From an uncultured bacterium (GTDB lineage Bacteria > Cyanobacteriota > Vampirovibrionia > Obscuribacterales > Obscuribacteraceae): a stretch of 64,000 bases of DNA. The notes beneath the pieces are model-generated. The model saw only the letters and a program-made list of their open reading frames with translations. It had not been told where the DNA came from and ran no database searches. The stretch is taken from positions 1 to 64,000 of the forward strand of contig CAILLX010000016.1 in assembly GCA_903835185.1 (NCBI GenBank). The letters run 5' to 3'. Below are positions 1 to 64,000 of the stretch, in pieces. Both the position numbers and the translations under genes were made by a program. Position 1 is the first letter of the stretch. Each line of letters begins with the position of its first letter.

Positions 1-39
1 AAAACCCCACCAGTTGATGCTTGCAAGCAAAAAAAGGCC

Positions 40-80
40 AAAAAGTGCAAAAAGCGACCAGAAGAGGTCGCTTTTTGCAC
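40..80 (-). terminator. Intrinsic terminator of the leftward TPR lipoprotein gene
   Basis: A perfect 15-bp inverted repeat (45-59 with 66-80, arm GTGCAAAAAGCGACC) encloses a 6-nt loop. Read leftward it is followed at once by five T residues (40-44), the form of a Rho-independent terminator. It lies about 85 nt past the stop of the leftward gene that ends at 166. Read rightward there is no T tract, so leftward termination is favoured. Confidence 0.8.
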
Positions 81-165
81 TTGCTAAGATGGGGGTGGTC
101 AGGGCATGTCACAAAAGATCAACGACGCCCTGGACATCCCCCAGGTGCCATCTGTTGACAAAGAT

Positions 166-1359
166 TTATTGGCCTGTTTTACCTGATGTCAATCTGTATA
201 TTGCTACTTCCAGGTTGTTGCGAGCTTCAGTCAAGCGGGGATTGAGGCGCAAGGACAGCCTGTATTCGTTGATGGCTGACGTGATCTCTCCTAGTCCATA
301 CAATGCGTAGCCAAGATCGTTGCGAGCAGTAGCATTAAGCGGATCGAGCGCTACTGCGTATTTGAATTCCTCGACAGCTGCAGCTGTATCACCTGTAGCA
401 TGCAGGCAGCGTCCCAGTGCCAGATGACTGTCAGGATTGTTGGGATTGAGGAGGCTTGCTTGTCGGGCTGTTCTCAGTGCTGCTTGAGTGTCGTTGCCGC
501 TGAGAAGAGCTGACGTTAAAGCTACCTGTGCCCGGGCAGAACTGGGTTCAAGCGACACAGCCTGCCTGGCGGACTTCAAAGCTCCTTTAGAATCTGCTGC
601 CGACAGAAGCGCTTCAGACAGACCTGATAGAGCAGTAGCTGTTGGCTTTATGTCCAGCGAGTGACGATACTCAGTTATTGCTTCGGCGGCATTGGCTCCG
701 CGCATAAGCGATTCAGCAAAAAGTAGATGAATGGCTGCACTGCCAGGATTCAGTTCAACAGCTCTTCTGAACTGATTTAGAGCTTCACTGTGATCCCCTA
801 CGAAGTCAAGTACTTGTGCCAGTTGTGCACGAGCGAAAGAGTTGGTAGGTGCTATATCAATTGCACTCTTAATCTCGGAGGCTGCGCCAGCATAGTCGCC
901 GGCTAGAAAGAGGTAAGTACCCAACTTCAGCTTGAGTGCACCGTCTTGAACATTATCTGTAATCTGGCGTCTCAAGGCGACTATTGTCTCTCCTACCACC
1001 TTGAGATCACACAGAGCCTTATCAAGAGTAAGGAGGTTCTCCTGGGCAGAATCAGATCTTGTGCTGCCAGTATCAGAGCGACTGTTCGTTTCGGTATCAA
1101 GTAAGTGCTTGCCGTGTTCAGGGATGTGGCTTTTGTCAGCTGTCAGTGGGGATATTGTAGATGGCATACTTTCAGGAGGGCGACCCGCCGGTGCGTTCTC
1201 CCAGAGGGTGAGCACCGAATCCTCCCTGCCAGCAGCAGACTGGAGCCCGGGTGCTCTGCCTTCTTGTGAGCTAAACGGATGGCGGGACGCGTTACCCCAG
1301 CAGGCTGGCAGCAGCAGTGAACTGATAAATACTGCTACAACTATATTGCGCTTAGTCAT
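166..1359 (-). CDS. Secreted TPR-repeat protein, probable lipoprotein
   Basis: The N-terminus is a short basic start, a hydrophobic stretch and LLLPAC, which resembles a lipobox, so the product is probably a lipoprotein. A low-complexity Ser/Pro-rich linker follows. From about residue 125 to the end there are some seven TPR units, with the usual A-x-L-x-x-A-L-x-L-x-P spacing. Such arrays bind other proteins; the partner is unknown. The ATG at 1359 is chosen over an in-frame TTG at 1371 because the signal sequence begins MTKR. Neither start has a clear ribosome-binding site. The gene is divergent from hemW and is followed by a strong terminator. Confidence 0.8.
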   Translation of the reverse strand: MTKRNIVVAVFISSLLLPACWGNASRHPFSSQEGRAPGLQSAAGREDSVLTLWENAPAGRPPESMPSTISPLTADKSHIPEHGKHLLDTETNSRSDTGSTRSDSAQENLLTLDKALCDLKVVGETIVALRRQITDNVQDGALKLKLGTYLFLAGDYAGAASEIKSAIDIAPTNSFARAQLAQVLDFVGDHSEALNQFRRAVELNPGSAAIHLLFAESLMRGANAAEAITEYRHSLDIKPTATALSGLSEALLSAADSKGALKSARQAVSLEPSSARAQVALTSALLSGNDTQAALRTARQASLLNPNNPDSHLALGRCLHATGDTAAAVEEFKYAVALDPLNATARNDLGYALYGLGEITSAINEYRLSLRLNPRLTEARNNLEVAIYRLTSGKTGQ

Positions 1360-1447
1360 TGAGCTTGGCAATCCAGGGAGAGGTTCTTCTAGTCAGTGCG
1401 ATTCGGGTATTCTAGTATAAAAAGCATAGGCTCAGGAGAGACTGCCG

Positions 1448-2572
1448 GTGTCAAGCTATAGCGTCTACATTCATATTCCTTTTTGTGCCCACCGGTGTGA
1501 TTTTTGTAATTTCACAACTGTCACTGGACTTGACTATCTGGCACAGGAGTATACGGAGGTGCTCTGTCAGGAGATTGCTGAGAGGTTGCAACATTGCTCT
1601 CATCCACCCGAGATAGCGTCAATATATTTCGGTGGTGGCACTCCCGGCTTGATTGATCCTGATTTGCTTTGCCGTATGCTTGCTGTCTTAAGAAAGCACT
1701 GCAACATAAGTGACTCAGCTGAAGTGACACTGGAGACTACACCGACGACAGTAACGCTAGATAAGTCCCGCAGCTGGCTGCGCTCAGGTATAAATAGGAT
1801 ATCAATTGGAGTGGAGTCTCTCTGCGATGATGAGCTGGCAGCAATCGGGAGGGACCAGACAGGGCGGCAGTCCCTGGAAGGGATTGAATGTGCAAGACAA
1901 GCAGGCTTTAGTAATATAAATGCCGATCTGCTCTATGGTCTGCCCGGGCAAACTCTTAACAGCTGGACCAAGACTTTGCGAGAGACGATCTCCCTAGGTC
2001 TGCCGCATCTTTCTGCTTACGGATTGCAGCTGGGAGCAAACGCGCGCCTTACTGCACGCCACCCGGCTGACTCGCCAGCTTATCCTGACGAAGCCACCGC
2101 AGTTGAGTTGTACGAATATTTAGTCAGCTGCTGCCAGAGCGCAGAGCTTGCTCAATATGAGGTGTCCAACTTTGCCAGAGCCGGTTTCGAGTCGAAGCAT
2201 AACCTCTCTTATTGGACAAATGACGATTATTTTGCCTTTGGTGCCGGCGCACATCGTTATATAAATGGAGTGCGCAGCTCCAACTGGCGGTCGCTCAAAA
2301 GGTATATGCGTGACTATTTAGGGGCGGAGACAAGCGAAGTTATTGATGAGGCTACACGAGTGAAAGAAGCAATCTTTCTTGGCTTGCGGCTTCGCCGTGG
2401 CATTAATTTAGCTCTTTTTGCCAGGCAATATGGAATCAACTTAACTGAGAAGTTCTCCGAGCAGATTAAGCGACTGGTTGCCAGCGGACACTTAGCCTTA
2501 AAAGACAACTGGTTGACTCTTACCCAGCATGGGGTGCTGGTGAGCAATCTTGTACTGGCTGAGTTTATGTAA
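1448..2572 (+). CDS. hemW: HemW-type radical SAM protein
   Basis: This is a radical SAM protein of the HemN/HemW family. The N-terminal YIHIPFC segment carries the CxxxCxxC cluster motif (C13, C17, C20). It is followed by Asn-Phe, not the extra Cys typical of true HemN coproporphyrinogen oxidases, and the 374-residue length also fits HemW. GGGTP and the YEVSNFA-like motif are present. HemW binds heme and is thought to act in heme delivery, not in heme synthesis. Start is GTG at 1448 with AGGAG about eight bases upstream. No other heme gene lies nearby. Confidence 0.88.
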   Translation: MSSYSVYIHIPFCAHRCDFCNFTTVTGLDYLAQEYTEVLCQEIAERLQHCSHPPEIASIYFGGGTPGLIDPDLLCRMLAVLRKHCNISDSAEVTLETTPTTVTLDKSRSWLRSGINRISIGVESLCDDELAAIGRDQTGRQSLEGIECARQAGFSNINADLLYGLPGQTLNSWTKTLRETISLGLPHLSAYGLQLGANARLTARHPADSPAYPDEATAVELYEYLVSCCQSAELAQYEVSNFARAGFESKHNLSYWTNDDYFAFGAGAHRYINGVRSSNWRSLKRYMRDYLGAETSEVIDEATRVKEAIFLGLRLRRGINLALFARQYGINLTEKFSEQIKRLVASGHLALKDNWLTLTQHGVLVSNLVLAEFM

Positions 2573-2612
2573 AAGAGATCTCGGCAAATTGGGAAATTAG
2601 ATCTGCTACTCT

Positions 2613-4277
2613 TTGGGTATGGTGAAAGGAGCGGTAGGCTTCAGCCGTGACAGTTTGATTCACTCAAGTAGGTATCCAGAGACAACTTTGAAACTTTGCC
2701 CAGAGTGCTTTACTGAATATCAGGACGATATTGAACTTTGTCCAGAGGATGGTGTGTCGCTCAACCCTATTGAGCCAGACCCGTTAATAGGCACAGTCTT
2801 GCAAGAGCGTTATGTGATTCAATCAGTTCTCGGACGCGGAGGCATGGGGGTTGTATATAAGGCTAAGCATGAGCAGATGGACCGCCTGGTTGCCGTCAAG
2901 ATGCTGCATCTTCACATGGTTGCTGATGCCGATGCTATAAAGCGATTTCACCGTGAAGCCAAGGCTGTTTCGCGTGTACGTCATCCCCATTCAATTATGC
3001 TTTACGACTTTGGTGTCACTCCGGACGGGCAACCCTTCATAGTCATGGACTACATTGAAGGCACCAGTCTCAAGAGGGTGATTAAACAGGATGGTCCTCT
3101 GCCGATTGCTCGAATTGATCATATTTTTCAACAGGTGATTGCTGCTCTTTCATGCGCTCATTCAGAAGGGGTTATTCATCGCGATCTCAAGCCGGAAAAT
3201 ATCATGCTTACTGATCGTGCTGATGATCCTAATTTTGTCCAAGTAGTTGATTTCGGGATCTCCAAATTGAAGAGCCGTGATGAGGAGGAGCACACTGAGT
3301 ACAACATCACCAGGATAGGAGATGTCTGTGGCAGCCCGCCTTACATGAGCCCCGAGCAGTGCCTCTCTGCAAAACCAATTGATTACCGCAGTGACATTTA
3401 TGCCTTAGGGGTTGTCCTGTATGAAGCTCTGGCTGGACGCCTTCCGTTTAGGGCCAAGACGGCTATCGAGATGATTGACTGTCATCTTTATGCGCCGCCG
3501 ACACCGCTCAAGGCTGCTAATCCAGATCTTGTCTTGTGCGATTCGCTCAACAATATGCTCATGAAAGCATTACAGAAAGAGCCGGAGCGGCGACAGCAGT
3601 CGATGCGTGAGCTGGGTAAAGAGCTTGCTGAAGCTGTCCACCGTGATGGTGTGCGTGTCAGCATTGCCAGGAATAGATTTTCTCTCTCTGACGAACTGGC
3701 TGTCCAGCAGCTTTCCGGATCTCCTGACGAGCCTCGTGGCTCCACCGGTAAAGCTCCGCTTGTCGGCGCCGGACAGTTGCCTGCCGAGCAACAGTTGGAA
3801 GCTTCTTCCAGCTCCAGAAAGCGGCTACCTGACCTGTGGTCTGCGGTTCGCTCTCTATTTGGTACTGCTGCCAAAGAACGGATGCCTGATACAAATGTGG
3901 TGCCTGACTGTTGCCCTTACTGCGCCTCGCCTGTAAAACCTACTGTGAAGTTCTGCCTGGAATGCGGGCGCAATCTTCCCTCTCTTCAAGAAATAACCAA
4001 ACTCAGACTTGTGCAGGGAGTCTTCACCTTGCCCAGATCGCTCAAGAGTTCGCCGGAAGTGCTGGACTTCAGCACTGCAACCAAGATGGCTACAGGCGGT
4101 TCTGGCGCTCCCTGGCGAGTGCCGCGCATAATACTGATTGTCAATATTATTTTGCTCATTGTCTGGTGCTATCTCTATCTCGTCCCAAGAGTTCAGCAAG
4201 AGCAACAAGCACAACTGCGAGGACAAAATGGCGCCGAGCGGTTGCATGCAAAAAGGAGATTGCATCATCAACAATGA
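2613..4277 (+). CDS. Ser/Thr protein kinase with N- and C-terminal zinc ribbons and one membrane segment
   Basis: This is a Hanks-type protein kinase. Near the N-terminus a CPEC...LCPEDG segment (from C29) forms a small zinc ribbon. The kinase domain spans about residues 65-340: GRGGMG loop (74-79), catalytic K96, E115, HRDLKPEN (D191), DFG (D213) and an SPPYMSPEQ activation segment, so it looks active. A second ribbon with C434, C437, C448 and C451 precedes a transmembrane helix at about 505-524 and a short Gln-rich tail. The start is uncertain: TTG 2613, ATG 2619, or TTG 2688, which has AGAG upstream and would give MKLCPEC. A relative with similar layout lies at 43805-45445. Confidence 0.88.
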   Translation: MGMVKGAVGFSRDSLIHSSRYPETTLKLCPECFTEYQDDIELCPEDGVSLNPIEPDPLIGTVLQERYVIQSVLGRGGMGVVYKAKHEQMDRLVAVKMLHLHMVADADAIKRFHREAKAVSRVRHPHSIMLYDFGVTPDGQPFIVMDYIEGTSLKRVIKQDGPLPIARIDHIFQQVIAALSCAHSEGVIHRDLKPENIMLTDRADDPNFVQVVDFGISKLKSRDEEEHTEYNITRIGDVCGSPPYMSPEQCLSAKPIDYRSDIYALGVVLYEALAGRLPFRAKTAIEMIDCHLYAPPTPLKAANPDLVLCDSLNNMLMKALQKEPERRQQSMRELGKELAEAVHRDGVRVSIARNRFSLSDELAVQQLSGSPDEPRGSTGKAPLVGAGQLPAEQQLEASSSSRKRLPDLWSAVRSLFGTAAKERMPDTNVVPDCCPYCASPVKPTVKFCLECGRNLPSLQEITKLRLVQGVFTLPRSLKSSPEVLDFSTATKMATGGSGAPWRVPRIILIVNIILLIVWCYLYLVPRVQQEQQAQLRGQNGAERLHAKRRLHHQQ

Positions 4278-4377
4278 TTGTCCAATTCTGCTGCGGCTCT
4301 GCTTTACGTAATCAATACAGATTGCTAGCATGAGATCTGGCAGATTGAAATGATCCGCAGTGCGGCGCTGGTGCAAA

Positions 4378-4689
4378 CTAACTGGGTTGCCAGTGATGTC
4401 TCATATTTTGACCGATGCGAAAACCTTGAATGAGATTGAGACGGCTCAGTTGATACAGCTCGTTCAGGGCGACCGGATCGTCTATGCCGTGCTTGGAAGC
4501 GATGGCGTTGACCTGTTGCATTGCTACAGCTGAGAAGTAAACAAACACCTCTTCGCGCACTTCACCCATACCTTGATTTGGCATACGGAGCACGGCACGC
4601 CCAAAATCATTGTTGATAGCTTCGGCAATTTGCTGCTCGAGCAAATCTGTGTAGAAGTGGTCGGCTTGAGTGTCTGATTTCTTTCCCAT
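4378..4689 (-). CDS. Conserved-looking small protein, function unknown
   Basis: A 103-residue soluble protein, helical and acidic at the N-terminus and free of signal or membrane segments. I do not recognise the family. Start is the ATG at 4689, which has AGGAG six bases upstream; a longer in-frame extension to 4731 would overlap the preceding gene and lacks such a site. It begins 25 bp after the stop of the uracil-DNA glycosylase gene on the same strand, so the two are probably cotranscribed. No function can be assigned from the sequence. Confidence 0.65.
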   Translation of the reverse strand: MGKKSDTQADHFYTDLLEQQIAEAINNDFGRAVLRMPNQGMGEVREEVFVYFSAVAMQQVNAIASKHGIDDPVALNELYQLSRLNLIQGFRIGQNMRHHWQPS

Positions 4690-4714
4690 ATCTATCTCCT
4701 GATAGAACCTGTTT

Positions 4715-5362
4715 TCAGCGGATTGCATCAAGTGCTTGTCTGACTGCCTTGATGTCCTGCCACATCAACCATTTAGGGCTTCCCACCTCTTTTGAGTCGT
4801 TTCGCAATAAAAAAGATGGGTGGAATATCGGCATTACTTTAGCATTGTTCTTGAAAGGAAACCATTTGCCGCGCATGCGACTGATAGGATCCTTAACCTG
4901 CAGTACAGCTGCGACTGCCGTGGCACCAGCTAATAAGATAAGTTGCGGGCCAATAAAATCAATCTGGGCATCCAGGTAGGGGCGGCAAGCCTCAGCTTCG
5001 CTCTTGTCTGGGACGCGGTTGTGTGGCGGACGGCATTTCACCACATTACAGATATAAGTATCTTTCTGGCGGTCAATTTCCACTGAAGCAAGGATTCGAT
5101 CGAGCAGCTGTCCGGCGCGCCCGACAAAAGGTAGTCCGGTCTCGTCTTCTTTCTGTCCTGGACCTTCACCAATAATCATCAATTTGGCTTCAGGATTTCC
5201 GTCGCAGAAGACTACACTCTTTCTCGTCTGGCTTAAGCTACATCTTTGACAGATTGAAGCTGCTGCGGCGGTCTGGTCTAGACTGGCAAAGTGGTCGGCA
5301 CAAGAGGGAACTAAGGTATGTTCACCAGTGCTTGCAGTTTTCAAATCCAGGTCAAGCTGCAT
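4715..5362 (-). CDS. Family 4 uracil-DNA glycosylase (4Fe-4S type)
   Basis: Removes uracil from DNA at the start of base-excision repair. The sequence shows GEGPG followed by ED, the PFVGRAGQLLD segment and the late HPSFLLRN motif, all typical of UDG family 4. Four cysteines, C38, C41, C100 and C116, fit the cluster ligands of this family, with the last two 16 residues apart as expected. The ATG at 5362 is chosen because GGAG lies six bases upstream; a TTG 27 bases earlier has no site. A possible extended -10 element (TGTTATATT, leftward, 5440-5448) lies about 80 bp upstream. Confidence 0.9.
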   Translation of the reverse strand: MQLDLDLKTASTGEHTLVPSCADHFASLDQTAAAASICQRCSLSQTRKSVVFCDGNPEAKLMIIGEGPGQKEDETGLPFVGRAGQLLDRILASVEIDRQKDTYICNVVKCRPPHNRVPDKSEAEACRPYLDAQIDFIGPQLILLAGATAVAAVLQVKDPISRMRGKWFPFKNNAKVMPIFHPSFLLRNDSKEVGSPKWLMWQDIKAVRQALDAIR

Positions 5363-5519
5363 CTTGTGCTCCAGACAACCCTGCTTCAACTTGTCGGTGC
5401 GACAGGCTCAGCTTATGCCCTTCGCCGCACGTCATTGACAATATAACATGGGCTGCAATTAGCTCCAGCTAAGAATTGGCTTGTCACTCTTCTCGGGGTT
5501 GACAACTAGTGAAAAGCTC

Positions 5520-6401
5520 TCAGGATGAGGCTGGAGACACTGCTTGAAACGTTGTTGCAGGTGCTGAATGTGTGTCTGGTTCGGCAAGCTCTGCAAGCGC
5601 TATGTGTTCGACAGCTGGTAGCTGTCTAGCCAGGCAGATTGTTGCCGTTTGGGCAAAAGTGGCAGCTGAGCCTGTGGTGAAAAATCTGGTTGACTGCAGC
5701 TTATCCGTGCTTGATTCATATGAGCTGCTGCCTGTGAGTGTCTGTCTGAGCGAGCTGAGAAGATGTTCTGCCGGATCAATTAGATCAATTGTCGCTGGCA
5801 GCAGATCTGCAATTGCCTCACGCAAGAAAGGGTAATGTGTGCAGCCTAAAACGACTGACTTTACCTTTTTAGCTTCAAAATCTTTCAGATAACTCCATAA
5901 AACATTTCTTGTTGTTGTGCTGGTCAGCTGTCCGCTTTCCACTAGTGGCACTAATTCAGGGCAGGCAATTTCAAGCACTTCTGCAGATGGATTAAGTCGC
6001 GTGATAGCTTTAGAGAAAGCCTTACTACTAACTGTTGCTGCTGTAGCCAGTACTGCCACTTTGCCTGGACGTTGAGACACATAGGATGACACAGCTGAGA
6101 TGAGGTCATAAACAGGTACTGGTGATCGCATTTTGGCTGCTGGTCCGGCTTGAGCAGCTGAAGTGTTGCAAGCCATAACAATGCTGTCGGCGCCAAGTTT
6201 AAGCAGCCAGTCGACAATCTGCTTGACAAATAGAACAATCTCGTCCTTGTCACGGTTGCCGTAAGGACAGCGAGCTGTGTCGCCAAGATAAATAAATCTA
6301 ACCATACGATCAGTTGTTAACTGATTGAGACGTTCCAGCTGTCGCAGGACAGACAGCCCTCCGACGCCGGAGTCAAACATACCGATGGTTGTGATCTCCA
6401 A
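5520..6401 (-). CDS. murI: Glutamate racemase
   Basis: Makes D-glutamate for peptidoglycan by interconverting L- and D-glutamate. The N-terminal FDSGVGGLSV motif and both catalytic cysteine motifs, ACNTS (C78) and GCTHYP (C187), are intact, as is the GDTARCPYG segment. The length of 293 residues is normal with a short Ala/Ser-rich tail. Start is TTG at 6401, supported by a very strong GGAGGAGG five bases upstream. It begins 20 bp after the stop of the amidase gene, so the two cell-wall genes form an operon. Confidence 0.95.
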   Translation of the reverse strand: MEITTIGMFDSGVGGLSVLRQLERLNQLTTDRMVRFIYLGDTARCPYGNRDKDEIVLFVKQIVDWLLKLGADSIVMACNTSAAQAGPAAKMRSPVPVYDLISAVSSYVSQRPGKVAVLATAATVSSKAFSKAITRLNPSAEVLEIACPELVPLVESGQLTSTTTRNVLWSYLKDFEAKKVKSVVLGCTHYPFLREAIADLLPATIDLIDPAEHLLSSLRQTLTGSSSYESSTDKLQSTRFFTTGSAATFAQTATICLARQLPAVEHIALAELAEPDTHSAPATTFQAVSPASS

Positions 6402-6421
6402 TCTTGCCTCCTCCGCTGAGC

Positions 6422-8452
6422 TTATTTTGTGACCCTGGCGGCGCTGCTACCCAGAGCAGCTAACGAAGTAGCTGTCGGCGAGATTTCTGTCTGTCTGGAG
6501 CTGGCAATCTTTGAGCTTGTAGCTTCGATCGAGCCTTTTCCAGAGATCTCAGCCTTTCTGGACAGATAGAGAATAACACCACTGGATAGTGCCCCGGCTA
6601 TCTGATTCTGGTAATCAGAGGAGATTAACTTGGAGCGTTCCTCTTTATTTGAAATAAAACCTACCTCAGCAAGAACAGCAGGTATTGGTGTGTGGTTAAT
6701 TACATAAAAACGGGCTTTACGAATATTGCGATCAGGAGCTTCAAGTTTGCCAACAAGCTCGCTGTGGATTGCCTGGGCTAGCTGGTGGCTCTGGTCTGTC
6801 TGATAATAAGTCTCGATGCCGTGGATGGATGAATTGGTTTCAAGAGAGTTTATATGAATGGATAAGAACGCATCAGCGGCGGCTGTGTTGGTGATGGCGA
6901 CACGCGATTCCAGGCTGACGGCAGTGTCTTGGGAGCGAGTCATAACTACTTTTATGCCGCTGTCTTCAATGAGCTTTCTTACTTTGTCTGCAATCTCAAG
7001 TGTAATCTCTTTCTCCTGAACATCCCCACGTTGTGCTCCTGGATCGCTGCCACCGTGACCGGCATCGATTACAACCAACATTTGAGTTGGCAGCTTGGAC
7101 GTGCGCGGTGGTTGCGACGTTGTCTCAGAAAGAGACAACGTGAGTTTGTGCGTCTGTACCGTTGATACTATCTGGTCTTTGATCTCGACCTGTGGACCTT
7201 CAAGATCGAGCACAATGCGAGAGAGATCCGGCCCAGGGCTGCCTATACGTATTGCATGCAGCATAGGTCCGGGGGTAACTGGTGGTGCCTGGCACTGGGC
7301 AAGCTCTGGTAGAGAATGTATATCCAGGACATAGCGTTCTGGATTGTGCAAACGGAATGCCTGGTATGAAAACGGTCTTGGCGACGACAGCTCAAGATTA
7401 ACTGGTTGCACTCCCGAGATGGACAGATGGGGCGGTATTGTTGCCATTTTTTCTGACACATCTGCAGGCTCTGTTGTCGGGAGCTGCCCTGGATATCTTT
7501 GTGACTGTTTCAGGGTAGCTGTTCTGCCGTCTGCCTGGCGAGCCGACGAGCTCTGATTTCTGCTCAGGCGAACTGACGGCTGACCGGCACACTGCCTCGG
7601 TGTTGTGTTATGCTCAGCGCTGCTGCCAGTAGGCTTGTGAGAAAGCTTGCTGTCTGAGCGCGCTGGCTGAGCTGCTTCTGGAGCAGCGTTGCTCCCAGGG
7701 CTGTCGGCTGTTTGTTTGTCCGAGCCAAAAAGGTGGTGCCAGGCGCTTCGCCAGCGGCTGACGTGCCCGTTGTCGGCGGAGCTGTTGTCTGTGCTTGCCT
7801 GTCTATCTGGTGCAGCCTGCTTGCTGCGCCAGGGTGGTGCCGGTGGTGGCATAGCCAATTTAAGCGCCTCTGGTGCCTTCAATGACGCTGGTGAAGTGGC
7901 AGCTGAGTATGTGGCAGAGTGCTCCTCCTGTCCCTCTGGCATGTCGGAGCCTGATCTGTAATCAGGCGCTGCAGGAGGTATAACTTGATTGCTGGCGCGA
8001 CTTAATTGGAGCGGCTCGACAGCTTTAATCCATCTGACCATAAGAACTCCAGGCCGCGACTGAAAAGAGAGCTCTTCCAGGTGCTGTGGCTCCTTTGTGC
8101 TTACAGATATTCGCATTACAGGCGGATTGGCTTGAAACTGCCCTATATGGATGCTGTGGACCCAGCTGGCAGACGGCACTATTGTTCTTGCCGGTTGTCC
8201 CCAAAATAATCCAGGGAAGTCTGCCACAGCTACTGTTGAACCATCAGATCCAGGCAGATAATGCAAGAAAGGTTGGTTGACAAGAGTTGTGCTGACAGTG
8301 TTGATAAGGAGTAAGTTGCCGGCTGTATCTTCCACTACTGAGGCGACACGGTTGGCTGCCCAACTAGATTGAGCCAAAGTTAAACTGTTCTGACTGAGCC
8401 AGAAGAGAAGAGCAAGAAGTGGAACAAATGCACGGCTCAATTGCCGCGTCAT
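6422..8452 (-). CDS. N-acetylmuramoyl-L-alanine amidase with two AMIN domains
   Basis: A periplasmic zinc amidase that cuts the bond between muramic acid and the stem peptide, as in daughter-cell separation. A signal peptide covers about residues 1-28. AMIN-like domains lie at about 35-135 and 345-445, separated by a 200-residue Ser/Pro/Gln-rich linker. The Amidase_3 domain is at about 458-635 with zinc and catalytic residues H466 (DAGHGG), E482, H533 (SIHIN) and E596 (AEVGF). AMIN domains usually target such enzymes to the septum or outer-wall polymers. Start ATG has AGGTGA four bases upstream. It resembles AmiC in layout; the long linker is unusual. Confidence 0.92.
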   Translation of the reverse strand: MTRQLSRAFVPLLALLFWLSQNSLTLAQSSWAANRVASVVEDTAGNLLLINTVSTTLVNQPFLHYLPGSDGSTVAVADFPGLFWGQPARTIVPSASWVHSIHIGQFQANPPVMRISVSTKEPQHLEELSFQSRPGVLMVRWIKAVEPLQLSRASNQVIPPAAPDYRSGSDMPEGQEEHSATYSAATSPASLKAPEALKLAMPPPAPPWRSKQAAPDRQASTDNSSADNGHVSRWRSAWHHLFGSDKQTADSPGSNAAPEAAQPARSDSKLSHKPTGSSAEHNTTPRQCAGQPSVRLSRNQSSSARQADGRTATLKQSQRYPGQLPTTEPADVSEKMATIPPHLSISGVQPVNLELSSPRPFSYQAFRLHNPERYVLDIHSLPELAQCQAPPVTPGPMLHAIRIGSPGPDLSRIVLDLEGPQVEIKDQIVSTVQTHKLTLSLSETTSQPPRTSKLPTQMLVVIDAGHGGSDPGAQRGDVQEKEITLEIADKVRKLIEDSGIKVVMTRSQDTAVSLESRVAITNTAAADAFLSIHINSLETNSSIHGIETYYQTDQSHQLAQAIHSELVGKLEAPDRNIRKARFYVINHTPIPAVLAEVGFISNKEERSKLISSDYQNQIAGALSSGVILYLSRKAEISGKGSIEATSSKIASSRQTEISPTATSLAALGSSAARVTK

Positions 8453-8841
8453 GAAATCACCTTAACTTTCCAGTTCAGCGCCATTCTAACACTGAGTGTA
8501 AAACCCACAAGGTCTTCTTATATCCTGAAGCTATTATGTGCCACCACTGGAAGAGTATAAATAAAATTTGATCTGAGCACTTTAGTTAAATTGTGTTACC
8601 TGCTACTCTTAGCTGGCGCTATCACAGTACTGCTGGCGTCCAAGCCCAACGGCATCCCAGCCCTTTACAAGCGGTTTTGGTTTTTCCCAGGCTCTGCGGA
8701 TAGGTAATTGTGGGTGGTTGCAGACAAGTACTCTCCACTGCTGGAGCTTGGTGAATAGGTAAGGTCATAGCTCGACCTTAATAAGGCACTACCACCAGAG
8801 ATTCGCACCTTGGCAAGCGGGCGACAACAGGAGTTATCGGC
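8453..8841. other. Intergenic region between divergent amidase and hppA genes
   Basis: A 389-bp gap that must hold promoters for both flanking genes. The first 130 bp are AT-rich. A 7-bp stem (TAAGGTC 8760-8766 with GACCTTA 8774-8780) lies in the hppA leader, and the hppA ribosome-binding site AGGAG is at 8829-8833. No open reading frame, tRNA or riboswitch that I can recognise is present. Confidence 0.5.
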
Positions 8842-10920
8842 ATGGACAACCTTTTGGTACCCATCGTCTGCGCATTAGTGGCGCTGTTGTACGGATTGAC
8901 TGTCTCTGTCTGGGTTCTGAGATTAAACCCAGGCAATAAGCGGATGCAGGAAATTGCTGAGGCTATTCAAGAAGGTGCCAAGGCTTATATGAATCGCCAG
9001 TACACAACAGTGTCTTTTGTTGGAGTAGCTCTGTTCATTGTTATATGGTTGTTCCTTAACCTGACCACAGCTGTAGGATTTGCAATTGGAGCCATTCTAA
9101 GCGCTGTAGCTGGTTATATCGGTATGTTTGTGTCGGTGCGAGCTAACGTGCGTACAGCCCAGGCCGCAACAGAAGGTTTGGAGCAAGCCCTGCAGGTTGC
9201 TTTCAAAGGTGGATCAGTCACAGGGCTGCTTGTTGTGGGGCTCGGTTTGCTTGGTGTGTCAGCTTTTTACTGGGCAACCTCTGATGTTAATGCGCTGATT
9301 GGACTTGGTTTTGGAGCCAGTTTAATCTCTGTCTTTGCCCGTCTCGGTGGCGGTATTTATACCAAGGCGGCAGATGTGGGTGCTGACCTGGTCGGAAAAG
9401 TTGAAGCCGGCATTCCTGAAGATGACCCGAGGAACCCAGCAGTTATTGCAGACAATGTTGGCGACAATGTTGGCGATTGCGCCGGTATGGCTGCCGACCT
9501 TTTCGAGACTTATGCTGTGACAGCGATAGCGACAATGCTTCTCGCATCTATTACTTTTAGAGAGCAGATAGCAGCTGGCAATAAAACTATCTTGATTTAT
9601 CCGCTGGTATTGGGTGGTTTTTCCATTCTGGCTTCTGTAATTGGCACTTTCTTTGTTCGTCTGGGTCCTGATAAGAACATAATGGGTGCTCTTTATAAGG
9701 GTCTGCTTAGTGCCGGCTTAATTGCTGGGGCAGGTTTTTACTGGATCACTATGCAGATGATGCAAGGATTGTCGCTTGCCGGTCATTCTGTAGATCCTAT
9801 TAGATTTTGGCTGGCAACTTTAACAGGCTTGGCTGTGACTGGAGGTATCGTATGGATAACCGAATACTATACCTCGACTCATTTTAAGCCGGTGCAGTCA
9901 ATTGCCCAAGCTTCTGAAACTGGACATGCCACCAATATTATTGCTGGTCTGGCTGTGTCAATGCGTTCTACTGCTGCTCCTGTGTTAGTGATTATTGTGG
10001 GTATTCTCCTCTCTTATGCACTGGTCGGTGTTTTTGGAGTTGCACTAGCAGCGATGGCTATGTTGAGCATGGCAGGAATTATTGTGGCAATTGATGCTTA
10101 TGGACCTATCACAGATAATGCTGGTGGGATAGCCGAGATGGCCGAACTGCCTAAAGAAGTGCGCAACATTACCGACCCGCTTGATGCTGTAGGCAATACT
10201 ACCAAAGCTGTTACTAAGGGATATGCAATCTGTTCAGCAGGGCTGGCGGCCATTGTGCTGTTTAACTCTTACACGCAAGATTTGCAGCATAAAATTGCCG
10301 AGTCCGGCTCTAACGTATTGATCACCTTTGATCTGTCCAGTCCTTATGTCCTGTGCGGTCTGTTTCTGGGCGGACTGATTCCGTTTTTGTTCGGGGCGCT
10401 GGCTATGGAGGCGGTTGGCAAAGCTGGTGGTCTGGTAGTGGAAGAGGTGCGTCGCCAGTTTAGAGAAATTGCCGGAATCATGGAAGGAACAGCTAAACCA
10501 GAGTATGGCGCTTGTGTGGACATAGTCACGCGTGCTGCCTTAAAAGAGATGATCTTGCCGGCTCTTCTGCCTGTTTTGACTCCATGTGTTATTGCGGTCC
10601 TTGGATATTTCTGGCTGAGCCGTGTTCTTCCACATGAATATGCTGCTGCCAAGATCTTAGGAGGAGTATTGGTTGGCAGTATCGTCACCGGCTTATTTGT
10701 GGCAGTCTCAATGACCTCAGGCGGTGGTGCATGGGATAATGCAAAGAAGTATATTGAAGAAGGACATCATGGTGGCAAAGGATCTGATGCTCACAAAGCA
10801 GCTGTCACCGGCGATACAGTAGGTGATCCTTACAAGGACACGGCTGGTCCTGCCATTAATCCTATGATTAAGATCCTCAATATTGTCGCCCTTCTACTGG
10901 TTGGTTTTCTTGCTCACTGA
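8842..10920 (+). CDS. hppA: K+-independent proton-translocating pyrophosphatase
   Basis: An integral membrane pump that hydrolyses pyrophosphate and moves protons. It has about 16 membrane segments over 692 residues. The substrate-binding region at residues 178-214 contains [20 protein letters not shown] and the DNVGDNVGD repeat. The GNTTKA motif has Lys at 455. In this family Lys there marks K+-independent enzymes, all known as H+ pumps, while Ala marks K+-dependent ones. The C-terminal motif [18 protein letters not shown] is complete. Start ATG has AGGAG eight bases upstream. It likely recovers energy from biosynthetic pyrophosphate. It converges with mtnA. Confidence 0.96.
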
Positions 10921-10997
10921 CGAGGTCTACGATGCAGGTCAGGCTGGGCACCCGTCGTGATGAATTTTGATGTGATTCTCTAGTTAGCTGACTGTGG

Positions 10998-12092
10998 CTA
11001 AAGCGTTCGGGAAGCCAGAGCCTGTCCGATGGACTCTTCATAAGGAGCCCGCAAAATACCAGCTTCAGTGATAATGGCGGTAATGAGCCTGTTTGGTGTG
11101 ACATCAAAGGCTGGATTAAGCACCTTAATACCTGGCGGGCAGATCTTTTTGCCATTAATAATAGTGACTTCGCTAGCATCGCGCTGCTCGATAGGAATCG
11201 CTTCGCCGGTGCGCAGTGCTGGATCGATTGTAGACAGCGGTGCTGCAATATACATAGGTATACTGTGTGCCTGCGCCAGGACAGCTAGTGTGTATGTTCC
11301 TATTTTATTGGCTGTGTCTCCGTTGACGGCTATGCGATCTGCTCCTGTGACTATAAGATCTACCTTGCGTTGCGACATCAGGTAGCCTGCCATTGTATCG
11401 GTGATGAGTGTTGGTTCGATTCCGTCCACCAGGAGCTCCCAGGCGGTGAGCCTGGAACCTTGCTGGCGAGGGCGTGTCTCATCAACAAAGACTGTGAGCT
11501 GGCAACCCCGCAGGTGTGCTGCACGAATGACACCCAGTGCTGTGCCCCACCCGCAGGTAGCGAGTGCGCCGGCGTTGCAGTGAGTCAGGATGGAGGCTTT
11601 TTCACCAACTAATTCTGCGCCGTACTCGCCGATGAGTCTGCAGTTGGTGACATATCCCTCCAGAATTGAGCGGGCGCAGTCAAAGAGTTTCTGGGCAATG
11701 TGAACAAGCGTTAGATCAGTATCTCGTAGTTTTTGTGCTAGTCCAAAAACCAGATTTGTGTCCCAGCTTAAATTGACTGCAGTCGGGCGTGTTGACTGCA
11801 GAGCAGCGTTTGCCGCTTCGAGGTCGTTGTAAAACTGGTGGCGGGAGGTTGCCTGGAGAGCGAGCCTTCTAGCCTCGCATGCCAATCCCAGGGCTCCGGC
11901 TGCTCCTATTGCCGGCGCTCCGCGCACTACCATCTCTTTGATTGCAAAGCACATGTCGTCAAGTGCGGTGGCGTCAAAATATTCCAGAGTCTCTGGTATT
12001 TTGCGTTGATCTATGAGCATTATTTGCCCATCGTGAACTTGAATCGGCTCTGCTTTTGAAGTGCCGCTTTGGGGTGGGGAATTGATTGCCAT
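10998..12092 (-). CDS. mtnA: S-methyl-5-thioribose-1-phosphate isomerase
   Basis: Converts methylthioribose 1-phosphate to methylthioribulose 1-phosphate in methionine salvage. It shows VRGAPAIG, HCNAGALATCGWGTALG with catalytic C180, DETRPRQQGSRLTAWEL, and the TGADRIAVNGD motif with catalytic D252; these separate it from eIF2B-type relatives. The 364-residue length is normal. Start ATG at 12092 has GGAGG five bases upstream. No other methionine-salvage gene is adjacent. No SAM riboswitch was recognised in its 134-bp upstream gap, which contains a run of nine G at 12206-12214. Confidence 0.94.
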   Translation of the reverse strand: MAINSPPQSGTSKAEPIQVHDGQIMLIDQRKIPETLEYFDATALDDMCFAIKEMVVRGAPAIGAAGALGLACEARRLALQATSRHQFYNDLEAANAALQSTRPTAVNLSWDTNLVFGLAQKLRDTDLTLVHIAQKLFDCARSILEGYVTNCRLIGEYGAELVGEKASILTHCNAGALATCGWGTALGVIRAAHLRGCQLTVFVDETRPRQQGSRLTAWELLVDGIEPTLITDTMAGYLMSQRKVDLIVTGADRIAVNGDTANKIGTYTLAVLAQAHSIPMYIAAPLSTIDPALRTGEAIPIEQRDASEVTIINGKKICPPGIKVLNPAFDVTPNRLITAIITEAGILRAPYEESIGQALASRTL

Positions 12093-12226
12093 GTTGTCCT
12101 CCAGTAACTGTCTAATTTTAGCGCACCCAATATGTCCGGCATGATCTCTGCTAACTTCCTCTTTCCCCTGCTGCGCGTAAAACTTACGGCATGCTTGGCT
12201 GCGATGGGGGGGGGCCAGTGCTAGGC

Positions 12227-13012
12227 TCAGCGCAAGAGCTCCAGATATGCTTTGTTAAGAAGATCGCATTGAGTGCCTATCTGGAATGACTCGGTGCTGA
12301 GCTTATCTGCGCGGCAATAAGCGTCGTCTGCTTGCCGGTATAAGTGTTCTGCTTCTTCCCAGCTTCCTTTCCCTCTCAACCATTCTGCTTCCCTGCTTAA
12401 ATTATCTGCTCGTGCCAGCTCGTCTTTTGCGGCAGCAAAGAGCTGTGCTGCTTGTGCTTGTCGCTGGCGCAAAGTGCGCAAAGTATCTCTGACCTGTGTC
12501 TCTTTTTTATCAATTTCAACCCTGTGAAAGATGAGCTCGCTGGCAGCCTTGAGAGAGTGTTCAGGATCTATCTGTCCTGAGCGCACTTTGTTGTGTAGAT
12601 CCTTGAGTTCCAACACCCTGTCATCATCTTCGTGCTGGCGCTGAGTATTTGCAGTGACATGTTTTCTGCCAAGTGAATTAGCCTCTTCACGATCCTTATC
12701 TTGCCGGTGCAGAGCTGCCTCATATTCGGCTGCTTGCCTCTCTTCATCTTTATGCTGTTGTCGTTTGTCTGTGTCAGCGCTTGTTGAGTGCATAAGGCCA
12801 GTGAAAATTGCGCAAACAAGCAACATTACTCCGAGCATGGCAAATCCAACGTACTGGAAAATGGCAAGGAGAATCTCTCGGCTGACGTAGGCAAACTCTT
12901 TGATCTGTTCGGCAACAGAATTACTGTGCCCAGAGGCAACTGCAAGACAGTAGAGACACAGCTCATCTGATCTAGTATTTGTTCTCATCGCCGGATTTGC
13001 CAAATGCTGCAT
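12227..13012 (-). CDS. Membrane-anchored coiled-coil protein, function unknown
   Basis: About 45 N-terminal residues, including a CLYC pair, precede a single membrane helix at roughly 47-73. The rest is very rich in Glu, Gln, Asp, Arg and Ala and should form long coiled coils. The last part (about 205-250) has a TPR-like or MIT-like helical hairpin with A-E-x-L-Y-R-Q-A-D spacing. The start ATG has GAGG about nine bases upstream. The layout suggests a membrane-tethered stalk or scaffold. I do not recognise a family. It lies downstream of the atypical regulator gene but is separated from it by two hairpins. Confidence 0.65.
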   Translation of the reverse strand: MQHLANPAMRTNTRSDELCLYCLAVASGHSNSVAEQIKEFAYVSREILLAIFQYVGFAMLGVMLLVCAIFTGLMHSTSADTDKRQQHKDEERQAAEYEAALHRQDKDREEANSLGRKHVTANTQRQHEDDDRVLELKDLHNKVRSGQIDPEHSLKAASELIFHRVEIDKKETQVRDTLRTLRQRQAQAAQLFAAAKDELARADNLSREAEWLRGKGSWEEAEHLYRQADDAYCRADKLSTESFQIGTQCDLLNKAYLELLR

Positions 13013-13124
13013 AGCCAGTATCCTCGCCAGGGTGATGCTTGGATGCTATCTGCAGCTTTGGCTGATTGACAGGTGGTAAGGTCCAGTCACCAACTGTTCA
13101 ATTGCACATCTAATTTGCTGTATA

Positions 13125-13153
13125 AGCTCTGCGCCGATTGCTGGCGCAGAGCT
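13125..13153. terminator. Perfect 11-bp hairpin
   Basis: AGCTCTGCGCC (13125-13135) pairs exactly with 13143-13153 across a 7-nt loop. It lies downstream of the leftward regulator gene ending at 13257 and upstream of the next leftward gene. It has no good T tract on either side, so it may be a weak terminator, an mRNA-stabilising hairpin or a protein site. Confidence 0.5.
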
Positions 13154-13189
13154 GGGCGTGGCGTATCAAAGCATTTGTGTGCAACCTGG

Positions 13190-13230
13190 TTGCATTGCCA
13201 AAGGTGCCTCTTGGACCTTTGGCAATGCAA
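13190..13230. terminator. Perfect 16-bp hairpin after the regulator gene
   Basis: TTGCATTGCCAAAGGT (13190-13205) pairs exactly with 13215-13230 across a 9-nt loop. It begins 27 bp past the stop of the leftward response-regulator gene. The long stem is what is expected of a terminator or 3' end-protecting structure, but the following sequence is not T-rich. It is one of two perfect hairpins in the same 244-bp gap. Confidence 0.6.
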
Positions 13231-13256
13231 GGATTACACTGCCATAGCAGCGACGG

Positions 13257-13970
13257 CTAGCTGACTGCTTGCAGGCTACTGGTCGAATCAACCTGACAGG
13301 ACAGATTGAGTCTGTACCCCAGCCCAGGGAGAGTAAATATGATTGAGGGACTGCCTGGATTATCTATCTTGCGACGCAATGTCTTGATGATTGTTCTTAC
13401 AGTCTCTTCAGAGACTTGACGTGATGATTCCCACAGACGGCGCAGCAATGCCTCTGCTTTGAAGAAGCGGTTGGGATAGCGCAGCAAGAACTCCAGAAGC
13501 TGGTATTCCTTTCCTTGCAATTTGATCTCCACACCTGCCCGTGTCAGGTACTTAGCTTCAGTATTGAAGACAAAGTCATTGAAATGGTAGATCTTGGTGA
13601 CAATCAAATTTGGTCTGCGCAATACAGCTCTCACTCTGGCAGCCACTTCTGTGATGCGGTAGGGCTGAGCTACGCAGTCGTCGGCTCCAGCGTCCAGAGC
13701 CTGCACTATGTCTTGCTCAGAGGCGCTCTGTGTGAGCATAAGAATGCGTGAGTTGCCTCCTGCAGATCTATATTGAGTCACCAGCTCGACTCCTGACAGT
13801 AAGCTGGCGTCCCAGTTGAGGATGCAGAGATCAAAATGATTAAAGTACAGCTGTTCCAGTCCGGTCGCACCGTTGTCTGCTATCTCAACGATATGCTGCT
13901 CGCGACTTAAGCAGGTACGCAGCGCCTCAGCTCTGCACTTGTTGCCCTCCACAATCAATACCTTAGCCAT
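13257..13970 (-). CDS. OmpR/PhoB-type response regulator with degenerate receiver
   Basis: An N-terminal receiver-like domain (1-120) is joined to a winged-helix DNA-binding domain (about 130-228) ending in the GLGYRL motif typical of OmpR/PhoB proteins. In the receiver, the usual acidic pair reads E8-G9-N10, the phospho-accepting Asp position reads N52 (ILNWD), the conserved Pro is Ser56, and the conserved Lys is Q102 (AQPY). Only T80 is normal. Phosphorylation by the usual route is therefore unlikely, although D54 is two residues away. The DNA-binding half is intact, so it is probably a transcription factor controlled in another way. Start ATG is preceded by a GGGGA site. No histidine kinase is adjacent. 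Confidence 0.88.
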   Translation of the reverse strand: MAKVLIVEGNKCRAEALRTCLSREQHIVEIADNGATGLEQLYFNHFDLCILNWDASLLSGVELVTQYRSAGGNSRILMLTQSASEQDIVQALDAGADDCVAQPYRITEVAARVRAVLRRPNLIVTKIYHFNDFVFNTEAKYLTRAGVEIKLQGKEYQLLEFLLRYPNRFFKAEALLRRLWESSRQVSEETVRTIIKTLRRKIDNPGSPSIIFTLPGLGYRLNLSCQVDSTSSLQAVS

Positions 13971-14224
13971 CTTCCCCTCTCCTCTCTAGACCTGGCGGTG
14001 TTGCTGCTCTTTACTGGCTTCCTCTGGGGCAGCTGTAACGCCAACTGCTCACTTATGTGCTTTGCATCAAACCGTTTAGCAAGTCCTTCTATTCGCAATC
14101 CTACTGCAACAGCACAAACCGCCAATGACACAGCCATGAACAGTTCGTGGCTCTTGAATGAACTCAGTGTGACCTGTCGGATGTCCAGTTGAGCAAAGGC
14201 GGATTGGACGCAATACAGCGACAT
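13955..14224 (-). CDS. Possible small membrane protein upstream of the regulator
   Basis: An 89-codon frame that overlaps the start of the regulator gene by 16 bp on the same strand. It could encode one membrane helix (about residues 29-43) and a basic, charged tail. There is no clear ribosome-binding site, and its start lies inside a repeat-like GC-rich stretch, so it may be spurious. The overlap with a gene that has its own good ribosome-binding site is the main argument for it. Confidence 0.3.
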   Translation of the reverse strand: MSLYCVQSAFAQLDIRQVTLSSFKSHELFMAVSLAVCAVAVGLRIEGLAKRFDAKHISEQLALQLPQRKPVKSSNTARSREERGRWLRY

Positions 14225-14340
14225 CCGCGTGACGATGGACAGTGGAGCGAAGGATTCCGATGAGGAATCCGCAGCGGAACGTGAAAACGAGCGGAGGCGG
14301 ATCGGATGGAGCGCAGCGACATCCGCTCCGCCGGAGCGAT
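14216..14340. repeat. Short GC-rich repeat-like stretch
   Basis: CAGCGACATCCGC occurs at 14216-14228 and again at 14314-14326. Between them lie a 7-bp hairpin (GGATTCC 14252-14258 with GGAATCC 14264-14270) and several GCGGA/TCCGC words in both orientations. The texture differs from the flanking genes and is like a degenerate palindromic intergenic element. Copies elsewhere in the window were not noticed. Confidence 0.4.
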
Positions 14341-14342
14341 TA

Positions 14343-14389
14343 TAAAAAGAAGGAAGCCTCAGACTGGCGGCAGCCCGAGACTTCCTTCT
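14343..14389 (-). terminator. Strong intrinsic terminator of ftsZ
   Basis: Read leftward, a 19-bp RNA stem with a CCGC tetraloop can form between 14348 and 14389. The outer nine pairs (AGAAGGAAG with CTTCCTTCT) are perfect and the inner pairs include G-U wobbles. It is followed by TTTTTATAA. It begins 44 bp after the ftsZ stop. Confidence 0.88.
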
Positions 14390-14432
14390 CTTCTAGAAGC
14401 GTGGAAAAAGTTTTCTTGCGCCTCTGGCAGTC

Positions 14433-15554
14433 CTAGCGGCCTTGGCGTGCCCGGAGAAATTCTGGAATATCAAGAATATCGGAGGCGATCTTCTTGAACT
14501 CAGAAGATGGGCGTGCAGGCTCAGTACGAGCCGGCACAGGAGAAGAGGCCGTTGTTGTACGGGTTTTGGCTTGCAGTGGCTGGACTATCATGTCAAAGCC
14601 TGTGGCTATGACTGTGATGAGCACTTCACCATGGAGTCTGTCGTCTATGACTGCACCAAATATGATATTGGCTTCGTCAGAGACTGCCGAGTAGATAACG
14701 TTGGCTGCTTCTTGCACTTCATGCAACGTCAGATCTGGTCCGCCAGTAACGCTGAAGATTACGCCCGAGGCTCCATCGATTGTGGTTTCCAGCAATGGGC
14801 TGTTGATGGCGTTGCGTGCTGCTTCAACGGCGCGGCCTTCGCCGGTGGCTCGACCGAGACCCATTAGAGCAGAGCCGGCTGTTTGCATGACCGCCTTGAC
14901 GTCGGCAAAGTCGACGTTAATTAAGCCAGGAACTGTGATGATATCCGAGATGCCCTGCACACCTTGCATTAGTACCTTGTCGGCTTCAGTAAAAGCTTCT
15001 TGCATAGAAGCACGATGATCTACGACTTCAAGCAATCGCTGGTTGGGAATGACAATTAAAGTGTCGACGCGACTCTTAATCTCTTCGATGCCGAGGTCAG
15101 CCTGATTGCTCCGACGTCTGCCTTCAAATAAGAATGGTCTGGTTACAACACCTACTGTGAGTGCGCCTCTCTCCTTAGCTACTTCAGCTACGATAGGGGC
15201 TGCACCGGTGCCAGTACCACCGCCCATACCGGCGGCTATGAAGACCATATCGGCACCTTCTAATGCTGCAGCTATGTCTTCCCGGCTCTCTTCTGCCGCC
15301 TTCTGCCCGATTGTCGGGTTGCCGCCAGCACCTAGTCCGCGAGTCAGTTTGGCTCCGATCTGTAGACGGTTTTTGGCCGCTGCCAGTTCGAGCGCCTGAT
15401 GATCTGTGTTACAGGACCAGAATTCGATCCCGTTTAGCCCGGCTGCAATCATTCGATTGACTGCATTGGAGCCGGCGCCGCCCACACCAATTACTTTGAT
15501 ATTGGCAGCATTTTCCAATCTATTGAGTTTGTTAGTTTCAGTTCGGTCCGCCAC
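14433..15554 (-). CDS. ftsZ: Cell division GTPase FtsZ
   Basis: Polymerises into the cytokinetic ring. [13 protein letters not shown] starts the GTP-binding domain, the tubulin signature GGGTGTG is at 111-117, and the T7 loop NVDFADVK with catalytic D218 is present. A Thr/Ser/Pro linker leads to the conserved C-terminal peptide [12 protein letters not shown], which docks FtsA/ZipA/SepF-type partners. The length of 373 is normal. Start is GTG at 15554 with GAGG ten bases upstream. It stands alone, not in a dcw cluster, with its own promoter and terminator. Confidence 0.97.
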
Positions 15555-15595
15555 GACTGATAAACCTCATCTTAAGTGTCAGAACTATTTTTGCA

Positions 15596-15634
15596 ATTAT
15601 CAGAGTAGGGCTATCTTGGCAAGCTAAATTTAGC
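15596..15634 (-). promoter_or_regulatory. Putative ftsZ promoter with abutting palindrome
   Basis: Leftward, TTGCCA (plus 15617-15622) and GATAAT (plus 15596-15601) match the sigma-70 boxes at five of six positions each, with a 15-bp spacer, which is a little short. Directly upstream of the -35 box is the perfect 12-bp palindrome GCTAAATTTAGC (15623-15634), a possible operator. The predicted leader to the GTG start would be about 35 nt. Confidence 0.45.
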
Positions 15635-15846
15635 GTTACTCAACGCCCACTACTGGTTGCTGTTGAATCGAAATGGTAGAGTGTCCATCGGCTATTTGCA
15701 AGCCAGTAAATGCCTTCTGTTGTTAACCTTTTCAAAGGTTAAGACCTCGCCCATAAATATTTGCAGGTTGTCATTCTCTTGGCTGCCCGGTTGCGAAACT
15801 TTTGCCCCGTCCTGGCAGCAGAATATTAGAAATTGGCAAGGTGCAT

Positions 15847-16668
15847 TTATTTAGACTGTTTGCGCTCTGCTGCTTGCAGCTTCTGTAGCTGAGCTTTGAT
15901 GGCAGGGTTGGCAGGATCAATCTTGGAGGACTGCTCGGCAGCCTCTACAGCTGCTTTCATATTTCCCAGCGCAGCTTCAACAGCTGCCAGGAGCCTGCAG
16001 GCGTCAGCATTCTTGGCATCTATGGTCAGACATTTCTTCAGGTTGGCTCTTGCTTCGGCAGGTTTACCTTTTGCAACATAAGCGCTACCCAGGTAATAGT
16101 AGGCATCGCCATCGTCGGCAGCCAGCTCAAGTGACTTATTCTCTTCAAAAATCTGCCCGTCTAAATCTCCTGCCAGTCCTAGAGCCGCACCGAGCTCTCT
16201 GTGGGCAGCAGCGCCTGATGGATTAAGCTTTACTGCCTGCCTAAACTGGGTGATAGCTTCATCATTTTTCTGCCTTCGACTTAAGACCTGTCCGTACTTA
16301 TAACGGTAGTCTGCATTATTAGGGTCGAACTTAACTGCTTGCTTTAAAGCATCAGCAGCTCCATCGAAATCTTTTTTGCGTGCCAGTGCTCGAGCTAAAG
16401 AGAAGAAAGCTTCGCCGTCAGCTGGAGAAAGACGAATTGCCTGCTTGAACTGCTCGACTGCTGCGTCAAGCTCACCTGACATAAGATAAGATCTGCCCAG
16501 CCGCATGCGTGTGGTTGGGTTGTTTGGATTAATGTCAATAGCCGATTTGTAGCGCAGGATGGCGTTTTGTATATCTTCTTTGTCGCCCTGTCCATATACG
16601 GCTGGCAGCCAGGCTATCTGGAAGCTGCAAAAAAGCACTATCAACGTGCACATTCTTACCCAATGCAT
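15847..16668 (-). CDS. Secreted TPR-repeat protein
   Basis: A 273-residue protein with an N-terminal signal peptide ending near VYGQG, then about six TPR units to the C-terminus, each with the L-x-P-x-x-x-x-A consensus. It is predicted to be periplasmic and to mediate protein-protein contacts. Start ATG has GGAG nine bases upstream. It begins 20 bp after the stop of another TPR gene, so the pair forms an operon. Partner and role are unknown. Confidence 0.8.
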   Translation of the reverse strand: MHWVRMCTLIVLFCSFQIAWLPAVYGQGDKEDIQNAILRYKSAIDINPNNPTTRMRLGRSYLMSGELDAAVEQFKQAIRLSPADGEAFFSLARALARKKDFDGAADALKQAVKFDPNNADYRYKYGQVLSRRQKNDEAITQFRQAVKLNPSGAAAHRELGAALGLAGDLDGQIFEENKSLELAADDGDAYYYLGSAYVAKGKPAEARANLKKCLTIDAKNADACRLLAAVEAALGNMKAAVEAAEQSSKIDPANPAIKAQLQKLQAAERKQSK

Positions 16669-16688
16669 GGCAGTAATCTCCAGTTTAA

Positions 16689-17570
16689 TTAGTTAGGTAT
16701 AGTACCTGATTTCTCGGCTACGCGTGTATCGAGAAGATGTGCCAGTGCAGCTTTGCAGGCAGGATCTTTAGGGTTAATCTGAATTGCCTTGCGATAGCTA
16801 TCGGCAGCTTTGGTGGTCTCACCGGTCTTTTCAAGTGCTGCTCCAAGAGCCAGAAATGCCCAGTAGTTTTGCGGGAACAGCTCAATTGCTCTACGCTCCA
16901 CAGCAATTGCCGATCTGGCATCACCTTTCCAGAGCAAGCACTTGCCTAGCCCTACATAAGCCAGGAAGTGGTTTGGCTGTAGAGAAATTGTCTTGCGATA
17001 TTCAAGTGCAGACTCATCGTAAGCTTTCTGGACCTCAAGACAGACGGCCAGGTTGTAATGTGCCTCTGGTGTGTTGGGCGACTCTTTAATGATCATTCGG
17101 AACTGCTCGGCGGCTACGTCGTAGCAATTCAACTCTTCTAAACAGATTCCAAGATTGCCGCGGGCCGCGATGTCCTTCTTATTGGTGTCCAGGATCTGGC
17201 GGAACTGTGAACCGGCTTCGTCCCAGCTGTCTTTCTTCATAAGAATGTTGCCTAGCGAAAAACGGATCTCCATATTCTTTGGATTGCAGCGCAGCGCCTC
17301 AAAAAGTGTAAGTATGCTCTCGTCATACTGCCCTAGTTCGCTCAGAATAAGCCCTAAATGGTAGCGTGCTTCATAACTGTCCGGACGTTCAGCTACTGCA
17401 GCCCTGGCCTCATAACTTGCTTCGTTGAGTGCATGCTGCTTGTAATACAGATTGCAAGAGCGCATATGCTGGTCAAACTTGTCAGCCCCGCTAGCGATAC
17501 GAGTAGATGAAAGAGTGAGCGCCGCCAAGGCGATGCAGACAAAAAGCTGCTTGATCTGTTTTATGTTCAT
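16689..17570 (-). CDS. Secreted TPR-repeat protein, first gene of a two-gene operon
   Basis: A 293-residue protein with a signal peptide over about residues 1-28 and roughly seven TPR units after it. It is related in design to the next gene but not an obvious recent duplicate. There is no ribosome-binding site before the ATG at 17570. Instead a perfect TATAAT lies six bases upstream, so the transcript may be leaderless. Function beyond protein binding is not evident. Confidence 0.78.
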   Translation of the reverse strand: MNIKQIKQLFVCIALAALTLSSTRIASGADKFDQHMRSCNLYYKQHALNEASYEARAAVAERPDSYEARYHLGLILSELGQYDESILTLFEALRCNPKNMEIRFSLGNILMKKDSWDEAGSQFRQILDTNKKDIAARGNLGICLEELNCYDVAAEQFRMIIKESPNTPEAHYNLAVCLEVQKAYDESALEYRKTISLQPNHFLAYVGLGKCLLWKGDARSAIAVERRAIELFPQNYWAFLALGAALEKTGETTKAADSYRKAIQINPKDPACKAALAHLLDTRVAEKSGTIPN

Positions 17571-17900
17571 CGCGTCATTATAAGACGCTTGTGTAATTAA
17601 GTGTCTGTGGTAGCTTTCCTGTCAGGAGAGTCGTATCTGCACAGGTCTGTGCTGACCAGCTCTTGGCCGGATTGAAAATGGTTTAATCCTGCTTCAGCCG
17701 GCTGTCTGTGCAAGCGCGAGTCTGTTCGGTTGGGTTAAGCTGCCCGCCAGGAGTAACCCGCGACAATAGCAGTGGGTATATACTCACTTGATTGAGTCTT
17801 GCCGAGATATCCGGCATAAGGTGATCTCAGTTTATAGCTCTCCACTTATACTTCTGATTTACCCGCTAGCGTCATGCAACTGGAAGGTCAGGAAAAACTT
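17571..17900. other. Divergent intergenic region
   Basis: About 330 bp between the leftward TPR operon and the rightward DUF445 gene. It holds TATAAT (leftward, plus 17577-17582) inside a 5-bp inverted repeat GCGTC/GACGC (17572-17588), an 8-bp AT-rich hairpin (17669-17689, one G-U pair), and a TATATACT stretch near 17777 that could serve the rightward gene. No gene is supported here. Confidence 0.45.
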
Positions 17901-19172
17901 ATGCACTTCGACATATCTACAGCCGCGCCAGCCACCATTTTTTTTAAGTTCTTTTTCCCGCCGATCTTTTATGCCATTCACGGTTGGCTGGCAACTGAGA
18001 TGGCCATCATCGCTCTATTCAGACCCTACGAAACCTGGTACTTCCCTTTTACTCGACTGCAAGTTCCTTGCACTCCTGGAATCTTTCCAAAGCGACGGGA
18101 GAAACTGGCCGGCGCTGTGGCTGCGACAATTACAGACACTCTTTTGACCACTGCCGATATCAGACATCAGACTGAGCAGCTGGTGACAGAGAAGAACATT
18201 TATGCAGCGATAGACGCTTTTGTCGACTCAGTGCTTAAAGAATTTCGCGATACGACAAAGTTGCACAGGTTGGCAGCAGATGTAGCTGAAGTCAGCCCGG
18301 CTTTGTTGCAGCACCTGGTTATATCAATAACTGACGGGCTTGAACAAAAAAAAGAACGCCGTGTTGCTGTTATCACTGAAAAGATTTTTGATCAGATAGT
18401 TCTTTCTGCTCGTATACCGCTTGATCAAGCTAACGAAATTGCAGCCAGGCTAATGGATGCATTTCTTACTCCCGGCCGGATTCGTGCTGGATTAATGAAG
18501 CTGCTCAGCCCGCAGAACATTAATGCATTAGACGAGTCTGTGCAGGCGCATACTGGCGGACCTTACAAGATCATAGCCCGCTTAATTGGTATAAAGCGGG
18601 TCTGTTATGAATGGCGTAGCTATCTTGAGAAAGAGCCGCTTGAGTCGGAAAGGATTATTGGTGACCTCAGTAAACGATTTGGCATAAGAGATCAAATTGC
18701 CGTTCAGATTGCTAATTTCGATTTGCGTTCTATGCCGATGCAGCATATTGCTCAGCTTAGAGAGAATCTGGTCACTTTTGTGCAGTCTTTTCTTCTTCAG
18801 CATCGCGAGGATATCCTTAATCTTGTAAAACGTATTGAAGGTGAGTCGATGGGAGAAGTTCGGCACGCCATTATCAGGTTCAATCCGGAGAGCATCCCGG
18901 CTGAATGGTTAGCCAAGACAAAACGGGACATAGCTTCATTCTTTTATGCATATCTGAAACGCGAGCTTGGCGAACTGCTTGAGAAGGCTATTCCAGCTTT
19001 GGGAATGTACGCTTTAATTTCGCACAAAATAGAGCTGTTTTCGCCGCAGCAACTTGAGCATCTCATCAAACGTGTCTGTAAGCAGGAATTGAAGTGGCTG
19101 GCCTTGCTTGGAGGTTTTATTGGAGCCTGGTTGGGGTTGCTGCAAATTGTAGTCAATGTTTCTTTTCCTTAA
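17901..19172 (+). CDS. DUF445 family membrane protein
   Basis: Recognised as DUF445 by an N-terminal membrane segment with GWLATEMAIIALFRP, the PCTPGIFPKRREKLA motif close behind, and a final membrane helix with GGFIGAWLGLLQ. The long middle part is helical. Members such as YheB are envelope proteins of unclear role. ATG 17901 is chosen because AGGA lies seven bases upstream; an in-frame ATG at 17874 adds nine residues without a site. The protein is about 423 residues from this start. It is divergent from the TPR operon and is followed by uvrA. Confidence 0.85.
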   Translation: MHFDISTAAPATIFFKFFFPPIFYAIHGWLATEMAIIALFRPYETWYFPFTRLQVPCTPGIFPKRREKLAGAVAATITDTLLTTADIRHQTEQLVTEKNIYAAIDAFVDSVLKEFRDTTKLHRLAADVAEVSPALLQHLVISITDGLEQKKERRVAVITEKIFDQIVLSARIPLDQANEIAARLMDAFLTPGRIRAGLMKLLSPQNINALDESVQAHTGGPYKIIARLIGIKRVCYEWRSYLEKEPLESERIIGDLSKRFGIRDQIAVQIANFDLRSMPMQHIAQLRENLVTFVQSFLLQHREDILNLVKRIEGESMGEVRHAIIRFNPESIPAEWLAKTKRDIASFFYAYLKRELGELLEKAIPALGMYALISHKIELFSPQQLEHLIKRVCKQELKWLALLGGFIGAWLGLLQIVVNVSFP

Positions 19173-19277
19173 CCAGCTACTAGCTCTCTGGGCAGCGGGT
19201 AGAGCTGACGTTGTGCCAAGTATCGCTCCGGCAGCACAAGACAAAGTCGGTGGCGACAGCCAGGAGACGCTATAATA

Positions 19278-22247
19278 TTGCTTCTAGAAGCAGTATGGGG
19301 CATAGCTCACATTATGGCTGGGCACAAAATTGAAGTGCCTGTTCTTGCACCGTTGTCAGCTGATGCTGATCATGGCATAGTGGTGCGTGGTGCTCGCCAG
19401 CATAACCTCAAAAATATTGATGTCGTCATACCGCGCAATAAACTTGTAGTGATAACAGGTGTAAGCGGTTCTGGTAAATCCAGCCTGGCTTTTGACACTA
19501 TTTTTGCTGAAGGGCAAAGAAGATATGTCGAGTCTCTCTCTGCATACGCCAGACAGTTTCTTGGTCAGCTCGACAAACCGGATGTGGATCACATTGATGG
19601 TCTGTCGCCAGCAATTTCAATTGATCAAAAATCGACCAGCCACAATCCGCGTTCTACAGTAGGCACTGTCACCGAAATTTATGATTATTTGCGTCTTCTT
19701 TTTGCCCGTTGTGGTACACCGCACTGTCCTGTCTGCGGCTGCCTCATTAATCCGCAGACAGTCGACCAGATAGTAGATCAAGTTGTTACCTTGCCTGTTG
19801 GCAGCAAGATTCAGATTCTTGCTCCGCTTGTGTCAGGGCGCAAAGGAGAGTATCAAAATCTCTTCACTGATCTGCGCAAAGAAGGATTTGTACGGGTGCG
19901 TGTGGATGGAGAAACTTTGAGCCTGGAGGATGAATTTAAGCTCGACAAGAATAAGAAGCATACTATCGAACTTGTTATAGATCGTCTGGTGGTCCGGGAC
20001 AATATGGCTTCTCGCCTGGCAGATAGCCTCTCTCTTGGACTCAAGTGGGGCAAGTCGACTGTAGTGGTGGCAGTTGCCGGGCTGGAGCAACAAGAGCTGC
20101 TCTTTTCTGAGCAGTTTGCTTGTGCTAACTGCAATGTGAGTTTTTCCGAAATCTCGCCGCGCATCTTTAGCTTCAACAGCCCTTACGGGGCATGCAGCGA
20201 ATGTCACGGGCTTGGATACCTTATGGAGGTTGATCCTGCTGCTGTTGTGCCTGATCGTAGCAAGAGTATCAACGAAGGTGCTATCTATCCATGGGCCAAA
20301 ACAGGCAATCCGTATTATTTGCAGATACTCTCTTCTGTAGCTAAACATTACAAGTTCAGCGTCGATACACCTTTTGGCAAGCTATCTGCTGACCAGCAGC
20401 GTGTCATTCTCTATGGCTCAGGGGCAGATAAGGTCAAGTTAGCGCATGACTCTTTCGATGGTACAGAGATGTGGCAGTATCGCAAAGAGTTTGAAGGTGT
20501 AATTAACAATCTAAAACGGCGTTATGGCGAGTCATCATCTGATCGAGTCAAGCAGGATATTGCTGTTTATATGACAGAGATGCCTTGCCAGGCGTGCAAA
20601 GGTACTCGCTTGCGCAGTGAGTCGCTGGCTGTAAAGCTGGCAGATCTCTCTATTGCTGAACTCTCGGCTTTAGCTGTAGGGCAGTGTATGGAATTTTTCG
20701 AAAGATTGCCTAGTCGGTTGACAGCCACTCAGCAGACTATAGCCCACCAGGTTCTCATTGAGGTTAAATCAAGGTTGCGCTTTCTCAATGATGTCGGCTT
20801 GAGTTATCTGACTCTCGATCGTAAGGCAAACACTTTAGCTGGCGGTGAGGCGCAACGCATAAGACTGGCAACTCAGATCGGCTCGGGACTGTCAGGGGTT
20901 CTTTATGTCCTTGATGAACCATCTATTGGCTTGCACCAGCGCGACAATCAGCGTCTCCTGGCTACCCTCAAGACTCTTCGGGACCTGGGTAACACGCTGC
21001 TTGTAGTTGAACACGATCTCGACACTATGCATGAGTCTGATTGGATTATTGACATAGGTCCGGGTGCAGGTATTCATGGCGGGATGGTGGTAGGGCAAGG
21101 ATCTGTTGCCGACATAGCTGCTTTGCCTGAGTCAATTACAGGAGCATATCTGTCCGGTCGCAAGGCGATACATGTTCCTAAAAAACGCCGCAGCGGCAAG
21201 GGGCTGTCACTGTCAATAGTTGGTGCCAGGCTGAACAATTTGAAGAACTTGACTGTTAACATACCGTTAAACATGTTTGTAGCTATAACAGGCGTATCCG
21301 GCTCCGGTAAGTCCACCCTGGTGAATGACCTGCTTTATCAGTATCTGCGGCATGAGATGAACGGCACAGTGCCTGCTCCTTCCGGTCTCGACAGTGTGCT
21401 GGGCGTAGACAATCTTGACAAAGTCATAAGCATAGATCAATCACCGATTGGACGGACGCCGCGCTCCAACCCGGCTACTTATACAGGCTTGTTCGATGTT
21501 ATTCGCGATGTTTTTTCAATGACTGTCGAAGCTAAAGCACGAGGTTATTTACCAGGACGCTTCTCCTTCAATGTCAAGGGCGGTCGCTGCGAAGCTTGCC
21601 GCGGGGAGGGGATGAATGAAATTGAGATGAACTTCCTGCCTTCTGTCTTTGTCTCTTGCGAAGTGTGCAAAGGTGCTCGCTACAACCGCGAAACACTTGA
21701 AGTTAAGTTTAAGGGCAAATCTATTGCTGACGTGTTGGAGATGACAGTGGAGGAGGCGCTTGAGTTCTTTGCCAATATCCCTAAAGCTGTCTCCAAGCTT
21801 GCCACAATGCATGAAGTCGGGCTTGACTACATCAAGTTAGGTCAGAGCGCCACCACATTGTCTGGTGGAGAAGCCCAGCGGGTCAAACTGGCTGAGCAGC
21901 TCTCCCGGCGCTCTACAGGCAAAACAATCTATATTCTCGACGAGCCGACTACAGGGCTATCTTTCTTTGATGTCGACAAACTGCTCCATGTGCTTAATAA
22001 GCTTGTCGATACAGGCAATACAGTTGTAATCATTGAGCACAATCTTGATGTGGTTAAGCAAGCAGACTGGGTAATTGACCTTGGTCCCGAAGGTGGCGAT
22101 GGCGGTGGAGCCATTGTTACTGAGGGGACTCCGGAAGCTGTTTCTGCCTGTTCCAGCTCTTATACTGGCGCTTTCTTGAAACAGACTTTAGCTGTGAGCC
22201 TTTCGGCTAGAGCCGCCAGCAAAGGTTCTCTGCAGGGTGGAGCTTAG
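19278..22247 (+). CDS. uvrA: Excinuclease ABC subunit A
   Basis: Damage-recognition ATPase of nucleotide-excision repair. Two ABC modules are complete: Walker [10 protein letters not shown] at about 61-69 and GVSGSGKST in the second half, each with an SGGEAQR-type signature and Walker B. Zinc-binding CxxC pairs lie in both halves (CPVCG, CANC, CHGLG; CEAC, CEVC). The length of 989 exceeds the usual 940-950 through an N-terminal extension and a Ser/Ala-rich tail. The start is uncertain: TTG 19278 has AGGAG 11 bases upstream, while ATG 19314 (MAGHKIEV) has none. Confidence 0.96.
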
Positions 22248-22343
22248 ATAAACTTTGTTCAATCCTTTAGTGCTTTTCTTCATTTATTGGCATCTTGCCT
22301 CTTAATGATTTAACATTGTAAGCGACTGTAGTGGAGGTTGCTG

Positions 22344-22886
22344 GTGGTTCATCGTCATACCACTGAAACGGGCAGCGTCGAATCCCGAGAACTTCCCCAA
22401 TCGCTTTACGACAACCTTCGTAAGCGCGGTTTGCGCCTGACCTATCAAAGGGAGACCATTCTCGAGATCTTCCGCGAGCAACCATCTGGCACTCATCTTT
22501 CAGCTGAAGAGCTGCATGCCAAGCTGGTTGAACGTGGGGCAAGTGTCAGCCTGGCAACGGCTTACCGGACACTTAATCTCCTCTCTTCGCTTGGCGCACT
22601 GCGTGAGCTTGATTTTGCCGAAGGGCACAAGCATTATGAGCTGAAGCATGATAATTTGCCGCATCAACACATAGTTTGCCTTGGTTGCAACACAACAGTT
22701 GAGTTTGAAGATGAAGATCATTTCTTAGAAGAGTCGGGGCAGAAGATTGGAGCTCGCTATAATTTTGAAGTAATAGATGCGCAGTTTAAAATCTTTGGAC
22801 TTTGTTGCCACTGTCGGCAAGCAAAGCAGCTGTGTCCAAAACAGGCTCCGGCTAAGCGCACTAAAGGTATTGAGGTAAATTTGTGA
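22344..22886 (+). CDS. fur: Fur family metal-dependent repressor
   Basis: A winged-helix regulator with the Fur core: RLTYQRETIL, the HLSAEELHAKL helix and the recognition helix SLATAYRTLNLL. These are followed by the metal region HKHYEL, PHQHIVC, CLGC and CCHC, the two CxxC pairs forming the structural zinc site. GTG 22344 is chosen since GGAGG lies six bases upstream; a TTG at 22338 touches that site. The next gene, feoA, overlaps its stop (GTGA), tying it to iron. It could be another family member such as PerR or Zur; iron is favoured by context. Confidence 0.88.
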   Translation: MVHRHTTETGSVESRELPQSLYDNLRKRGLRLTYQRETILEIFREQPSGTHLSAEELHAKLVERGASVSLATAYRTLNLLSSLGALRELDFAEGHKHYELKHDNLPHQHIVCLGCNTTVEFEDEDHFLEESGQKIGARYNFEVIDAQFKIFGLCCHCRQAKQLCPKQAPAKRTKGIEVNL

Positions 22887-23119
22887 CTCTTTGGGAAGCA
22901 AAAGTGGGCGATTGGCTGGAGATAACAGCTCTGTCAGATGACGACGTGGCTCTTGAGGCGTTACGCTACGGCATTGATGAAGGTTCCAGAATTAAGCTGA
23001 CAGCTAAACTGCCGGGCGGACCGGTAGTAATTGCTAAGAATCAGCTTGAGATAGCTCTCGGGCGCCAGTGGCTGCTGTCGAGTTACGTATATCTAGGGAG
23101 TGAGAGGTTTTTACTGTAA
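22883..23119 (+). CDS. feoA: FeoA domain protein
   Basis: A 78-residue single SH3-like FeoA domain, with the usual G-(D/E)-x-x-x-I-x-x-L start, a central R-Y-G-I-x-x-G-x-x-I segment and V-V-I-A-K near the end. FeoA domains bind FeoB or regulators in ferrous iron uptake. It overlaps the fur stop by four bases, so translation is coupled. No feoB is in the window, so it may act with Fur or with a distant FeoB. Confidence 0.78.
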   Translation: MTLWEAKVGDWLEITALSDDDVALEALRYGIDEGSRIKLTAKLPGGPVVIAKNQLEIALGRQWLLSSYVYLGSERFLL

Positions 23120-23158
23120 GATGAAATATATGGAGATGCGCCTTCACAATCTGCCTCT

Positions 23159-24256
23159 TTGCTCCCTGTCGCTTTGTCTTACGGGGTGGCTCAGCTGATG
23201 GCACCACTTAATCCTTGGAAACTGACTGGATACAAACCAGGACAAAACGTAGCCTGCCAGATAATGGCTGCCGAGCCTGGCGGTTATGCTGTGCTCATTC
23301 CTAGAGATAATCTACCTGGCTTCCTGCCTACCGAAGCAAAGCTTAAAATTGGCGAAGATGTATTGGCACAGTTTGTCTGCGTGCATAATAACAGGGTGCT
23401 TCTGTCGGCAAGATTTTCTGGTAGCGGCTCTGCTATTGCTGCTCAGCAAGGTAGTTCTTACACTACTACTGCTAAGTCTGCTGCTGCGCAGATTGACTGG
23501 TCGGCGCAGGTTGCCACAGGAGCCGATCCAGCCGATGCGGCATTCTCAGTCTGGGCCCAGACTGTTCCCCGTAAAATCCACCTCAGGCGGGCAACCGACT
23601 TGATCTTGCCACCAGTGGATGGGCAGGAACCTCAGACAATTGTTATGGGTGAGAATGATCTGGAATGGTTGATTACTGACCTTGAAGGCGGTATGCGCAC
23701 AGGTTGTGTAAAAGCATCCTCTGAAGAGCAGCTGTCGCGGTCAGCAATGCTCCTTTATCGTGGACGAGCTGTAGGCTGTATTTACGGTCGTAAAAGCATG
23801 CCTGACTCTATGCCGACAGAGCAGGCGCTCTCGTTAATGCTTCAAGATCTCTCGATGCCATCTACAAAGGCGGTTGTTTACGACCTGCCGCCAGAGGTGA
23901 CTCTGGCTATGTCGGCTCTTTTCTTAGGCTATCCTGTCCAGCGCTCAGATGATCTTGATGCTCGTTCATACATTGATTACCTGTGTGGCTGGTTTGCCGA
24001 GAAAGGGCAGACGGCCTGCCTGGCCATTACATTGCCTGCTGAAGCAGCAAACTGTCTGTTGTTTGTAACAGCAGGTTCTTATGTTGGTGCCTTTTATGTA
24101 GAAGATCAGAAGTTCAACAAAGACAAGAACTTTGTATACGAGCTGCTTGCTCGGGATGCGAATGCTGGAGTGGCAGCTAGTATCCTTCCTCCGGAGATGA
24201 CCTCACAGGCGGTGCGTTTTGGCTTTAGCCTGAGCATGGCTTCCAAGAAGCAGTAA
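23159..24256 (+). CDS. S1-domain protein of unknown function
   Basis: Residues about 27-86 form an S1-like OB fold: PGQNVACQIM, a GYAVLI strand, GFLPTEAKL and a final VLLSARF, all in the usual S1 order, suggesting RNA binding. After a Ser/Ala/Thr-rich linker, residues 145-360 contain two alpha/beta modules with L-L-Y-R-G-R-A-V-G and L-L-F-V-T-A-G-S-Y-V-G strands that recall DUF4388-like or roadblock-like folds, but I cannot assign them. The start is uncertain (TTG 23159 or ATG 23198). It follows feoA by 40 bp and may be cotranscribed with fur-feoA. Confidence 0.68.
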   Translation: MLPVALSYGVAQLMAPLNPWKLTGYKPGQNVACQIMAAEPGGYAVLIPRDNLPGFLPTEAKLKIGEDVLAQFVCVHNNRVLLSARFSGSGSAIAAQQGSSYTTTAKSAAAQIDWSAQVATGADPADAAFSVWAQTVPRKIHLRRATDLILPPVDGQEPQTIVMGENDLEWLITDLEGGMRTGCVKASSEEQLSRSAMLLYRGRAVGCIYGRKSMPDSMPTEQALSLMLQDLSMPSTKAVVYDLPPEVTLAMSALFLGYPVQRSDDLDARSYIDYLCGWFAEKGQTACLAITLPAEAANCLLFVTAGSYVGAFYVEDQKFNKDKNFVYELLARDANAGVAASILPPEMTSQAVRFGFSLSMASKKQ

Positions 24257-24301
24257 CAGATTTACGGCAAAAGCATGGCGCTATTCTGGTCGATATAGCA
24301 A

Positions 24302-25630
24302 TCATTGACGAGACCTCTCTTCTTGTGCCTTGAGCAGAGTTCCAGGTAAGATGCGTGCCAGGCGCTTTCTCATAAATGTTTTGGCGCGATCTATTATCTG
24401 GTCTGTGACAAGATGAACTACTTGCCGCTCCACGCTCACTGCTATTTTTTCCACCTGCTTGTCTATGTATTCCTCTGTTAGCTTCTCCAGTCGATTACAG
24501 ATAATGCTTTCAATCCGTTCAGCCAAAAGTGGCAACATGAAGCGAGAGACATAGCGTTGCCGGCTCATTCTTAAAGCCTCGACAGAGGCGTTCTTTGCTA
24601 CTGGGAAGCGGTCGGCAAAAAAGTATGAGCCTGCCAGGCAGTACATTTCGTTAAGCTCGCTGTCTGCTATCTGCTGAAACAACCGCCGTATCTCAGTAAA
24701 GTTTAGAGAGCCTGCAAAGCGTTCCAGGATATCGCGCAGCTGGAGAAGAAAACGCAGCTGAGAAACATCCAATCTCCTGTTAATGAGCACCGGTGGTGAT
24801 ATCACACAGTCGGTACCAGCAAATTCGTCAAGGTAAAATCGATCCAGGTAGACTAGCTCCTGGTTGTTGTTTTTCGATGCTGCGTGGCACAGGCAATAGA
24901 CCAGCAAGTGATCCGGAGTCGGTACCCAGACATCAACTCCCCGCAGACTTACCTGGCGACTGTTATCCATGAGTATCTGCTCAAAGTCAGTTGGATAGCT
25001 GCCCCGGTTAGCTCCTACAGCCACATGTCCATGCAGCTCCATATACCCTTTGCCGAAGGCATTGTAAATATAATGGCTGTAGCGGTCTAAAGAGAAATTG
25101 CGTACTTGTTGATCCGACCAGTGTTTCAGTCTGTGATCCCATAACTCATAACCGTTAGCCTGAATAATCTGATGAACACGCTCGATATCTTCGCTGGCGC
25201 ACAAGAGATCTATGTCGCACATATAGCGGCGCCCTAGGAAATCTGTATCATCTGCTGAATATGTCAGTTCGGCTGCTCCTTTAACAAAGAGCACCTTCAC
25301 TGCGGAGGCGGCAAAGAGCGACGCCAGGCGCTGAATCTGTTCAATCCTGGTCTCATTAGCAGAGATCTGATGTAGATAGCAGCCTTTTGCCTGCCTGGCA
25401 AACCAGGAGGGAATGTCGCCTATGGAGCTCTTGCGTGAGGCGATGTAACAGTGCGGCAGTACGAAGGTAGCTTTAGAAAGCCTCTTCCAATCAAGGCTGG
25501 CGCACACCTGGTTGTCCAGCTGTCCCTGCAGAAGGTTGAGAATAAACTCTTCTTCTGCTCCTGCAAAGACTGTGAACTCTTGATCGAACTGTTTCAGTAA
25601 ATTTAGAACTTCACTGCGTGTTTGGCTCAT
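24302..25630 (-). CDS. Nucleotidyltransferase-fold protein (NTP_transf_5-like)
   Basis: The central motif VLFVKGAAELTYSA followed by RYMCDIDLLC fits the uncharacterised nucleotidyltransferase family that Pfam calls NTP_transf_5, with DID as the metal-binding pair. The 442-residue length includes a helical, Arg/Glu-rich C-terminal tail (about 360-442) likely to form a coiled coil. Members often occur in surface-polysaccharide loci; the substrate is unknown. It begins 12 bp after the RNase E/G gene and is last in that leftward operon. Confidence 0.72.
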   Translation of the reverse strand: MSQTRSEVLNLLKQFDQEFTVFAGAEEEFILNLLQGQLDNQVCASLDWKRLSKATFVLPHCYIASRKSSIGDIPSWFARQAKGCYLHQISANETRIEQIQRLASLFAASAVKVLFVKGAAELTYSADDTDFLGRRYMCDIDLLCASEDIERVHQIIQANGYELWDHRLKHWSDQQVRNFSLDRYSHYIYNAFGKGYMELHGHVAVGANRGSYPTDFEQILMDNSRQVSLRGVDVWVPTPDHLLVYCLCHAASKNNNQELVYLDRFYLDEFAGTDCVISPPVLINRRLDVSQLRFLLQLRDILERFAGSLNFTEIRRLFQQIADSELNEMYCLAGSYFFADRFPVAKNASVEALRMSRQRYVSRFMLPLLAERIESIICNRLEKLTEEYIDKQVEKIAVSVERQVVHLVTDQIIDRAKTFMRKRLARILPGTLLKAQEERSRQ

Positions 25631-25642
25631 AGACTCTCATGC

Positions 25643-27772
25643 TTATCTAGACTCATCCTCCTTCTCAGCACTGTCGCTTATGTCTAAACGCTCTGGTGCT
25701 TCGGCAGTGGATTCTTTTCGGGTCGCTTCCTGTTCGGGAGCGCTCTGTGTGAGTGGTAGTGCCAGCTGATGAAGGCTTTCGTCTCCCCACCATGGTTTGA
25801 TCTCGGTAGGAGCAGCAGGGAAGTGCTGAACGTGTCCATGTTCAACAGTCATGCCGTTGTCTGTTTGTTCTTGCCTGAAATTCTCTTGCGTTGGATACAG
25901 GAGTGTCTGTGTCGTGCTGGCAGGAGTCTGATAGTCTAATGTCTCACCGGATTGCTCCGCTTCTTCAGAACGTAGCTGTTCTGGTTTTGGTTTTAAACGG
26001 AACACTCCTGTGATTGCTTCAGGCTCTGCTGCAAACGGGCTGTAAGGCTCAGGCAGTTCTGGCAGTGTCGCTAGTTCTGGTTGCTCCACAGTCTGAGCAA
26101 CATCTGCAGGAGAGTCGGACTCTAGCTCCAGGCGGAGTATTTCAGCTTCAATGACTGAATGACCGAGCGCCTCACTTGTATCATCATTCTGCTCAGGTAG
26201 GTCAGCAAATAAGTCAACCTCAATGTGTGAGCTTGCTGGTGCCTCGCTATGGAAGCTCTCCTCATCGCCTTCTTCGTCATCCAGGTCAGCGGAGGCATGA
26301 GTTGAAGAGAACGCTGCTCTTGTGTCGAGCAGGTCATCCGGCATCTGCGCCAGAATATCTTCTGGAACATCTAAGAGATCGTCCACATCTGTCTCGTGGT
26401 CTTCTGGCTCCATCCCTACTACTGTAGATTGCACCCGTCCTGATACCACGCTGGCAGATCTTAAGGTCGATGGCCTCATTGGTTGACCACGGCGTCCTTG
26501 TGAGCGAGACCGTCCGAGCAGATCTTCTTCTTTTGGCTTGGTGCTGATCAAGTGGCGTTGCCCAGCAAAGCCGATCTCTAGAGTTGGCACTACACCCAGC
26601 CCGGTGCAGCTGCTGCAAACTGTTGTAAACAGCTCTCTTAAACTCTGCCCCTGACGCCGGCGCGTCAGCTCAACTAGACCAAGATCTGAGAGTTGACCTA
26701 CTTGTGGCTTGGCACGGTCGTCTTCGAGTGCTCTCTGGAAAGCCTCCAGAACTAACTGCTGATCTTTGCGGCTTTCCATATCGATAAAGTCTATGATGAC
26801 CATGCCGCCGACATTACGCAGGCGCAACTGCCTAGGAACTTCATGAGCAGCTTCCAGATTTGTGCGGCGTACAGTCTCAGCTTGAGTGCGCGAACTGGTG
26901 AAGCGTCCTGAGTTGACATCTATCACTGTAAGAGCTTCAGTGGGCTGAATGTTGAGGTGACCGCCAGAAGGCAGCTCGACTCGCTCACAAAGAGCTGCTT
27001 CAATTTCACGGTCAATTCCTTTGGCTAAAAGGAGCGATTCGTCGCCTGGGTGCAATAAGACCTGCGTGTTGCGCCCTGTCCAGCCGGAGAGAAACTCCTG
27101 CGCCCGGCGTTGACCATCTGCTGAGTCTACTATTACTTCATTGACGTCGGTTGAGTAGGCGTCACGGATGACTCTATAAAGAAGATCCTGATCGCGATAA
27201 ATAAGTGTGGGTCCAATCGAGGCTTCGCCATCAGACACTACTGACTGCCAGCGGTCCCAAAGTTGTTCAAAGTCTTCAAACAGCTCCTGCTCGCCCTGTC
27301 CTTTAGCTTCAGTCCTGATTATTAGCCCTACTCCTGGCGGTTTGAGGAGATTGACTACTGCTTTGAGGCGTGCCCGCTCGCGTGCTTCGGCAATTCTTCT
27401 TGAAATTGACACTCCGCGCTCTTCAGGCACTAAGACAAGAAACCTTCCTGGCAAGCTGATTGCTGTCGATACTCTCGGTCCTTTATGTCCGGTCGGTTCT
27501 TTAGTGATCTGAACGAGAAGCTTCTGTTTTGGCACAAGCCGTTCTTTGAGAGGTCCTTGTCCAGGGACGTCGTTAGCGTGCAAAAAACCCATCTTGTCTT
27601 TGCCTAAATTGACAAAAGCAGCGTCAATACCAGGGAGAATATTCTCGACTGTAGCTGTATAAATATCGCCGAGCAAAAGTTCACCACGATTGACGAAGAA
27701 CTCGACTACGCGATCATTCTCCAAAAGTGCTGCAATGCTGTCTTGTTCTGAAATTACAATAGACTTTCTCAT
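25643..27772 (-). CDS. rne: RNase E/G family endoribonuclease
   Basis: Endonuclease for rRNA processing and mRNA decay. The S1 domain lies at about 35-110. Catalytic D285 (DVNSG), D328 (IIDFID) and zinc-link C386/C389 align with E. coli D303, D346, C404 and C407 at a constant offset of 18. After about residue 420 there is a 290-residue acidic, Pro/Glu/Ser-rich, disordered tail, possibly a scaffold as in RNase E but without visible Arg-rich RNA-binding motifs of the E. coli type. Start ATG has AAGGAG four bases upstream. It sits between a radical-SAM/DUF2344 gene and a nucleotidyltransferase gene. Confidence 0.94.
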   Translation of the reverse strand: MRKSIVISEQDSIAALLENDRVVEFFVNRGELLLGDIYTATVENILPGIDAAFVNLGKDKMGFLHANDVPGQGPLKERLVPKQKLLVQITKEPTGHKGPRVSTAISLPGRFLVLVPEERGVSISRRIAEARERARLKAVVNLLKPPGVGLIIRTEAKGQGEQELFEDFEQLWDRWQSVVSDGEASIGPTLIYRDQDLLYRVIRDAYSTDVNEVIVDSADGQRRAQEFLSGWTGRNTQVLLHPGDESLLLAKGIDREIEAALCERVELPSGGHLNIQPTEALTVIDVNSGRFTSSRTQAETVRRTNLEAAHEVPRQLRLRNVGGMVIIDFIDMESRKDQQLVLEAFQRALEDDRAKPQVGQLSDLGLVELTRRRQGQSLRELFTTVCSSCTGLGVVPTLEIGFAGQRHLISTKPKEEDLLGRSRSQGRRGQPMRPSTLRSASVVSGRVQSTVVGMEPEDHETDVDDLLDVPEDILAQMPDDLLDTRAAFSSTHASADLDDEEGDEESFHSEAPASSHIEVDLFADLPEQNDDTSEALGHSVIEAEILRLELESDSPADVAQTVEQPELATLPELPEPYSPFAAEPEAITGVFRLKPKPEQLRSEEAEQSGETLDYQTPASTTQTLLYPTQENFRQEQTDNGMTVEHGHVQHFPAAPTEIKPWWGDESLHQLALPLTQSAPEQEATRKESTAEAPERLDISDSAEKEDESR

Positions 27773-27835
27773 AAAACTCCTTTGTGGTTCCTCCGGTTGA
27801 TCTCGGGCGTTGTCACCAATGCGCGAGCGTCAACC

Positions 27836-30800
27836 TTACGGAAGGTCGAACAGTGGAATACCGTCTGGCGAGGACAAACCGACTCGGGTGACTCGCCAGC
27901 CAATATTGGGGTTAATTAACCGCAGGACTTCTTGAGGCTTAAGATGCATCTTTGGCCCAGCTGCCAGCTGCAGTTGCAAAGTTGAAGGGTTGTCGGGATC
28001 TGTACAGATCGAATAAATACCTGGTCTTATGTCGCGAGGTTCTCGGCACGCGCTACCATTTGCTTTTTTGTCTGCTGAAAGTGGTGATACCTCAATTGTG
28101 GCTCTGGAGAGAAGCTCAGCTATCCGGGAGTGTACAGCAGGCACGCCTGCTGTCTGGGTCGCTGGTGGGTATAGGGGCGTGTCTGGACGTGCCTGCTGGG
28201 CGGCTCCCGAGCTGCCCATACAGGTGTCCAAACAGCTTAAGTTAACTGTATTGGTCGGTGCGTCGTCTTGAGCCGGTGGAGTGCCGCTTTGATCTTCTCT
28301 GTCCTCACCTGGCGGTGGCAGAACTGCTTGTCTTGGGCAGGCTATATAACTGGCTCTCCCAACACAACTGGCTAAGGAACGGCCACCTGTTGCAACAGTC
28401 TTGGCTCTGCCTAGTTGTATTTGAGCAGGAAGCTGCCTGTTGAGCCTGTCAACAAAGGTTAAGGCATCTATTGTCTGGGCTAACTCAACCTCTGCTACCT
28501 CGGCAGCTGCTTCCTGGAAAAGAGGCAAAGACATGGACAGAGATAGTCTGGGAGCAGGGTTGAATCCTTCTGAATAAGCCATACTCAAACCTGCCCTACG
28601 CATTGCTCTTGCTAGAAGATGCTGTAGATCTAAGTGAGAGATAAAGCGCAGTTCGCCTTGTTTTGTAAATTCAAAACGGAGGCGGGTTGTTGCAGGTGGT
28701 GGCTGCTTGCTGTCTAATTGTTCCGGCTTCCCCGAACAGCTGCTGATTGCAGTGTCTATAAAAGGATTTGTTTGCACAGCTGCGGCATCTGGTGAGGCAA
28801 GCTGGTGCGATGTGTGCAGGCTGGTGCATATGCCGCAGTCATGGCATACACCTTCGGTGCAGGCAGGAGTAGGCAGAGCTTGCAGAGCCTTCTCCCACTC
28901 TGACGCCAACCATTGTCCCGACAGTCCGGTATCTATGATGTCCCAGGATTGAGCTTGTCCGACAGGTCTCGGTGTGCAAGCTTCTGCAGTCAGTGACAAT
29001 CCCACCTGCTCAGCGGCTGATTCCCAGAGATCCAGACGGCAGCGGTCACTCCAGGCATCAAAACGGCAACCATTGCGCCAGGCTTGATAAATAAGCTCTC
29101 CTGTCTGGCGGTTACCGCGTGTGAGAACAGCTTCCAGCTGGCTGACTCGCGGATCTGTAAAGTTGAGTTTTATATGCCGGCTGCCTGCTCCGGCAAGCTC
29201 TCGTTTCAGCAGCTCCTGGCGGCGCTTGTTCTCGTCAGGAGTAATCTGAGCGACCCATTGGAATGGTGTAAACGGCTTTGGGACAAAGTTGGAGATTGTA
29301 CAAGTAAGCTCAACTCTGCGCTTGATTTGAGTAGGATTTTTTGCCCGCAACTGTTCGCAGCGGCAGACTGTCTCTTTGAGCAGCTTGGCTATGCCGGCTA
29401 TATCTGCGTCTTGCTCAGTAGGTAAGCCAATCATAAAGTAAAGCTTGATTGTGCTCCAGCCGGATTGGTAGGCATCAGTTATGGCTGAGATAATCTTGCT
29501 GTCGCTCAAGCCTTTATTGATTACAGCTCTCAGGCGTTCACTGCCTGCTTCAGGAGCCAATGTAATACCGCCCTTGCGGACAGACTTCAACTGTTCAGCC
29601 AGATCTAAATCCATCCGGTCGGCACGCTGGCTGGGTAAAGAGAGTGAAACGTGCTTTCCTGCCATCTGGTCGCTGAGCTCTCTGACTGCTTGCCCGAGAC
29701 AGGTATAGTCACTTATGCAGAGAGAGAGCATAGAATACTCTTGATGCCCGCTTTCTTTGAGCAGCCTGCTGGCAAATTTAAGCAGATCATCCGGTGTACG
29801 CTCTCTGACAGGAAGAAAACTGTAGCCAGGCTGGCAGAAGCGGCAGGCACGATCGCAACCACGCCGCACTTCCAAAACATCACGGTCATGCACCAGAGAG
29901 AGGTATGGTACCAGCGAGGTGACCGGCTGGTTAGCACAATCAAGTGCTGCAACCTGCCTTTGTACTTGTTGCGGGGCGGCATATTCTGGTCTGGGTGCCA
30001 CCACATGTGATCCTGTGTGCTGCCTGTAGAGAGCTGGCACATAAATTCCTGGAACTGTCTGAGCTAGAGCTGTCAGAAGTTCTAGCCGTTCGGCACTTCC
30101 TGCCTGGTCGCCCAACTTTTCTTTAAAGCGTCCTATGACCTCGCAGGCTGCCGGAAGGCTCTCTTCGCCGTCGCCTATCATGAAGAAATCGATAAATCTG
30201 GACATTGGCTCTGGATTGAGAGCTCCGGGACCACCAGCACAAATAAGCGGGAAAAGCTGCTTGCGATCGGCAGCTAACACAGGTATCTGTGCCAGGTCGA
30301 GCATGTTTAAAATGTTAGTGTATGTAAGCTCATACTGCAAAGAGAAGCCGACAAGCTCAAATGCAGAGAGGCTCTGGCGTGATTCCCAGCCCCACAACGG
30401 CAGTCCGTAAGCTCTCAGCTGAGCTTCAAGATCTACATCCGGTGCATAAGTTCGATCTGCCAGAAAGCGGCTGCGAGAGTTGATTATCTGGTAAAGAATG
30501 CGCTGTCCGAAGTTAGACATTCCTAATTCGTATAAGTCAGGAAAAGCAAGAGCCAGATGAACGTCTGCTTGCAGCCATGGTCGCCTGGCGGCTCCCCATT
30601 CATTACCTAGATACTGTCCTGGCCTTTCCACACGCTCCAGAAGCTCGTCAACAAGCAAGCAGCTGAACTCACCGCCGCTTATTTTTTTGGCATTGTCTCT
30701 CGGCTCGGCCAAAGGTGTTTGGCCAACAAGCGCATTAACTATGGTCGTTCTCCAGGCTACAGACTTTGCATGATTATCGTTACTGCAAGGCGAACCGGTT

Positions 30801-30868
30801 TTAGCAAAAACCTGCGATTCATCTCTAGTCTTTTCTCGCCAGTCTGAGCTGCCTGATAACGGCTGCAC
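27836..30868 (-). CDS. Radical SAM protein (TIGR03960-like) fused to DUF2344 (TIGR03936-like)
   Basis: The N-terminal half has a B12-binding-like region and a radical SAM core with GCDRACRFC (C338, C342, C345). A Cys cluster CTEGVCHDCGIC follows the core. From about residue 730 the TRLRFEFTKQGELRFISHLD motif begins the DUF2344 domain, with SEGFNPAPRLS. In many bacteria these are two adjacent genes beside RNase E/G; here they are one 1010-residue protein. The reaction is not established; RNA or tRNA modification is a guess. The first 70 residues look unconserved. A TTG at 30658 with GGTGAG upstream is a possible true start. Confidence 0.88.
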   Translation of the reverse strand: MQPLSGSSDWREKTRDESQVFAKTGSPCSNDNHAKSVAWRTTIVNALVGQTPLAEPRDNAKKISGGEFSCLLVDELLERVERPGQYLGNEWGAARRPWLQADVHLALAFPDLYELGMSNFGQRILYQIINSRSRFLADRTYAPDVDLEAQLRAYGLPLWGWESRQSLSAFELVGFSLQYELTYTNILNMLDLAQIPVLAADRKQLFPLICAGGPGALNPEPMSRFIDFFMIGDGEESLPAACEVIGRFKEKLGDQAGSAERLELLTALAQTVPGIYVPALYRQHTGSHVVAPRPEYAAPQQVQRQVAALDCANQPVTSLVPYLSLVHDRDVLEVRRGCDRACRFCQPGYSFLPVRERTPDDLLKFASRLLKESGHQEYSMLSLCISDYTCLGQAVRELSDQMAGKHVSLSLPSQRADRMDLDLAEQLKSVRKGGITLAPEAGSERLRAVINKGLSDSKIISAITDAYQSGWSTIKLYFMIGLPTEQDADIAGIAKLLKETVCRCEQLRAKNPTQIKRRVELTCTISNFVPKPFTPFQWVAQITPDENKRRQELLKRELAGAGSRHIKLNFTDPRVSQLEAVLTRGNRQTGELIYQAWRNGCRFDAWSDRCRLDLWESAAEQVGLSLTAEACTPRPVGQAQSWDIIDTGLSGQWLASEWEKALQALPTPACTEGVCHDCGICTSLHTSHQLASPDAAAVQTNPFIDTAISSCSGKPEQLDSKQPPPATTRLRFEFTKQGELRFISHLDLQHLLARAMRRAGLSMAYSEGFNPAPRLSLSMSLPLFQEAAAEVAEVELAQTIDALTFVDRLNRQLPAQIQLGRAKTVATGGRSLASCVGRASYIACPRQAVLPPPGEDREDQSGTPPAQDDAPTNTVNLSCLDTCMGSSGAAQQARPDTPLYPPATQTAGVPAVHSRIAELLSRATIEVSPLSADKKANGSACREPRDIRPGIYSICTDPDNPSTLQLQLAAGPKMHLKPQEVLRLINPNIGWRVTRVGLSSPDGIPLFDLP

Positions 30869-31170
30869 CGACTGTCAAAAAGACAGATCGCGTCTCAAAT
30901 GCATGTCTATGAAATTAAAAGACTTTGGGCAATTAACCCTCAAGCAGGTTACATTATATCGCTTTAGAACCCAGGACGTACTCATTTCGACTTTTTTAAT
31001 TTTAGTTCAAGCTCACTGTCTGCGTAACTTCTCATTGGCAAGCTGTCAGTAGGAGTGACTTGGAAACCGTGATATAGTCGTCTTAGAGTGCTGTTGAGCG
31101 CTTCTAGTGGGCAGGACGCCGGGTGTCTCTGCATACTCACAAGTGGAGATGAGTTAAGTTCTCTTGGTGG
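30869..31170. other. Divergent intergenic region, no gene seen
   Basis: About 300 bp between the leftward radical-SAM operon and the rightward 137-codon gene. It is AT-rich in its left half, as expected for promoters, but I see no convincing -35/-10 pair, hairpin or known regulatory RNA. Confidence 0.4.
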
Positions 31171-31584
31171 TTGAAAGATTTTAGGCGGCGGTTGCAGTGG
31201 TTGAATTGTATTCCAGGTGACAAAGCCGTGATTCTAGAAGCTTTTGCCAAGTATCTACAATCAGCCGATCAGGAGTTGCCAGCTTCAGCAATTTTGGCGC
31301 GCTGGCTCTGGGAGCGTCTCAGTGTTCCTCCAGAGAACCAGGTCGATCGGGTGCTTCATTGCGAAATAAGTTTGACCGGTATTGCCGCTGATAGCGATCA
31401 AGCGCTCAAGTTTCACAGCACAGTCGATGATCGCACGTATGTTTTTTCCGGTCTCTCTGCAAGCGGGCGCAAGCTTTTGAATACGCTATATCATTATGCA
31501 CTTAGTTATGAGCAGCAGAAGTGGGCTCGCTGGGTGCATAAAGTTAAGGCCAGCGATTTCAATGTGCCACCTGGTGGAGTCTAG
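31171..31584 (+). CDS. Hypothetical protein, 137 residues
   Basis: A soluble alpha/beta-looking protein with no signal or membrane segment and no motif I recognise. The middle contains LHCEISLTGI and TYVFSGLSASG strands, and the C-terminus is Trp/Lys-rich. The start TTG at 31171 has only a weak GGTGG directly before it, so the true start may differ. It stands alone between a divergent operon and a convergent PHP gene. Coding bias looks normal, so the frame is probably real. Confidence 0.5.
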   Translation: MKDFRRRLQWLNCIPGDKAVILEAFAKYLQSADQELPASAILARWLWERLSVPPENQVDRVLHCEISLTGIAADSDQALKFHSTVDDRTYVFSGLSASGRKLLNTLYHYALSYEQQKWARWVHKVKASDFNVPPGGV

Positions 31585-31616
31585 TTCTGTCATAGTGTGA
31601 GTTGAACCGGCAGATC

Positions 31617-32471
31617 TCAGCTGTGGTCTGGCATCTTCTTCTCTTGAATCAGTCCTCTGAGCTTATAAACAACTTCATCCGGCACTGAGATTGAACCGAT
31701 GGATGGTGGGTGACCAGCTTGCGGTCCGTGACAGTCTGAACCACCTGTGATGGCTAAGCGGTAGCGGTTGGCAAAACGGATGTAGCTTTGTACTGTATCT
31801 ACAGAATGACATTTGTGATAAGCCTCTAGCGCCTGGAGACCAGCCTCCTGGAGATCTAGAATTGTTTTAGTGAGCTTACCTTGCTTGCCAGGGTGGGCTA
31901 TTGAAGCTATGCCTCCTGCTGCTCTAATGGCGGCAATTGCCTCGCGCGGGCTTATGCTTTCCCGTTCTACATAATAAGGAGACTGCCTGGACAGATAACG
32001 GTCATAAGCCTCGCTAGCTTCGGCAGCTGCTCCGGCGGAGAGCAGTGCTTGCGTTATGTGCGGGCGGCCAATTGAGCCGTATCCTGCACAAGAAGCAACA
32101 AGTTCCATTGAAATGTTTACTCCAAGCGCTGCGAGCTTTGCAATGATAGAGACGACGAGGTCATGGCGTGCCTGTTGCTGTCTTGCCAGCGCTTCACGCA
32201 GCTGAACACTATTTTCATCCATGAAATAGCCGAGAATGTGTATATCTTGAAGTGTGCCATCATCGGCAGAGCCGACAGTGTTTACTTCAATAGCTGGAAT
32301 GACTGTGAGTCTTCCGGCAGCAGCTTCTTGCGCTTCTTTAATGCCGCCGGTGGTGTCATGGTCTGTGATGGCGATGTAGCTCAGTTTCAGAGCAACAGCA
32401 CGTTCAACCAGCTCGGCAGGCGACCAGCTGCCGTCTGAGTAGTGTGTGTGCAGGTGAAGATCGACTGCCAT
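31617..32471 (-). CDS. PHP domain phosphoesterase (TrpH/RNase AM-like)
   Basis: A PHP metal-dependent phosphoesterase. It has the four usual motifs: DLHLHTHYSDG at the N-terminus, ITDHDT, an IPAIEVN segment, and the later IAHPGK and GSDCHG. The 284-residue size fits the TrpH group, whose characterised members cut 3',5'-nucleotide bisphosphates or trim RNA 5' ends. It begins 28 bp after the YmdB-like phosphodiesterase on the same strand, suggesting joint work in nucleotide or RNA turnover. Start ATG has AAGAG eight bases upstream. Confidence 0.85.
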   Translation of the reverse strand: MAVDLHLHTHYSDGSWSPAELVERAVALKLSYIAITDHDTTGGIKEAQEAAAGRLTVIPAIEVNTVGSADDGTLQDIHILGYFMDENSVQLREALARQQQARHDLVVSIIAKLAALGVNISMELVASCAGYGSIGRPHITQALLSAGAAAEASEAYDRYLSRQSPYYVERESISPREAIAAIRAAGGIASIAHPGKQGKLTKTILDLQEAGLQALEAYHKCHSVDTVQSYIRFANRYRLAITGGSDCHGPQAGHPPSIGSISVPDEVVYKLRGLIQEKKMPDHS

Positions 32472-32499
32472 GAGTTAAGCTCTTAAGTTGTAATACTTT

Positions 32500-33297
32500 T
32501 CAGCTGGCAATTGAGTTTTCTTCATAATGCACCCTGCTGATTGAGACTGCTTTACCTGTTTGGCAATCTATAGTTACAAGTGCGCCTCTGAGCGCTGCCG
32601 GACCAGTTGCCACTTCGAAGCGTGCTGGCAGCTGTTCTACAAAGCGGCGAAAGACAGCGGCGCGATCCATGCCGATGACCCCGTCAGTCGGGCCGCAGCA
32701 ACCCAGATCGGTTAAATAAGCTGTGCCTCCAGGAAGTATGCGCTCGTCTGCTGTCTGTACATGAGTGTGCGTTCCGAAAAGGCATGAGACCCGCCCATCC
32801 AGATACCAGCTTAAGGCGATCTTCTCTGCTGACGCCTCAGCATGCATATCGACAACTATCAGTTTTGTCTGTTTGGCTATTTCAGGAATCAGCTTGTCAG
32901 CTATCAGGAACGGCGATTGTAACGGTTCCATAAAAACGCGCCCCTGTAAGTTGAGAAGCCCGACTGTTACTCCGGATGTCTCAACAGTGCACCAGCCCTG
33001 CCCTGGAGTACCGTCGGGGTAGTTGGCTGGTCTTACCAGCTGTCGCTCCTTGTCGATAAAATCAAAGATCTCTTTACGATCAAATATATGATTACCGCTT
33101 GTAAAAGCATTGATGCCAAGCTGGCGCAGCTCTTCAAGACTTTTGGCTGTGATGCCGAAGCCGTGAGCCAGGTTCTCAACATTGGCCAATATGAGGTCAG
33201 GGGCAGGTGAAAGCTTGTGCAAGTACTCAGCAACGACACGCCGTCCTGGTTGTCCAATTATGTCGCCTAGGAAAAGAAGAGATATGCGCTCCGGCAA
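32500..33297 (-). CDS. YmdB family metallophosphodiesterase
   Basis: Matches the TIGR00282/YmdB family: FLGDIIGQPGRR, NVEN, SGNHIFD, DMHAEASAEK and GTHTHVQTADE are all present and supply the dinuclear metal site. B. subtilis YmdB hydrolyses 2',3'-cyclic nucleotides and affects biofilm and development. TTG 33297 is preferred because AGGTGA lies seven bases upstream; an earlier TTG at 33315 lacks one. It is the first gene of an operon with the PHP phosphoesterase. Confidence 0.9.
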   Translation of the reverse strand: MPERISLLFLGDIIGQPGRRVVAEYLHKLSPAPDLILANVENLAHGFGITAKSLEELRQLGINAFTSGNHIFDRKEIFDFIDKERQLVRPANYPDGTPGQGWCTVETSGVTVGLLNLQGRVFMEPLQSPFLIADKLIPEIAKQTKLIVVDMHAEASAEKIALSWYLDGRVSCLFGTHTHVQTADERILPGGTAYLTDLGCCGPTDGVIGMDRAAVFRRFVEQLPARFEVATGPAALRGALVTIDCQTGKAVSISRVHYEENSIAS

Positions 33298-33405
33298 GCT
33301 CGGGTCACCTGTCAAAATGAAAAAGAAAGCTTGTACAACAATACCTTACAATAAAGCACAAGACCAGAGCTTGATTGCAATAGTTAGTGCCAGTGCAGGT
33401 CAATC

Positions 33406-34128
33406 ATGCGCAAAACAACAATCGTTACAGTTTTTTTGTTTGGGCTAGCCGCTGGCGGCTTGATTGTTGTGCTGTCAATGAAAGGTTATTTGGCAAGACC
33501 GGCTGGCTCGCTGGCAATTCTGCGCCAGGTTAGCTCCGGCGCTGCCGTGCCTGCTAGATTGACTGCCTCTGTCAGTGCCAAAGGCTCTGCTATTGCTGCC
33601 AGGACTGTCCCGCCTGAAGCAGGCGGGACGAGCGCGCCTGGTTGTAAGAGAGAAGAGCCTTCCCGGCAGCCAGGCAGCAAGCCTGGTCCTGCTGCAAAAA
33701 CGAGAAGGTCAGGCTCCAATTTCTTTGTGCCGCCGCCGCCGCCTACTATCCCGGCAGCTCCAGGAATGGGCGGCGCGTCAGGCGTGCCTGCTTCCTTGCT
33801 GTCAAAGAGTGATCTCGCAAAGAGACAAAAAGAGTTAACAGGCATGCTTGTGGCTGCTCACGGCGACGTGGAAGCAAAGGAGAAGGACGCTGATAGCAAG
33901 CGGCAGCGCTCTACTCTTTTTGCATCGTTATATACAGAAGGAGTTGTCAGCCGCCATGAACTGGAGATTTGTCAGCATGAAGATAAAGATGCAGTGGCAG
34001 AGCTAAGGACAGCTCATCAGAAGGCAGATCAGCTGCAATCTGATCTGACAGAGACTGAGGCTTGCCTGAGCAAACTGGCTAAGAGTGCCAAGCCGAAGAC
34101 TCATGATGTGACCGGTGGGAAGAACTGA
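33406..34128 (+). CDS. Membrane-anchored protein with Pro-rich linker and coiled coil
   Basis: An N-terminal membrane helix or uncleaved signal (about 5-24) is followed by a basic, Pro/Ala/Gly-rich linker with a PPPPP run. The C-terminal 110 residues form coiled coil. The turn segment LYTEGVVSRHELE resembles the tip of the helical hairpin in HlyD-type membrane-fusion adaptors, but no lipoyl or barrel domain is present, so it is not a full adaptor. The start ATG has AGG six bases upstream. Function is unknown. It is divergent from the YmdB-like gene. Confidence 0.62.
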   Translation: MRKTTIVTVFLFGLAAGGLIVVLSMKGYLARPAGSLAILRQVSSGAAVPARLTASVSAKGSAIAARTVPPEAGGTSAPGCKREEPSRQPGSKPGPAAKTRRSGSNFFVPPPPPTIPAAPGMGGASGVPASLLSKSDLAKRQKELTGMLVAAHGDVEAKEKDADSKRQRSTLFASLYTEGVVSRHELEICQHEDKDAVAELRTAHQKADQLQSDLTETEACLSKLAKSAKPKTHDVTGGKN

Positions 34129-34360
34129 AATCAAGAATAGTTAATTAAACAGCTGATCATTATCGAGTTTTTGCACGCCGGGCTGATTGAAATAGGTTTT
34201 CAACAGTAAAGCAAAACAGATAATGAAAAACTGTTCATTAGATTCGCCTCATTGATAGGATCGTTAGTGGAAGCTAACCGGTTCTCACAGGAGCGCACCA
34301 GACAGATAGTGCGCAATTTACTTTTGTCTTCCCAGGAAGACCAACAAGGAGAGAGTCAAG

Positions 34361-34942
34361 ATGCTGAATATCAGAACAATAGGCGAACTTCAACGTCAAA
34401 TCCACCAGCTTGAGCAGCAGTTGCAACGTGCTTCCTATCAAGCCGACCCGATCCGGTCATGTGTAGAACATGTGAATTATGGCACGACTGGCTTAGAAAC
34501 TCAGAGCTCTTGGGCATGGCGGCACATTCAGTCGACGGCACCGCAGACAGACATTCTCGAATTGGATGACCAGTATTTGCTGGAGATTGCTCTGCCTGGC
34601 GTGGTTGTGGATGATGTCGAGCTCAAAGTGGAAGAAAACATCATTACAGTGCTGGCAAAGCGCATCCCTTCAATGTTTGAAGAGAGAGCAGGCATTATTC
34701 GTAAAGAGATTCCTGCAGCTTATATGTATCGCCAGTTTGAGTTCGATGCTGAGATAGTGACTGAGCAAGTTGAAGCTCGCATGGATCGTGGCATTCTCTT
34801 TGTGAGCATTCCTAAAGTTGAGTCGGCCTTGCGTGTGCCGGTGTCGGTAGGATCGTTCGAAGGGCATGTGCCTGGCGTCAAGACGCGCGTACCCAACAAG
34901 TCTGAGACTATGCGCTCCAGCAAAGAAGTGACGATTAAGTAA
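34361..34942 (+). CDS. Hsp20/alpha-crystallin small heat-shock protein
   Basis: An ATP-independent holdase chaperone. A Gln-rich helical N-terminus (1-50) precedes an alpha-crystallin domain at about 62-155, with LEIALPGVVVDDVELKV, the RQFEFDAEI strand and the late GILFVSIPK segment that replaces the usual G-x-L-x-I/V-x-x-P motif. The 40-residue tail lacks an evident I-x-I motif apart from VTIK at the end. Start ATG has AAGGAG seven bases upstream. No CIRCE element was seen upstream. Confidence 0.88.
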   Translation: MLNIRTIGELQRQIHQLEQQLQRASYQADPIRSCVEHVNYGTTGLETQSSWAWRHIQSTAPQTDILELDDQYLLEIALPGVVVDDVELKVEENIITVLAKRIPSMFEERAGIIRKEIPAAYMYRQFEFDAEIVTEQVEARMDRGILFVSIPKVESALRVPVSVGSFEGHVPGVKTRVPNKSETMRSSKEVTIK

Positions 34943-34964
34943 GTAGCTTCTGTCGCCAACAGTT

Positions 34965-34994
34965 GAAGAGGGGAGGGCTTGCTCTTCCCTCTTC
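34965..34994 (+). terminator. Hairpin after hsp20
   Basis: GAAGAGGGGAGGG pairs with the downstream CTTCCCTCTTC to give a stem of about 13 bp, including two G-U pairs, with a short loop. It starts 23 bp after the hsp20 stop. The sequence after it is only moderately T-rich, so termination is likely but not certain. Confidence 0.55.
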
Positions 34995-35156
34995 CTTGCT
35001 GCCTGGAGATTCCCGCTGTCTAAGCCAAAGTGCAGTGTGAGAGAGGCTGGTGATATTGCACGTGGTGCACAAAGTAGATTTGTACATGTCATCAGTCGAT
35101 TTTGGGGAACCTTCGAAAAATAAGATAGCTGCCGGTCGGATAGAACATAAGGCAAG

Positions 35157-36731
35157 CTATTCAGCAGTTGTTGTTGCCGGGTGTAGTAAGTCAGCTTGGC
35201 GGACTCCGTAGGCAAAATAAATTGCCATGCCTATAGCTGTCCAAACAAAGAATCTTACCCAGGTCACAACAGGCAGGCTGAGCATAAGCAGAAAGCAGAT
35301 AAGCATTCCAGCCACTGGTATGACCGGGACAAGTGGGCATCTAAAGGGACGCTCACGGGCGCTGTCGTTCTTGCGTAAAACAAGGACGCCGGCACAAACC
35401 AGTATGAAGGCGTAAAGTGTGCCGATGTTGGTCAGTTCGGCAGCCTGCCCGATGTCCAGGAAGAGTGCTGAGACTGCGACAACGACACCTGTAATAATGG
35501 TGGGGATAAACGGTGTGCGGTACCTGGGGTGTAGCTTAGAGACAACTTTAGGCAACAGTCCGTCGCGGGCCATAGCCATGAAGATGCGTGGCTGACCTAG
35601 CTGAAACACTAGAAGGACAGATGTCATTCCGGCTAGTGCACCAGCTGCAACGAGCACCTGAGCTAGCGGGCTGCCTGTAGCCGCTAGAGCGGTCGCTACC
35701 GGTGCAGCATCGTTTATATACATTTTGTACGGCAGAATGCCTGTCAAGATTAAAGAGACTGCTGCATAAAGGATTGTGCAGATTGCCAGGCTGCCAAGCA
35801 TGCCTATCGGTATACTCTTTTGTGGATTTTTTGTCTCCTCGGCCATTGAACTGACTGCGTCAAAACCGATGAAGCTGAAAAAGACTATTGCTGCCCCGCC
35901 CAGCACTCCGACTAGCCCTGTAGGTGCAAAAGGTACCCAGTTAGCTGTTTTGACATAGCCTAGTCCATAAAAGATGAAGAACATAACAACTGCTAATTTG
36001 ACAACAACCATTATTGTATTGACTATTGCGCTTTCCTGAATACCTATAACGAGTACCCAGGTGATGGCAGCTACAATCAGGAAGGCAGGCAGGTTCAGTG
36101 CAAACGGGTGTCCAGCCAGGCTGGGTAACGAGAGGCTTGAGTACAGCCCCAGTTGGGGGCTGCTTGTGGCTGCCAGTCTGGCTAAAGCTGTAGATGTGTC
36201 TGTAGTCAGCCAGAGCGGAAACTTAAGTCCGGTCAGTCCGTGCACAAGATATAGAAAATAATCAGACCATGACACGGCCACAGCAATATTGCCTACAGAA
36301 TACTCAAGGATTAAGTTCCAGCCGATAATCCAGGCCACCACTTCGCCAAGCGCTGCGTAAGCAAAGGTGTAGGCTGAGCCTGCCACCGGAATCATTGCAG
36401 CAAGCTCTGCGTAACACATGGCTGCCAGAGCGCAGGCAGCTGCTGCCACAATAAAAGAGATTGCTACTGCCGGTCCGGCTCCATCGCGACCAAGCGGCGA
36501 TGAGAGGATGAAGTTTATGACAGGTGTGGATAGCCAGTCTCTTGCTCCCAGAGCTTGACCGGCAGCAGCTGTGCCTGTCAGAGCAAATATACCTGAACCT
36601 ATGGTGGCACCTACTCCGAATGCAATTAAATCAAGCGCTGAGAGCCGTTTTTTCATCAATCGCTCCGGGGCATAAGCTGCATCGATTAATGCTTGCGGCG
36701 ATTTTGTTCTAAAAAATCTGCTGATTGACAA
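35157..36731 (-). CDS. APC superfamily amino-acid permease
   Basis: An integral membrane amino-acid transporter with about 12 to 14 helices over 524 residues. The first helix contains GVGATIGSGIFALTG, the substrate-binding signature of the cationic amino-acid transporter/YfnA group, and IGWNLILEY and SFIGFDAVSSMAEETKNPQ are also typical. Specificity cannot be read from the sequence. Start TTG at 36731 has GAG six bases upstream. It begins 19 bp after the stop of the large S55-type peptidase gene, so the two may be cotranscribed; a functional link is not obvious. Confidence 0.9.
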   Translation of the reverse strand: MSISRFFRTKSPQALIDAAYAPERLMKKRLSALDLIAFGVGATIGSGIFALTGTAAAGQALGARDWLSTPVINFILSSPLGRDGAGPAVAISFIVAAAACALAAMCYAELAAMIPVAGSAYTFAYAALGEVVAWIIGWNLILEYSVGNIAVAVSWSDYFLYLVHGLTGLKFPLWLTTDTSTALARLAATSSPQLGLYSSLSLPSLAGHPFALNLPAFLIVAAITWVLVIGIQESAIVNTIMVVVKLAVVMFFIFYGLGYVKTANWVPFAPTGLVGVLGGAAIVFFSFIGFDAVSSMAEETKNPQKSIPIGMLGSLAICTILYAAVSLILTGILPYKMYINDAAPVATALAATGSPLAQVLVAAGALAGMTSVLLVFQLGQPRIFMAMARDGLLPKVVSKLHPRYRTPFIPTIITGVVVAVSALFLDIGQAAELTNIGTLYAFILVCAGVLVLRKNDSARERPFRCPLVPVIPVAGMLICFLLMLSLPVVTWVRFFVWTAIGMAIYFAYGVRQADLLHPATTTAE

Positions 36732-36750
36732 ATCTATCTCGCTTTGTTGG

Positions 36751-39700
36751 CTATTTTAAATTGAAAGTCTTGGTTGTCGAGTTGCCTGCTTTATCTGTAA
36801 CTTTGATTTCGACTTTGTGGGCTCCGGCTGTCAGGTTGCTTACGCCTAGCTGCCCGCTTGTGCCGGCTGCGAGGTGAGTGACGCCTGCCAAGGCATACGG
36901 CTCGCCATCATCTAAACGGTAAGTTGCATTAGCAACGGTTGCATAGCTGCTTTTGACCAGTACTGTAAAGCTGATAGAGCCTGCACGAGTAAAAGTAAAT
37001 GAATCCAAAACAGGCGGCTTGTTAGATACTGTTATAGAGCGTACAGTCACTGCGTCTAAATGATCTTCAGGATTAGAGAGTCTGTCATCCAGTGTCAGTT
37101 TGACAAGATAATCACCATCTTTATATTTGGTCGTATCAAAAGAGTAGGTCAACTTCTCTTGAGCGCCGGCTGCTTCACTTGAGGTACCTTTGTCAGGCAG
37201 GTTGCTTCCTGCCGGAAGCAGCTGTTTGAGCTCCTTGATCCTGACGTGACTTACTTTTGGCTCTTGCTTCTTCTCGTTGTCTGCCTGCCCTTCGCAGGGT
37301 AGCTGCAGATTGACAGAAGGCGTCTTGTCTGGAGCTTTACTGTTGCTGGAGGATGGCAACTGTTGATCTGCTCCTTGCGTTTTGCCACTTTCATCCTGCT
37401 GGACCGAACCTTTGAGAGGCTCAGTTGAGCTGTCGTCCTTGTGCTTCTTCTCGTTAACAGATGGTTCTGGAGCTGAAATATCTGGCTGACGTTTCTTCTT
37501 CGACTTGTTAGTTGCAGATAGCTCAGGTGCCTTTGATTTGGAACGGATGGCTTTGGACAGCAACTTCCAGCTCTTACCTCCATCTTCTGAGATGTCTATG
37601 TTGAGAAGAAGATTGTCCGAATCAGGGTCAGATCCAGTGATAGTAATATCCTGCTTACCTGACAGCGGCTGATCCTCTTTGAGCGATATGTTTGTAAAAG
37701 TTGGTGCTGAATTGTGCGGCAGGTAAGACACTTCCACCCTGCCCAACTTGACAGGTTCGACAGCAGGCAGATCTGGCTGCTTAAGCCAGTTGATGCGATA
37801 TTGCAAATAGCGGGCAGGCGCAGAGGTAATAGCGAAACTGCCGTCTTGATATGGTGCTGCATGCCAGTCAGACCAGCTGAGATCAGGACGTGCGCTGTTG
37901 CCTGTTCTTGTCGAGACAGTTAGCTTGTCAGCTAATCCGGCAAGCGGTTCGTTAAGCGCTCCCCAGCTTCGCAAAGCTATCCATGATGCAGGTTGTTCGG
38001 CATCGCGAACTGCCGATTCATACGAAGCATCAGTAGACTCTGCCAGTGCAAAAGATCTGACACTGGCTAAATTGGCTGTACCGGCGTAGAGATGTCCTGC
38101 ACTGTCTGATGCGAGCGCCAGCACCTCCTCCTGCTCTGTATGACAAAGCGGGAAGAAGTATGGCTGGTGCGAAGTTGGATCTTCTTTACAGATGGTGATG
38201 TCTCCTTCACCATCTCCAGCGAAGACAAGGTCGGCTGAGGGGGAGTAGTGAAGCTTGTAGAATGCCTCGCTGGACGCCAGTGGTTGCACTGCACCGGAAG
38301 GTGTAATCCGGTAGAGATGTCCTTGTGCAGCTGTGGCTACATAAAGATTGCCTGTTCGGTCCCGGCAAGCACCTGTTGCCAGGCGATCCGGAGCTTGATA
38401 TACCGCCTGTGCTCTACCTTGTAAGTCAATGGCATAAACAACTGCTTTATCGCCACAACCTGCATAAATCTTACTGTCATAAGTTGAAAAAGAGAGTGAA
38501 AGAATATGAGTCTGGCTGCTTGTGAAAAATGATGTGACTGTGCCGGACTGGTCAATCTTATAAATCTTGCCTGTTCCGCACACACCAGCATAAAGGTTGT
38601 CTTTGTTGTCGAAGCACAGGCTGGTTATGATAGGCTCGGCAAGTTTGGCAATTTTGCGCGGTGCATCGCTGTTGCTGCACGCCCATATTTGCCCGTCTGG
38701 TGCTGTGGCGGCAAAGACTGTCCCTGTGCTATCGCAGGCCAGAGCCGGCACTACAACAGAGTCAAACTCTGCTACCTTTTCAGGCTCTGTATGATCGCCT
38801 GACCATCTCCAGAGTTTGTCCGCTGTTGCAAACCAGAGATGACCGCCAGAGCATACAGCTGACCAGATGCGTTGCTCTGACTGGAGAGCCTTGTCTGCTA
38901 CATCCTTACAACCTGGACCAAGTCTGCCCCAGCTATCCACAGCAGTATTGTTCGTTTTGCCAGAACGGAACTCCTCCTCTGATTCCTGCCTCCAGATTTT
39001 TGCTGGGCGCATATGGGGATAGTCTTTGAGCGTGCCTGCAACAACTGTTGGATTAACAGCAGGTTTTTCAGCTGTCTCTGCTGAGCTTGTTGGTTGGCTT
39101 CCTGGCGATGACACTGAACTTTTCTTCGTTGCTTCAAGAGCTTTTTTGGCTTCGCTGGTAATAGTGATTGATTCGTCAGGATTAGGCAGTGATATCTCAG
39201 GTGGTGCCTGACGAGCAAGCGCTTTTTCAGGGTTTCTCACTTCGATACTTAAGATATGACTGCCGTCGATTAACCAGTCGGTGGTTTGAAAGAGGCGAAT
39301 GCTACTTTTGACTACTGCTGGACCTTTGGTAGATCGATTAGAGGTAAAGAGATGAGCCCAGTGCGCTGGCGGGTCAGACAGTTTAGTGCCATTTATAATA
39401 AAAGACTGTTTGGGCAAAGAAGCAACAAGCTCGATTGTATCGCCCCTGCCCCTGTCAAGAATGCGTTGTCTTATCTGCTTGAGCGTATCTAGTGTTGGGT
39501 CGACTATACCAAGCCGCTTTCTTACAGAGGCAATGTCATCGCCGCTGGCACAGCCTATGATCATCTGTCCATCTGGCATATCGAGTGGCACCATAAGTGT
39601 CATAGTTTCCAGACGCGGGTTGCCGTTATACGGTTTGATCAGTAAGTGAACCTGTAGCGATTCACCGGGAGCAACAAACTGTTTGTCAAGGAAGACTTTA

Positions 39701-41166
39701 TCAAGACGTGCTGTTTTATGCCCATCATCAAGCGTAATATTCAAAGTAATCCTTTTGATTGATGTTTTGACAAAATCGTTGTTGACGAGCTCTGAGACTG
39801 TTCGCAGTACAAAAGAACCTACAGGATCGGCAAGATAGTGAAATCTCCCGCTATCCGAGGCACTATGTGCTGAAAAATTGGAAGAGAACATATCTGTACG
39901 CTTGATTGGTTCTATACCGTCGGCTTCAATTACACTTTCTACTGTTGCCACATATGGTCCGTCTGATTGATGAGTAGAATCAATTGCTGACATTGCTGTC
40001 CCGGCGAGAAGATCGGGTGTGAGCTCACTGTGATCTACTACCTGACAGTTGTAGGTGCGTTTGAGCTTCCTGGTGCGATCAGTTACTGTGTAAGTAGCAG
40101 GAATCATGTGGGCTGTACGTCCTAGCTGCCCGCCCAGAGACCAGGGACGGTCGGAGGTGAAAGCTCCGACAATCTGCACTGGCGAAGCCAGCTTAAAAGA
40201 GACGCACAGGCTGGGCAATACTTCATGTATGTATGCTGTTGCCATAGGAAAGTCTATAGCCCCAGCTTGCAAAAACGGGTGACCGAGAGCCAAGACCTTT
40301 TGTCCGAAACGCGCTGTGGCAGTGCCTGTAGCTACGACGTTAAAGTCGCCTGTTGCCAGCATTACACTTATTGCGCCACCAGGACGAATCTCTGGTTGGT
40401 GACCTTGCTTGAGAGAGGGGTCTTGAGCGCCGGCGGCACCGCTGGCTACATTAATGCCGAACGGCTTAAGCCTGTCTTGTAAGAATGTCTCTGCCCCGGG
40501 CGAGAAGCCTGTGAGAGCCAGTGGCGATACAAGTGGTACTAAATGTGGTGTGCTACTGGCGACGTTTTCTTTGCTGATGCCCGAGACAAACCAAGGTTGA
40601 CTTTCCCGCTGGGCAATTCTGTTGACATTGGATTGCTCGGTTACCAGGGCGTCAAGCATGTCGGCTATAGGAGTCACCCCGGCTAGCGGCTCTTTAGAGA
40701 AATCGAACCCGAATGAGACAGCTCCTGCTAACTTGCCGTCTATATAAACTGGGCTTCCGGACATCCCTCTTATTACATTGTTGTTTGCCAGTGCCCCACC
40801 GGACATCTTCACTAAAATGGCATCGCGTCCGTTGAGCACCTTCTTAATTATTCCTATGACACGAACATTGAATCTTTCCACAGTGGTGCCATGAAAGACT
40901 GTCAGTCCATAACCGACCGCTCCCGGCTTGATATCTGCTAGCGGAATATACTGTTCGGCGGCAAGAAACCGGCGAACCAACGCCTGTTGCGATGAGTTAT
41001 TTGCGTTGGCAGATTTGGTGGGAGTAGTGTTAGCCGGTAGGCAAGCTGCCGGCAGCAAAGAGGTGGGTCCTGCAGCTAGTAGGACACAGAAAAAAATTAA
41101 GATGCCACAATAGGCGCAGCCGCCACGCAAACTAAAGGACAGATACTTTAGATAGTTAGTAAACAC
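36751..41166 (-). CDS. S55 (SpoIVB-type) peptidase-domain protein with propeller and Ig-like tail
   Basis: A 1471-residue exported protein with an N-terminal hydrophobic signal. Residues 75-330 carry S55 motifs: KPGAVGYGLTVF, GMSGSPVYIDGK (probable nucleophile S136) and VLALGHPF (H296). A Ser/Pro-rich stretch lies near 660-700. Then come about six repeated blades of the type LYAGTGKIYKID (730-1010), which look like a beta-propeller, a sugar-binding-like segment, and two Ig-like modules around a charged 120-residue linker. The active-site Ser precedes His, the reverse of B. subtilis SpoIVB. Start is GTG with no clear ribosome-binding site. It is probably a periplasmic or surface protease. Confidence 0.82.
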   Translation of the reverse strand: MFTNYLKYLSFSLRGGCAYCGILIFFCVLLAAGPTSLLPAACLPANTTPTKSANANNSSQQALVRRFLAAEQYIPLADIKPGAVGYGLTVFHGTTVERFNVRVIGIIKKVLNGRDAILVKMSGGALANNNVIRGMSGSPVYIDGKLAGAVSFGFDFSKEPLAGVTPIADMLDALVTEQSNVNRIAQRESQPWFVSGISKENVASSTPHLVPLVSPLALTGFSPGAETFLQDRLKPFGINVASGAAGAQDPSLKQGHQPEIRPGGAISVMLATGDFNVVATGTATARFGQKVLALGHPFLQAGAIDFPMATAYIHEVLPSLCVSFKLASPVQIVGAFTSDRPWSLGGQLGRTAHMIPATYTVTDRTRKLKRTYNCQVVDHSELTPDLLAGTAMSAIDSTHQSDGPYVATVESVIEADGIEPIKRTDMFSSNFSAHSASDSGRFHYLADPVGSFVLRTVSELVNNDFVKTSIKRITLNITLDDGHKTARLDKVFLDKQFVAPGESLQVHLLIKPYNGNPRLETMTLMVPLDMPDGQMIIGCASGDDIASVRKRLGIVDPTLDTLKQIRQRILDRGRGDTIELVASLPKQSFIINGTKLSDPPAHWAHLFTSNRSTKGPAVVKSSIRLFQTTDWLIDGSHILSIEVRNPEKALARQAPPEISLPNPDESITITSEAKKALEATKKSSVSSPGSQPTSSAETAEKPAVNPTVVAGTLKDYPHMRPAKIWRQESEEEFRSGKTNNTAVDSWGRLGPGCKDVADKALQSEQRIWSAVCSGGHLWFATADKLWRWSGDHTEPEKVAEFDSVVVPALACDSTGTVFAATAPDGQIWACSNSDAPRKIAKLAEPIITSLCFDNKDNLYAGVCGTGKIYKIDQSGTVTSFFTSSQTHILSLSFSTYDSKIYAGCGDKAVVYAIDLQGRAQAVYQAPDRLATGACRDRTGNLYVATAAQGHLYRITPSGAVQPLASSEAFYKLHYSPSADLVFAGDGEGDITICKEDPTSHQPYFFPLCHTEQEEVLALASDSAGHLYAGTANLASVRSFALAESTDASYESAVRDAEQPASWIALRSWGALNEPLAGLADKLTVSTRTGNSARPDLSWSDWHAAPYQDGSFAITSAPARYLQYRINWLKQPDLPAVEPVKLGRVEVSYLPHNSAPTFTNISLKEDQPLSGKQDITITGSDPDSDNLLLNIDISEDGGKSWKLLSKAIRSKSKAPELSATNKSKKKRQPDISAPEPSVNEKKHKDDSSTEPLKGSVQQDESGKTQGADQQLPSSSNSKAPDKTPSVNLQLPCEGQADNEKKQEPKVSHVRIKELKQLLPAGSNLPDKGTSSEAAGAQEKLTYSFDTTKYKDGDYLVKLTLDDRLSNPEDHLDAVTVRSITVSNKPPVLDSFTFTRAGSISFTVLVKSSYATVANATYRLDDGEPYALAGVTHLAAGTSGQLGVSNLTAGAHKVEIKVTDKAGNSTTKTFNLK

Positions 41167-41386
41167 AGGATTTATGCCATTTTTGAAATAAGGAACTTAA
41201 TTGATCCAGCTGTGGCTCTTCGACACGCCCGCCAGGTGTTTGCCTGCTGGTGGAAGGGCGCCTCCGGTCGTCTGGAATTTTGCACTCCCAGGCTGTCGTT
41301 AGCAGGACCCGAACGCAGTTGATATTAACATAGGTAACCTGCCAGTTTGCTAGAATCAGGCTGCTCGACAAACAGAGGCAAAGTTT

Positions 41387-42172
41387 ATGGAAAAGAGAGG
41401 CTGCCAATTACTGTATCTGTTGGTGGCTGTTGTGAGTCTGCTCGCTCCAGCTTATGCTCAAACTGGCATCCCGCTACCGGGAGCTCAATCTGCGCAAGCT
41501 ATGACTTCAGCACCGTTGCCTGGAACTGCTGCCGCAGAGGCAGGCAGACCGGTAGGCAGCTATCAGGCGCTGCCGCTCAATTCTGCGGATGCTCAAGCAC
41601 AGATAGATGAGTTGAAGCAGCTTATCACCCAGGGGCGTCCCAAGGAGCTGCAAGAAAGAGTGCTCCAACTATGTGACTGGCTTAATGACATGGCTGAAGC
41701 ACATTATAAACTGGCTGCCACTTTTGCCAAGGCAGATGCCACCAGGTCAGCTGGCGATGCGGAGCGGCTAGCCGGGCGAAAGTTTAGCCAGTTGAAAAAT
41801 CAAGCGCTTTTGCTTAAGGCAGATCTCTTGATCAGGCAGCAACGTTATCCAGAGTCCCTCGGACCGCTGGTCGAAGTTGTTGTCCAGGAGCCGAGAAGTG
41901 CCACTGGCGAGGCTGCCTACCGACGTCTCAAAGAGATAGGTTTTTCCCAGGAGCCGGAAGCTAAGACAGCTCCATCAGCCTCAGCAACTCCAGCGCCGCT
42001 GGCTCATGAAGCTGTTCAGTCTGAAGGGCAATCAGCTGACCATGTTGTCTCCAGACCTGCTCTTAAGGTGCCGGTAACAACGCGGGGACCAGCGGCTGTT
42101 GCTGCACCTAAAGCTCCTGCCGTCTGGATTAAGGGCACTCCATTCGGTTCTGGTAGCGGCGTCAAGCACTGA
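41387..42172 (+). CDS. Secreted helical protein with Pro/Ala-rich tail
   Basis: A signal peptide ends near AYAQ (residue 25). Residues 65-185 are helical, with a TPR-like pair (LLLKADLLIRQQRYPESLGPL is one helical hairpin), then a Pro/Ala/Ser-rich tail. It is predicted to be periplasmic. I do not recognise a family. Start ATG has AGAGG eight bases upstream. It is divergent from the S55 peptidase gene and is followed by two more small secreted proteins, so this is a local set of envelope proteins. Confidence 0.68.
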   Translation: MEKRGCQLLYLLVAVVSLLAPAYAQTGIPLPGAQSAQAMTSAPLPGTAAAEAGRPVGSYQALPLNSADAQAQIDELKQLITQGRPKELQERVLQLCDWLNDMAEAHYKLAATFAKADATRSAGDAERLAGRKFSQLKNQALLLKADLLIRQQRYPESLGPLVEVVVQEPRSATGEAAYRRLKEIGFSQEPEAKTAPSASATPAPLAHEAVQSEGQSADHVVSRPALKVPVTTRGPAAVAAPKAPAVWIKGTPFGSGSGVKH

Positions 42173-42288
42173 CGTGCCGATAAACTTATGGTCAAATGCA
42201 GGACGATACCGTATATAGTGGCAACCTGTACAACATGCATTATAGATGAGAAAAAGACAGTAACATTAATTTGATACAATCTCTTGCG

Positions 42289-42294
42289 TATAAT
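42289..42294 (+). promoter_or_regulatory. Putative -10 box TATAAT
   Basis: A perfect TATAAT lies 36 bp upstream of the ATG at 42331. No good -35 box is found at the right distance. It lies inside the longer reading frame that opens at 42271 and so supports the downstream start. Confidence 0.35.
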
Positions 42295-42330
42295 GTAATT
42301 GAGATCTGTATGGACAGTGAGGGGGGGCAG

Positions 42331-43011
42331 ATGAGACAGGCAAATTTTGACAGCTGGCGCTGGGCAGGTTTTCTGGCTATCACAACCTTCTTGTTGCTTA
42401 ATCTAGCTGCTTCAGCTGCCGAGCCGTTTAAACTTGGAGCTGAAGAGAAAGGCTATATACAGGACCCATTGCAGGGTTCAACGAGCTATCCGGCTCCACA
42501 ACTGATGCGGCAGACAGCAGCGCCAGGGGCTTTCCAGGGTGGGATCCAGGCGCGGCCGCCGTTGCAGTCAACAGTTGTCCAGCACGTGCCGATACAAGCT
42601 GGCGTGCAGCAGCGAGTTGTGCTGCCAGCTAACTTCCTGGGCGTATGGAATGTTGCCGGACAGAGAAATAAGGTGGAAGCTGCACCTGAGTTACAAGAGA
42701 GGGTCGAACGGGCTTATCCGTTTACTACAAGCGATACTTGGGTGATAGCAGGTGATCCAAATTCCGGTTACACGATGGGCACTAAAACAGGCATGAAGAC
42801 TGCTATCGTTATTGACAAGGCGCAGGGAGATACTGCTTTTATTCGTTATGAGCATCCGGTATTTAATACGATGGCTCAAGAAGCTCTGGTCCTATCTTTG
42901 ACTCCAGGCGGTGCACAGTTTACCGGATTGGAGCGCGTGACAATTATCAAGCGTAATGAGCCGCCTCGCTTTCGTGTTACTTATCAGTTGATTGGACAGA
43001 GGCAAAGATAA
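42331..43011 (+). CDS. Secreted protein of unknown function
   Basis: A signal peptide with LLLNLAASAAEP precedes a Gln/Pro-rich stretch (about 30-100). A beta-rich C-terminal domain then begins LGVWNVAGQRNKVEA and ends FRVTYQLIGQ. This may be a small lipocalin-like or domain-of-unknown-function barrel. ATG 42331 is chosen for its GAGGGGGGG site; the frame extends upstream to a TTG at 42271 that would precede the likely promoter. It ends two bases before a convergent gene. Confidence 0.66.
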   Translation: MRQANFDSWRWAGFLAITTFLLLNLAASAAEPFKLGAEEKGYIQDPLQGSTSYPAPQLMRQTAAPGAFQGGIQARPPLQSTVVQHVPIQAGVQQRVVLPANFLGVWNVAGQRNKVEAAPELQERVERAYPFTTSDTWVIAGDPNSGYTMGTKTGMKTAIVIDKAQGDTAFIRYEHPVFNTMAQEALVLSLTPGGAQFTGLERVTIIKRNEPPRFRVTYQLIGQRQR

Positions 43012-43013
43012 GG

Positions 43014-43436
43014 TTATGGTCCTGCTAGCAGGATTTGCTGAATAGATGTTTTCAACTCATCGCTAGAAGCTGTCAGCTGCTGCTCCAGAGTAGCTGCAGT
43101 AGCTCTGGCTGTAGCAATGCGTTCGCGGGCTGAGCGCAGATAGCGATCATCAGGGTGTCCGTGTGTTTTAGCATAAGCGCTATCGACCTGCTCAATCTGC
43201 CGGGCAGCCTTGTCCAGTTTTATCATTAGAAGGCGGCAGTCTTTGGCAGACTCTTGAAGATAGTACCCGCTGGAGTTTTTGCCCCGGTTAAGGTTAATAA
43301 CCATAAACTGAGTGCGGTCAAATTCCGGCTTGTTGGCAGGATTTTGCTTTTTCCAGCAGATGGCAGGTTGTGTGCTCAGCGCCAGGACTGTAACGGACGC
43401 TAAAGTGATGACAGATTTTCTTTTCAGGTTCTTCAT
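43014..43436 (-). CDS. Small secreted helical protein
   Basis: A 140-residue protein with a signal peptide ending around AICWKK (residues 1-28) and a helical mature part rich in Gln, Ala and Arg. No family is recognised. Start ATG has AAGAG four bases upstream. Its stop lies two bases from the stop of the convergent gene, with no terminator between, so the two transcripts probably overlap at their 3' ends. Confidence 0.62.
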   Translation of the reverse strand: MKNLKRKSVITLASVTVLALSTQPAICWKKQNPANKPEFDRTQFMVINLNRGKNSSGYYLQESAKDCRLLMIKLDKAARQIEQVDSAYAKTHGHPDDRYLRSARERIATARATAATLEQQLTASSDELKTSIQQILLAGP

Positions 43437-43804
43437 AGATCTCTTTTTCAGGTGGAAAGTATAACGCCCTCGAATTGAGGTAATTGTAAGATCATCTGCT
43501 CCTAGTTATAAGCCTGCTTCTCTCCTCCCGGCAACCATCTGGCTAGTCCTTGGTTGGTCAGAGGGCACCCTGTCTTGCCTCTGTTCCTGTTTGGCTAGTT
43601 GCCAGTGTGCCAGTATTGAAAGATATCCTGACCCGGTGAGCCGGAACTTAAGCTCTGTCCGGTGTCTGCCGATTAAAGGCAGCTTGACTGGAGCGCTCAA
43701 TGCGCAAAAGAGCTGGCAAATTGCTTGCCGGGCTTATAATTAAGGCAGCTTTGTCTGGGCTAGCCGGTGGGTAGAGTCTAAGAGTTGTCCCGAGTGATCC
43801 TGAA
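43437..43804. other. Divergent intergenic region before kinase gene
   Basis: A 368-bp gap. It holds a good rightward promoter at 43713-43740, listed separately. The rest, including several inverted words such as GAGCGCTC, shows nothing I can assign. Short frames on the minus strand here look like chance. Confidence 0.4.
43713..43740 (+). promoter_or_regulatory. Sigma-70-like promoter of the second kinase gene
   Basis: CTGGCA (43713-43718, four of six matches to TTGACA) and a perfect TATAAT (43735-43740) are 16 bp apart. Transcription would start near 43747, giving a leader of about 58 nt before the ATG at 43805. Confidence 0.5.
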
Positions 43805-45445
43805 ATGGAAATGGCAGATAATTCACCAAACCGGCAGCATGCTGCCACTGACAATCTTGGGCTTAAGCCAGGTGAGATCTTTTGGAACAACTACCGTGTA
43901 GTTGGTGTCATCGGCAAAGGCGGAGTTTCAACAGTATATAAGGGTGAGAATCTGCAGACTAAACAGTTTGTGGCTATCAAGGTGTTGCATGCTCATAAGA
44001 CTCGTGATGAGGAGTTGGTAAGACGTTTCATTCGTGAAGCACAGACTACAACCAGGCTTGACCATCCCCATGCAATTCATATTTTGGAGTGGGGAATAGA
44101 CCAGCTCGAGCGCCCGTTTATGATTATTGAGTACCTTGGTGGCGACACACTGGCCAAAAGGATTCAAAAGGGCAATGGGCTTAATTACAACAAAGCGCTC
44201 GACATCATGGAGCAGGTTTGTGCTGCTATTCAGGAAGCGCACTCGCTTGGAATTATTCACCGTGATATCAAACCTGACAATATTATGTTGACAGTTCATC
44301 AGGGTGTGGATGACTGGGTCAAAGTTTGTGATTTTGGGATAGCGCGTCTCGATGTGCCTGAAAGCGATAGTGGTGGTGTGGCGCCAGCTACACTTACCCA
44401 AACAGGAGCAATACTTGGCACGCCTATGTATATGTCCCCTGAACAGTTACGTGGGCGTAAGGCTGATGCCCGTTCAGATATATACAGCCTTGGCTGTGTC
44501 ATGTATGAGATGCTCACAGGCAAGCCACCTTTTGCTTCAAAAAACACTGCTGAGATTGTTGTCGGACATTTAAACCAGACACCTGAGATGCCGCACCGTG
44601 TGCGCCTCGATCTCAATATTCCTGAGAAGCTAAGTTTTGCCACTTTGCGTGCTCTGGCTAAAAATCCGTGGGAACGGCCGACTACGGTGCAAGAGTTTAT
44701 GAATGGTCTGCGCAAGTCTGTAGAAGTGCCGATCAAGTTAGCGAAGACACAACAGCGTGAAAGCTTGAGTACAGGACCAACTGTGCAGACACCTACACCT
44801 TATGGCATGGTTGTCGACCCGGTGCGCAGAGTCTGCCCAAACTGTAAAACAATAGCCAGTGGCAGCAATTTTAAATACTGCTTAAAATGCGGACAGGACA
44901 ATATGGGACGATGGCTTCCCTATCACGATGTTGATTTGAGCAAGCCTGCCCGACCAGCTGGATTACGCATTAGTGCCGGTGGCAGGAGGATTGCTCTGGG
45001 TGTGGTGGCAGGAGTTGTTGCCTTCTGTTGCTCTTACTTTTTTGTCTGCTCGCCGCACGACCTGACCGGACATTTCTCCTGTACGCTTGACCACTCTTTA
45101 TTTGCTGGTAAGGCAGTCAATTCGACTATAGGGCGGCAGCTGCTGAGCTCTGCTTTTGAGATGCTTGTGGCGCAGGAGGGCGATTCCATTCATGGACTTG
45201 TCAGGACAGCTTATGGCGAGATGAGCATAGTGGGCAAAATGACCGCTGGTGGGCTGTTGAGTACTTCGTACTCCCTGGAAGGCGCTCTGGACAAACCGCC
45301 TGGAAGGCTTGATCTTGTTATTGAGGGAACATTCGATAAGCTAGCGCGCTCGCACCAGTGGCGATTAAGGGCAGTGTTTGCCGCTCGCGGTGCCAAGCCA
45401 ATCACAGATTCGGTGAAGATGAAAGTTGTTCCTCTCTCTGATTGA
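43805..45445 (+). CDS. Ser/Thr protein kinase with zinc ribbon and external C-terminal domain
   Basis: The kinase domain covers about 28-300 with GKGGVS (37-42), K59, E78, HRDIKPDN (D154), DFG (D176) and TPMYMSPEQ, so it looks active. A Cys4 ribbon (C344, C347, C359, C362) precedes a membrane helix at about 396-414. The last 130 residues lie beyond the membrane and look beta-rich, so they may be a sensor domain. In contrast, the related kinase at 2613-4277 has an extra N-terminal ribbon and almost no external part. Start ATG at 43805 or 43811; no strong ribosome-binding site. Confidence 0.9.
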   Translation: MEMADNSPNRQHAATDNLGLKPGEIFWNNYRVVGVIGKGGVSTVYKGENLQTKQFVAIKVLHAHKTRDEELVRRFIREAQTTTRLDHPHAIHILEWGIDQLERPFMIIEYLGGDTLAKRIQKGNGLNYNKALDIMEQVCAAIQEAHSLGIIHRDIKPDNIMLTVHQGVDDWVKVCDFGIARLDVPESDSGGVAPATLTQTGAILGTPMYMSPEQLRGRKADARSDIYSLGCVMYEMLTGKPPFASKNTAEIVVGHLNQTPEMPHRVRLDLNIPEKLSFATLRALAKNPWERPTTVQEFMNGLRKSVEVPIKLAKTQQRESLSTGPTVQTPTPYGMVVDPVRRVCPNCKTIASGSNFKYCLKCGQDNMGRWLPYHDVDLSKPARPAGLRISAGGRRIALGVVAGVVAFCCSYFFVCSPHDLTGHFSCTLDHSLFAGKAVNSTIGRQLLSSAFEMLVAQEGDSIHGLVRTAYGEMSIVGKMTAGGLLSTSYSLEGALDKPPGRLDLVIEGTFDKLARSHQWRLRAVFAARGAKPITDSVKMKVVPLSD

Positions 45446-45570
45446 TATAATTGACAGGTGAGGCTAGACCAGCTAAACCATCTGCTGGCGATTGTAAGGT
45501 TGCCTTGCTGAAATTAATGTCTTCTGGCTAGCTATGCGTGTTCTGACTTTGTAGTAATTGGTGGATTGAG

Positions 45571-46194
45571 ATGAATCTAGCTTTGATACTGCTGTTCTTA
45601 CTGACAGTCATGGTAAACGCTGCTCACTCACAACTTCCGTACAACTATTACAAACAGGCTAATCCTTATGGCGCCACGCCGATGCCGTATCCAACCAACC
45701 AGTACTACGGCTATCCCGGCTATTATCAGAACCCGTATGGTCCCATATATCCAGTTTCTCCTGGAGGGCAACAGTCTATGCTACTGCCAGCACCGGCTCC
45801 GGCGGCAGGCGGTATGTTTAGAATCAATCGTGGTGGTTTACAGATGAACCTCTGGCGCTCGTCTTCCGGCTATTACTATCCCTGGTGCCACCAGGCTTAT
45901 TTGTATCCGTCTACTAACATAATTTATATGCAGGAAGGTTCGAGCGCTCCAGCTGAACCACCGCTGTCAACAATGTTTTCGGACATGAAGAAGTACCTGC
46001 AAGAGGCCAAGGAGAAGGGGCAGGTCTGTGATGGCGATTACAATCATCTGATTCTTCGCCTCTGCGATTTGGTCAAGATGGAGCGAGCAGCTCGCTTGTC
46101 TGGCGATGGTGCTCTGGCTCCTGCCGATGAGTCCGACATCCGCGGAAAAGTCAAAGAGCTCGGGCTGGAGATATCGCGCGCTGTCAAAGGGTAG
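45571..46194 (+). CDS. Secreted Tyr/Pro-rich protein
   Basis: A signal peptide ends near AAHSQ (residue 20). Residues 22-75 are very rich in Tyr, Pro, Gly and Asn, with NPYG, YYGYPGYY and YPVSPGG words, like disordered surface or coat proteins. A Met/Trp/Tyr-rich segment and a helical, charged C-terminus follow. No family is recognised. It follows the kinase gene by 125 bp on the same strand and could be cotranscribed, which makes it a candidate kinase partner or substrate, though nothing in the sequence proves this. Confidence 0.65.
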   Translation: MNLALILLFLLTVMVNAAHSQLPYNYYKQANPYGATPMPYPTNQYYGYPGYYQNPYGPIYPVSPGGQQSMLLPAPAPAAGGMFRINRGGLQMNLWRSSSGYYYPWCHQAYLYPSTNIIYMQEGSSAPAEPPLSTMFSDMKKYLQEAKEKGQVCDGDYNHLILRLCDLVKMERAARLSGDGALAPADESDIRGKVKELGLEISRAVKG

Positions 46195-46253
46195 TTTGTG
46201 TCCAAGCGGCGTTTGCTTGGGCAGTAGCAGCCTGGATGCTCTTGTGAACTTTG

Positions 46254-46910
46254 TTATTCCAGCAAGCCGGGGATGCCAAACTTGTCGTGGAGCGCTCGGC
46301 GTAGCTCTTCTTGAACTGTGCTCATTGGGCGTGTTGAGTCGATGATGCGCCAACGCTCAGGTTCGCGAGCCGCCATCTCAAGATAACCCTGGCGTACTTT
46401 GTGGTGAAAGCTAATCTCCTCGCGCTCCAGACGATCGTGCCCGCTTGGATGAAGCCTGGCCAGACCAGCCTCACTGGCGATGTCAAAGAGAATAGTTAGC
46501 TGTGGTGTCAGCCCGCCTGTTGCAATCCGGTTCAGCTCGTTGATTATCTGTAAATCAATACCGCGGGCATGTCCCTGATAGGCGATTGTCGAATCGATGT
46601 AACGATCGCAGAGAACAAGGTAACCATCCCCCAGAGCTGGCAAAATCACTTCGTTGATATGCTGTGCTCGATCTGCCTCATATAGAAGCAGTTCTGCTAA
46701 GGAGCACAGTTTGGTCTCAGGGCTGAGCAATATCCGGCGTATCTGGCGTCCAAATGCTGTTCCGCCTGGATCCCGGGTAACAATATGCTTGCGCCCGAGA
46801 GCCTCCAGCTGTCTGGAGAGCAGCTTTACCTGCGTTGTCTTGCCGGCGCCTTCGGGGCCTTCAAGAGTTACAAAGATTCCAGGAGTATTGCTGAACATAA
46901 TTTGGCTCAT
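46254..46910 (-). CDS. tmk: Thymidylate kinase
   Basis: Phosphorylates dTMP to dTDP. The P-loop LEGPEGAGKTTQ, RDPGGT, the LLLYEADRAQH segment, DRYIDSTIAYQG and DRLEREEISF are all present in order. The 218-residue length is normal. Start is the ATG at 46910, or the ATG four codons later; neither has a strong ribosome-binding site. It stands alone without the common holB neighbour and converges with the Tyr/Pro-rich secreted protein gene. Confidence 0.95.
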   Translation of the reverse strand: MSQIMFSNTPGIFVTLEGPEGAGKTTQVKLLSRQLEALGRKHIVTRDPGGTAFGRQIRRILLSPETKLCSLAELLLYEADRAQHINEVILPALGDGYLVLCDRYIDSTIAYQGHARGIDLQIINELNRIATGGLTPQLTILFDIASEAGLARLHPSGHDRLEREEISFHHKVRQGYLEMAAREPERWRIIDSTRPMSTVQEELRRALHDKFGIPGLLE

Positions 46911-47169
46911 TTTAGCTCAACCGAGCATAGATCTTGCCCGGCGCTTCTTTATTGGTTTGAACGGAAGTAGTGATCAATAATTTAAGATTAGATTTGCTCT
47001 ATACTGCCGATTCTCCTGTACGTTTGGCTAGCCGGTCGTTGTCAAGATGAAACTGTTGGCAGTTCCGCCCGTCCAATCAATCGATCTGCAAATTTGCCAG
47101 GGTGCACAGGCAGGCATGTCAGCAGGTCGTGTTAAAATGACAACCTCACAAGATCTATTTCTGGATGTA

Positions 47170-49179
47170 ATGAAAAACAGCTTCAGGAAAACGACGCCGC
47201 TCAGCATCGCCTTGCTGCTTTTGTTGCAGATGGGTACGGGCTCATGTCCGGCAGCTGGTGCGCAGGGGCTAGCTACTGCTGTGACAGGAGCTGTTGAGAA
47301 GAATGAGCAGCCTGCTGCCAACCTTACTGTCGACGATGTGCGTGTAGAAGGCAACCGTCTTGTTCCTACTGAAGATATTCTCAATGTAGTGAAGACGCAT
47401 CGTGGCGACAAATTTGATCGTGATCAGGTGTTGCAAGATCTCAAGGCTGTCAACGGCATGGGGTATTTTGATGATCGCAACTTGCAGGTTGTCCCGGAGC
47501 TTATAGGCTCAGGCGTATTGCTGAAGATTCGGGTGCAGGAGAATGCTCCTGTGACTCAGTTTGCTTTCCAGGGCAACCAGGCAGTCTCAACAGAAGAGAT
47601 CTCTAAAGTTTTTGCCGATCAGCTGGGCAGGCCGCAAAACTTAAACCAGCTCTCCGGTGCTATTGAAAAGGTCGAACAGGCTTATCACGATCGTGGCTTT
47701 GTGCTGGCGAGAGTTGCTGATGTGAAAGATGATCCTGATGGGAGCATAAGCATCAGCATTAATGAAGGTGTGATCGATAACATTCAGATTATTGGCAACA
47801 AGAAGACAAAGGATTTCATTATCCGGCGCTCGCTTAAGCTCAAGCAAGGTTCTGTCTACAATGAACGTATGCTCACGCAAGATTTGCGTAAACTTTTTGG
47901 CAACGGCTATTTTTCTGACATAAGAAGAAGCCTGGTTCCCTCTCCTACCAACCCTGACAAATACACGCTCAAAGTTGAAGTTGATGAAAAGCGTAGCGGC
48001 TCAGTTGGACTCGGTGGGGGTGTCGACTCTGTTTCGGGACCGTTTGGATCTTTTAGCTGCTCCGATTCTAACTTCAGAGGGCGCGGACAGATTCTCTCTT
48101 TTAACTCTCAAGTGGGAACAGGCCTTTTTAACAACTTAACGAACTCAGTCAATAACGGTGGAAATCAGTTTCTTGCCAACCAGCGCACCTTCAACGTGGC
48201 TGCCACCTGGGTAGAGCCCAATTTGCGCGGTACCAACACATCAATGTCTGTCAGCGGGTTTGGCAACAGCTTCGGTAGTATGCTGGTTGATCAAGCTATG
48301 GAGCGCACGGTTGGTGGCACTGTCTCTTTTAGCCATCCATTGTCTGAGCGCTGGCGCGCTAATCTCGGCTTCACAGGTGAGCAGACGATGCTTTCCGATG
48401 CCAGCAATCTAGGCAGCCTTTTTGGCAATTATTATAACGGCAAGAATGTGCTTGGTTATTTAACTGACAGGGCGATTGCTATGGGACGTGCTGGTGACAT
48501 GTCCTCGGCTAGCGCCATTGCCCAGGGAATCCGTAATAAGCAGCTTCAAGGTGGCACGTTCCTTACTGTCAGTCCATCCCTCACTTATGACACCCGGGAC
48601 AAACCACTTGATCCTACAAAAGGCACTACAGCCAGGTTAACTGCTGGTCCTTCGCTAGGGCTTTCTGGTGCTACTTTTGCCAAGATAGGAGCCAGTGTAA
48701 GCAAGTATGTTCCACTTACTAAAGAGACTACTCTGGCTATGAATGTACAAGGCGGGGAGGCGCTCGGTGGTGCTCCGCAGTTTTCCATGTACCATCTTGG
48801 TGGCTTTAACGGTATGCGCGGTTACAGAAGCTTCTCTGATTTAGGGACCGGTACATCGATGCTGATGGCTACTGCTGAAATCAGGCACAAACTACCGTTT
48901 CCTAAACTTGACAAGTCTAATAAGTTGGCTGGTGTAGTCAATCCTGTGCTCGACAATATAAAGGGAGTAGCCTTTTGTGATGCCGGTCAGGTCGGCGGCA
49001 ACTCTCTTGTCAACAGCTTTTTCCAAAGGGCAGGCGTTGGTGCTTCTGTCGGCTTGGGGTTGCGTATTAATGTACCTATGATCGGTCTGGTTCGTCTCGA
49101 TTATGGTCTGCCGCTGCTCAGTACCATACTTGGCAAGATGACTCCACGCTTTAGTGTCGGCTTTGGCGATAGATATTGA
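47170..49179 (+). CDS. bamA: Omp85/BamA outer-membrane assembly protein
   Basis: Inserts beta-barrel proteins into the outer membrane. After a signal peptide (SIALLLLLQMG...) come three POTRA domains, starting near VDDVRVEGN, FAFQGN and IDNIQIIGN. Three, not five, is the cyanobacterial pattern. The 16-strand barrel contains the GGFNGMRGYRSFSD loop-6 motif and ends FSVGFGDRY. The open frame extends up to 47047. ATG 47170 gives the best signal peptide, but ATG 47116 or 47137 cannot be excluded. It heads the skp, lpxD, lpxC region. Confidence 0.9.
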   Translation: MKNSFRKTTPLSIALLLLLQMGTGSCPAAGAQGLATAVTGAVEKNEQPAANLTVDDVRVEGNRLVPTEDILNVVKTHRGDKFDRDQVLQDLKAVNGMGYFDDRNLQVVPELIGSGVLLKIRVQENAPVTQFAFQGNQAVSTEEISKVFADQLGRPQNLNQLSGAIEKVEQAYHDRGFVLARVADVKDDPDGSISISINEGVIDNIQIIGNKKTKDFIIRRSLKLKQGSVYNERMLTQDLRKLFGNGYFSDIRRSLVPSPTNPDKYTLKVEVDEKRSGSVGLGGGVDSVSGPFGSFSCSDSNFRGRGQILSFNSQVGTGLFNNLTNSVNNGGNQFLANQRTFNVAATWVEPNLRGTNTSMSVSGFGNSFGSMLVDQAMERTVGGTVSFSHPLSERWRANLGFTGEQTMLSDASNLGSLFGNYYNGKNVLGYLTDRAIAMGRAGDMSSASAIAQGIRNKQLQGGTFLTVSPSLTYDTRDKPLDPTKGTTARLTAGPSLGLSGATFAKIGASVSKYVPLTKETTLAMNVQGGEALGGAPQFSMYHLGGFNGMRGYRSFSDLGTGTSMLMATAEIRHKLPFPKLDKSNKLAGVVNPVLDNIKGVAFCDAGQVGGNSLVNSFFQRAGVGASVGLGLRINVPMIGLVRLDYGLPLLSTILGKMTPRFSVGFGDRY

Positions 49180-49515
49180 TAGCGCAGTGTTGGCGCCTCC
49201 AGATTGTTTGAGAAGTTGGCGACCCGGTAGCTGGCAGGCGGTGGACTACTTCAATGTGGCTTGCAGGCAATGTCTCATTTGGATTGGATGGCGAGGTTGA
49301 GCTGTTTACTCCTTAAGAGAATTAAACGGAAGGCTCTTCGAGCTGTTTGCTGCCAGGAACCTGCTTTACTGCCCAAGCAAACGGGTCAACGGCTCCAGTT
49401 GTTCTGTTTTAACTCTCTTAATGGAACTGCCTCTGCCTAGTTGCTGGGACGACAATGTTGTAAACTGAGCCGGTTGGCGAATAGTCATGACTCGTTCAAG
49501 TTTTTGGAGGAGAGG
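49180..49515. other. Structured intergenic region between bamA and skp
   Basis: A 336-bp gap without a gene. Bases 49313-49326 pair with 49408-49421 (14 positions, one mismatch) to enclose about 80 nt, inside which GTTTGCT (49345-49351) pairs with AGCAAAC (49376-49382) and GCTC/GAGC forms a small UUC-type hairpin at 49333-49343. The nested pairs suggest a folded RNA, either an independent RNA or the skp leader. No known RNA family is recognised. Confidence 0.4.
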
Positions 49516-50025
49516 ATGCAGTACTCTCGTAAGTTTTTCTCGTTGCTAGCCGGAAGTCTTTTTGTGGTTTCCACGGCAGCTCCTGTCAATGCGCAAGTAA
49601 TTGCCAAGGCACCAGTGGTGGGTGTCGTGGATCGCGACAAGATCATCACCAGTTATAACAAAGCACAATCAGCAGCCGAAGAGCTCAAGAGATCGGAAGA
49701 CAAAGTTCAGAGGCTGATTGAAGAAAGCAATAAGCAGTACGAAGAAGCCAAAACGGCCAAGAAGCCTCCGGCTGAGTTGGAAGGGCTGCAAAAGCGTCTG
49801 CAGGTCCAGATTGACGATGAAGTAAAGAAGGTTCAGGGCAGAGCACAGTCTCTCGAAACACAGCTGGAAAACGATATTGATTCTGCTATTAAGGCAGAAG
49901 CAGCCACACGCAAGGTTGATGTCGTTATCTTGAAGCAGGCTGTTTTGTTAGGCGGCACTGATCTGACTGATGCAGTAGTGAAGCGCCTGGTCGCGCAAGC
50001 TGCTAGCAAGTCAGCTACCAAGTAG
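49516..50025 (+). CDS. skp: OmpH/Skp family periplasmic chaperone
   Basis: A periplasmic holdase for outer-membrane proteins. A signal peptide ends near PVNAQ, then the OmpH start VVGVVDRDKIITSYNKAQ, long charged helices (tentacles) rich in Lys, Glu and Gln, and the closing segment VDVVILKQAVLLGGTDLTDAVVKRL. The length of 169 is normal. ATG 49516 is chosen for the GGAGG site five bases upstream; the frame opens earlier at 49441. Its position after bamA and before lpxD is classical. Confidence 0.88.
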   Translation: MQYSRKFFSLLAGSLFVVSTAAPVNAQVIAKAPVVGVVDRDKIITSYNKAQSAAEELKRSEDKVQRLIEESNKQYEEAKTAKKPPAELEGLQKRLQVQIDDEVKKVQGRAQSLETQLENDIDSAIKAEAATRKVDVVILKQAVLLGGTDLTDAVVKRLVAQAASKSATK

Positions 50026-50037
50026 ACAAAAATAAAG

Positions 50038-50080
50038 AATAGCTGTCTGAGCTCACCGGCTTAGGCAGCTATTTTAATTT
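50038..50080 (+). terminator. Strong intrinsic terminator after skp
   Basis: A 15-bp stem (50038-50052 with 50059-50073), with two G-U pairs and a 6-nt loop, is followed by TTAATTT. It starts 13 bp after the skp stop and separates skp from lpxD-lpxC. Confidence 0.88.
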
Positions 50081-50149
50081 GAAACAGATGAGGATAAGCT
50101 GCCCGCGAGCTGTCCAGTTTTGTTCAGGCAAGCTTAAGAAGGAGACATC

Positions 50150-51277
50150 ATGATGAAGCTCCCGAAAGAGTTGACTCTCGCAGAGATTGCTGTCATTGCC
50201 GGTGGTCAGGTCAAAGGTCCTGCTGACACCAAAGTCGCATCAGTGGCGCTTGACCCATTCGCAGCCGGTGTAAACGAGCTGGCAATTCTTTTTGATCCTA
50301 AGCTGTTAAGACGTATATCTGAGTGTAAGGCTGGTGCTGTGGTGGTGCCTGCTGGAGCCAAGACTGATCTGCCAAGGGTAGAGGTGGAGCGCCCGCTTCT
50401 TGCACTGGCGAGAATGTTGAAAGTAATTCAGCCGAAGCGCTTTCTGCCACCTCCTGGTGTTCATCCAACTGCTGTTGTCGATCCTACCTCCCAGCTCGGA
50501 GCCGATGTGGCAATTGGACCTTATGTAGTGATTGGTCCTCAAAGCCGTATTGGCGCTGGCACAGTGATTATGGCTGGTTGCAGCATAGGCGGTAGAGTTG
50601 TTATTGGCGAAAACTGTTTGTTGCACCCGTCATGCCTGATTGCTGATTATGTTCAGATTGGCTCCCGGGTCATAATGCAGCAGGGAGTGAATATAGGTGG
50701 AGACGGCTTTGGTTATGTAACTGAGCGTCCAAGCAATATAGAGCGGCGACTGGCTGGCATTTTAGAAGATTCGAATGAGTCTAATCCACTTGTAAAAATA
50801 CCGCAAATAGGCACTGTCATTGTCGAGGATGATGTGGAGTTTGGCTGCTATACAACTGTAGATCGTGCCACCATGGGTGCTACCATTATAGGACGCGGCT
50901 CCAAGTTTGACAATCTGGTCATGGTCGCGCACAATGTCAGAATAGGACACGAAGTAATTATGGTTGCTCATGCCGGTGTGGCAGGATCGAGCGTTATTGG
51001 TGATCGGGCTGTCATAGCCGGGTATGCTGCTATTAAGGATCACGTCAAGATTGGTGCTGACGCTATTGTGGAAGCTTGTTCAGGTGTAATGCGTGATGTG
51101 CCAGCAGGAGAGGTGGTCGGTGGCATTCCTTCTGTACCTGCTCGCGAGTACTTTACCAATACTGCGCATATACGCAGGTTGCCTCAGATGAGTGATGAAC
51201 TGAAGTCTCTCAAGAAAAGGGTAGCTGAGCTCGAGCGCCTGCTAACCGGCAGCTGCTCTGGAGCCGAAGGTGACTAA
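50150..51277 (+). CDS. lpxD: UDP-3-O-acylglucosamine N-acyltransferase
   Basis: Adds the N-linked acyl chain in lipid A synthesis. An N-terminal uridine-binding domain (1-100) leads into a left-handed beta-helix of hexapeptide repeats (about 103-330), with catalytic H261 in VAHNVRIGH, matching H239 of E. coli, and NIGGDGFGY. A C-terminal helix (SLKKRVAELERLL) completes the trimer. The length of 375 is slightly long. Start ATG has AAGGAG five bases upstream. It overlaps lpxC by eight bases. Confidence 0.95.
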   Translation: MMKLPKELTLAEIAVIAGGQVKGPADTKVASVALDPFAAGVNELAILFDPKLLRRISECKAGAVVVPAGAKTDLPRVEVERPLLALARMLKVIQPKRFLPPPGVHPTAVVDPTSQLGADVAIGPYVVIGPQSRIGAGTVIMAGCSIGGRVVIGENCLLHPSCLIADYVQIGSRVIMQQGVNIGGDGFGYVTERPSNIERRLAGILEDSNESNPLVKIPQIGTVIVEDDVEFGCYTTVDRATMGATIIGRGSKFDNLVMVAHNVRIGHEVIMVAHAGVAGSSVIGDRAVIAGYAAIKDHVKIGADAIVEACSGVMRDVPAGEVVGGIPSVPAREYFTNTAHIRRLPQMSDELKSLKKRVAELERLLTGSCSGAEGD

Positions 51278-52082
51278 TTTGGCATCTGGCGAACAGTCTG
51301 TACTGTTTTACACAGGGCGCGGTGTTACTTCGCGTTCAGATGTGGCAGTGGAAGTAAGTCAGACCAGCTCTGGCAGCGGGATAGTATTTGTAGTTACACA
51401 AGGACAGCTCACTGTCAAGATACCTGCTCAGGCACAGTATGTTGTCAGCACTTTACGCAATGTCGTTTTAGGCTTGCTGCCTGTGCGCCTCTGCCTGGTT
51501 GAACATTTCCTGGCCGCAGCTAGCCTTTATGGGCTGAACAATCTGCTGGTTACAGTGGATGGGATGGAGTTGCCGCTTGGCGATGGCAGCGCTTCATTTT
51601 GGCTCGATGCTTTTGCTGCAGCTGGTTGGAAGCAGAGCGTTATTGAACCAACAATTGAGCTTGACACGCCGATTGTTTGTAGAAACGGAGACCGGATGTT
51701 GCTAGCTGTGCCGGATGATAAGTTTTCAGTGAGCTATCACATGGACTGGGATCATCCTCTGATTGGCAAGTGTTGGCAATCATGGGAGACCAGCAGTGGA
51801 GCCGACGCAATTGCTGGAGCCAGGACGTTTGGCAAGCTCTCAGAAAATAAGCTGCTAGGGCTTGAAAATGAAGTGGTTAGTCTTACAGCAGACGGATTTA
51901 CACAGGAGCTTCGCTGGCGGGATGAGCCGGTACGCCATAAGCTGCTTGATCTCATAGGCGACCTTACTTTGTCTGGTTGCAATCCGCTAGCATTTAAGGC
52001 CAGGTTTGTCAGCATAAAGGCAGGACACGAACTTGATGTACAGATGGCCAGGCAGCTTTCTGAAATTATAAAGCACTCCTGA
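51270..52082 (+). CDS. lpxC: UDP-3-O-acyl-N-acetylglucosamine deacetylase
   Basis: The committed zinc deacetylase of lipid A synthesis. E78/H79 (VEHF), the LPLGDGSA motif, ARTFG, H223/D227 (RHKLLDLIGDL) and H253 (AGHEL) match the catalytic and zinc residues. At 270 residues it is shorter than the E. coli enzyme (305). Start GTG at 51270 has GGAG six bases upstream and overlaps the lpxD stop, so the two are translationally coupled. fabZ and lpxA, which often follow, are absent here. Confidence 0.93.
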   Translation: MTNLASGEQSVLFYTGRGVTSRSDVAVEVSQTSSGSGIVFVVTQGQLTVKIPAQAQYVVSTLRNVVLGLLPVRLCLVEHFLAAASLYGLNNLLVTVDGMELPLGDGSASFWLDAFAAAGWKQSVIEPTIELDTPIVCRNGDRMLLAVPDDKFSVSYHMDWDHPLIGKCWQSWETSSGADAIAGARTFGKLSENKLLGLENEVVSLTADGFTQELRWRDEPVRHKLLDLIGDLTLSGCNPLAFKARFVSIKAGHELDVQMARQLSEIIKHS

Positions 52083-52389
52083 ACTTGCGCTTTCCCGTAT
52101 CCGGCAACTGTGACAGGAGCTTGCTAATTTGACAAGGAGCATTAAAGGCCCAATTTATCGTAGGCTTACGGTTCCGTAGACTTTTATCCACTATGCTCTC
52201 CGGCATTCTCAATAAGACCGGCTAATGTGCCTGTGTTAGTGCAACAGCTACTACCTGACCAATAAGCGTGCAATTTCTGTCGGATGGAATGTAACGAGCA
52301 TTATATGGATAAGTTGCTCTTGGCAATTATTTGGTAAGATAAGTTAGGGATTATATTTAACCAATTGCCAAAATATTAATGAGAACGGG
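52083..52389. other. Intergenic region upstream of the giant surface-protein gene
   Basis: A 307-bp AT-rich gap. TTGGCAATT (52320-52328) is repeated inverted as AATTGCCAA (52363-52371). The inverted repeat brackets AT-rich sequence with TATATT at 52352-52357, so it may be an operator over the promoter. A weak hairpin TACGG/CCGTA lies near 52167-52180. No gene or terminator is clear. Confidence 0.45.
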
Positions 52390-55300
52390 ATGGTTGGTAA
52401 GCACTTACGTTTAGTAGCCATAATATTGGCGGTGATATTTTTCGCCAATATGCATGTATGCCTAGCTCAGGCACTTGCCCAAGGCGTGCAGAGTATACCG
52501 AACCATCACCACCATGCTGCTCAAGGTACTGCTAACCAGCTATCAGGAAATGAGCAATCTTCTCACCTGCACAGTTTTAACCAAATTAGCCATAATCACA
52601 GAAGAAGCATTAATCTGGACCTGACTTCAGTCAATGCCACGATTCAACCTAACCATTTGACCAATCCAGTTAGCATACTGGTCGGCAATTCGCCTGTGGC
52701 AGTCACACAATCGTCGCTGCTTACACCGGCTCAAATGATTGCAGTCCACCAGATTGTAAGGACCGGACAGCAAACCATACAATTGTCTGCCCAGGGAAAC
52801 GCCGTCGGTGGCAGCTTTGTAATTGGATCACACTTAGCCAACTCGCTTAACACATTGGTTATTCCAGCCGGTGTCACTGCCATAGACAGGCTGACCAGTT
52901 CATCGGCACTTAACTTAACCGGCAATCTGACCAACGCCGGCTATTTGTATGTTGTCTCGACAAATCCTGCTTTTACTACGGCAACAATTAGTGCAGCTAA
53001 CATCATCAATCAGCAAGGTGCTTTGTTGTCTTCTGTACTTCCTGCCGGTGGCTTACCTGGAATCACCAGCGCGGTCGCAAATCTGAGCTTAAACCTCAAC
53101 GCAATTAACAACATCGTCAACGCCGGCATCATCAGGAGCGCCGGCGCTCTTACAATTACTGCTGGAGGCTCAATTATCAATGCGCTGCCTGCAGGTGTCA
53201 CTGGAGTAGCACCAATTTTGCAAGCGCTGAACAATCTCACGTTGATATCAGGTGCTGGCAACATTGTTAACTCAGGAGCAATCAGTTCATTTTCTGCCAA
53301 TATAAACATTGCTTCGCAGGCTGCTCAAAACATCGTAATTAATAATGTTGGTGGGACTCTGGCTGCACTGCACGGAGCGATTAATCTGCGGGATATGCTC
53401 ACAGCAGAGCTAGCCGACATTAGCATCAACGGAGGGAATTTATCGGCGGAAGCCCTGAATTTATTTGGGCGCAGTATGAATGTCAACGTGGGTGAAATAA
53501 ACGGCGCCCTCAATATGACAGGCTCAACAGCTCATGTGACAGCAGCTACCCCAAATTTAATATTGGGGAACATGTGTTTAACTGGCGACCCAACTTATTA
53601 CAACACAGGTGGAGCCGTCACTATTGCCAGCGCACTTAATTATTCCGGTCAGAATCTAGCAATTGTGGCTAACACAAATATCCTCACTGCCTCAGGTGTC
53701 GGTGCCATTAACACAAGTTCGAGCAGTGCTAATGGAGGCAACATTACACTTATTGCTGGTGCCTCGTTTAGTACGAGTGGCAGTACCGGCAATCAGGGCC
53801 CGAATACAACATCAACATTGACCTTAAGTAATGGCTCCTCAACCGGTGGCTATATAGATCTCACTGGTGGCACCGGCAACGGAACCCCTGGTGGTACTCC
53901 CATTACATCATTGACATCGCGAAGTACACAAACCAACGGTACTGGTGGCAACATAAACCTGGTGTCCTTTGCTGGCACTGGCACAAACACTGGTGCAATT
54001 GTTTTGCCCACATCCAGTACTATCACAACCGGAGGTAACGGCTCAGGCACAAACGGGAATGTGCTTATCCTGTCCGGACGGACCAGTGCCACCGGTTCAG
54101 ATACTGCCATCATAACTGGCGCGATTGATATCAGCGGTGGCAAAAGCAGTACGGGAACTATAAAAATTCAGAATGCCACTCCTGCGACCGGCGCAGCGGG
54201 GATGACAATCACCAATGGGGCCGTGAACGGAGCCTTTTACACACAGGCAGGGCAGCTTGGCTCCATCACCACTGGTGCAATAACGTCAGGTGGAGCAGAT
54301 GTGACTTTAGCCGGTGGAAGCTATTCAACAGCAGGCTCTATTACAACTGCAAGCTCGACATCATCAGGTGGCTCAGTGCTAGTTTTTACAAACAACGGTG
54401 TATCAACAGCAGCTATCGATACTTCATCCACAGGCGGAGGCACAGGTGGTTCAGCCGTAATCTTAACAGGTAACAGCGGGAATGCTGCTACTCTGACTGT
54501 CGGGCAAATTAACACATCCGGAGCTAGTGGAGGGTTGGTGGAGCTGGTCAACTCTGCAGCTAATACTGCAAGTATTGACTTAACAGTTGGCAGCACAATT
54601 ACAACTGACGCAACGGGACTTAATGGTATTGCTGGTTCAGTCGCTCTGGTTGCCTCTGGTGCAATAAGTGCAAGCAATGCCATTAGTGCTCAAGCTACTG
54701 CCAATTCGTCAAGCACGCAAGCCATGGGTGGGAGTATCTTTATTTCCAGCGGCGGAACTGGTTCTACCGCAATTACTGCCGGTACCATCAATACATCAGC
54801 AAGTAATAATGGCTCAGGTGATAAAGCCGGCAACATTATCTTGTTGTCTGCGACAGCCTCTTCAGGCAACAATCCATCAAACATTACAGCTTCCAGCTCT
54901 AATTTTACACAAACTGGTGGTACTGCCGGCATGTACCTTGTATATGGTTTGTCTGGCGCATCGTCTACATTGCCTACCAGCTTAAATGTAACCCCAACGG
55001 CATCTATTAATATTCGACCAGGAGGATACCAGGCAGCATCAAGCTCGTATATTGCATTGACAATAAACACAGGAGGGGACACCCAATTGGTGGCACCGAT
55101 AAATATTGGTGCCGGTGGGACATCATTGTATCTTTCAACAATAAGCCAGGCATCTGGTGTTGAGAGCGTAAGTATAGTGCTTGCTGGTGGACTTACAACA
55201 AATGGCGTCATAACTGTTGCTGCACGCAACGTTGGAATATATACGAAGGGCATAGTGACCATTGGCGGAGCACTAAGCTTGTCGTCCCCATTGAGTTTGA

Positions 55301-58300
55301 CAGTTGCTGATCTCTCCGGCAATGGAGTTGCCGGACCATACAACGTGACACTCAATGCGGGTGGCAGTGTGGATATTCTTGGGAACATGAGCACATACAG
55401 CTCTGGTAATGCGGGTGCAGTGACACTAACGGCAGGCTCCGGCATTTCTACTGGCTATATTATGTCGTATACCGGTAGGGGTAGTGGCGGTGCAGTGACA
55501 CTAACGGCAGGTTCCAGCATTTCTACTGGTTATATTAACTCGGCTTCCACTAGGGGTAGTGGCGGTGCAGTGACAGTAACGGCAGGCTCCGGCATTTCTA
55601 CAGGTTATATTCAATCGTATACCAATAGTGGTAGTGGCGGTGCAGTGACAGTAACGGCAGGCTCCATCATTTCTACTGGCTCTATTGATTCGTATTCAGG
55701 TAGTGGTAATGGGGGTGCAGTGACAGTAACGGCAGGCTCCGGCATTTCTACAGGTTATATTCAAGCGTATACCGATAGTGGTAATGGGGGTGCAGTGACA
55801 GTAATGGCAGGCTCCGGCATTGTTACTGGTATTATTGACTCGGATTCCGGTAGTGGTAATGGGGCTGCAGTGACACTAACGGCAGGCTCCGGCATTTCTA
55901 CTGGTTATATTTACTCGGAGTCCAGTAATAGTGGTAATGGGGGTGCAGTGGCACTAACGGCAGGCTCCGGCATTTCTACTGGTAATATTTTCTCGTATGG
56001 TACTACTGTCGGAGGAAGCGTTGAATTAGTTAGTTTGCAAGGCAGTATAGCAATTGGTGGGGGTGTGTTCACATACTCGAATGCAACCATTGTGGGCGAC
56101 ATATCTGGGTCTGTGGCATTAGAAGCATTCGGCACAATTGCTGTGGGTGGCATCACCACGTATACCAGTGGATCATCATCCTTGGCTGGTAATGTTTTTG
56201 TTTCTTCCGGTGCGACTTCAGGACTTGCTGTTTCTACCGGTCCTATCGATACAAGTGCTGCAACAGGTAGTACAGTTGGTCAAATATTTTTGGGTGCTAA
56301 TGTTTCAGGCACTAATGGGCCCCAATCTGCTGGGAATTCCAATATATCCTTTACTAAGTTAAGCTTAAAGACAGTGCCTACACCCACAAACGCCTATTTA
56401 TTCTATACCTTCAGTCCTTCGTCGATCACGTCAGACACAACGATAACCGTAACACCAAGTTCTGTAACCATATTGCCTGGCATTTATATTGGCGTTGGCA
56501 GTTTAGCAACTCCAGTAACGTTGACGCTGGCTCTAGGAGGAGACAGTCGAACATTAGTGCCGATAGCCAGCTCGGGTGGCATTTATATATCAAGCTTTAC
56601 TGCTAACAATCCAGGAGGTGGAGCCCAAAACAACGGCTATAGTGTGTCTCTTGTTAGTGGGACAACAAGCGGAATTAGCTTAAGTGGAAGCATAAGCACC
56701 AACCCTTACAGTACAGGTACTGCCGGCAATGTATATTTGGCATCGATAGGAACAGGCTCAATAAGTCAATCATCCGGTTCAATCTCCGGATGTGCGCTCA
56801 GTCTATTTACAACTGGTGGCAATATTGGTGCCAATGGTAGTCCAATTCAAACTTCTGCAGGGACATTATCAGTGGCTACAACTGGATCTGGCAACGTGTA
56901 TATTGCTGACAGTAGTAACACAGTGGTTAATGTGGCTGAAGCCGGTTTGTTATCTGGAACACTTAGCCTGAGTGTAGCTGGAAATATGGTTGTGTCCGGT
57001 TTGCTTGCAGGTTATACGATTAACCTTTCCTGGGGTACTGGTGCCCTTGGTTCTTTGGTTACACCATTTCAAATTGGTGCCGTTAATTTATCAGTCTCTA
57101 CCACGTCAGCTAATGTGTACCTTAAATGTTTAAATGCAACTGCTACTTCAACAATTAGCACTTCTACAATTGGTGGCAGTTTCTTTGTCTTAGGGAGTAG
57201 CAATATCAATGTTACAGGAAGTATATCGACTACTGGTGGTGGCAACATAACGCTCACTGCCGCCACGATCAATGTCAATTCTGGAGGTGGAGTGTCAGCC
57301 TCTGGCACGACAGCACTTAATGCCGCCACCCTTGCTATCTATAGCGGAGCTACCGACATTGGCAGCTCCTGCACGGTGGACACTACTGCGAGCAGCATCT
57401 CATCTGCGTCACGCAACAGCGTCGCACTTACCGATTCGGCCAGTACTGTTGCACTTACGTCTGTGTCCACTGCTTCTGGCAAGGTCTTCCAGCTAGCAGA
57501 CGGCTCAGGAACGATCAATGTTAATGGAGGTATCTCGGGTGCAGGCAACACAACGCTCACTGCCTCTACCATTAATGTCAATGCTACAGCAGTCACTGCC
57601 AGTGGTACTACCACATTTAATGCCAGTGAGTTGTTTATCTCCAGTTCTGCTACTGGTGATATTGGCAGTAGCAGCAACTTTGTCCACACCAATGCTGTCA
57701 CCATTTCATCAAACTCCAATTTTAACGTCTACCTTATAGATACAGCTACTAACACCACAATTAGTGCTTTATCTACTGCCTTATCCAAAGCATTTCAACT
57801 AAGTGACAACTCAGGCACAATCGACATAGGCGGGGGTATTTCAGGTGCCGGCAGCGTAATACTTAGTGGAACAGCTATAAATGTCAATGCTGTGATTGTG
57901 TTGACAACTGGCACTTTGGCACTTAATGCCACCACGCTTACTATTTCGCATGACATAACCGTCAATGACGGGATTACATTAACGACTACTGGCACAGGTA
58001 CCATGTCGGGGACTGGGATACTAATATCAACCGGGTCTTTGTCGCTCAATGCCGGTACAGGTACAGTTGCTGTAAACACAGATGTTGCAACCTTGAATGT
58101 GAATGCAAGGGGTTCTGTGCAAGTCACACAAGGTACAACAGCACTAACACTTGGAACAATAGCAGGCACCCCATCATCGCTAACAATCAATGCAGGAGGC
58201 TCCATAGGTTTAACAAGTTCGGTTAACATAGGGGGCGGTTCAGTAAATCTGACGAGCGGCAGTGCTCAGAATATAGACACGAGTAGTTACACGCTGACGG

Positions 58301-61300
58301 CAAACGGTGGTATCACACTTTGTGTGAGCGGTGGCGGACAGATTTCCGGCTTGCTTTCAACAACTGGCGTCCTGACATTGACAACCGGCAGCCAAGCAGT
58401 GACCATTGCATCTGCAACAGGTATAGATGATGGTGGCAGCATAACGCTACAAGTCCAGCCAAGCGCCTTGACGATTATTACGTCGAATACAGGTGTGTCA
58501 GCAATTACAACATCTGGATCTGGTCCGGTAAGTTTTGGCTCAGCAGCATTGCAGCTGAGCGCACTGTCGGGATCAATAGCTATTTTGGACGACATAACTG
58601 CCAACGGCGGCATTACACTAATAACAGCAGGTTCCGGGACCATAACAGGAGGTACGTTATTCTCAACTGGCTTACTTTCGCTAAATGCCGGAGTTGGGGC
58701 AATTAGTGTAAGCAGTAATGTCTCAACCTTAAACGTGCATTCAAACGGTTCTGTTCAGTTGATCCAAGGGAGTGCTACTTTAAATATAGCTTCAGTGGCA
58801 GGGACACCGTCATCCTTAAGTATTACGGCTGACGGCTCGATTACAATGGCTAGCACAATTACAGTCGGCTCACTAAGCTTTACTGCTGCAAACATTTCAA
58901 TGTCCGGTGGCACAATGACTGCCGGCTCAGTTAATTTACATACCCAAGCGTCAATTAGTTGCGTCGACACTGGCATTTCCATTGTCGGAGGCACAATTAC
59001 TGCGGGTTCCATCAATCTACTCACAACAAACGCACCAATTGTCTTAGGCAATGTAACAGCTAGTTCATCTCTGCTGGCTACATCTGGTGCAATTAGCATA
59101 GTTGCCAATGGTGCGCACAATGGCACAGTCAGCATAGGCAGTGGTAGCAGTCCCGGGAGTGGTACTACAATCACAGCAACAGGCAATATTGTTATTGCAG
59201 GAGAAGCAGGAGTAAATATAAACAATGGGACGCAAGGCAACGGAACCGTTTCAATTCATGCAGGCTCCTTCGTTGATCCATCCTATAATCCAGGCAGCAA
59301 CCCTGTTGCTGCAAATACAGTAGCTACAAATGGTGTTGTGGTTATTACAAGTTATTATGCCGACAGTACGGACGGTAAGTTTGCAGATTCACAATATGGT
59401 ACAGGCGATTTGAATTTTGGTTCTAACATAGCAATTACTGCAATAGGAGGAGCGACAATAAATGGTGTTGATGGCAGCCCGGTACCAGGCAATGTGAGTA
59501 TGGGGAGCGGACATGACATTAATATGACAGGCAGTCCGACTAATATTTATGCTTACGGAGGCGACGTATTGATTGGTGCTGCCGAGAGTATTGGTTTGGG
59601 GACTTCCACTGTGTTATCGTTTGCGAAACATGATGACAATACAGGTTCATCAACAATCATAGGAGGGAATGTTGCAATTATTTCGGATAGTCCTGGGGTA
59701 AATGTTGCACAAGTGCTATCGAATTTATATCACACAGGTGCTGAATATAATGAAGTACTTGTTCCATCGTATGACACAACAGGTACTATCGATAATCCTG
59801 ACACACACCTAGTAGGTGTAGTCTATAGTAGTGTTAGGCTGAACGGTGTGTTGGGCGATCCAAGCAGCAGATTGGATTTGCTTACAGATAAGAACTACAA
59901 AGGCTTAACAGACAGGGTAAAAGGGCTTCTTTATATAAGTTCGGGAACACAAGACCCAAGTTCGTTGAGCTTAAGTAATGCTGGTTTCGGTGCGCAGCAA
60001 GGGCAGCACCCTAATCTACCACCAGCTCCACCGCCGGTGCCGCCTTCTGGTGGGACATCTACAGGTGGTGTATTAACCATCAGCAATACCACGAGTGTGA
60101 CTGTACCTTTTGTAAATCTCTCAAGCAGCACAACAGTTGAGTCCAATAACAACACTACATTAGCTGGACCAAGGAATATAGCAACTCTTGCAGCATTATC
60201 AAATATTATTGACCATGACTGGCCTTTAGGAGGACAAGTCACGAAAATTAGCTTACATGGAGAAGCCTTACTGCCGCAGTCAGATGCAGATGGTAATAGT
60301 AGTGCTGGCAAGAATTACACTAAAGCTATTGAAGAGACAATAGATGAAGGTGGATCTACAGGCAACAAGTTACCGAATGCTTTGGGATTACTAAACGCTG
60401 CAAAAGGCACTGAGGTGGGGCGTTCTAATACTTCCAGCAATCTCATTCACACAGATGGCTCAGCTAATCAAAGAGGCGAGTCACTTGGAGGTATTGTGCA
60501 GGTAGGTGTGATGCATCATGATTTTGTTTTGTTTACACGTCCCAATCAGCTAATGACTGGCTTAAGTAATTGCAATAACAACGATGGGCTTGTAATTACA
60601 GGAATTCCAGGCACTGTAGTGAGTAATGATAAAGGGTATGTTGTCTTGCATTCTGGAAGGTTGCTCGTTGACACAGGTTCTAAAGGCTTTGTGCTGTGCA
60701 CTTCCTCAACAAAGATTATGATTGGTTGTCAGGCAACAGTTATTATCGACACACAACCAGGCAAATCAGTGCTGGTAATGTCGCTGGCTGGCAAACCGGA
60801 TGCTTTGACTACTGTCAGTACAGGGCAAGGAGAAGAGATTTCGCTAAAACCAGGCGAGGAGTTGTTGGTAGGGCAGCACATAGAGAAGATAGCTTTCTCG
60901 TTGGCGAGTTATGATCACCATCAGGCAAGTATTGCCAGTGTTTCAGTCAGCGTGGGCGGCGCTCAAGCGCGGGTTCTCAATCATGTGTTCCCGGCTATCT
61001 CTTTGAAGACTGAACAACATTATCGTTCAAGCATGCTGAATCGCTTGAACACTCTGGCAGTTAAGCAGGTTTCTGCACGTACTGGTGGAAGCACTGCAGC
61101 CAGAATCCTGTCGGATACCAATACGCAGTTTCAACTTGTCAAACCAAACGTTATTAGTATTACAAAGGGTAAGATCTTTATTGATACGCCAGAAGACATT
61201 GTGGTCGACAGTTTGCTCGGACAAGCTGTTGCGCTCAAAGGAGCCTGTGTTGCAGTAGATGTTCAGGCAGGTCAAATGCGTATTCAGGCTCTTGCTGGTC

Positions 61301-61641
61301 CTGGACTTGTCTTTGCTGTTGCCGGCAACCGCAAAATTGCGCTTCCTCCTGGTCATGAAGTTGTAATCAGCGATAGCAAAACTTCTGACGTTTTGCCAAC
61401 AGACGGTGTCGGAAGAAGGCGACTATTCGAATGTGTCGTGAACAATCGGTTGGACTTGGTCTTTGATGATTTTTCAATAGTTTCATTTATTAAGAACGCT
61501 TCTCATCTTGCAGCTATCAGACAGCCAATTTGTTCATATGACCGGTCATTGCAACAGCAGCTTTTGAAATGTGCAGCCGTTGTCCAGCAAGTCACAGCAT
61601 ACAAAGGCCCATACAGCGCTTTTGTAGAGGGTCATCAATGA
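52390..61641 (+). CDS. Giant filamentous-hemagglutinin-like surface protein with FecR-like C-terminal modules
   Basis: A 3083-residue exported protein. The signal peptide ends near CLAQALAQ, and a His-rich stretch follows (eight His between 39 and 70). Residues about 75-2530 are Gly/Ser/Thr/Asn-rich short beta strands (SINVGG-, TLTAGS-type), predicting a very long beta-solenoid like hemagglutinin adhesins. An 8-copy 25-residue repeat covers about 1009-1209. A Pro-rich hinge (about 2540-2556) leads to two FecR-like beta modules (about 2707-2835 and 2917-2994). No canonical TPS domain or autotransporter barrel was seen. Probably an adhesin or surface fibre. Base use appears more AT-rich than in the neighbours. 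Confidence 0.82.
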   Translation: MVGKHLRLVAIILAVIFFANMHVCLAQALAQGVQSIPNHHHHAAQGTANQLSGNEQSSHLHSFNQISHNHRRSINLDLTSVNATIQPNHLTNPVSILVGNSPVAVTQSSLLTPAQMIAVHQIVRTGQQTIQLSAQGNAVGGSFVIGSHLANSLNTLVIPAGVTAIDRLTSSSALNLTGNLTNAGYLYVVSTNPAFTTATISAANIINQQGALLSSVLPAGGLPGITSAVANLSLNLNAINNIVNAGIIRSAGALTITAGGSIINALPAGVTGVAPILQALNNLTLISGAGNIVNSGAISSFSANINIASQAAQNIVINNVGGTLAALHGAINLRDMLTAELADISINGGNLSAEALNLFGRSMNVNVGEINGALNMTGSTAHVTAATPNLILGNMCLTGDPTYYNTGGAVTIASALNYSGQNLAIVANTNILTASGVGAINTSSSSANGGNITLIAGASFSTSGSTGNQGPNTTSTLTLSNGSSTGGYIDLTGGTGNGTPGGTPITSLTSRSTQTNGTGGNINLVSFAGTGTNTGAIVLPTSSTITTGGNGSGTNGNVLILSGRTSATGSDTAIITGAIDISGGKSSTGTIKIQNATPATGAAGMTITNGAVNGAFYTQAGQLGSITTGAITSGGADVTLAGGSYSTAGSITTASSTSSGGSVLVFTNNGVSTAAIDTSSTGGGTGGSAVILTGNSGNAATLTVGQINTSGASGGLVELVNSAANTASIDLTVGSTITTDATGLNGIAGSVALVASGAISASNAISAQATANSSSTQAMGGSIFISSGGTGSTAITAGTINTSASNNGSGDKAGNIILLSATASSGNNPSNITASSSNFTQTGGTAGMYLVYGLSGASSTLPTSLNVTPTASINIRPGGYQAASSSYIALTINTGGDTQLVAPINIGAGGTSLYLSTISQASGVESVSIVLAGGLTTNGVITVAARNVGIYTKGIVTIGGALSLSSPLSLTVADLSGNGVAGPYNVTLNAGGSVDILGNMSTYSSGNAGAVTLTAGSGISTGYIMSYTGRGSGGAVTLTAGSSISTGYINSASTRGSGGAVTVTAGSGISTGYIQSYTNSGSGGAVTVTAGSIISTGSIDSYSGSGNGGAVTVTAGSGISTGYIQAYTDSGNGGAVTVMAGSGIVTGIIDSDSGSGNGAAVTLTAGSGISTGYIYSESSNSGNGGAVALTAGSGISTGNIFSYGTTVGGSVELVSLQGSIAIGGGVFTYSNATIVGDISGSVALEAFGTIAVGGITTYTSGSSSLAGNVFVSSGATSGLAVSTGPIDTSAATGSTVGQIFLGANVSGTNGPQSAGNSNISFTKLSLKTVPTPTNAYLFYTFSPSSITSDTTITVTPSSVTILPGIYIGVGSLATPVTLTLALGGDSRTLVPIASSGGIYISSFTANNPGGGAQNNGYSVSLVSGTTSGISLSGSISTNPYSTGTAGNVYLASIGTGSISQSSGSISGCALSLFTTGGNIGANGSPIQTSAGTLSVATTGSGNVYIADSSNTVVNVAEAGLLSGTLSLSVAGNMVVSGLLAGYTINLSWGTGALGSLVTPFQIGAVNLSVSTTSANVYLKCLNATATSTISTSTIGGSFFVLGSSNINVTGSISTTGGGNITLTAATINVNSGGGVSASGTTALNAATLAIYSGATDIGSSCTVDTTASSISSASRNSVALTDSASTVALTSVSTASGKVFQLADGSGTINVNGGISGAGNTTLTASTINVNATAVTASGTTTFNASELFISSSATGDIGSSSNFVHTNAVTISSNSNFNVYLIDTATNTTISALSTALSKAFQLSDNSGTIDIGGGISGAGSVILSGTAINVNAVIVLTTGTLALNATTLTISHDITVNDGITLTTTGTGTMSGTGILISTGSLSLNAGTGTVAVNTDVATLNVNARGSVQVTQGTTALTLGTIAGTPSSLTINAGGSIGLTSSVNIGGGSVNLTSGSAQNIDTSSYTLTANGGITLCVSGGGQISGLLSTTGVLTLTTGSQAVTIASATGIDDGGSITLQVQPSALTIITSNTGVSAITTSGSGPVSFGSAALQLSALSGSIAILDDITANGGITLITAGSGTITGGTLFSTGLLSLNAGVGAISVSSNVSTLNVHSNGSVQLIQGSATLNIASVAGTPSSLSITADGSITMASTITVGSLSFTAANISMSGGTMTAGSVNLHTQASISCVDTGISIVGGTITAGSINLLTTNAPIVLGNVTASSSLLATSGAISIVANGAHNGTVSIGSGSSPGSGTTITATGNIVIAGEAGVNINNGTQGNGTVSIHAGSFVDPSYNPGSNPVAANTVATNGVVVITSYYADSTDGKFADSQYGTGDLNFGSNIAITAIGGATINGVDGSPVPGNVSMGSGHDINMTGSPTNIYAYGGDVLIGAAESIGLGTSTVLSFAKHDDNTGSSTIIGGNVAIISDSPGVNVAQVLSNLYHTGAEYNEVLVPSYDTTGTIDNPDTHLVGVVYSSVRLNGVLGDPSSRLDLLTDKNYKGLTDRVKGLLYISSGTQDPSSLSLSNAGFGAQQGQHPNLPPAPPPVPPSGGTSTGGVLTISNTTSVTVPFVNLSSSTTVESNNNTTLAGPRNIATLAALSNIIDHDWPLGGQVTKISLHGEALLPQSDADGNSSAGKNYTKAIEETIDEGGSTGNKLPNALGLLNAAKGTEVGRSNTSSNLIHTDGSANQRGESLGGIVQVGVMHHDFVLFTRPNQLMTGLSNCNNNDGLVITGIPGTVVSNDKGYVVLHSGRLLVDTGSKGFVLCTSSTKIMIGCQATVIIDTQPGKSVLVMSLAGKPDALTTVSTGQGEEISLKPGEELLVGQHIEKIAFSLASYDHHQASIASVSVSVGGAQARVLNHVFPAISLKTEQHYRSSMLNRLNTLAVKQVSARTGGSTAARILSDTNTQFQLVKPNVISITKGKIFIDTPEDIVVDSLLGQAVALKGACVAVDVQAGQMRIQALAGPGLVFAVAGNRKIALPPGHEVVISDSKTSDVLPTDGVGRRRLFECVVNNRLDLVFDDFSIVSFIKNASHLAAIRQPICSYDRSLQQQLLKCAAVVQQVTAYKGPYSAFVEGHQ
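55414..56016 (+). repeat. 75-bp tandem repeat array inside the surface-protein gene
   Basis: Eight in-frame units start at 55414, 55489, 55564, 55639, 55714, 55789, 55864 and 55942. All are 75 bp except the seventh, which is 78 bp. Each encodes a 25-residue unit of the form GGAVTLTAGSGISTGYI plus a variable Ser/Tyr-rich end. The first 17 residues are nearly constant and the last eight vary. Confidence 0.95.
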
Positions 61642-61820
61642 ACGAGTATTCCCCCTTGTCATGATTTGTCTTGGCGCACGCGGAATCCCTGCAATCAGAC
61701 AGTGGAGATTGTATTTGTCTGGCAGGTGATGTACTTTGTTGAGCTGGTGTAGCTGTAGAGCTGCCAGGTTGCCAAAGAGATTGGCTTGTGTAAATGTTTA
61801 ATTGGGCAAGGAGAGCGTAG

Positions 61821-63308
61821 ATGACTATCCTGACTGGAGTTCCACTTAAGAGTGTTCTTTGTTTGTTGGCAACTGCACTGGTGTCCGGCGGCAGTGCTTG
61901 CCTGGCTAGCGAGGTGGTATCGGCTGCGAATGAGTCGCAGGGGGTTAGTCTGACCATCTATAACCAGAATTTCGGATTAGTGCGCGATGTTCGCCAGGTG
62001 GAGCTGACAGAAGGAAGAAATCTGCTTCAGTTTCAAGATGTGGCAGCACAGATTGATCCGACAACGGTAAGTTTTTCTTCTCTTACTGCACCAAATGCAG
62101 TGACGGTTCGTGAGCAGAATTATCAATACGATCTTATCAACCCTGAGACTATACTCAGCAAATCAATAGGCAAAAACGCCAAGTTCCGCCGTCTTACAGC
62201 CTCCGGACAGATTGAGGAGCTTTCAGGAGTGCTGCTCAATGCACCGCAAGTATCTGTTGCTGACACTGCGGGCAATGTTTCCGAACGCACACAAGGTTTG
62301 GTTCTCAAGACAGCTTCCGGTGTTGTGCTTAACCCGGCAGGTGATATCGAGCTTGCTGAGATCCCCGCTGGACTGGTATCCAAACCATCGCTAGTGTGGA
62401 AGCTGGATGTGAGTAAGGGTGGGCGGCATAAGACCGAAATCTCTTATCAAACTGGCGGACTCAACTGGCGTTGTGACTATGTGACCGTCTTAAATGCTGA
62501 CGATACTAAGATGGACCTGACCTCCTGGGTGACTCTGGACAATAAGAGCGGGGCAACCTATAAGGATGCTGCTCTTAAGCTTCTTGCCGGTGATGTTCAC
62601 CGCATTGTTCCCAGACCACACCTAATGAGTGCTATGCGAATGGCTTGTGCGCCAGGAGGTGCAGAACCGCAGTTTACTGAAAAGGCGTTTGCCGAATATC
62701 ACCTTTACACTCTGGCCGGCAAAACGAATGTAAATAACAATGAGACTAAACAGATGACCTTGTTTGCTGCCGACAACGTGCCGACAAGAAAGCTGTTTAT
62801 CTTTGAACCCGAGGCGTCAAATTATGTCTGGGGCGACTGGTTACCGCCCAACCGGGACAGCAACAAAGTTGCTGTTAAGCTGGAACTCGAGAATAAACAA
62901 GCCAATCATCTGGGGTTGCCGATGCCTAAAGGTAAGGTTCGTGTATACAAGCACGATGATGATGGTTCGCTACAGTTTATCGGTGAAGATATGATAGACC
63001 ATACTCCCCGGGACGAAAAGTTGCGCATATATATTGGCGATGCTTTTGACCTGGTTGGCGAGCATAAGCAGGTCAATATGCAACGGGTTTCTGATCGAGT
63101 GCAACGTTTCTCTTACGAGATAAGCTTGCGCAATCACAAAGACAATGATGTGACTATTACAGCCGTAGAACACTCCTGGGGACAGTGGAAAATTCTTAAC
63201 TCCAGCCAGACGTACACAAAGAAGGACTCAAAGACTTTTGAGTTTGCTGTGACTGTTCCAGCTCGCGGTGAGGGAAAGGTCACTTATGATATTGAAGTGC
63301 GGAACTGA
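61821..63308 (+). CDS. DUF4139 domain-containing secreted protein
   Basis: A signal peptide ends near ACLASE. The body matches DUF4139 proteins: VSLTIYNQNFGLVRDVRQVEL near the start, the YQTGGLNWRCDY segment, LDNKSGATYKDAALKLLAGDV, LGLPMPKGKVRVYK, and the closing beta-rich domain with a WGQWKI stretch. Such proteins are exported, with unknown function. Start ATG has AAGGAG seven bases upstream. It follows the giant surface protein by 179 bp on the same strand and converges with the last gene, leaving three bases between stops. Confidence 0.85.
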   Translation: MTILTGVPLKSVLCLLATALVSGGSACLASEVVSAANESQGVSLTIYNQNFGLVRDVRQVELTEGRNLLQFQDVAAQIDPTTVSFSSLTAPNAVTVREQNYQYDLINPETILSKSIGKNAKFRRLTASGQIEELSGVLLNAPQVSVADTAGNVSERTQGLVLKTASGVVLNPAGDIELAEIPAGLVSKPSLVWKLDVSKGGRHKTEISYQTGGLNWRCDYVTVLNADDTKMDLTSWVTLDNKSGATYKDAALKLLAGDVHRIVPRPHLMSAMRMACAPGGAEPQFTEKAFAEYHLYTLAGKTNVNNNETKQMTLFAADNVPTRKLFIFEPEASNYVWGDWLPPNRDSNKVAVKLELENKQANHLGLPMPKGKVRVYKHDDDGSLQFIGEDMIDHTPRDEKLRIYIGDAFDLVGEHKQVNMQRVSDRVQRFSYEISLRNHKDNDVTITAVEHSWGQWKILNSSQTYTKKDSKTFEFAVTVPARGEGKVTYDIEVRN

Positions 63309-63311
63309 TTG

Positions 63312-64000
63312 CTAAGGTTCCAGATCTTTCATCGTCTTGTCTTCGGCGCTTGCCGGAGCGCTGCTCCTGCCTGCTTCTGGTGGCTGCGGGGTGCCAGGAG
63401 TGGTTGTGGTGCCTGCTGGCGGAGCAGGTGATGGAGCCTTTTGTATCTGTGGCACTGCTGCTGGAGCTGGCTGTGGTGTGGCTGCCGCAGCAGAGTTCTT
63501 TCTTGTTTCCGGAACTTTCTTGGTTGACGGGGTAGCTGTTCCTATCGGATAACTCTTGTATAGAGTTCCTGATATATAGGTGCGAAATTCAGTCGAACCA
63601 TTCTCCTTGACTGCAACTGGTGCAGTGACGCTAAACTGCTTACTGCCGTTTGCTTGCAACGGCGGCTCAAACTCGTCAATAATCCGCTGCTCTTTCTCCC
63701 AGATGACATGACTGGTGGCTGTATCAACCAACTCCACTCTGGCGACTAAAGAAAGAATTGGCTGTGACCCTGGGTTATAGACTTCGCCACTTAAAGAGGT
63801 TCTGTGTGTTGCCTGCACAACGGCAACAGTGACATTTTTCAAAACAACAGGCGGGACAGTCAGCTTAGGATCGTAGTTGCGCGCCTCTTGCAGGTAACCT
63901 AGTCCAGTTTGAGCGTCTCCAGCTTCAAGCAGCTGTTTGCCACGTTTGACCATTAATGTTGCTAGCTTGCCGTCCAGAAGCGGATCTTTGACTTGCAGCT
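63312..64000 (-). CDS. Partial TPR-like protein with beta domain and Pro/Ala-rich tail (5' end outside window)
   Basis: The frame stays open to the window edge, so the ATG at 63953 is probably internal. The visible part begins with a TPR-like helical pair (GKQLLEAGDAQTGLGYLQEA), then a beta-sandwich-like domain (about 40-125 of the visible part) with LVARVELVDTATSHVIWEKE, and ends in an 80-residue Pro/Ala/Thr-rich tail. The beta domain resembles FxLYD-type domains of secreted proteins. The missing N-terminus may carry a signal or membrane segment. Confidence 0.65.
   Translation of the reverse strand, partial: LQVKDPLLDGKLATLMVKRGKQLLEAGDAQTGLGYLQEARNYDPKLTVPPVVLKNVTVAVVQATHRTSLSGEVYNPGSQPILSLVARVELVDTATSHVIWEKEQRIIDEFEPPLQANGSKQFSVTAPVAVKENGSTEFRTYISGTLYKSYPIGTATPSTKKVPETRKNSAAAATPQPAPAAVPQIQKAPSPAPPAGTTTTPGTPQPPEAGRSSAPASAEDKTMKDLEP

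Follow-up and report, generated by a model that had tools for sequence, protein, structure and literature searches.

How a giant fibre-like protein is exported and anchored, when it ends in two FecR-like modules and displays neither a TPS domain nor an autotransporter barrel, is the question raised by a gene at 52390–61641 (+) of the window, the window being the whole stretch of 64,000 nucleotides that was analyzed. The source genome is a draft of 4.35 Mb in 243 contigs and 85% complete. The frame, closed by stops at both ends, encodes a giant beta-solenoid protein of 3083 aa, which begins with a Sec-type signal peptide, MVGKHLRLVAIILAVIFFANMHVCLA, of about 26 residues (52390–52467, +), read by eye as cleavable-looking and matched by equivalent signal sequences in the paralogues. 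It is followed by a conserved N-terminal domain (residues ~56–414; 52555–53631, +), with a predicted beta-helix fold and no Pfam family, and by a variable region (53632–60006, +) of low-complexity, beta-solenoid-like sequence, which has no Pfam match and is taken from its sequence to be the fibre. A tandem array of 7.9 copies of a 75-bp unit (25 aa) lies within this solenoid (55404–55998, +). A Pro-rich hinge, PNLPPAPPPVPP (60007–60051, +; core ~60010–60045), recognized from the sequence, precedes FecR-like module 1 (60493–60894, +; from hhalign and the AF2 strands of model residues 14–147) and FecR-like module 2 (61099–61371, +; from hhalign with shuffle controls and Foldseek of the whole C-terminal model), and the conserved C-terminal tail of module 2 (61372–61638, +) exhibits in alignments A1 and A3 the pattern DFS...LxxLR...K.AA...VT...G.Y, with strands and then helices. 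The long solenoid frame, open for 3083 codons, and the Pro hinge, found upstream of both modules, had been proposed in a sequence-only reading and both were borne out. No part of the protein showed a meaningful match to a Pfam or NCBIfam family, and promoter and terminator scans were not usefully better than shuffles.

FecR was not called in the 3083-aa protein by the sequence HMMs of Pfam and NCBIfam, and PF04773 matched one of the 33 homologues (E=0.049), so tests of remote homology were utilized. The C-terminal 380 residues were found to contain two copies of one module, with module 1 aligning to module 2 at P=1.9e-13 in hhalign. Against a FecR set made of phylum proteins gathered with PF04773, the module-2 profile (A3, 33 homologues) reached a probability of 91.5%, P=8.6e-7 and a score of 48.6, and module 1 reached 73.8%, P=2.9e-5 and 35.8, where the best scores of 60 column shuffles were 18.7 (module 2) and 16.5 (module 1) and the reversed module-2 profile scored 19.6. 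The A3 profile also matched a bona fide cyanobacterial FecR protein (E=5e-7), itself recognized by PF04773 at 1.2e-6. The AlphaFold2 model of residues 2689–3083 (pLDDT 85.6, pTM 0.84) gave as its sole convincing PDB matches BDI_1681, a putative anti-sigma factor (4m0n/4m0h), and PupR (6ovk), with probability 1.00 and E from 3e-5 to 1e-3; the TM-scores are low, partly because the query has two modules and the targets one. In this model a short helical tail comes after the beta strands, and Pfam gave no STN match. The modules are thus FecR-like in fold and by distant homology, though below Pfam detection, and what had been read from the letters as two FecR-like modules was confirmed both by profile-profile comparison and by a confident structural model, whose best matches are periplasmic domains of FecR-family anti-sigma proteins. 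FecR domains, which that reading placed normally in small sensor proteins, are not restricted to these, as FecR-domain proteins of ~1155–1160 aa occur elsewhere in the class. In PupR the FecR-type region is a periplasmic domain that binds protein (PMC7186176). Among close paralogues dN is 0.16–0.19 and dS 0.60–0.96 in the C-domain, from which it follows that this domain is kept as protein under purifying selection. A search of PDB sequences with the C-domain profile returned mainly designed Ig proteins, which were judged spurious, and a viral structure search with the C-domain gave no match.

The window gene had been framed as a single odd protein, and this framing is to be replaced by that of a family which numbers dozens of paralogues in each of many genomes of the order. 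A one-sequence search returned 38 matches in the own genome, and the A3 profile returned 56, of which about 38 are the C-terminal module proper, ending open frames. The distance from the end of the A3 profile to the stop codon has a median of 6 aa and is at most 50 aa in 64 of 67 distinct genes. Across the order, the C-terminal module was present in 49 of the 53 genomes of Ca. Obscuribacterales by profile search, and A3 gave one weak case in the 385 other genomes of the phylum sample. The N-domain (~340 aa) has about 31 copies in the own genome by the A4 profile and is present in 40/53 genomes of the order; identities to the window copy range from 33 to 63% in the A4 alignment, and in the bacterial genome scan all record titles among the A4 matches listed were Candidatus Obscuribacterales or Melainabacteria MAGs. 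Both domains occur together in 40 of the 53 genomes, the C-domain alone in nine, the N-domain alone in none and neither in four. The counts of the two domains per genome are correlated (Spearman 0.85, some counts being lower bounds), a correlation to which genome expansion could also contribute by raising both together. Because nine genomes have the C-domain and no detected N-domain, anchoring fibres is not the only role of the tail.

Within the own genome, 19 open frames of 1283 to 7648 codons carry both domains, and many other cases end at contig ends. Four stop-bounded N-domain frames of the own genome were observed without the C-domain (L101, L108, L112 and L117; C85, C208, C187, C238-826 aa), and these are perhaps frameshifted or truncated draft copies. 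The common plan of the family is a signal peptide, the N-terminal beta-helix domain, a variable solenoid, usually a Pro-rich hinge and the FecR-like tail, which commonly comprises two modules and a short helical end and stops at the C-terminus; some members have one recognizable module only. Within the sampled phylum the family is lineage-specific to Ca. Obscuribacterales, an order of cyanobacterial relatives that do not photosynthesize, and it is large, with dozens of members per genome, and apparently so far undescribed, as no account of these giant proteins was found in the open-access literature. The hinge is enriched just ahead of the C-domain: in 22 of the 28 own-genome proteins (3.4 expected), the most Pro-rich 20-mer lies no more than 250 aa before that domain. 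A few members have a weak hinge or none. Pairs of cysteines of CxxC type were seen in some Pro-rich hinges (PPCTNCQPP, CPDC and CPGC; L030, L032, L037, L038 and L100); C-x(1,2)-C motifs of the hinge were given no weight, because they are also found elsewhere in the proteins.

The largest member is an open frame of 25,007 codons in genome G021 (C2:174645-249666; L202, L206), with the two-module C-domain at C2:174658-175194 and the signal peptide and N-domain starting at 249,666; its coordinates fit one frame, the 75 kb between the two ends are known from coordinates only, and the assembly has about 10 contigs and is 97% complete. A frame of 15,075 codons in G011 also has both the N- and the C-domain. 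Frames of 12,500–15,500 codons were observed in G011, G021 and G440.

At the other extreme, small secreted proteins consist of a signal sequence, a linker and one or two FecR-like modules only, and they occur also in genomes without a detected N-domain. Such module-only proteins, including those where no N-domain was detected, point to a possible origin of the tail as a small envelope protein, with fusion to fibres coming later. Small secreted FecR-like proteins of three genomes (L141, L142 and L148), some with long poly-Pro linkers, adjoin a large multi-pass membrane protein, one copy of which matches PMT_2, a GT-C glycosyltransferase family, and TPR proteins were seen near small stand-alone copies. 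Conserved partner genes of these stand-alone proteins were considered and set aside, as these neighbors do not suffice for a claim.

The N-domain gave a confident AF2 model (pLDDT 90.0, pTM 0.87) with a beta-helix fold and no significant Foldseek match in the PDB; the Foldseek list held only weak matches of a generic beta-helix kind, among them many TPS domains, and a PDB sequence search with the N-domain found no match. That the N-domain is itself a TPS domain was ruled out by the Pfam HMM (PF05860 without a match in 28 N-domain homologues) and by hhalign (0.5%), although it may be distantly related to the TPS domain in fold. The TPS domain was not found in the 53 genomes of the order, by a search that detects it above threshold in 36 of 117 genomes from the phylum and so is seen to work. 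TpsB of the ShlB type gave no match in the own genome and marginal matches inside Omp85 frames in 3 of 53 genomes; as the ShlB search had no positive control match, this absence rests also on the Omp85 search, in which nearly all of the 45 positive genomes showed exactly one Omp85 and two showed two partial matches. An autotransporter beta-barrel is absent from the C-terminal model, Pfam detected no barrel, and the families of the T9SS C-terminal sorting domain were not found in the 3083-aa protein by Pfam or NCBIfam. The absence of a TPS domain and of a barrel, as read earlier, therefore stands. The uncommon route of export or anchoring proposed with it is well motivated by the lineage-specific architecture, the coupling of N- and C-domain and the lack of TpsB or a second Omp85, and the route itself is one that we infer.

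The giant gene is preceded in the window by outer-membrane biogenesis genes in the order bamA-skp-lpxD-lpxC (47047–52082, all +), namely BamA with POTRA repeats and Omp85 (47047–49179), the sole Omp85 found in the own genome, Skp/OmpH (49441-50025), LpxD (50150-51277) and LpxC (51270-52082), and is followed by a DUF4139/DUF4140-like protein (61821–63308, +). The position next to bamA does not appear to be conserved, as the listed bamA and N-domain matches of relatives lie apart. Further upstream, a protein of 1471 aa (36751-41166, -) displayed weak matches to SpoIVB peptidase S55, a beta-propeller (Reg_prop/SGL-like) and Big_13.

The new N-domain and the FecR-like tail probably mark the export and surface-holding of giant proteins. 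From the facts of family, hinge, selection and export, the most economical reading has the protein exported by Sec, led to surface display by the N-domain and retained in the periplasm by the FecR-like tail, which follows the Pro hinge; this reading is preferred tentatively, as one that falls somewhat short of probable. Sec would take the chain across the inner membrane, and the N-domain would guide it to the outer membrane and across by a route other than TPS, the pore being BamA, the sole detected Omp85, or some unknown channel. Outside the cell the solenoid would then fold into a long fibre, the Pro hinge would span the outer membrane within the channel, and the FecR-like tail, still folded, would remain in the periplasm and retain the protein as a plug or anchor. 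PupR offers a precedent for a FecR-type fold as a periplasmic protein-binding module (PMC7186176), and the tail would act, with a different fold, like the C-terminal anchor that HxuA and HMW1 are described as holding in the periplasm (PMC5422565). Put forward with more reserve is the wider possibility of a lineage-specific display of megadalton fibres, in which a new N-terminal domain for secretion and a FecR-like tail for retention would serve dozens of substrates per genome, and BamA or an undescribed outer-membrane channel would replace TpsB.

Known T9SS sorting domains are far smaller than ~180–390 aa, and this size bears on the idea that the FecR-like tail is instead a C-terminal sorting or export signal for an unknown outer-membrane translocon, by a logic like that of T9SS, with the N-domain merely capping the solenoid. 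In favor of this idea, the tail forms the very end of the protein in nearly all genes, its terminal motif is strongly conserved, it is common to dozens of otherwise unlike proteins, and some genomes have it without the N-domain; yet at ~180–390 aa it far exceeds a T9SS sorting domain, it resembles a periplasmic protein-binding domain (PMC7186176), the stand-alone proteins consist almost wholly of it, and the lack of any N-only genome fits a joint role of both ends, all of which leaves the sorting signal unlikely.

The tail might also be a tip displayed outside the cell, for binding a ligand, for adhesion or for docking fibre to fibre, with the N-end holding the protein at the membrane. A pair of globular modules that follow a flexible Pro hinge would suit such a tip, and stand-alone secreted copies with poly-Pro linkers agree with this. 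The terminal motif is nevertheless kept across paralogues, where adhesive tips usually diversify, and the characterized relatives of the fold work in the periplasm, so that an outside tip is considered quite doubtful. An extracellular location is typical of beta-solenoid proteins this large, and the frames of 15,000–25,000 codons would give fibres far longer than the width of the periplasm; both points make it improbable that the protein remains wholly within the periplasm or cell envelope, as a fibre that serves structure or scaffolding, despite the periplasmic location of the FecR-type region of PupR (PMC7186176) and the searches that found neither TpsB in the own genome nor a TPS domain or a second Omp85. 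FecR-type signaling, in which the fibre senses contact and the modules relay it to a sigma factor, draws on the fold relation to anti-sigma periplasmic domains and is very improbable, given the lack of an anti-sigma cytoplasmic domain, the signal peptide in place of an N-in anchor and the finding that the scanned genes of the window include neither an ECF sigma factor nor a TonB receptor.

Many genomes of the order spend a large part of their coding capacity on giant envelope proteins, some of them among the largest predicted in bacteria, and do so without a detectable TPS domain or TpsB, the means by which other members of the phylum export comparable proteins. The two shared end domains define the family, point to a common route of export and anchoring and offer separable handles on it.

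With the FecR/PupR anti-sigma regulators (PF04773; 4m0n, 6ovk) the giant proteins share the all-beta FecR-type module, whereas they lack the N-terminal cytoplasmic anti-sigma domain (by Pfam and NCBIfam) and the inner-membrane anchor, and usually have two tandem modules and a helical tail, which end a solenoid. The FecR-domain proteins of the same phylum (L070, L158 and L166), some above 1100 aa, likewise have a FecR domain but one that Pfam finds, unlike the tail of the giant proteins. The TPS adhesins HMW1 and HxuA are alike in their signal peptide, N-terminal beta-helix domain, very large beta-helical fibre and dedicated C-terminal end, whereas the N-domain of the giant proteins is not a TPS domain, a ShlB partner is essentially absent from the order, and the tail is FecR-like where that of HMW1 and HxuA is a short disulfide loop.
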